Shown here: positions 1-22,037 of the stretch, one piece after another
Layout: each line of letters opens with the position of its first letter
Position numbering within the stretch: position 1 is the first letter of the stretch
Source: a virus
Reading direction: 5' to 3' (one strand)
IMG/VR virus record: IMGVR_UViG_3300037119_006491
Coordinates: 1 to 22,037 of that record
DNA: 22,037 nucleotides
The notes under the pieces: model-generated
The model's database searches: none
Seen by the model: the letters and a program-made list of their open reading frames with translations, nothing else
What the model was told of the DNA's origin: nothing
Program-made: the position numbers and the translations under genes

Positions 1-94
1 CTGTACGCACTGTGCGGGCGTGATGGATCGACTGTCGGCCGCCTACGTGAACGTCGCCATGCGGGCCGCCCTACGGGCTAGGCGGGCCGCCTAA
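1..94 (+). CDS. C-terminal end of an unidentified phage protein (partial)
   Basis: An open frame enters from the left edge and stops at TAA 92-94, which overlaps the ATG of the next gene (TAATG). Only about 30 residues are visible. They start with a CTHC cysteine pair and end in an Ala/Arg-rich tail (ALRARRAA). The overlap with a head-tail adaptor suggests the preceding connector gene, such as a gp6-like head-tail connector, but that is inference from position only. Too little is seen to assign a family. Confidence 0.6.
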   Translation, partial: CTHCAGVMDRLSAAYVNVAMRAALRARRAA

Positions 95-474
95 TGCCGC
101 GCACGCGTCTGGCGTCCGGTCGTGTGGCCTCCGGTGAGCGGCGGCAGTACATCACCCTGCAGAAGCTCGGCGATCCGGTCCCTGATGGCGGGGGCGGCTA
201 TACCGAAGCACCGGAAGACCTTGACCCGCCGGGGACGTGGGCCGCGATGCAGGCGGCGACGGCTCAGGACCTGGAACGGATGGCCGTTGGGACGGTGATC
301 GCCTCCGCCTCGCATATCGTGACCATCCCTTTTCATCCTGAGGTGACCACGGAAACCCTGATCGCCTGGACCGACCCGGCGCGGCGGACCCATACGGCCA
401 ATGTCAAAAGCGTGAACAATCCCGATCAACGCTGCATCGAACTCGTGTTGGTCTGTGAAGAGGTAGTCGCATGA
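94..474 (+). CDS. Head-tail adaptor / head closure protein
   Basis: This 126-aa protein fits the phage head-tail joining family (SPP1 gp16 / HK97 gp7 type, Pfam Phage_H_T_join). Members are small beta-barrel proteins that sit under the portal and connector and close the filled head before tail attachment. Family features visible are the early ITLQKLG strand, a Trp followed by a polar helix (WAAMQAATAQDLERM), a central strand and turn (SHIVTIPFHPEVTTE), and the late NVKSVNNPDQRCIELVLVCE segment, where this family typically has an R.I.L.C.E pattern. Length is normal. The start ATG overlaps the upstream stop, and the stop overlaps the next ATG at 471. Confidence is high for the family and lower for the exact structural position. 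Confidence 0.85.
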   Translation: MPRTRLASGRVASGERRQYITLQKLGDPVPDGGGGYTEAPEDLDPPGTWAAMQAATAQDLERMAVGTVIASASHIVTIPFHPEVTTETLIAWTDPARRTHTANVKSVNNPDQRCIELVLVCEEVVA

Positions 475-626
475 ACATCCTCGAAGTCCTGATCCTCGTG
501 CTGCTGGTCGCGTGGCTCCTCGGGGCGTTTGTCGTTCCGGTGGGCGGGTCTTTGATCCATGTCCTGCTGGTCGTCATCTTGGTCATCGTCGTGATCCGAT
601 TAGCACAGGGGCGCGCGGTCTTATGA
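471..626 (+). CDS. DUF5670 / Lmo0937-like two-TM membrane protein (51 aa)
   Basis: A 51-aa protein nested with ATGA overlaps on both sides: its ATG 471 overlaps the stop of the head-tail adaptor, and its TGA 624-626 overlaps the ATG of the next gene. It has two hydrophobic segments, roughly residues 4-22 and 28-44, separated by a short VPVGG turn. It ends in RLAQGRAVL. The pattern WLLG - GG.IH.LLV - R...GR is what I recall for the Lmo0937 family (DUF5670), small membrane proteins common in environmental and stress-related bacterial loci and of unknown biochemical role. It is not a standard head-tail gene. It may be acquired cargo expressed with late genes. It is too short for common ORF cut-offs, so it is easily missed. 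Confidence 0.75.
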   Translation: MNILEVLILVLLVAWLLGAFVVPVGGSLIHVLLVVILVIVVIRLAQGRAVL

Positions 627-1024
627 GTCGCGGTGTCGTCTGGCAGGGACTCGCGGAGTATCGCGCGGAACTCGCCGCGCTGCCCGACGACTGCCTCCGC
701 GAAGCCGGGAAGTCGATCGAGGGGGAAACCAACGCGGCGTTTGTCGCCGTCGCGAACGTCTACGAATCGCACCGCGTGACTGGCAATTTGCGGAATGGCC
801 TCAGTCTGTCGGCGCTGACGTTTCGCGGGCGACTCACCGCCGGGCGCGTGCTGAAGAGCAACGCGCCGCATGCCCATCTCTTCGATCTCGGGCGCCAGAC
901 GTTTCGGCCCTATCCGCCGACGCATACCTTCAGTCGTGCGGTCGGCCAGGCGCGGCGGCGGTTGGCGCTGCTCTTTCGCGCGATGCTGCTCCGCAAGGGT
1001 GCGACCCAAGTCACGGGTGAATAG
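623..1024 (+). CDS. HK97 gp10-like head-tail / tail completion protein
   Basis: A 133-aa protein read from ATG 623, which overlaps the upstream stop. A longer frame back to 512 lies inside the preceding gene and is unlikely. The layout matches the HK97 gp10-like family: an N-terminal amphipathic helix (WQGLAEYRAELAALPDD), a second helix, the sequence SHRVTGNLRNGLSL, which corresponds to the family's 'TG.Lr.s..' turn, then a late HAHLFDLGRQTF strand and turn (family 'a..veyGt') and a basic C-terminal helix. These proteins act at the head-tail or tail-terminator interface in siphovirus assembly. Its place between adaptor and terminator genes agrees. The stop TAG overlaps the next GTG start. Confidence 0.8.
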   Translation: MSRGVVWQGLAEYRAELAALPDDCLREAGKSIEGETNAAFVAVANVYESHRVTGNLRNGLSLSALTFRGRLTAGRVLKSNAPHAHLFDLGRQTFRPYPPTHTFSRAVGQARRRLALLFRAMLLRKGATQVTGE

Positions 1025-1452
1025 TGCCGGACTCTTCGCTCATCGATAACGCGTTGGTCGCGAAGCTTGGCGCCGATGCGACGTTGCTCGCGCTCGTGCC
1101 CAACGGCGTCTATATGGATGAAGCGCCGCCGAACTCGACGCGGTTTGTGATCGTGAGCTTGGTGGACGAAGCGGACGAAGCGCAGTTCGGCGGGCGGGCG
1201 TTTGAAGATGCGTTGTATCTGGTCGAAGCGCGGATTCTGTCCACGACGACCAACGCCAACGCGGCGGTGAAAGCGGCGGCGGCGCGGATCGATGCGCTGC
1301 TCGAAGATCAAACGCTCTCCGTCACCGGCTATGTGTGGAGCACGATGCACAGGGAATCGCGCGTGCGACTCACGGAAGTGGATGACGCGGATAGTGCGAT
1401 TCGCTGGTTCCGCCGCGGCGGGAATTACCGCGTGCAGATGAGTGTGACGTAA
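1024..1452 (+). CDS. Tail terminator / completion protein (DUF3168-like)
   Basis: A 142-aa protein with GTG start at 1024 (TAGTG overlap with the previous gene). It begins SSLIDNALVAKLGADATLLALVPNGVYMD, then has APPNSTRFVIVSL and a C-terminal GGNYRVQMSV strand. This order of an N-terminal helix with 'L..d..l..lv...v', a 'P..v.' strand and a final beta strand is typical of the DUF3168 / gp17-like tail completion proteins that cap the tail tube and define its length. The middle helix (NANAAVKAAAARIDALLED) also fits. It sits just before the tail tube gene, the usual place. The family assignment is from memory of the pattern, so the name is probable rather than proven. Confidence 0.7.
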   Translation: MPDSSLIDNALVAKLGADATLLALVPNGVYMDEAPPNSTRFVIVSLVDEADEAQFGGRAFEDALYLVEARILSTTTNANAAVKAAAARIDALLEDQTLSVTGYVWSTMHRESRVRLTEVDDADSAIRWFRRGGNYRVQMSVT

Positions 1453-1475
1453 ACGAACAGAGAGAAAGGGCGACG

Positions 1476-1901
1476 ATGGCGATCAAGACTGGACGATACG
1501 GGCGCATCCGCTGGAACCCTGCGGGGATCGTGTCTCCCGCCGGCCTCGCGGAGATCATCAGTCTCAACACGTGGAAACTGAGCCTGAAGCAAGACTTCGA
1601 AGACGTGACGTGATTCGGGGATACCAACAAGGTCTACATCCCAGGCATGCGTGACATCAGCGGATCCCTTGGAGGGTTCCTGAACATCGTCGAACTGCAG
1701 ATCATCGCGGCCTCGAGCGCGACGACGCCCGGCTTACTGGAGCTGACGCACAACACGACCGATACCGTCGGGAGTCCATTGGCGGCGGCCGTGTTCTCCG
1801 GGCTCGCGTATCTCGACGCGGACATTGATTGCACCGTGAACGGGGCGCCGAAGCTCACCTCGTCGTTCCGCGCCGCGGGTTCGTGGACTGTTCCGGCGTA
1901 A
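1476..1901 (+). CDS. Major tail tube protein, interrupted by an in-frame TGA
   Basis: One frame runs from ATG 1476 (purine-rich AGAGAAAGGG just upstream) to TAA 1899-1901, with a single internal TGA at 1611-1613 (codon 46). Both halves read as one 141-codon tail tube protein: MAIKTGRYGRIRWNP and LNTWKLSLKQDFEDVT before the TGA, then FGDTNKVYIPGMRDISGSLG, LDADIDCTVNGAPKL and a final AGSWTVPA. In relatives I recall, the VT-x-FGDTNK site carries Cys or another small residue, so the TGA replaces one conserved-site codon. TGA is a normal stop elsewhere in this window, so wholesale recoding is excluded. A start at ATG 1647 would give only an 84-aa fragment without the N-terminal strands. The possibilities are readthrough, selenocysteine insertion, a true nonsense mutation or a base error. 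Confidence 0.7.
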
Positions 1902-1904
1902 CAC

Positions 1905-2186
1905 GTGTTCGACGGGATTCGGCTCCACGGCGGCGCGGCGTCGCTGCTGTGGGGCTATCACACCGTGGCCGTCCTCACGTCGTGGGCGATCACGCGCACG
2001 GGGCAGACGTGGACGCTCACGGCGACACTCGCGCGCGTCGACCGCTGGCAATGCGCGCAAGCGGTGCGACACAAGGAGCTGCTCTTTAGTGCCCCGCGGG
2101 ATCGCGGCCGTTGGTGTTGGGAAGTTCAGGAGATGACGCCGGGGACGAGTGAACTCAGGGCGGTGTTGGGATCCCCGTTACAGTAG
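1905..2186 (+). CDS. Conserved tail-module protein of unknown function
   Basis: A 93-aa protein with GTG start at 1905, three bases after the tail tube stop. I do not recognise a named family. It has a predicted beta-rich centre (LLWGYHTVAVLTSWAITRTG, then TWTLTATL), a helix with WQCAQAVRHKELLF, and a Trp-rich stretch GRWCWEVQEMTPGTSELRAV. The aromatic strand pattern and the position between tail tube and tail chaperone genes suggest a tail accessory protein or small structural partner. Codon use matches the neighbouring structural genes (GC-rich third positions). Confidence 0.65.
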   Translation: MFDGIRLHGGAASLLWGYHTVAVLTSWAITRTGQTWTLTATLARVDRWQCAQAVRHKELLFSAPRDRGRWCWEVQEMTPGTSELRAVLGSPLQ

Positions 2187-2197
2187 GAGACGACCCC

Positions 2198-2641
2198 ATG
2201 GATGACTGGTTTGTACGGCCGGAGACACGGCGGCTCGCCTTATCCGACGATCACTGGATCCTCGTCAAACGGCGATTGAATGCGGGCGAATACCGCGCCC
2301 ATCTGCAGCGTAGTTCCTCCGTCGGAGACGACGATCGACGCCACCTTAACTCCCTCGATCATGGTCTGAGCTTGGTCGTCGCCTACGTGCTCGATTGGTC
2401 GCTGACGAGCGGCGAGCAGACGATCCGCGGGATGGCGGACGCCGATCGCAGCGCCGTCTATGACAGCCTGGATCAGGACCGCTTTACCGAAATCTTTCAG
2501 GCCGTCGAAGCGCATGTCGCCGCGATGGAACTCGAACGGAGCCAGCTAAAAAACGCGCGCCCGGATGGCGAGAAGACCTCAGAAGCGACCTCGCCGTCGC
2601 CATCCGATGTGGTTGGCGTGTTGATTGGGTCCGGGACTTAG
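2198..2641 (+). CDS. Tail assembly chaperone, short form (gpG-like)
   Basis: The 147-aa zero-frame product starts at ATG 2198, preceded by TAGGAGACGACCCC, a good AGGAG ribosome site. It opens MDDWFVRPETRRLALSDDHWILVKRRLNAGEY. This resembles chaperone N-termini that describe a 'residue type, weight, d.W..vk..L..ge' region. It is acidic to mixed and helical after residue 60. Its position directly before the tape measure gene, plus a slippery heptamer near its 3' end, identify it as the lambda G-like chaperone that coats the tape measure protein during tail assembly. The last 28 residues, after the slip site, are low-complexity (KTSEATSPSPSD), which is common for the unshifted tail. Confidence 0.8.
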   Translation: MDDWFVRPETRRLALSDDHWILVKRRLNAGEYRAHLQRSSSVGDDDRRHLNSLDHGLSLVVAYVLDWSLTSGEQTIRGMADADRSAVYDSLDQDRFTEIFQAVEAHVAAMELERSQLKNARPDGEKTSEATSPSPSDVVGVLIGSGT

Positions 2642-2694
2642 ACGTGGATGAGTACGACGTGTTACTAGAGTTGCTGACTGAAAAGGCCGACTGA
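2198..2694 (+). CDS. Tail assembly chaperone, -1 frameshift product (gpGT-like)
   Basis: Shifting -1 at the heptamer 2548-2554 joins 119 residues of the G-like frame to 46 residues read from 2554 to TGA 2692-2694, about 165 aa in all. The extra domain reads APGWREDLRSDLAVAIRCGW and then WVRDLDVDEYDVLLELLTEK. The 'dld..eyd.LlelL' ending is the usual look of the T domain, which binds the tail tube protein in lambda-like phages. The shifted frame has no start codon of its own and ends exactly at the tape measure ATG (TGATG). Both facts support translation only by frameshifting. The efficiency cannot be judged from sequence. Confidence 0.8.
2548..2554 (+). promoter_or_regulatory. Programmed -1 ribosomal frameshift site (A AAA AAC)
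   Basis: The heptamer AAAAAAC lies in the correct phase: zero-frame codons are CTA-AAA-AAC and the slip re-reads A-AAA-AA. It is the canonical X-XXY-YYZ type used by many siphovirus tail chaperone genes. I see no obvious strong hairpin just downstream, which is not essential for this family. Confidence 0.8.
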
Positions 2695-3983
2695 TGCCGG
2701 TAGCCAAATTCGAAGCTGATTTCGTCCAGTTCGAAGGCGCCACGCGTGGCGCGACTGTGGCGCTTGATCGCCTCGATGGCTCTAGCGCGAGAGTGGGCGT
2801 CGCGATCCAGCGTTTCGGTGGAGCGGCGGATCAGGCGGCGCCACACGTCACCACGCTCCACGGATCCCTGCGGCAGTTCGACGGCGTCCTCACATCCATG
2901 GGCCTGCATATCGGGCCAGAAGTCCGGGCGTTGGGTGAACTCGGGGACGCGGCGGGCAGTTCCGCGCTGGGCCTTGGCGGGTTGACGACGGCTGGCTTCG
3001 CCTTCGGCGCGGCGATCGGCGGATGGAAACTCGGGCGGGCTATCGCGGAGCTGGGGGACTTCGATCGCATCATCGGCGACGCGACGGCGAAGCTTTTCGG
3101 CTTGGGGAATGCGGCGGCGGAAGCGGCGGGGGCGCGGATGGATATTCTCGCGCGGGCCAGTGCGAACGCGGGCCGCGAGATTACGGAGATGTCGGAAGCC
3201 ATCTTCATTAACGAACGCGCATTGCAGAAGCTGCGCGATGCGTCCGCGGCGGCGGCCAAGTCCGTCACCGAACTCGCGGAAGCCGAACACGCGCGGAACG
3301 TCGACAACGCGACCAACGTCGCCAACGAGATCAACAACGCGGCCAAGCTGAACACGCTCGAAGAAGAAATTGCCGCGCGGCAAGTGCAACGCAACAAAGA
3401 TTATCTGGCGGGCCTAGATGCAAAGAATGCCAAAGCCGACGCCGCCGCCGACGCTCTCCGGCGCATGGGTGAGGCGGGGAAGAAGGCCGAAGAGGACGCC
3501 GGGGCGGCGACACAGGACACCAACAAAGACTTGGAACGACAGAAGGCCCTCGTGGACGAGATCGCGAAAGCGAATCGCGCCATGGGCGGGACGTTCGATG
3601 TCACCCGCGCCAACTTCGCGCAATCTGCCGCGGGCGTTGGCGCCGATGCCGGCATCATTGAACAGCTCCTGAAAAAGGGCTATTCCTTCGCGCAAGCCGT
3701 CCTCTATTCGAAGCACCCGAACTGGCCTCCACCAGAGCATCCGGGGCCGCGTGTGCCTGGCTTTGCGGGCGGCGTGGAGAACTTCTCCGGCGGGCCGGCG
3801 TGGGTGGGGGAGCGCGGGCCGGAACTCGTCAACCTACCGAAAGGCTCGAGCGTCACGCCGCTCGGCGGTGTGACGAATAACCTCGTCTTTCATGTCAACG
3901 GGACTGCGGTCGACGTCGCGCGACAAATCGAAACCGTCATCATGCGCCAACTGAAATTGGTGCGCCAATTCGGATCCGCCTAA
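2694..3983 (+). CDS. Tail tape measure protein
   Basis: A 429-aa protein starting at ATG 2694 (TGATG overlap with the chaperone fusion). It has an N-terminal segment MPVAKFEADFVQFEGATRGA, a Gly/Ala-rich hydrophobic stretch around residues 88-120 (ALGLGGLTTAGFAFGAAIGG), and long Ala/Glu/Lys-rich helical coiled-coil regions around residues 130-300. The C-terminal signature is FAGGVENFSGGPAWVGERGP followed by ELVNLPKGSSV, around residues 356-386. That signature is typical of tape measure C-termini, and the hydrophobic stretch fits the segment thought to enter the host membrane during DNA ejection. The protein is short for a tape measure. At about 1.5 angstrom per residue it predicts a tail of roughly 60-65 nm. 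Confidence 0.9.
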   Translation: MPVAKFEADFVQFEGATRGATVALDRLDGSSARVGVAIQRFGGAADQAAPHVTTLHGSLRQFDGVLTSMGLHIGPEVRALGELGDAAGSSALGLGGLTTAGFAFGAAIGGWKLGRAIAELGDFDRIIGDATAKLFGLGNAAAEAAGARMDILARASANAGREITEMSEAIFINERALQKLRDASAAAAKSVTELAEAEHARNVDNATNVANEINNAAKLNTLEEEIAARQVQRNKDYLAGLDAKNAKADAAADALRRMGEAGKKAEEDAGAATQDTNKDLERQKALVDEIAKANRAMGGTFDVTRANFAQSAAGVGADAGIIEQLLKKGYSFAQAVLYSKHPNWPPPEHPGPRVPGFAGGVENFSGGPAWVGERGPELVNLPKGSSVTPLGGVTNNLVFHVNGTAVDVARQIETVIMRQLKLVRQFGSA

Positions 3984-3993
3984 GGAGTTTGCT

Positions 3994-4551
3994 ATGCCTG
4001 GCATGTCGTGGGAATCGACGCTCATTACCGCGCAATCGTCCGGGGCGGCCGTCACCGCTGCGGCGGCGACCACGTTGCTCCCGGCGCAAGCGAAGTTTCT
4101 CCTGCCGGCCAACTTCTTTCTGAACCTCGGGCAACGCTTGAAAATCGTGGCGGCGGGGCGCATCAGCTCCGTCATCACCACGCCCGGGACCGCCCGCTTT
4201 GATGTGCGGTTTGGCGGCACGGTCGTCTTCGACGGACTCGCGGTGCTCCTCGATTCCGTGGCCGCCCATACGAACGTGGGTTGGAAGCTTGAGATTGAAC
4301 TCACCGCCTTCGCGATTGGGGCGACGGCGAATCTGATGGGGATGGGCACGTTTACCTGCGAAGACATCTTGGGCGTGCCGGCGACGGCGCCCAAAGGCTC
4401 GCTCGTGGCGGTGTTGCCCTGGAACAGCGCGCCGGCCGTCGGGGCCAACTTCGACAGCGGGGCGTCGCAAATCGTGGATCTGTTCTTTACGCAGACCGTG
4501 GCCACGGGGTCGGTCACGCTGCATCAATACGCACTCGTAGCTCCAAATTAA
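3994..4551 (+). CDS. Conserved virion-associated protein of unknown function
   Basis: A 185-aa protein with ATG 3994 and a clear ribosome site (TAAGGAGTTTGCT). It is beta-rich: LTTLL-like PAQAKFLLPANFFLNLGQRL, IVAAGRISSVITTPGTARFD, VRFGGTVVFDG, HTNVGWKLEIELTA, then an ending VTLHQYALVAPN. Phage proteins of this pattern (filamentous 'LPa.ff..G..lr..a.G.is.v.ttPGT...dvr.G') recur next to tape measure and tail genes. They have the look of jelly-roll or beta-sandwich structural or decoration proteins. I know of no established function. It lies between tape measure and hub genes, where Dit-like or accessory tail-tip proteins sit, so a tail-tip role is an inference. Confidence 0.75.
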   Translation: MPGMSWESTLITAQSSGAAVTAAAATTLLPAQAKFLLPANFFLNLGQRLKIVAAGRISSVITTPGTARFDVRFGGTVVFDGLAVLLDSVAAHTNVGWKLEIELTAFAIGATANLMGMGTFTCEDILGVPATAPKGSLVAVLPWNSAPAVGANFDSGASQIVDLFFTQTVATGSVTLHQYALVAPN

Positions 4552-4555
4552 CGAG

Positions 4556-7500
4556 ATGCCGTTTCGTCCTCTGCGTCCTGGGATCGGGCCGGGGACGTTC
4601 ACGCGTTCGGGATCGGGTGTCGGTGCGGGCGGGGGCGACACCGCGCCGCTCGTCACCTTTGTCACGCCCAACGCCTCCGACATCACCGGCGGCGTCTCGA
4701 TCACGATCACTGGATCCAATTTCCACAATTCGCCGTTGGGTGTGCCGCCCACCGTGACCGTTGGCGGGATCGCGGCGACGGCGGTCGTGGTCGTCAACTC
4801 CACCACGATCACGGCCACGGTCCCCGCGCACGATGCCGGGCTGGTGGATCTCGTCATCACGAACGATCTCGGCCAGTCCGCGACGTTGGCCGACGCCTTC
4901 GTCTACGTCAGCCCGGTCATTACGAGCCTCTCGCCGAACTTCGGCCCGCTCTCCGGGGGCACGTCCGTCATCATCACCGGCGCCAACTTTACCGTCGGGA
5001 TGGCAGTCACCTTCGGGGGCGTGGCCGCGACGAGCACGACGTTCATTGATGCGGGGCATTACGTCGCCGTCACGCCCAACCATGCGGTCGGGCCGGTAGA
5101 CGTCGCGGTCGGGTCTGCCATCTTTCGCGGGGCGTTTTTCTATACGCTGCTGACCCGCGGCGAAGACATTCGCCGGAATCCCACCGTGCGGATTCGGGAA
5201 GTCCTCAACAGTTCCCCGAATACCTGCACGTTTACCGTGGATGGGCGCAGCGCGCCGCCGCAAGTCTCCGAGCTGATTGAGATCACCGACTTCGCTACCG
5301 TGCCGGTCGTCCTCTTTGCGGGCGTGGCCCAAACGGTGGAGCAAGTCTTCGAAGGTCGCCCGCAGAACCTCGCCTGGCATGTCACCGCTTCGGACTTTAC
5401 CTGCTGGCTGAATCGCCGCCGGCCGTTCGGGGAGTACGTCGCGCAGTCCTGCACGGATGTGGTCCTCGATCTCATCACCCGATACGCGCCGTGGGTGACG
5501 GTCACGCACGTCCAAACGCAGCTCGCGCCGGTGACGATTACCTTTGACGGGACGGCGGACTTCGCGACGTGCCTGTCGACCCTGGCGAAGCTGATTGGCG
5601 GCGGTCATTGGTATCTCGACTACACAAAGGATCTGCACTTCTTCCACTTCGTGCCGACGGATCTTCCGACGCCGCTGCAGCCCACCTCAGTCATTGGGGC
5701 GGGCCCGGGGACGGCGATCACGGCCTCGGTCAGTAGCACGGCCGGGAGTCTCAGCCCGGGCTATTACCTGTTCTGGTCGACCTTCGTCTATTCGAACGGG
5801 ATGGAATCGGCGCTGAGTCCATCATCAAATCCCATTGTTCTGAGCGGGCATCGGCTGCCGCAACTGGACACGATCCCGATCGGTGCCCCCGTGGGTGCCC
5901 TGACGGTCACGAAGCGCAAGATTTATTTCACGTATTACGGGACCGGCGTCACGGCGCTGCACGGCTGGATCGAGATCGCCGATAACACCACAACTTCCCT
6001 GACCGCGGCGCCGACGTCCTTCCAGGGCATCCCGGCGATCCCCTATGTCTCGCCGCCCACGGGGCCGCCAGCGGGCCCTGCCGTGAGTGAAAGTGGCACG
6101 TCTGCCCGGGACGTCATCGGGGTCATCCTGGCGGACCTGTATGGCCCAGGCGGAACGATCAGTAACTACAGTTTCGACCCGGGGCGGTATGCCTTCAAGG
6201 TCACCAACGTCTACGCCGACGGGACCGAATCACTCGGGAGTCCCGCGTCAGGGACGATCACGCTCTCCGGGAGTAAAGCCGTCAGCATCACCGCCGCCCC
6301 GGGCAGTCCGATTGCCGGGGTCGCGGTCGTCTATCGCAAGGTCTACGCGTCGAAAGCCGTAGGAAGCGCGGGGCCAGACTTTGCGCTCGGCCGCACACTG
6401 GGCTGGACGCTCATTCCGAATAACTCGGGCGATCCGTTTCTGATTACGCCGGGGATTTCCATCAGCGCGACCGGGTCCGGGATGCCGCCGTCGATCGGGT
6501 CGACGGTCTTTATTCCCAACGTCGACGGCCCGTGGCTGGAGGATGACATCGTCCCGGATGACATCGTCGCGGGCAACACGGACTTTCTGCACGACCCGCC
6601 GATCACGGTCATGGTCGACGTGACGCAAGTCCGGAACCGCGTGATCGTCATTGGCCAACCGGAAGCGCCGCCGCCCGCGCCTGATGTGCTCGCGACCTCC
6701 GCTGGCCCGAACACCGATCTCTATTACGCCGGAGCCCAAGGGGTGATGGCGATTGTCGGAGCCCCGGCGCGCGGGATCCCGATGAACATTCATTGGGTTG
6801 CGCTCTATCAGGCGGCAGCGTCGCCCACGGACATTCACGGCGGCCTCGATACCTTCTTCGTGAACAACGGCCTCACGTACAACTACGTGATCGCGAATCC
6901 CTATACGGCGCTGATGGATTTGCCGGAGGGGTTTTACGATAGCGTCGTCGCGCCGCCTGGTGAGCCGGATCCGTCGCTGTCCGACTCCGGGATCCCGGAA
7001 GTCCCCGTTGTCCGTCCGCGGGTGCAGCTCGATCACCTTGAGTCCCAACGTGCGATGGGCCGGATCGAACTCGACGACAACGGCAACGCCACCGACGGCA
7101 TCCATGAGATCGTGATCGACGATCCGCAACTCAGCACACAGACGCAACTCCTCAACCGGGCGCAAGCGGAGCTCGAGCTGTTTGCCTGGCCAATTGTCAC
7201 GGTCCACTATGCGACCCGCGATCGAAAATCCAAGCCCGGGCGGCGGGTGACGATCGACCTGGCGACGCCGCCGATCAGTGGGACGTTTGTCATTCAGGAT
7301 GTGGAGATCGATCAGATCAAGATCAACACCTCTGATAACCCCTCGCCGCGGTATACCGTGCGCGCGTCCTCGGTGAAATTCGACCTCGATGATCTGCTCC
7401 TCCTGATCTCCGATGCCGTCGGCGGGACGTCCTTCATCAATACGAATCGCCTGGTCCCGGCGGCGGTTGCCGCCGCGGTGGGGTCGATTCCGCCCGCGCC

Positions 7501-7933
7501 GGCGGCGGCCGTCTCGCCCGTGCTGGAGTCCGCCATCGTGACATTCAATGAGGCGGACATCATCGCGGGGACGCTGAAATTGTGCGTCGCCGGGCTGGCT
7601 GGGTATACGATCATTCCGCTGTGTCTGTACTTCACCGATGATTTCAGCACAGTGGCTGGCGGCTGGAACACCTCTCGGAATGCGATCTGCCGGTATGTGA
7701 GCGGGTCAGCGGTGGATCTGATCAACTCCGCGAATACCTTTTTTCAGAACACGGCCACGAAGAACTCGGGCTACGCGATCGGCCCGGCGGTGATTGCGCT
7801 GGCGGCGAATAATCAAAGCGGCATCGGGGTCAACGTGGGGCCAAGCGGGACCAATATCTTGCTGGCCGTGAGCCCGAGCGGCTACACGGCGGAAATCAAG
7901 TTGCTGTATTACCTGGCGGCGTCGACCAATTGA
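4556..7933 (+). CDS. Large tail tip / hub protein with two IPT/TIG domains
   Basis: A 1125-aa multidomain tail protein starting at ATG 4556, five bases after the previous stop. Residues about 35-115 and 117-200 are two IPT/TIG Ig-like domains (SITITGSNF, TVTVGGIAAT; then SVIITGANF, VTFGGVAATS). Residues about 205-370 match the phage hub layout: AGVAQTVEQVFEGR, AWHVTASDFTCWLNRRRPFG, then WYLDYTKDLHFFHF. Residues about 395-470 and 538-600 are two related fibronectin-like repeats, each with a 'PG.Y.F..T.VY..G.ES..SP' core followed by RKIY or RKVY. VMVDVTQVRNRVIVIG and the 'RV.IDL..PPISGTFVIQDVEI' region close the hub part. Residues about 989-1125 form a separate C-terminal beta-rich module, probably exposed and host-binding. 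It is likely a baseplate hub/fibre that recognises the host. Confidence 0.85.
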   Translation: MPFRPLRPGIGPGTFTRSGSGVGAGGGDTAPLVTFVTPNASDITGGVSITITGSNFHNSPLGVPPTVTVGGIAATAVVVVNSTTITATVPAHDAGLVDLVITNDLGQSATLADAFVYVSPVITSLSPNFGPLSGGTSVIITGANFTVGMAVTFGGVAATSTTFIDAGHYVAVTPNHAVGPVDVAVGSAIFRGAFFYTLLTRGEDIRRNPTVRIREVLNSSPNTCTFTVDGRSAPPQVSELIEITDFATVPVVLFAGVAQTVEQVFEGRPQNLAWHVTASDFTCWLNRRRPFGEYVAQSCTDVVLDLITRYAPWVTVTHVQTQLAPVTITFDGTADFATCLSTLAKLIGGGHWYLDYTKDLHFFHFVPTDLPTPLQPTSVIGAGPGTAITASVSSTAGSLSPGYYLFWSTFVYSNGMESALSPSSNPIVLSGHRLPQLDTIPIGAPVGALTVTKRKIYFTYYGTGVTALHGWIEIADNTTTSLTAAPTSFQGIPAIPYVSPPTGPPAGPAVSESGTSARDVIGVILADLYGPGGTISNYSFDPGRYAFKVTNVYADGTESLGSPASGTITLSGSKAVSITAAPGSPIAGVAVVYRKVYASKAVGSAGPDFALGRTLGWTLIPNNSGDPFLITPGISISATGSGMPPSIGSTVFIPNVDGPWLEDDIVPDDIVAGNTDFLHDPPITVMVDVTQVRNRVIVIGQPEAPPPAPDVLATSAGPNTDLYYAGAQGVMAIVGAPARGIPMNIHWVALYQAAASPTDIHGGLDTFFVNNGLTYNYVIANPYTALMDLPEGFYDSVVAPPGEPDPSLSDSGIPEVPVVRPRVQLDHLESQRAMGRIELDDNGNATDGIHEIVIDDPQLSTQTQLLNRAQAELELFAWPIVTVHYATRDRKSKPGRRVTIDLATPPISGTFVIQDVEIDQIKINTSDNPSPRYTVRASSVKFDLDDLLLLISDAVGGTSFINTNRLVPAAVAAAVGSIPPAPAAAVSPVLESAIVTFNEADIIAGTLKLCVAGLAGYTIIPLCLYFTDDFSTVAGGWNTSRNAICRYVSGSAVDLINSANTFFQNTATKNSGYAIGPAVIALAANNQSGIGVNVGPSGTNILLAVSPSGYTAEIKLLYYLAASTN

Positions 7934-7954
7934 TCCGGAGTTTTCGGGGGGGGC

Positions 7955-8377
7955 ATGGGCCTGCGTATGATAGGCAGATTTGATGCAAGCGCGGCGGAAC
8001 CGACGGTGGTGCAGCCGCCGAACAACGTGCCGTATATTGTGGCTGTGGTGCTGATGATGGTCTTGGGCGTTATGGCGGTGACGACGCTGGCGATATTGCG
8101 CCCGACTACCGATAACGTCGGGGTGATTACGACGATCGTCGGCTTCATCGCGCCGACCACGTTATCGCTCCTCGCCTTTATGAAAGCGCAAGAGACGCAC
8201 CTGTCGGTGAACTCCCGCTTGGATGCGTTCATGATCAACGCGAAGCTCGCGGCGCATGCGCAAGGCGTGACGGAGGGCCGGGCCGAAGGGCGCGAGTCGG
8301 CGGATGCGCGCACGGATACCCTGAAACTCTCCGCCGCCACGGCCGCCGCGGAGAAACAGAAGGGACAGGCGCCGTGA
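7955..8377 (+). CDS. Two-TM membrane protein, holin-like
   Basis: A 140-aa protein. Two hydrophobic segments lie around residues 26-47 (YIVAVVLMMVLGVMAVTTLA) and 55-75 (VITTIVGFIAPTTLSLLAFM). A charged, helical C-terminus follows (QETHLSVNSRLDAFMINAKL, then QGVTEGRAEGRESADARTDT). This 'two TM, then SVNSRLD, then EGRAEGRE' form recurs after tail genes in phages and is sometimes labelled holin-like, but a lytic role is unproven. ATG 7955 follows a run of eight G; an in-frame ATG at 7967 is a possible alternative start. It is followed by a second membrane peptide with GTGA overlap. No endolysin is adjacent. Confidence 0.7.
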   Translation: MGLRMIGRFDASAAEPTVVQPPNNVPYIVAVVLMMVLGVMAVTTLAILRPTTDNVGVITTIVGFIAPTTLSLLAFMKAQETHLSVNSRLDAFMINAKLAAHAQGVTEGRAEGRESADARTDTLKLSAATAAAEKQKGQAP

Positions 8378-8472
8378 CCTGGGCGCTGACGTCCTTGGCG
8401 TTTGCCGCGGGCGTCTTCGTCACGCTGGTCTGGCTCGTGGTGGTCGCGTGGCGAGCGATGCGGACTCGGTAA
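8374..8472 (+). CDS. 32-aa single-TM membrane peptide
   Basis: GTG 8374 overlaps the preceding stop (GTGA) and TAA 8470-8472 abuts the next ATG. The product has one hydrophobic segment (LTSLAFAAGVFVTLVWLVVV) followed by the basic tail AWRAMRTR, so the N-terminus is probably outside and the C-terminus in the cytoplasm. The coupling with the two-TM protein suggests a partner such as a holin accessory or antiholin, but nothing in the sequence fixes this. It is supported by overlap geometry and the clean TM-plus-basic-tail design. Confidence 0.55.
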   Translation: MTWALTSLAFAAGVFVTLVWLVVVAWRAMRTR

Positions 8473-8640
8473 ATGAAAGGCCTGCCTGATTGTCCCAAAT
8501 GCGGCAGCCCGTCGCTCGATGTCTTTCGGGCAGACGTCAGCGGAACGAAGTGGGCCGAATGCCACTCCTGCAATTTGATCGTGCTCTTAGACAAGGATAA
8601 CGAGATCGTGCATCCGCACGAACCACATCCGGCTGCTTGA
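8473..8640 (+). CDS. Zinc-ribbon protein (55 aa)
   Basis: ATG 8473 directly follows the previous stop. The 55-aa product has two Cys pairs, C7-x2-C10 (CPKCG) and C30-x2-C33 (CHSC), a zinc-ribbon arrangement, with a Trp just before the second pair. The tail is His-rich (HPHEPHPAA). It could bind nucleic acid or a protein partner; no specific function can be assigned. It is the last rightward gene before the leftward cluster. Confidence 0.6.
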   Translation: MKGLPDCPKCGSPSLDVFRADVSGTKWAECHSCNLIVLLDKDNEIVHPHEPHPAA

Positions 8641-8725
8641 TGTGACGTCCGTTGGGCGCACCCTGACGCTGACAATTCTGCCGGCGGGGTGTTGCGGGCG
8701 TTCCCCACATTAGGCGGCCGTACCT

Positions 8726-8938
8726 TCAGCCCAATGCTTCTCGAATGCGGGCCAACAGGCCACGGCGCGAAGGACGCTCGCGTAACCGAATGGACTTGTA
8801 GACGTCGAGCGCGGCTTTGTCCATTTGGGCCGAACAGCCACCGCAGAGCGTTTTGTAATCGGTGAGGCCGTAGGTTCGCGAGATCGAACGCAGCGCTGTC
8901 AGCTCCACTCCGCACGCGTCGCAATACCACAGCGTCAT
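8726..8938 (-). CDS. Small Cys-pair protein (70 aa)
   Basis: This is the last gene of the leftward cluster. It starts MTLWYCDACGVELTALRSIS and has a second pair in CGGC, so two Cys pairs (C6/C9 and C32/C35) can form one zinc site. The basic C-terminal third (RLRERPSRRGLLARIREALG) may contact nucleic acid. Its start lies 5 bases after the previous leftward stop, with AAAGG upstream. Its 3' end faces the rightward zinc-ribbon gene across 85 bases (8641-8725), in which I see no convincing terminator hairpin with a T run. Confidence 0.65.
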   Translation of the reverse strand: MTLWYCDACGVELTALRSISRTYGLTDYKTLCGGCSAQMDKAALDVYKSIRLRERPSRRGLLARIREALG

Positions 8939-8943
8939 AGGTT

Positions 8944-9156
8944 CTACCTTTCGTCCGCTTCGATCAGATCGCCGGGCTCACGCACGAGGAGCAACGGCCG
9001 CGCGCTATCCGGTAATGGCACGCGGCTGGCGCACAGACAGGGATCGCCGATGTCTGCGGCCTCATCCCACACATGGACGATCACGCCCAAGGGGGAGCGG
9101 TCCCCGCACAGATGCTTCTGTTTCGACGAGCGCGGGAATTCAACAATCTCAGCCAC
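8944..9156 (-). CDS. Unidentified small protein (about 70 aa), start uncertain
   Basis: A leftward frame ending at TAG 8944-8946 reads AEIVEFPRSSKQKHLCGDRS, then VIVHVWDEAADIGDPCLCAS and a charged end EPGDLIEADER. It has three cysteines (HLCGDR and CLC) that might bind metal. No ATG exists in the plausible region; the best candidate is GTG 9154-9156, without a clear ribosome site. The open frame extends further back, overlapping the 95-aa gene in another phase, but that part looks Arg/Cys/His-rich and non-coding. Codon third positions and order in the leftward operon support it. Confidence 0.5.
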   Translation of the reverse strand: MAEIVEFPRSSKQKHLCGDRSPLGVIVHVWDEAADIGDPCLCASRVPLPDSARPLLLVREPGDLIEADER

Positions 9157-9203
9157 GGCCGGATATTGTGCAACAACTCGGCGCGTGTTGTCTGTCGGGT
9201 TTC

Positions 9204-9491
9204 CTACCGAATCAAGATCCCATTGAAGTACGTTTCCACCCCGTGGTGTCTCGTAAACACCGTCGTGACTCTCCAGGGATCCGACAATGGTTTGATCGGC
9301 GTCGCGGGGGTTGTGAATTGGGAAAACGTTGTCGCCGCGTTGACATCCTGAGTCGTGCGTTCGGCGCGCGGCCACGGGGCGACATAGGGCTGGACGCTCG
9401 CGGTCAAGACCTTCACAGCTTCCGAAGGCGTTGGCTTCGGCGGCAGCCCGGTGCAGGTAATGACGGCGGCGATCACAAGACAACTGGTCAT
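9204..9491 (-). CDS. Possible exported small protein (95 aa)
   Basis: The chosen start is ATG 9489-9491, because AGGAAGGA stands 5-12 bases ahead of it. A longer frame to 9533 overlaps the upstream gene. The N-terminus MTSCLVIAAVITCTGLPPKP is hydrophobic and could be a signal peptide or an imperfect lipobox (VITC, where Thr is not the usual residue before Cys), but it lacks N-terminal positive charge. After a Pro-rich stretch the body is Thr-rich and ends HHGVETYFNGILIR. I do not recognise a family. A spanin-like role was considered, but there is no partner coiled coil. Confidence 0.6.
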   Translation of the reverse strand: MTSCLVIAAVITCTGLPPKPTPSEAVKVLTASVQPYVAPWPRAERTTQDVNAATTFSQFTTPATPIKPLSDPWRVTTVFTRHHGVETYFNGILIR

Positions 9492-9501
9492 TCGTTCCTT
9501 C

Positions 9502-10110
9502 CTAAATGCCGGCGAGAGCACAGAGGCCATCAATGCGTGCCCATGCCTCCGCTCTATCGGCTTCGATGTCGACGGGCTTTAACATCGTGGCTGGATTCGG
9601 ACCGCCCCCTTGTGGAATTAAGACCAACTGCGGGAACGGTCCGTCTTTCCGCTGCGTCAACCAGGTGATCGTCGGTGTGAGGATTTGGGTCAGATGAAAG
9701 GTGTCGGCTTCCATCGTGTATACCGCGCCGACGCCATGGGTTTCGTCTGCGATCAGGGTGGCGGTCATGTATCGAGTCGTCTGGACGAATTGCACGGGGG
9801 CATTCGGGCGCCGTCCCACGACATAGACGCGCAACGCGCCGACGGCGTCCGCGTTCTCGATCGCGGTCGCGGCATAACACAGATTACGTAAGGCGCCCCA
9901 ACAGATGCGGCTCGTGAAACTCGTATCGTGGTTATGGATGTTCGTGCGGATGGGTGGCGTGGCCTTGGCGGGATGGCCCCAGAAATTCAGGTGTGTGTGC
10001 ACGTCTGGTTGCAGTTGCAGAAACCACGATCCGTGACGCTTTAAGACGGACCGCGCGCGACAGGACTCGATCATGTCCCGAAGCGCGCGGCGAGCCTCTG
10101 TGTCGAGCAT
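9502..10110 (-). CDS. Cupin-like / cysteine-dioxygenase-like protein
   Basis: This 202-aa protein is the largest of the leftward cluster. Residues about 54-75 read RTNIHNHDTSFTSRICWGAL. HNH-D-x3-F-x-S with a following Gly resembles the first metal-binding motif of cupin folds such as the cysteine dioxygenase type (H-x-H, F, S, G). About 90 residues later AVYTMEADTFHLTQI can supply the second-motif His. Between them are alternating strands (ALRVYVVG, QFVQTTRYMTATLI). If so it would be a small-molecule metal enzyme or a cupin-like binding protein; substrate unknown. ATG 10108-10110 lies one base after the upstream stop. It is unusual phage cargo, and I am confident only of the general fold pattern. 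Confidence 0.55.
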   Translation of the reverse strand: MLDTEARRALRDMIESCRARSVLKRHGSWFLQLQPDVHTHLNFWGHPAKATPPIRTNIHNHDTSFTSRICWGALRNLCYAATAIENADAVGALRVYVVGRRPNAPVQFVQTTRYMTATLIADETHGVGAVYTMEADTFHLTQILTPTITWLTQRKDGPFPQLVLIPQGGGPNPATMLKPVDIEADRAEAWARIDGLCALAGI

Positions 10111-10111
10111 G

Positions 10112-10282
10112 CTAGTCCGAATAGACGATCGTGTAGGCCAACGGCCTGTCCGAAATCTTCTTCACGGTGACGAGCGTTTTTGTCTTCGAGGCTGCTACGA
10201 CGACTTCCAGCAACTTCGTGAGAGCCTCAACCGGCGCCATCCCTGAGAGGTCGCCTGGTTTCTTTTGGTCGTGTTCGGGCAT
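10112..10282 (-). CDS. Unidentified 56-aa protein of leftward operon
   Basis: ATG 10280-10282 has an AGGAG site 7-11 bases upstream (rc of 10289-10293), overlapping the end of the previous leftward gene. The product begins MPEHDQKKPGDLSGMAPVEA, has a helix LTKLLEVVVAASKTK and a strand TLVTVKKISDRPLAYTIVYS, ending in Asp. The 'PL.Y.IVYSD' end with a beta strand suggests a small folded protein. I do not recognise it. Its stop is one base from the cupin-like gene start, so it is co-transcribed and probably translationally coupled. It is below usual length cut-offs. Confidence 0.6.
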   Translation of the reverse strand: MPEHDQKKPGDLSGMAPVEALTKLLEVVVAASKTKTLVTVKKISDRPLAYTIVYSD

Positions 10283-10291
10283 CGCGGTCTC

Positions 10292-10396
10292 CTAGTCTGA
10301 CCAAATGATGAGGAAGTCGATCACTTCCTCGGGCAGCGGTGACGGTTCATCGGCCGTCGGTTCGGCGACGTCCACGGGTCCGGGTTGCTCTTCCAT
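10292..10396 (-). CDS. Acidic 34-aa peptide, first gene of leftward operon
   Basis: ATG 10394-10396 follows AAGGAG (10 bases upstream), a strong ribosome site, so I accept it despite its size. The peptide is acidic and Pro-rich (EQPGPVDVAEPTADEPSPLP), then EEVIDFLIIWSD. Its end (IIWSD-stop) closely parallels the end of the next gene (IVYSD-stop). Function unknown. It lies at the divergent control region and would be the first leftward product. Confidence 0.5.
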   Translation of the reverse strand: MEEQPGPVDVAEPTADEPSPLPEEVIDFLIIWSD

Positions 10397-10438
10397 GTGT
10401 CTAGTCTCCTTGATCGGCTCACAGCCTACCACAGATTA

Positions 10439-10454
10439 GCTGTTGACTTACAGC
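10439..10454. promoter_or_regulatory. Operator-like inverted repeat over the rightward -35
   Basis: GCTGT-TGACTT-ACAGC is a perfect 5-bp inverted repeat with 6-bp spacer covering the -35 hexamer of the rightward promoter. ACAGCC recurs at 10421-10426 and 10450-10455, and GGCT-CAC-AGCC forms another small inverted repeat at 10416-10426. This fits binding sites for the adjacent HTH protein controlling both directions. Confidence 0.45.
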
Positions 10455-10472
10455 CGTAATAATGTTTATTCT
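10443..10472 (+). promoter_or_regulatory. Rightward early promoter
   Basis: TTGACT at 10443-10448 matches the -35 consensus at 5 of 6, with an 18-base spacer to TATTCT at 10467-10472 as -10 (4 of 6). It starts the rightward early run and stands in the divergent gap between the leftward operon and the HTH gene. I found no comparably clear promoter for the leftward operon. Confidence 0.5.
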
Positions 10473-10508
10473 TCCTGTGTCGCTATGGCCTTAAAGGAAG
10501 CTGACCCC

Positions 10509-10676
10509 ATGGTCGAACTGCAGCGGTTGATTGACTCGCTCGGCGCGCAGGAACGCGTGGCGGCGCGCTTTGGGGTGACCCAGCAATTTATCAGCGATCT
10601 GGTGAATGGCCGTCGCCGCTTTCCAGACAGCATTCTCAAACAGCTCGGACTGCGTGCCATCGTGGTGAAAAAGTAA
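10509..10676 (+). CDS. Cro/XRE-family HTH regulator (55 aa)
   Basis: I place the start at ATG 10509 because AAAGGAAG (10493-10500) precedes it with 8-base spacing. The ATG at 10485 would leave almost no leader, and the TTG at 10443 lies in the -35 element. The product MVELQRLIDSLGAQERVAAR is followed by a helix-turn-helix FGVTQQFISDLVNGRRRFPD and ends LKQLGLRAIVVKK. The pattern 'A.rfGVtqq.IS.lvnG.R..P' is that of small Cro/YdaS-like proteins with a single HTH. It probably controls the divergent promoters. Stop overlaps the next ATG (TAATG). Confidence 0.75.
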   Translation: MVELQRLIDSLGAQERVAARFGVTQQFISDLVNGRRRFPDSILKQLGLRAIVVKK

Positions 10677-11364
10677 TGGCTGTGTCAGAAGGCCACGCCT
10701 ACACCTGCGAGAATTGCCGCACCATTTACTGGTCGTGGCCGTCGTGGGTGACTCGTCGCCCTAGTGGCCGGTGCTGTTCGCGACAATGCTATTCAGCGTT
10801 GTGCTTGCAGCGGGTAAAGATGGTGAACTGCGAACACTGCGGACAGCAAATGCCCAAGCGCCAAGGCCGAACGACATGTTCGCATGCGTGTCGTAGAGCG
10901 CTGATGCGATCAATACCGTATTTTGAATCGCGGATTCGGAAGACGTCAGGTTGCTGGTTGTGGTTAGGTCCGCGAAATCCGCAGACCGGCTACGGTACTT
11001 TCTCAGCGACGGGAGCGCCCATCGTGTGTCGTGGCGTCTCTATCGTGGGGCGATACCACGTGACCGCTGGGTGCTGCACAAATGCGACAACCCGCCTTGT
11101 GTGAATCCTGATCATTTGTTTCTCGGCACGCCACAAGAGAACGTGTTGGACGCTCAACGGAAAGGGCGGCGGGCCGTGGCTCAAGAGCCTGCCGTTGCGC
11201 CGTCTACCTGCGAAATGTGCGGCCGTGGATTTACTGTTTTGCGTCGCGCTCTTATCGCAGGCCGAGGTACGACGTGCTCTTCTAAGTGCAGATGCACGAA
11301 AGCCAGGCTTGTTCGAAGTGCTCGAATTGCACACCGCTTCACAGAGAGTGCGGCGGGCCTCTGA
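10676..11364 (+). pseudogene. HNH endonuclease with Zn fingers, split by a frameshift
   Basis: Frame A from ATG 10676 carries two Cys4 zinc-finger-like units (CENC...CCSRQC, then CEHC...CSHAC) and the conserved pre-HNH sequence TSGCWLWLGPRNPQTGYGTF, then loses homology. Frame B, open from about 10951 to 11364, continues AHRVSWRLYRGAIPRDRWVL, HKCDNPPCVNPDHLFLGT and QENVLDAQRKGRR. This is the catalytic beta-beta-alpha HNH core of mobile homing-type endonucleases. A third Cys unit (CEMC...CSSKC) follows. The halves join near 11005-11020, where ACGGGAGC suggests loss of one base in a G run. It is either a real decay event or a base error. An intact version would be about 228 aa. Frame A alone ends as a 142-aa product. 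Confidence 0.75.
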
Positions 11365-11395
11365 TGCCGAACGTCAGCCAGCCGATAACAGGGGT

Positions 11396-11503
11396 ATGGA
11401 CATCAACACAGCACCGATGATGATTGGCTTCGTGCTCTTGGCGGTCGGCTTCATTGTGATCGGCCTGCTCGGCGGATGGGAGCCACGCAATGACCGCTTC
11501 TAA
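11396..11503 (+). CDS. 35-aa single-TM membrane peptide
   Basis: MDINTAPMMIGFVLLAVGFI continues VIGLLGGWEPRNDRF: one hydrophobic segment of about 20 residues, then a short polar tail. The start at ATG 11396 has AGGGG only one base upstream, which is too close for an ideal ribosome site, so an ATG at 11417 in the same frame is a possible alternative. Its 3' end overlaps the next gene at 11490. It is the first of a run of tiny membrane proteins. Function unknown. Confidence 0.5.
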   Translation: MDINTAPMMIGFVLLAVGFIVIGLLGGWEPRNDRF

Positions 11504-11741
11504 CTGCGAGTGCGGTTGCTCTTCTCTAACGGTGGATCAATACATGGACGCCTTAGAACAGGAACTCGGGGAATTCGACGAGGACGGTCGACAGGTGGCA
11601 GGCCCTCAGCCGAAGGCGCCTGAGCCTTCAGCCCATTACAAAATAGTGTGCGCGTGGTGCCGGGCAGTCCTTGAAGAAGGCCCGGTAGGCGCTGCTGTCA
11701 GCCACGGAATTTGCCGCACCTGTGAGGCGAATATCGAATGA
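11490..11741 (+). CDS. Zinc-binding small protein (CxWC...SHGICxxC)
   Basis: ATG 11490 has GGGAG upstream and overlaps the preceding gene. The 83-aa protein starts with a Cys cluster (NCECGCSS) and an acidic helix (YMDALEQELGEFDEDG), then a Pro-rich link. Its C-terminus is IVCAWCRAVLEEG followed by SHGICRTCEANIE. The CxWC...SHGIC..C signature is well known at the C-terminus of bacterial PAS and receiver proteins, and also as stand-alone small proteins. It makes a zinc-ribbon-like site. No catalytic residues are evident. The last bases overlap the next ATG (ATGA). Confidence 0.7.
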   Translation: MTASNCECGCSSLTVDQYMDALEQELGEFDEDGRQVAGPQPKAPEPSAHYKIVCAWCRAVLEEGPVGAAVSHGICRTCEANIE

Positions 11742-11842
11742 CAGGCCGACTCACGATGCTCGCCTTGTCCTACTACTTCTTCCAGGAGATAGGCCAGACG
11801 GTCAGTGCGGTGTTTACCGAGATCGCGGGGTTGCTCTCGTGA
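11738..11842 (+). CDS. 34-aa small hydrophobic peptide
   Basis: ATG 11738 overlaps the preceding stop (ATGA), and its stop TGA 11840-11842 overlaps the next GTG. It reads MTGRLTMLALSYYFFQEIGQ and ends TVSAVFTEIAGLLS. It is moderately hydrophobic and could be an amphipathic or membrane-associated helix rather than a clear TM. The overlap geometry at both ends is the main support. Function unknown. Confidence 0.5.
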   Translation: MTGRLTMLALSYYFFQEIGQTVSAVFTEIAGLLS

Positions 11843-11952
11843 GAGTGATCGCCATTCTCTTTGCCGTGCTGATGTTCGTGTTCATGATCGCGGCGCCGGT
11901 GTTCCTGATTGCTCGCCAGCATTACCGCGCGTGGAAGGCGACGCTGCAATGA
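11839..11952 (+). CDS. 37-aa single-TM membrane peptide
   Basis: GTG 11839 overlaps the upstream stop, and TGA 11950-11952 overlaps the next ATG. The peptide MRVIAILFAVLMFVFMIAAP continues VFLIARQHYRAWKATLQ. It has a single strong TM segment with basic residues on the C-terminal side, which should stay in the cytoplasm. The third tiny membrane product in this operon. It could be a superinfection or toxin-type peptide, but I see no specific evidence for that. Confidence 0.55.
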   Translation: MRVIAILFAVLMFVFMIAAPVFLIARQHYRAWKATLQ

Positions 11953-12245
11953 CCGCCGAACCGTTGGACGCTGTCGTGCTCGTGCTGTTCTTCGTGGCTG
12001 TGCTCGCCATCTGTGCTCATAACTGGCTGCGGGAAGTAGCAGCCCGAAAGGCTGAGGCTGATGATTCGTTTTACCGCGATCCAGCGCTGCCGCGCATGGT
12101 GGATCCGTCGCTGCGAGCGCAGACGACGCAAACAGTTGACTCCATTGCAAGCGCTCTGGGAGTTGAGCAAGGCACCGGTGATCAAGTCATCGCCGACGAA
12201 ATGAATGGCACGGTGCGTCTAACGCTGGTGAGCAGGAGGAAGTAA
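11949..12245 (+). CDS. Membrane-anchored small protein (98 aa)
   Basis: ATG 11949 overlaps the preceding stop. One TM segment lies at residues about 8-24 (AVVLVLFFVAVLAICAHNWL), followed by a cytoplasmic soluble part (VAARKAEADDSFYRDPALPR), a helix (TQTVDSIASALGVEQ) and a beta-like end (DEMNGTVRLTLVSRRK). A frame extending back to 11805 overlaps two genes and is less likely. I do not recognise a family. The anchor-plus-tail design suggests a membrane-tethered effector or scaffold. Confidence 0.6.
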   Translation: MTAEPLDAVVLVLFFVAVLAICAHNWLREVAARKAEADDSFYRDPALPRMVDPSLRAQTTQTVDSIASALGVEQGTGDQVIADEMNGTVRLTLVSRRK

Positions 12246-12371
12246 ATGGGCGCCGCATCACGGCGGAAGTGGACGAAGCGGAGAGCGCTCTACAAGTCAG
12301 CCAAGAGCGTCACGCGAAAGCTGGAACTAAAGGCGCTCTTCGGCCACGATAAGCGGTTCTGGAAGGAATGA
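12246..12371 (+). CDS. Basic 41-aa protein
   Basis: ATG 12246 follows the previous stop directly and has AGCAGGAGG about 6-15 bases upstream. The product is strongly basic: MGAASRRKWTKRRALYKSAK, then SVTRKLELKALFGHDKRFWK. Such basic helices commonly contact nucleic acid. Its stop is immediately followed by the next ATG. Function unknown; supported by the ribosome site and spacing. Confidence 0.55.
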   Translation: MGAASRRKWTKRRALYKSAKSVTRKLELKALFGHDKRFWKE

Positions 12372-12887
12372 ATGGCGAAGAAGACACAGATCGATCAACC
12401 GCTGGTGTGCAAGTGCGGTTGCGGTGCTGTGTTGATGCGAACGGTTGGGCGCGGGAGGCATCCTGAGTATGTCCCTGAGCACAGACCTTTCGAACAACGT
12501 GGGACCGAATACGCCAAGACCTATCGTCATCGTCGAAAGGCTCAAGGCCGACCAGTCTGGAAAGATGTTCCGAAGGAACGGCGGAGGCGTTACGTCCAGA
12601 AACATTTGTCTAATCCTGAAGCGCGAGAACGCCTAAATGCCCTGATGAGGAGTTATGCCGCACGTCCAGACATCGCTTTGAAACGACGCGCCCGTCGCGC
12701 TGTTCGGACGGCAGTAAGCCAGGGGTTGTTGCTGAAGCTGCCTTGTGCTCAATGTGAATCCCTGAAGTCAGAGGCGCACCATGCTGATTACTCGCGTCCT
12801 CTAGATGTCGTTTGGCTGTGTCGTCACCATCACGTCGAAGCCGACTTGGCTTTGAAGTATCCGCGGCAAGTGGAGGCGTGTTCATGA
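12372..12887 (+). CDS. HNH-like zinc protein (EAHHxDYxxPLdVxWLC type)
   Basis: A 171-aa protein starting at ATG 12372, right after the previous stop. An N-terminal Cys set (CKCGCG) is followed by a Gly/Arg loop and a long basic helical region, residues 45-115. Its C-terminal region has C125-x2-C128, EAHHADYSRPLDVVWLC (H136, H137, C150) and RHHH 151-154. This 'C..C...EAHH.DY..PLdV.WLC..HH' pattern is frequent in phage proteins usually annotated as HNH-like, but no proof of nuclease activity exists for it here. It could be a homing nuclease relative or a DNA-binding protein. Confidence 0.65.
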   Translation: MAKKTQIDQPLVCKCGCGAVLMRTVGRGRHPEYVPEHRPFEQRGTEYAKTYRHRRKAQGRPVWKDVPKERRRRYVQKHLSNPEARERLNALMRSYAARPDIALKRRARRAVRTAVSQGLLLKLPCAQCESLKSEAHHADYSRPLDVVWLCRHHHVEADLALKYPRQVEACS

Positions 12888-13054
12888 AACAGAGCGCAAT
12901 CGATCGAGCGGTGGCCCAACTCGAAGGCGAGATCAAGGTGCTGCAGTTGGCGGTGGACAAGCTGAGGCAACAGCAAGCCGGCGCGAAGACTCGCAAGCCG
13001 CGTCTCGTGAAGCCTCCACGGGAAGCGCCACAGTCGCGGAATCCAGGGGCGTGA
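12884..13054 (+). CDS. Coiled-coil basic-tail protein (56 aa)
   Basis: ATG 12884 overlaps the preceding stop by four bases. The first 34 residues form an amphipathic helix (DRAVAQLEGEIKVLQLAVDK) with heptad-like Leu/Val spacing, able to form a coiled coil. The tail (TRKPRLVKPPREAPQSRNPG) is basic and Pro-rich. No family recognised. It is likely a small oligomeric DNA-binding or accessory protein ahead of the recombination genes. Confidence 0.55.
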   Translation: MKQSAIDRAVAQLEGEIKVLQLAVDKLRQQQAGAKTRKPRLVKPPREAPQSRNPGA

Positions 13055-13055
13055 A

Positions 13056-13448
13056 TTGTCAGCAGTTACAGTTGACGCCGTCGTGCGGGAAGGCCGGCTG
13101 CACATCATCGACGGCCGCTTCCACCGCAAGCGTGTCCTCCGCGCCTGTAAGAAATGGGGCAACGGTGCGGCGCTGAAGATTCGGATCGAGCCTGAAGAGG
13201 ACGCCTACACCTACGCACAGTTAAAGCATTACTGGGGCTACGTCGTGCATCCGTTCTGCGAAGACACCGGGTATCACAAGCACGAAGCGCACTTGATGCT
13301 GAAAGCGGAATGTATGCCAGAAGGGAAGAGCTCGCTAACGCAACTCAATCGCGAGGAACTGCGCGCGTATACCGAAGCCGCAGAACACACGGCGCGGGAG
13401 TGGGCACCGGATGCGTTCATCCTCTACGACAGGGGCGCTACGAATTGA
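13056..13448 (+). CDS. Conserved phage protein of recombination region (130 aa)
   Basis: The start is TTG 13056, one base after the previous stop, with AGGGGC upstream. GTG codons further in are alternatives. It reads AVTVDAVVREGRLHIIDGRF, RACKKWGNGAALKIRIEP, then QLKHYWGYVVHPFCEDTGYH, EAHLMLKAECMPEG and LRAYTEAAEHTAREWAPD. The 'Q..YYwgvv.P..ae.tGy...e.H..LK..f.p' layout recurs in phage early regions beside recombination genes and somewhat resembles NinB-region proteins. I cannot name its activity with certainty; a DNA-binding or recombination-accessory role is inferred. Confidence 0.65.
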   Translation: MSAVTVDAVVREGRLHIIDGRFHRKRVLRACKKWGNGAALKIRIEPEEDAYTYAQLKHYWGYVVHPFCEDTGYHKHEAHLMLKAECMPEGKSSLTQLNREELRAYTEAAEHTAREWAPDAFILYDRGATN

Positions 13449-13460
13449 GTACAAAAAACA

Positions 13461-13488
13461 GGCCGGGAGCGCTGCCAACGTCCCGGCC
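13461..13488. repeat. Perfect 8-bp inverted repeat in an intergenic gap
   Basis: GGCCGGGA (13461-13468) and TCCCGGCC (13481-13488) form a perfect 8-bp stem with a 12-base loop in the short gap 13449-13507. AAAAAA at 13453-13458 lies just left of it, so in the leftward direction it resembles a terminator (stem, then T run). In the rightward direction it sits before a GGGAG ribosome site and may be a processing or stability hairpin. Confidence 0.6.
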
Positions 13489-13507
13489 CGAAAGGGAGAA
13501 ACCTTCA

Positions 13508-13780
13508 ATGCCGACAGAAATCTCCGACAGCTTAACACAGGCTGGCATGCGCTTAGGCTTAGCCGCTGGGCGTGCCGCCTACCCGGCCAAGGTCGCAGAC
13601 GCCACGCCCGACTGGCTCGCCGTGAAACACGCCGTTGATCGACTCGGTATCCGGGATACGGACATCGTCAGCAGCTTCGAATTTGGCACGAGTCAGAACG
13701 GAACCGGGCTGGTGCGGAAAGAGCTTAACGAAGACGGCTCGTTCTCTATTCTGGAAATCATGCGAAGCGAGGTGCGCTGA
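13508..13780 (+). CDS. Unidentified phage protein (90 aa)
   Basis: I chose ATG 13508 (AAAGGGAG 9 or more bases upstream) over a longer frame to 13310 that overlaps the previous gene. The product starts MPTEISDSLTQAGMRLGLAA, then a helix, then LAVKHAVDRLGIRDTDIVSS and a strand pair (FEFGTSQNGTGLVRKELNED). No family recognised. It lies behind the hairpin and just before a KOW-like protein with which it overlaps (TGATG), so they are co-translated. Confidence 0.6.
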   Translation: MPTEISDSLTQAGMRLGLAAGRAAYPAKVADATPDWLAVKHAVDRLGIRDTDIVSSFEFGTSQNGTGLVRKELNEDGSFSILEIMRSEVR

Positions 13781-14061
13781 TGACTGAGTATTTCGCACTG
13801 CTCGGATTCAAAGTGCGCGACATCGTGACGGGCTACGAAGGCGTCTGTGAAACGATCGCGTTTGACCTCTACGGCTGCGTGCAGGCCATCGTGAAGCCGA
13901 GCGTGCAGAAAGACAAACCCACCGAAGTGCCAGACGGCCGGTACTTCGATGTGAAGAGGCTCGTCGCCGTGAGTAAAGCGCCCGTAATGGAAGTGCCTGT
14001 CTTCGTGGAGGTGGCTGGCGGGAGCGAGAAGCCAGCGCGTTCAGAAGGGCCGGCGCGCTGA
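13780..14061 (+). CDS. Small conserved phage protein (RD.vTGYeG, SH3/KOW-like)
   Basis: A 93-aa protein whose ATG overlaps the upstream stop (TGATG). It reads LGFKVRDIVTGYEGVCETIA, FDLYGCVQAIVKPSV and GRYFDVKRLVAV. The 'kVrD.vTGfeG....i..dlyGc.q..v.P.........fdv.RL' layout is a common small phage family found in early regions. The beta-rich start with DxVTGxxG resembles SH3 or KOW-like barrels. No biochemical function is known to me. It precedes the ERF gene with TGATG overlap. Confidence 0.65.
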   Translation: MTEYFALLGFKVRDIVTGYEGVCETIAFDLYGCVQAIVKPSVQKDKPTEVPDGRYFDVKRLVAVSKAPVMEVPVFVEVAGGSEKPARSEGPAR

Positions 14062-14843
14062 TGCCGCAGTCTGCGCCCCTGCTCGCCTCTGGGGAAAAGG
14101 ACATGGAGCTCCGCCCGCGGGACGCGGTCGAACTGGACGCCAGCGATGCGGGCATGTTCGAACGGCTCGCGAAGGATCCAACCGTCGATGTACTGAAGCT
14201 GGAGAAGTTAATTGAAATGCAGGAGCGGATCCTTCGGTTCAACGCCAAGGCCGCTTTCGAGGCTGCATTTGCAGAGATGCAGGGCGAGCTGCCTATCGTC
14301 GACGAGCGCGGCCGGATCCTCGTGGACGGCGTGGAGCGGAGCACCTTCGGGAGACACGAGGACATTCAGGAAGCCTGCAAGCCGATCTGTGCGCGGTTTG
14401 GGTTTTCCATTCGGCACAAGAACAAGCGACTCGAGAACGGCAAGTTGCTGATCACGGGCGTGCTCTCGCACAAGGGCGGGCACAGCGAAGAGGACGAATT
14501 CGAATGTCCGCCGGACGGCTCAGGGAAGAAGAACGAGATCCAGTCGCTCGGCTCGACGCGTGAGTATGGGCGCCGCTACACCACGATCTCTCTGCTGAAC
14601 ATCGTCACGCGTGGCGTGGATGACGACGGGCGCAAAGCCGGCGCCAAACCCAAGGACGAACCCGAAACGCCAGAGGGGTACGACGCGTGGTTCGCGACGC
14701 TCGACGGCCTTGCGGCAGATGGTGAAAAGGCCTTCACTGAAGCCTGGAAGAACTCCACTGATGCGCACCGGAAGTATCTCGCGACGACGGCACCAAAGGT
14801 GCTCGCGGCGCTGAATACCAAAGCTCGAAAGGCGAAGCCGTGA
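14061..14843 (+). CDS. erf: ERF-family single-strand annealing protein
   Basis: A 260-aa protein of the essential recombination function family (Pfam ERF), known in phage P22 for annealing complementary strands and circularising phage DNA. Family features: helix LIEMQERILRFNAKAAFEAA, then AEMQGELPIVDERGRILVDG, the GRHEDIQEACKPICARFGFS strand and helix, ITGVLSHKGGHSEEDEFECP, and GSTREYGRRYTTISLLNIV, the typical 'GsarsYarRY...lLni' motif near residues 172-190. The C-terminal part is helical and variable. The following exonuclease gene overlaps (GTGA), so the pair forms a Red-type module. The ATG overlaps the previous stop. Confidence 0.9.
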   Translation: MPQSAPLLASGEKDMELRPRDAVELDASDAGMFERLAKDPTVDVLKLEKLIEMQERILRFNAKAAFEAAFAEMQGELPIVDERGRILVDGVERSTFGRHEDIQEACKPICARFGFSIRHKNKRLENGKLLITGVLSHKGGHSEEDEFECPPDGSGKKNEIQSLGSTREYGRRYTTISLLNIVTRGVDDDGRKAGAKPKDEPETPEGYDAWFATLDGLAADGEKAFTEAWKNSTDAHRKYLATTAPKVLAALNTKARKAKP

Positions 14844-15511
14844 ACGCCATCGTGCATGACGTGGAACAGCGAAGCCCTGAGTGGCATGCGTTGCGCCTCG
14901 GTCGCGTCTGTGCCTCCAAAGCCGCAGACATGCTCGCCGTTCGGCCCAGTGATGGGAAGCCGGCGGCCGGGCGCAATAACCTCCGTGTCCAATTAGTGCT
15001 CGAGCGTGTGACTGGACGTTCGCAGGAACGTAACGTTCAGACGCAAGCGATGCTCGACGGGGTAGAGCGTGAAGATGCGGCGCTGGCGCTCTACCAGGCA
15101 GAGACGGGATCGCTCCTGCAGAAGGTCGGGTTCGTCTCCCATCCCGAATTGATGGCAGGAGCCTCGCCTGACGGCGTCCTGGGCTCCTGGGAGCGCTTTG
15201 TGGAAGTGAAGGCCCCAATCCCTGCCACGCACTTAGAGACGCTCAGAACGAGTCGTGTGCCGGATGACTACCTGAAGCAGATGCTGCACCTTGCTTGGCT
15301 GACCGACATGCGAGCGGGAGACTTTGTGTCGTATCAGCCGGACTTCCCCGATGTGCTGCGGTTGAAGATCCTGCCGGTGACGTTCACGCCAGCGCAACTT
15401 GACGAGCACGGGGCCAAGGTGCGGATCTTCCTGAAAGAAGTCGACCTCGAGACCGATGCTATTCGCACGATGGCGAACCTTAAAGGCCAACTCCAGGCGG
15501 CTCTGGCATGA
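14840..15511 (+). CDS. YqaJ-type viral recombinase / exonuclease
   Basis: A 223-aa nuclease of the lambda exonuclease/YqaJ superfamily, resecting double-strand ends so ERF can anneal. Visible motifs: SPEWHALRLG near residue 12 (entry Trp and R), the helix around E76, ASPDG with D111, VEVKAP with E122 and K124 (the classic D...E-x-K metal centre), and DDYLKQMLHLAW, matching the family's 'Y..Q..h' helix. The start GTG 14840 overlaps the ERF stop (GTGA). Length is slightly above the usual 200 or so. High confidence in fold and catalysis. Confidence 0.9.
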   Translation: MNAIVHDVEQRSPEWHALRLGRVCASKAADMLAVRPSDGKPAAGRNNLRVQLVLERVTGRSQERNVQTQAMLDGVEREDAALALYQAETGSLLQKVGFVSHPELMAGASPDGVLGSWERFVEVKAPIPATHLETLRTSRVPDDYLKQMLHLAWLTDMRAGDFVSYQPDFPDVLRLKILPVTFTPAQLDEHGAKVRIFLKEVDLETDAIRTMANLKGQLQAALA

Positions 15512-15753
15512 CGAAAGAATACGAGCTCGCCGCCCTCAGCGATTATCTGAAACGGCATAACCGCGCGCGCGCCGAGCGTTTATCCGCACCGATCGATCAA
15601 CCCTGGCGCGTCAGCTACCGCTTTCCCGTGGACCGTCCAGGGATGGAAACCGTACACCGGGCCGAGAGTCCTCGGGCCTTAGTGCAATTTCTCCGGGATC
15701 ACTTTCCACCTACGATGCAGTTTGAAGTCGTGCGGGTGTGGGAGGCGCTGTGA
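15508..15753 (+). CDS. Unidentified phage protein (81 aa)
   Basis: ATG 15508 overlaps the exonuclease stop. The 81-aa product has an N-terminal charged helix (TKEYELAALSDYLKRHNRAR) and a beta-alpha segment (PWRVSYRFPVDRPGMETVHR, then SPRALVQFLRDHFPPTMQFE). No family recognised. The pattern is consistent with a small folded alpha/beta protein. It sits in the recombination-replication block, and its end overlaps the next GTG. Confidence 0.6.
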   Translation: MTKEYELAALSDYLKRHNRARAERLSAPIDQPWRVSYRFPVDRPGMETVHRAESPRALVQFLRDHFPPTMQFEVVRVWEAL

Positions 15754-16001
15754 ACGACGAAGATCGTGGTCCTGTTCCGCCTCCAAAGGGACATATAGGC
15801 CCGGCGTTTCCGACCGATTTCTCAAGTGGCATGTCACTCCGAGATTACTTCGCAGGACAAGCGCTCGTTGGGCTGTGTGCTAACACACGGCTAGCCAGCC
15901 TTGGCAAACCGATGGACCCAACGGTGACGATGGGTGAGTTTTATGCGGTTGCGGCTTACGAATTCGCGGACGCCATGGTTAAAGCCAGAGGCGGCGACTA
16001 G
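15750..16001 (+). CDS. Conserved phage hypothetical protein (MSLRDYFAGQAL family)
   Basis: Start is GTG 15750, overlapping the previous stop (GTGA). Its 83 aa contain AFPTDFSSGMSLRDYFAGQA, then LVGLCA and the end AAYEFADAMVKARGGD. A 'mslRDYFAgqAL.gl......a..AY..ADaML.aR' protein is widespread among phages and prophages of Proteobacteria and other phyla. No function is established that I know. It is small, helical and conserved, and its stop overlaps the next GTG (TAGTG). Confidence 0.7.
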   Translation: MNDEDRGPVPPPKGHIGPAFPTDFSSGMSLRDYFAGQALVGLCANTRLASLGKPMDPTVTMGEFYAVAAYEFADAMVKARGGD

Positions 16002-16414
16002 TGGGCATTGTGCGCTGGTCCGTCCCTCACCAAAAGGAAGATGAGCCTTCTCGCGTGGATCAAGCGCGTGAGAAAGAAGTCGCGAAGGCCCTCGCCTGGC
16101 GGATCGTCTGCAGCGCCGTCGACATGCGCGACGGCAAACAGTGCCGGTGCTGTGATAAGCGCAGTGACCCGAACGCTACCGGACTTCTAAAGCGCGGGCA
16201 CCGGCACCATTTAATTTATCGCAGCGCGGGCGGCGAAGACTCGATGCAGAACCTTGTCACACTCTGCAGCCAATGCCATTCCGACGAGCATCACAACAAG
16301 CTGCGAATCGAAGGCAACCCGAATGTGGCGCTGACCTTCTGGCGCAAAGACGCCTTAGCTATCTGGTATGTCGTGCGACAGGAAGTGTCCGTGCGCGTGG
16401 TGCTGAAAGATTGA
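16001..16414 (+). CDS. HNH endonuclease-like protein (137 aa)
   Basis: Start GTG 16001 overlaps the previous stop. Near residues 48-51 is CRCC, then RGHRHHLIYRSAGGEDSMQN (H67-H70) and LVTLCSQCHSDEHH (C89, C92, H93). The 'C..C ... HH.iyRs.GG.ds..NLv.LC..CH...H' layout is the HNH core with a zinc site, so a DNA nicking or cleaving role is likely. Unlike the first HNH gene this one is intact. Its position between recombination and replication genes suggests a phage-encoded nuclease rather than a simple mobile intron gene. Confidence 0.8.
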   Translation: MGIVRWSVPHQKEDEPSRVDQAREKEVAKALAWRIVCSAVDMRDGKQCRCCDKRSDPNATGLLKRGHRHHLIYRSAGGEDSMQNLVTLCSQCHSDEHHNKLRIEGNPNVALTFWRKDALAIWYVVRQEVSVRVVLKD

Positions 16415-16434
16415 TCTTAAAGACTGCACAAATC

Positions 16435-16466
16435 TGTTGACATTTGTCTACACGAACGGATACGTT
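16435..16466 (+). promoter_or_regulatory. Promoter and operator ahead of the replication gene
   Basis: TTGACA (16437-16442) is a perfect -35. With an 18-base spacer the best -10 is TACGTT (16461-16466), which is weak. The -35 lies inside TGTTGACA-TT-TGTCTACA (16435-16452), an 18-bp palindrome with one mismatch. A hairpin GAACG-GATA-CGTTC follows at 16454-16467. The ATG at 16472 would sit close to the predicted transcript start. Confidence 0.5.
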
Positions 16467-16471
16467 CCGCC

Positions 16472-17152
16472 ATGTTGATGTCCGGCTACACCAAACTCTT
16501 TAATTCCATTCTGGCGTCAACTATTTGGCGCGCGGATGACAAGGTTCGCATTGTCTGGATCACGCTGTTGGCGATGGCCGGCAGGGACGGCGTGGCCGAA
16601 GGTTCCGTTCCTGGGTTGGCTGACTTCGCCAGAGTATCGGTTAAAGACTGTCAGCGGGCGCTGGTTGAACTTTCGGCGCCTGACCCTTACTCCAGGTCGG
16701 TCGACTTCGACGGACGCCGTATCGAGGCGGTGGACAGCGGCTGGCGGCTTTTGAACCACGCCAAGTATCGCGCGAAGCTTGGCACGGATGAGAGACGGGA
16801 ATACCTCAGAGTGAAACAAGCCGAGTATCGCCGTAAACAAAAGTTAACAAATGTCAACGATGTATCTGACAAGTCAACAGTGTTGACACAAGCAGAAGCA
16901 GAAGCAGAAGCAAAAGTACGTACAAGAGCACTGGCTGCGCCAGAAAATTCACCTGTGGAAAAAAGAAAGCCGGAAGAGAACTTCAAGCTGATCGCGGCGC
17001 TTGTCTCGAAAGAATTGATCCCGAGCGGAGTTGACCAAGAGGACTTGATCGAAGAAACCAAACGGGCATGCGCCAAACGCAAGATCGCCTACAACAGCCA
17101 AGTGGTGCGGAAGGCTGTGGATTCGGCGCTGGCGAGGGCGGCGGCGCGATGA
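16472..17152 (+). CDS. Phage replication initiation protein (winged-helix type)
   Basis: A 226-aa protein (ATG 16472; an in-frame ATG at 16478 gives MSGYTKLF). The N-terminal part is KLFNSILASTIWRADDKVRI, WITLLAMAGRDGVAEGSVPG, LADFARVSVKDCQRALVELS, then SRSVDFDGRRIEAVDSGW and LLNHAKYRAKL. This 'YtklF.sIl.StiW....riVWitlLAmad..G.v..svpgLa..a.vs...c..AL..L' form is a common phage replication-like winged-helix domain. Residues about 118-165 are a low-complexity linker (AEAEAEAK), and the C-terminus is helical (IEETKRACAKRKIAYNSQVV). There is no ribosome site, so it may be translated leaderless. The linker DNA carries a palindrome cluster, see the separate entry. Confidence 0.7.
   Translation: MLMSGYTKLFNSILASTIWRADDKVRIVWITLLAMAGRDGVAEGSVPGLADFARVSVKDCQRALVELSAPDPYSRSVDFDGRRIEAVDSGWRLLNHAKYRAKLGTDERREYLRVKQAEYRRKQKLTNVNDVSDKSTVLTQAEAEAEAKVRTRALAAPENSPVEKRKPEENFKLIAALVSKELIPSGVDQEDLIEETKRACAKRKIAYNSQVVRKAVDSALARAAAR
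16843..16962. other. Origin-like palindrome and repeat cluster inside initiator gene
   Basis: In 120 bases of the linker-coding DNA I see GTTAACA-AA-TGTCAAC (16843-16858, one mismatch), TGAC-AA-GTCA (16867-16876), GTCAACA-G-TGTTGAC (16873-16887, perfect), a GAAGCA tandem run (16889-16914), GTACGTAC (16916-16923), CTGGC-TGC-GCCAG (16931-16943) and TGTGGAAAA (16954-16962), which is one mismatch from a DnaA box on the complementary strand. The arrangement recalls lambda, where the origin iterons lie inside gene O. It is a candidate origin, not a proven one. Confidence 0.4.
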
Positions 17153-17430
17153 TGAGTGAACGACTCCACGATGCCTATTGCTGGAAATGCGACATGGCTG
17201 AATTCGCCGGTATCACGTATGAGGCCGCACATCTCTCCGCTGTGTCTCTGAATAGATGCCGGTGCGGGGTACCAGTGAATGTCTCTCATTATTGCGTCGT
17301 TCTTAACCATGCGTGGGTTGGTATGCGCACCCTCACGAAAGGGTGCCTTGATCACTTTGATGATCCTTATCCGGCTGGTTGTCCGGACTGCGCAGACATC
17401 GAATCAGACAGCCGCGGAAGTAGGTCATGA
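17149..17430 (+). CDS. Cys-rich protein, likely zinc-binding (93 aa)
   Basis: ATG 17149 overlaps the initiator stop; ATG 17152 is next in frame. The protein has CWKC (11-14), a CRCG pair, and PAGCPDCADI near the end, with HYC and GCLDHF between, giving several possible metal sites. No known family. It is translated in the same unit as the replication protein. Codon use looks like the neighbours. Confidence 0.6.
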   Translation: MMSERLHDAYCWKCDMAEFAGITYEAAHLSAVSLNRCRCGVPVNVSHYCVVLNHAWVGMRTLTKGCLDHFDDPYPAGCPDCADIESDSRGSRS

Positions 17431-17760
17431 ATGACGTTTCGTGATGAAGAGTTCTACCGTGCGAAGTTGCACGCGAGCGGCGTGCCTGAATACATGCACG
17501 ACGGCTACATTTTGTATCTCCTGCACGGTATTCCGCCCGGCGATTTTCTGTTGGCCGTGCTCACGAACAATCTTCGCGATGCGTGTGGGCGAGCTGATAA
17601 CGACAATGCGCGCGCGCTTTCTCGGCACGTGTATTTCCTCTACAACTACGCACCAGGGAATGCGTGGGGATCAGTTGATGACGTCACACGATGGCTAACG
17701 TTATGCCGCGAAAGAGATTCGGCCGCTGTTGCCGAAGCGGGACAGGATGCAACGGATTAG
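17431..17760 (+). CDS. Conserved small phage protein (IPPGDFLxAVLxN family)
   Basis: ATG 17431 directly follows the previous stop. Residues about 16-70 read GVPEYMHDGYILYLLHGIPP, GDFLLAVLTNNLRDACGRAD, then LSRHVYFLYNYAPGNAWGS. The 'P.ymh.g...Yi..GiPPGdFL.AvL.Ndl...fgrAD..N......y..fLYN.aP....Gs' family is frequent in phages and of unknown role. The fit is close across its full length. The C-terminal 20 residues are a less conserved tail overlapping the next gene. Confidence 0.75.
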   Translation: MTFRDEEFYRAKLHASGVPEYMHDGYILYLLHGIPPGDFLLAVLTNNLRDACGRADNDNARALSRHVYFLYNYAPGNAWGSVDDVTRWLTLCRERDSAAVAEAGQDATD

Positions 17761-17920
17761 CGCCTTCACGCTGGATTGGTTAGACAGAGTCGGTTGGTGT
17801 GAGTGCCAGCCACCGAAAGACCGCTGTGCCGTGTGCCAGCAGAAGCGGGATGCGTTGCGGACGACGCCGAAGCCGTATGTGGGCGAGGCGCGACAGACGC
17901 GCAAGATTGATTGGGAGTAG
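17729..17920 (+). CDS. Small Cys-rich protein (57-63 aa)
   Basis: Stop at TAG 17918-17920. The start is uncertain: ATG 17747, or TTG 17729 upstream in the same frame (MPKRDRMQR). The product reads ISAFTLDWLDRVGWCECQPP, then KDRCAVCQQKRDALRTTPKP. CEC...C..C can bind a zinc ion, and the Trp-rich helix before it may pack on it. A conserved phage-like 'gWCeCqppkdrCavCq' appearance, but no named family. The beginning overlaps the end of the preceding gene. Confidence 0.55.
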   Translation: MPKRDRMQRISAFTLDWLDRVGWCECQPPKDRCAVCQQKRDALRTTPKPYVGEARQTRKIDWE

Positions 17921-17924
17921 CGAG

Positions 17925-18389
17925 ATGGCTGTAGCGTGGTTTCGTAATCCAGTGCTCGAAGAGTCCGCTGAAATCATCGAGCGGGACAGCGTAAACGAGC
18001 GTACGTTTGGCGTCTCAGTCACGAAGCGGCATCCGGCCTACGTGTATTCGATTCATGGCGTCGCGTGCCTGATGCACAAGGTGCGTGAGGTAGAGATTCA
18101 GTGGTACGCGCTGATTGGCACGGGTAGTCAGATGGCCCGATTGAAACAGCCCGCCATGATTGCGCACACCGTCTGCGGCATGTCGAAGGCGCTCGTGCCG
18201 AAGCGCACGCGGACGTGTCACATTCCCTTTCCAGATTCGGTGCTGTGTGGCCGCTGCCACGGCGAGCCGGCGACGTTTGGTAAGCACGGCAAGGGCACCA
18301 AGGCGGGAATGAAGCGCTCAGAGGCACACGTCAAGCTCGGATGCGTGGTCAACGGCTACCCATCAGCATTGGCGCGTGATGACCTCTAA
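17925..18389 (+). CDS. Conserved phage protein with C-terminal zinc site (154 aa)
   Basis: The start ATG 17925 (GGGAG upstream) is preferred over a longer frame to 17799 that overlaps the preceding gene. Residues: AVAWFRNPVLEESAEIIERD, then HGVACLMHKVREVEIQWYAL, CGMSKAL, TCHIPFPDSVLCGRCHGEPA and TFGKHGKGTKAGMKRSEAHV, KLGCVVNGY. The 'LCGrChGe..tfGkhg........a..kLGCv' end is a recurring phage sequence. C-terminal cysteines (LCGRC) with His form a likely metal site. No known function. Confidence 0.65.
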   Translation: MAVAWFRNPVLEESAEIIERDSVNERTFGVSVTKRHPAYVYSIHGVACLMHKVREVEIQWYALIGTGSQMARLKQPAMIAHTVCGMSKALVPKRTRTCHIPFPDSVLCGRCHGEPATFGKHGKGTKAGMKRSEAHVKLGCVVNGYPSALARDDL

Positions 18390-18468
18390 GCGCGGCGTCT
18401 CTCGGCGGCGCCGGCAGGCCCCACGCGAGCCAGCGTGGCAACAATGCGGCTGTTGTTCTAATGGATGA
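18379..18468 (+). CDS. 29-aa Arg-rich peptide with C-terminal Cys cluster
   Basis: ATG 18379 overlaps the preceding gene, stop TGA 18466-18468. The product MTSKRGVSRRRRQAPREPAW ends QQCGCCSNG. It is very basic at the front and has a CGCC cluster at the end. Support is only overlap and composition; there is no clear ribosome site. Could be a genuine tiny gene or chance. Confidence 0.35.
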   Translation: MTSKRGVSRRRRQAPREPAWQQCGCCSNG

Positions 18469-18562
18469 GTGCGCGAGCATCGCGGCTTACAGGTATTCGC
18501 GCGGCGGTGCTGGTGCTGGATCAGTCATCAGCAGAAGTTAGCAGAGGTTCGGATCCAGGGCG

Positions 18563-18670
18563 ATGTGGGCCGGTGAGCGTACCGAGCTGCTGCCACCAGT
18601 GCTTAATTTCAAGCGCGGTGGAGGGAAGGCGCCTTGGATCCGCACAACAGTCAGGGGAGCGGAGCGATGA
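18563..18670 (+). CDS. Basic 35-aa protein
   Basis: ATG 18563 has AGGG about 5 bases upstream, and the stop TGA 18668-18670 overlaps the next ATG (ATGA). The product is MWAGERTELLPPVLNFKRGG followed by GKAPWIRTTVRGAER, basic, with two Trp. The overlap geometry and balanced composition support a real gene below usual length cut-offs. The stretch 18469-18562 before it holds nothing I can support. Confidence 0.45.
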   Translation: MWAGERTELLPPVLNFKRGGGKAPWIRTTVRGAER

Positions 18671-18846
18671 CCGTGGCCGACTTAATTGTGCTGCTCCAGC
18701 AATGCGGGACGCCGACGTTGACGCCCGTACGGGTTCGGGTGTTTGAAACCAATGCGGCGGGCGAGGATCCGGTCTTTGATAAGTGCGAGATCCGCGAGGT
18801 CACCGAATCGCGAGGCGTGGTGATCATGGACGCGGAAGAAACCTGA
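18667..18846 (+). CDS. Unidentified 59-aa protein
   Basis: The start ATG 18667 has GGGGAGCGGAG just upstream. A longer frame to 18634 is less likely. It reads MTVADLIVLLQQCGTPTLTP, VRVRVFETNAAGEDPVFDKC, then EIREVTESRGVVIMDAEET: an N-terminal helix and a beta-rich body. The design looks like a small folded protein, and the 'Ell..L....pd..V.v' start recalls DUF-type small phage proteins. Function unknown. Confidence 0.6.
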   Translation: MTVADLIVLLQQCGTPTLTPVRVRVFETNAAGEDPVFDKCEIREVTESRGVVIMDAEET

Positions 18847-18894
18847 GGATGCGGGTCATGGAATGGGATAGGAAGAGTTGAAGAAAGGCACGCG

Positions 18895-19044
18895 ATGACG
18901 GATTGGAAAGCAGCTCGTTCGGTGTGCCGCGACATCGCTGCGGACATGGCGAAGGATGCGCACGACTTTGAACTACTCGACGCCCTCACCCGCAAAGAGC
19001 AGCCGTCTGCGCTGGTTGAGATAGCTAAAGAGTTGCGCCGGTAG
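18895..19044 (+). CDS. Helical 49-aa protein
   Basis: ATG 18895 with AAAGG 7-11 bases upstream, stop TAG 19042-19044. The product MTDWKAARSVCRDIAADMAK continues DAHDFELLDALTRKEQPSA and ends LVEIAKELRR, nearly all helix. No recognised family. It is the last gene before a short gap (19045-19130) that carries a promoter-like element and an inverted repeat. Confidence 0.5.
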   Translation: MTDWKAARSVCRDIAADMAKDAHDFELLDALTRKEQPSALVEIAKELRR

Positions 19045-19067
19045 CGGACTGTTCAATTCTGCACTTG

Positions 19068-19095
19068 TTGAAATAGCCATCGAAGCGCATACTCT
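19068..19095 (+). promoter_or_regulatory. Possible promoter before the coiled-coil/secreted gene unit
   Basis: TTGAAA (19068-19073, 5 of 6) with a 16-base spacer to TACTCT (19090-19095, 3 of 6) lies in the 86-base gap before the last gene block. The -10 match is weak. If used, the downstream inverted repeat 19094-19121 would lie at the transcript start. Confidence 0.3.
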
Positions 19096-19121
19096 CGCCA
19101 GCCTTCTTCGCCAGTGGCGAG
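19094..19121. repeat. 7-bp inverted repeat in gap before last gene block
   Basis: CTCGCCA (19094-19100) and TGGCGAG (19115-19121) form a perfect stem with a 14-base loop. No T run follows on either side, so it is not a typical terminator. It may be an mRNA structure or operator. Confidence 0.45.
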
Positions 19122-19130
19122 CCTTCACCG

Positions 19131-19451
19131 TTGTCCATCACACTCCACGTCTATCTCAACGGTGAAGAAGTCTCTGGAATCACTGGCATTCTCGCGTCCA
19201 TCCGTCAGCAGGGAGTTGGCCTCATGGCCCTATCCGCCGCGCAAGCCGCGAAACTCGAAGCGCTGAAAGCCACGATTGACACCGTCTCAGCCGGCCTTCG
19301 GGCTGACATCGAAGCCCTGAAGGCCGCGATCACTCCTGGCGCCGACCCGGCCGTCGATGAGGCGTTTGATGCGTTGGCTGCGCGCCTGGCACCATTGGCC
19401 GCGTTAGATGCCGAGAACCCCGGCGGCGCGCCTCCTCCCAATCAGGTCTAG
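19131..19451 (+). CDS. Coiled-coil Ala-rich protein (106 aa)
   Basis: The frame opens at TTG 19131 (GGCGAG upstream); ATG 19224 with AGGGAG is a possible shorter start. It reads SITLHVYLNGEEVSGITGIL, then MALSAAQAAKLEALKATIDT and a long Ala/Leu helix, then AVDEAFDALAARLAPLAALD and a Pro-rich end NPGGAPPPNQV. Such 'helical repeat with Pro-rich C-end' proteins are frequent in phage genomes near lysis or virion genes. It may be a trimeric coiled coil. Its stop is one base from the next ATG, so it starts the secreted gene unit. Confidence 0.6.
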   Translation: MSITLHVYLNGEEVSGITGILASIRQQGVGLMALSAAQAAKLEALKATIDTVSAGLRADIEALKAAITPGADPAVDEAFDALAARLAPLAALDAENPGGAPPPNQV

Positions 19452-19452
19452 G

Positions 19453-20031
19453 ATGCGCTGGCGGTGGCTGGCGTGGCTCTTCGTAGCTGCGTCAGTCTCT
19501 CCCTCTTGGGCGCAGACCGTCATCACGGATCCTGCCCAACAGATCCTCGGATGGGATTTTGTCGCGCAACCTGACGCCGGAGTCATCACGCCTGCGGACA
19601 TGAGCGCGATCACGGGCCGGGTCTATATCAACGCGGAACCCGCGATCACAGCGACGGGTATTTCCTGCGATGCGACGGTCTGCAAGATGCCGTGGCCGTC
19701 GGCATTAGCGACGCGGTTACGGGCGCCTGGCGTGTTCTGGTCGGTGCAACTCGCGCTGGTGAACACGCAGGGCGAAAGCCTCAAGAGCCTTCCTCCGCTG
19801 ATCCTTACAACGGCAGTCCTCCCTGGCGTGACTTGCCCCTATGTCACTCCGGCGGGCGTGCTGACCCCGCTGCAGTTAGGCGAGTTTCGAGAGGGGATCA
19901 ATGCGTTCCCGTCCATTACCCGCAACGATCAACTCCTTAGCATGGGGATGGAACTGGTGTTGCGCAAGGACTCCGCCACGACGGTCCGGATGCGCGCGAC
20001 GTGCGTAGGGATTCCTGTCGGAGGCGTATGA
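19453..20031 (+). CDS. Secreted protein with Sec signal peptide (192 aa)
   Basis: ATG 19453 gives a clear Sec signal peptide MRWRWLAWLFVAASVSPSWA followed by Q (cleavage expected near residue 20-21), so the mature part leaves the cytoplasm. The body starts TVITDPAQQILGWDFVAQPD and looks beta-rich, with AITGRVYINAEP, cysteines in ISCDATVCKMPW and TCPYVTPAGVLTP, and an end TTVRMRATCVGIPVGGV. The first 110 residues look like an Ig-like module. No family recognised. A secreted phage product is unusual. Its stop overlaps the next ATG (ATGA), so it likely works with the G8 protein. Confidence 0.7.
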   Translation: MRWRWLAWLFVAASVSPSWAQTVITDPAQQILGWDFVAQPDAGVITPADMSAITGRVYINAEPAITATGISCDATVCKMPWPSALATRLRAPGVFWSVQLALVNTQGESLKSLPPLILTTAVLPGVTCPYVTPAGVLTPLQLGEFREGINAFPSITRNDQLLSMGMELVLRKDSATTVRMRATCVGIPVGGV

Positions 20032-22037
20032 CGGCCTGGGCGTTGGCGGTGGCGCTTGTGTTGGTGAGTGCCCCGGCGTCCGCGCAGATGTATATGGGCC
20101 TCGCGTCGGAAGGCTTCACCAAGCGTCCGACCTGCACCACTGCGCGGGCGGGCGATTACCACGATCCGGAGACGTGGGCCTGCGGGCATGTGCCAGGCCC
20201 ATTGGAATGGGCGGACATCGAGCACGACGTCACGCAATCGCTCACCATCACAATCGGCACGCTCTACATCGGGCCGACAGCATCGTTGGCCTCGACGAAC
20301 GGCGGTATTGAACTGGTTTTCTCCGACGTGCCGGTCCGCGACGAATCACAATTCGATACGGGTTTGGTATCCGAAGCCCGCAGTATCAGCCTGAAGGGAA
20401 CGCCGAAGACCGCCTGGACGACCACGACGACCGGGTTGAGTGCAGGCGCGGCGTTCATGGAGGTCAAGGACTGCGCGGGCTGGCGGACGGGGGACCGCGT
20501 GCTCCTCGCCGACACCCGTGAGGCACGCTATAGCTTTACCGAAAACATGCGCCCAGAGGTCCGCACCATCTCCACGCTCTTCGGCTGTCGCGTGACGTTC
20601 AATACACCCCTGACGCACGACTACCCGACCGCCCGCGATCACAACCAGGTGGTCGAGCGGACAATCCCGGTGGGGAACCTGACGCGGGACTACGTCATTC
20701 GCTCCGCGAACCCGAACGGCACGCGCGCGCATGCGCTGTTCACGGGTGCGGGCCGCGTCGACCTGCAGTACGTCGCCTTTCAGGATATGGGTCGGACCAA
20801 TATCGACTCGATCATGCACGACACGACGAACAAGATTGGGCGCTACGCCGGGTGTCACTTTCATCATTTGACGCAGCCTGGATCGCAATGCGTGGGAGTT
20901 GTTGTCGAGCGTGCGAAAAAACACGGCTTCGTCTTGCACGATACCAACGAACAGATCTTCCGTGACAATCTCTGCTTTGATGCCTATGGGGCGTGCGTTT
21001 ACACGGAGACTGGTGACGAAGAAAACAATCTACTTGACAACAATTTGGTGATCTCAGTTAGTGGCGGCGGGCGGTTCTCGCAAGGCTCGTTCAATCTCAA
21101 TGGTCCCGGCGGAGATGGGGCTTGTTTCGAGTTGTGGGGGATGCGGAACATCGTCACGCGCAACGTCGGCGCCAACTGCGAGATTGCCGGGTTTGAAGTG
21201 TGGAACACGGGATCGCGTGGCGCACATGCCATCAAGGTCTTCACGGATAACGAGGCGATTGGGAATACGTGGGGCCTGTCGTTCTGGACAGTCGGCGCCT
21301 TCGGGACGCCGAGCGTGGTCGACCACTTCATGGAGTGGCACAACTCCACGAACGGGCTCTACATGTACGAGCAGCGGGACGTGGAATTTCGAGATTGGTA
21401 CGGGCGATCCGATCCGTCCTACTCGGTCGCGGCCGGGACGCGTGGCTTGGGGAAAAACACGTGGTTCGGCGACTACGACCCCGGTGCCTTCATGCTGTGG
21501 ACGCGGCCGAACATCCAGAACAAAGATGACGGGATCGTATTGCCCTACGGCACGGCGACGCCGGTCATGGGGCCAGGCGATCGGGTGATGCGCGTCGTGG
21601 ATGGCTACTTCTACAACACGCGCGACGTGGTGCAGTTTGTCAATCAGACCTCGAATGGCCGACCGGCTGGCGCGTTCAAGGCGGAATTCATCCGGCCGAT
21701 CCATGGCAATCCGATCGGTACCCACTACGGGAAACAGTTCAACGCGGGTGATGCCATTACACTGATGACCGTGGACGTTGTCGATTATCAGGGCGTGACT
21801 GGTGATAGTTTTCGCGTCTTCGGTACGCAGCAGGAACCGACGGCGCTGATGACGCAGACCGGCGTTGGGAACTTTGGCTGCCCAGAAGCGGGCTTGACGA
21901 ATCAGCAGTGTTTCACGACGCACGGCGTGACGACATTCGGTGAGCTGACGCCTGCGACGGCGGTCTCCCGAGCGCGGATTGCTGGGAAGGTGCTAGGCGG
22001 TGTCATTGGACCTGAGCCACTCGTGGCGCCTCGGAAT
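20028..22037 (+). CDS. Secreted G8-domain / beta-helix protein (3' end beyond window)
   Basis: A continuous frame of 670 codons from ATG 20028 to the window edge with no stop. The signal peptide MTAWALAVALVLVSAPASAQ predicts export. Residues about 40-160 match a G8 domain: GDYHDPETWACGHVPGP, TITIGTLYIGPTASL, LKGTPKTAWT and GWRTGDRVLL (the 'Wsdp.TW..G.vPg ... I.G.L' pattern). Then follow NLTRDYVIRSANPNGTRAHA and VDLQYVAFQDMGRTNI, and a long series of short strands such as LDNNLVISV, NIVTRNVGANCEIAGFEVW and VVDHFMEWHNSTNGLYMYE, typical of a right-handed beta-helix. Relatives include eukaryotic CEMIP/TMEM2 and bacterial extracellular proteins that may act on or bind polysaccharide. It has GGAGG 4 bases before ATG. 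A depolymerase or adhesion role is inference. Confidence 0.75.
   Translation, partial: MTAWALAVALVLVSAPASAQMYMGLASEGFTKRPTCTTARAGDYHDPETWACGHVPGPLEWADIEHDVTQSLTITIGTLYIGPTASLASTNGGIELVFSDVPVRDESQFDTGLVSEARSISLKGTPKTAWTTTTTGLSAGAAFMEVKDCAGWRTGDRVLLADTREARYSFTENMRPEVRTISTLFGCRVTFNTPLTHDYPTARDHNQVVERTIPVGNLTRDYVIRSANPNGTRAHALFTGAGRVDLQYVAFQDMGRTNIDSIMHDTTNKIGRYAGCHFHHLTQPGSQCVGVVVERAKKHGFVLHDTNEQIFRDNLCFDAYGACVYTETGDEENNLLDNNLVISVSGGGRFSQGSFNLNGPGGDGACFELWGMRNIVTRNVGANCEIAGFEVWNTGSRGAHAIKVFTDNEAIGNTWGLSFWTVGAFGTPSVVDHFMEWHNSTNGLYMYEQRDVEFRDWYGRSDPSYSVAAGTRGLGKNTWFGDYDPGAFMLWTRPNIQNKDDGIVLPYGTATPVMGPGDRVMRVVDGYFYNTRDVVQFVNQTSNGRPAGAFKAEFIRPIHGNPIGTHYGKQFNAGDAITLMTVDVVDYQGVTGDSFRVFGTQQEPTALMTQTGVGNFGCPEAGLTNQQCFTTHGVTTFGELTPATAVSRARIAGKVLGGVIGPEPLVAPRN

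Follow-up and report, generated by a model that had tools for sequence, protein, structure and literature searches.

Human CEMIP and TMEM2 (CEMIP2), of the CEMIP/TMEM2-type beta-helix family, are disputed hyaluronidases. For TMEM2 the activity itself is contested (PMC10206443, PMC10474455, PMC10276149); one study found no hyaluronidase activity and the structure paper assigned no active site (PMC10206443). A bacterial precedent for an exported beta-helix enzyme is WceF of Pantoea stewartii, which hydrolyzes its host's exopolysaccharide (PMC7949094). A literature search at the level of titles and abstracts found no report of a G8/CEMIP-type protein in a phage, and its results were essentially mammalian CEMIP and TMEM2 work. 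Here, such a protein is described from an uncultivated tailed phage, and its likely role is weighed against that of the phage depolymerases that share its fold class.

The phage and its gene order

The window, that is, the whole stretch of DNA that was analyzed, is the complete record IMGVR_UViG_3300037119_006491 with a length of 22,037 bases. The features that define its context and the gene of interest are as follows:

94..1024, + strand: two genes, Hc1 head closure and Neck1/tail completion (phrog_25, phrog_5)
2694..7933, + strand: tail genes including a probable tape measure (phrog_19914, weak) and a TIG-domain tail protein (PF01833)
7955..8377, + strand: small membrane protein, holin-like, 65% identical (tblastn) to one in viral contig L019
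10443..10676, + strand: repressor-like HTH protein (phrog_35, E=3.9e-6)
14061..15511, + strand: ERF annealing protein and YqaJ exonuclease, early module
19224..19451, + strand: upstream coiled-coil-like ORF of 75 aa, read from its sequence, no family over threshold
19453..20031, + strand: 192-aa protein with a signal-peptide-like start (score 9.0), overlapping the start of the beta-helix gene
20028..22037, + strand: CEMIP/G8-type beta-helix protein, 670 aa visible, 3' end missing (PF24606, TMEM2 profile, AF2, Foldseek)

The genes for head closure, neck, tape measure (weak), TIG-domain protein, repressor-like protein, ERF and YqaJ, together with genes for HNH endonucleases, identify the window as a tailed phage. 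The TIG tail protein (4556-7933, 1125 aa) contains two IPT/TIG domains, and neither this protein nor the membrane protein had a match among named phages. A search for kin with the TIG tail protein yielded only L064 (IMGVR_UViG_3300037070_006734, 6462 bases), a shorter record contained in the window whose matched part is identical to the window at about 1104-7565 and which is apparently the same phage in another assembly. The 192-aa protein has no known relatives and none in the viral contigs.

The beta-helix ORF runs open from an ATG at 20028 to the end of the window, with an alternative GTG start at 20001. The ATG is preferred because GGAGG lies three bases upstream and because the start and the preceding gene's stop codon overlap. 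Reading past position 22037 had been proposed as a check on the missing 3' region, and no further sequence was found: the window is the entire viral record, which therefore holds nothing beyond 22037, and a contig search identified no viral contig that contains its last bases. Features within the gene are listed below:

20028..20084, + strand: signal peptide MTAWALAVALVLVSAPASA, predicted cleavage before Gln20 (ASA, then Q)
20130..20402, + strand: shortened G8-like region, residues 35-125, aligning to G8 proteins and to TMEM2 (profile)
20730..20732, + strand: H235, invariant, upstream of GRYAGCHFH
20745..21062, + strand: CEMIP beta-helix core, residues 240-345 (PF24606)
20838..20864, + strand: GRYAGCHFH motif with Y273, H277 and H279 invariant (alignment of 38)
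20937..20939, + strand: H304, invariant, downstream of GRYAGCHFH
21006..21008, + strand: E327, invariant, downstream of GRYAGCHFH
21876..21929, + strand: C-terminal motif GCPEAGLTNQQCFTTHGV, common to the L019 and L009 phage and Nitrosomonas homologues (alignment)

The N-terminal sequence, MTAWALAVALVLVSAPASA followed by QM, obtained a von Heijne-type score of 12.8, the highest among the predicted genes of the window, and by this score the protein has the cleavable N-terminal signal peptide that marks a Sec-exported protein. The n-region contains no Lys or Arg when read from the ATG at 20028 and five Arg when read from the GTG at 20001.

Family, fold and conserved residues

The protein belongs to the CEMIP/TMEM2-type beta-helix family. 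It matches PF24606 (CEMIP_beta-hel) over residues 240-345 with 42.7 bits (cut-off 27.3, E=6.9e-11), and a profile built from 36 relatives returned human TMEM2 as its sole PDB hit (E=4.4e-38). The alignment consists of three blocks, takes in the G8 turns and skips TMEM2 166-335, a lectin-like insert. An AlphaFold model based on 38 sequences (pLDDT 73, pTM 0.79) contains a confident right-handed beta-helix core, with residues 12-65 and the last 26 residues poorly modeled. In a Foldseek search the model retrieved TMEM2 (8c6i, E=6.5e-12, TMq 0.43) at rank 1, followed by Klebsiella and Pseudomonas phage depolymerases, and in the viral library tail spikes and pectate-lyase-like phage proteins came out on top. 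The TM-scores are modest, so that the fold class is secure and the fine superposition is not. The original prediction of a signal-peptide beta-helix protein of at least 670 residues, open at the window edge and located in a phage genome, is borne out by the signal peptide, the profile and structure searches and the phage genes.

The G8 pattern on which the prediction was built holds in part. The quoted motifs are present, the TMEM2 profile covers the region and the homologues are mostly annotated as G8, but the Pfam G8 family (PF10162) gave no match. In a tblastn search against plasmids, eight records were found in which most of the matched genes carry a G8 annotation, and the alignments start at residue 32 or 35 with one exception, indicating that the region is homologous; compared with relatives it is about one helical turn short (about 25 aa after VPG). 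Because of this shortening and the missing Pfam match the protein was not filed under Pfam G8. It is best described as a variant, carried by a phage, of an already known family, and G8 is a loose label for it.

Six residues (H235, Y273, H277, H279, H304 and E327) are invariant in the 38 aligned sequences. TMEM2 matches five of them (Y273, H277, H279, H304 and E327), within GRYPVHFH, VHGT and LEDG; the H235 region falls outside the TMEM2-aligned blocks. On the strength of the alignment this His/Glu/Tyr set is putatively catalytic, and the residues should be regarded as candidates, no more. Over its last 54 visible residues the protein can be aligned to the C-terminal motif present in L019 (GLTNQQCWDTYG...) and in the Nitrosomonas homologues. 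Past this motif the L009 and Nitrosomonas proteins end soon and those of L010, L012, L015 and L019 extend by roughly 150-300 aa; the window protein may end early or continue for about 150-300 aa.

Relatives in viruses and bacteria

With the window protein as a single query, neither scans of viral contigs nor tblastn against named phages returned matches, which made profile scans necessary. These identified 14 viral contigs with relatives besides the window, representing 13 distinct contigs since L017 and L018 encode the same protein. A check with four families for portal, capsid or terminase genes was positive in L006, L010 and L013 and weakly so in L008, L014 and L016; the terminase gene lies adjacent to the family gene in L017 and about 5 kb on in L013. 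The family gene of L009 has genes for an Rz spanin, baseplate proteins and other tail proteins as neighbors. L012, L015 and L019 have genes in common with the window phage, and relatives of its holin-like protein are encoded upstream of the family gene, at 2.4 kb in L019 (tblastn) and at about 5 kb in L012. Many other neighbors are without a database match and appear fibre- or structure-like when their sequences are read. Overall, at least nine of the 13 contigs are counted as phage by their gene content, and L007 and L014 are doubtful. The search with the four families for a portal, capsid or terminase gene was negative in L007, and this contig was left aside because it may be chromosomal DNA of a planctomycete; its N-terminal FEQLERRQCLS resembles a planctomycete motif. 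The terminase match in L014 is weak, and long ORFs on the opposite strand compete with the frame of its family gene. Wherever the context of a relative is readable, genes for tail proteins, lysis or terminase lie close to the family gene, and this arrangement suggests that it is expressed late.

About seven of the 13 viral relatives (L008, L009, L010, L011, L015, L016 and L019) have signal-peptide-like starts and six (L006, L007, L012, L013, L014 and L017) do not. Cleavage scores are weak in L011, L015, L016 and L019, and these starts could be anchors. In L010 the signal-peptide part (9980-10055) is in frame with the rest of the gene but is opened by no ATG, GTG or TTG, which may reflect an unusual start codon, a frameshift or an error in sequencing. 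In L008 (11801-12964) the family protein runs into a weak C-terminal match to glycoside hydrolase family 30 and might be a fusion with a second carbohydrate-active domain. L016, probably a Bacteroidetes phage by its sequence, encodes a GDSL lipase/acylhydrolase protein with a signal-peptide-like start and, not far from it, a G8 protein with a PA14 domain at its end (4503-7406 and 9968-12271).

The cultivated Curvibacter phage PCA1 (OP588919.1) encodes a G8-like protein of 981 aa (UZZ64504.1; L065, 305-3250) that carries the annotation hypothetical. The gene is located after a collagen-like tail fibre gene and before a lysis-like cassette of small membrane, DUF5675 and spanin-like genes, and its product lacks both a signal peptide and the His motif and matches G8 only below the Pfam cut-off. 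PCA1 infects sessile cells only, which its authors put down to the state of the host.

A total of 44 family loci were found in bacterial genomes, and signal peptides are also present on the Acidobacteria and Nitrosomonas homologues. The phylogenetic trees contain several separate viral lineages: L009 groups with Nitrosomonas proteins and L013 with a planctomycete protein, both with strong support, and L010, L011, L012, L015 and L019 form a viral clade. The window protein sits on a long branch. It is joined to this viral clade plus L008 in a quick tree (SH-aLRT 90), and a careful tree leaves its placement unresolved, with the AU test not rejecting the viral-clade grouping (p=0.385). A recent transfer from an Acidobacteria-like clade was considered, and the corresponding grouping was rejected by the AU test (p=0.009). 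In three Roseobacter-group plasmids (L002, L003 and L004) the G8 proteins are encoded amid glycosyltransferase, GH16 and chain-length-kinase genes, which suggests that these proteins handle exopolysaccharide and agrees with the earlier view that the family is linked with polysaccharide.

Role of the protein

There is an even chance that the protein is an exported, probably catalytic CEMIP/TMEM2-type beta-helix enzyme that acts on polysaccharide and has a late role, in the tail-fibre and lysis region, in aiding release. According to this model the phage-made protein would be threaded through the host Sec system, shed its signal peptide and fold outside the cytoplasm, where a groove lined with the conserved His/Glu set would bind, and probably cut or trim, exopolysaccharide or surface polysaccharide. 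Late in infection the host's own polysaccharide would be thinned, and progeny would be released and spread. An exported polysaccharide enzyme is favored because several features agree, namely the signal peptide, the family, a putative site that is intact and the exopolysaccharide genes around the plasmid homologues, with WceF as a precedent. The late timing is drawn from the neighbors of the relatives, since the downstream side of the gene is missing from the window and the gene follows early genes. Against the model stand, as far as sequences can tell, the six viral relatives without a predicted signal peptide, some weak cleavage scores, the n-region without Lys or Arg behind the ATG start and the dispute over the activity of the human homologue TMEM2.

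The main rival reading makes the protein a virion tailspike or tail-fibre depolymerase whose hydrophobic start plays no part in export or is a legacy of a bacterial ancestor. It draws support from the phage versions that begin without a signal peptide (L006, L012, L013 and L017), from the tailspikes among the Foldseek matches, from the tail genes that adjoin the family gene in relatives and from the position of the PCA1 gene, whose product has no signal peptide, behind a tail fibre gene, although the PCA1 protein, which lacks the His motif, may not be equivalent. It is nevertheless considered rather unlikely: the window protein carries a strong signal peptide, no virion-binding or virion-anchoring domain was found at its N-terminus, where the signal peptide is followed by a short unmodeled linker and the G8-like turns, and more than 11 kb separate its gene from the tail module of the window. 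The missing part could hold a virion anchor at the C-terminus.

Expression in the lysogen, which the original prediction had favored, fared less well than the family assignment that came with it. An exported conversion cargo could alter the surface polysaccharide of the host, for example in phage exclusion or a change of biofilm, and would fit the repressor-like gene, the signal peptides of two neighboring genes (19453-20031 and 20028-22037) and the bacterial homologues, which are chromosomal or plasmid genes that serve the cell itself. However, no integrase was found among the genes scanned in this incomplete genome, a crude scan detected no promoter or terminator that would set the beta-helix gene apart, and the genes of the relatives lie in late regions, so that lysogeny cargo is improbable and late action in lysis and release is more likely. 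That the exported protein is an adhesin or lectin, binding polysaccharide without catalysis, is more improbable still; the negative hyaluronidase result for TMEM2 and the PCA1 version without the His motif are compatible with it, but the His/Glu set is invariant across phyla in the 38 sequences. A host origin of the gene, as bacterial DNA next to an integrated phage, or a chimeric assembly was rejected as the main reading and is the most remote of the alternatives, for although the gene lies at the extreme contig end and its best single-sequence matches are bacterial MAGs, it overlaps the preceding gene on the same strand with no GC shift, the AU test rejects the Acidobacteria-like grouping and does not reject the viral-clade one, and phage contig L019 holds both this family and the 65% identical counterpart of the window's holin-like gene.

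If the protein is exported, it would give phages an added route to act on the biofilm matrix without riding on the particle. A wider proposal, put forward here with considerable doubt, is that several tailed-phage lineages repeatedly adopted CEMIP/TMEM2-type enzymes that are Sec-exported late as diffusing, non-virion release factors that cut the matrix, and that these compact versions share a catalytic His/Glu site that the human proteins have not had assigned. Lacking the lectin insert, the compact proteins of viruses and bacteria point to a short list of residues that may be catalytic, in a family whose human member has been given no active site (PMC10206443).

Comparison with known systems

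The window protein shares with CEMIP and TMEM2 (PF24606 and PF10162) the beta-helix, by profile and by fold, and a GRYxxHxH-type motif followed by a His and a Glu, and differs from them in its shortened G8 region and the absence of the lectin-like insert; unlike TMEM2 it is not membrane-anchored. The bacterial G8 proteins (Acidobacteria, Nitrosomonas, Rhodobacterales and Planctomycetes) display full-length or core homology and the same invariant residues, at about 22-32% identity, and in contrast are encoded on chromosomes or plasmids and in some cases carry C-terminal secretion repeats. Phage tailspike depolymerases (such as LKA1 gp49, the Klebsiella K1 lyase and KP34p57) are likewise phage-encoded right-handed beta-helices; no sequence similarity of the window protein to them was detected, and they are virion parts with anchoring domains, whereas the window protein has a signal peptide and no visible anchor. 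WceF differs in its Tat signal, its bacterial operon and its trimeric tailspike-like fold outside the CEMIP family. The soil viral chitosanase V-Csn (PMC9485262) belongs to a different family, GH75, and its activity has been demonstrated; like the gene described here, it is a carbohydrate-active gene on an uncultivated phage with kin among bacterial enzymes.
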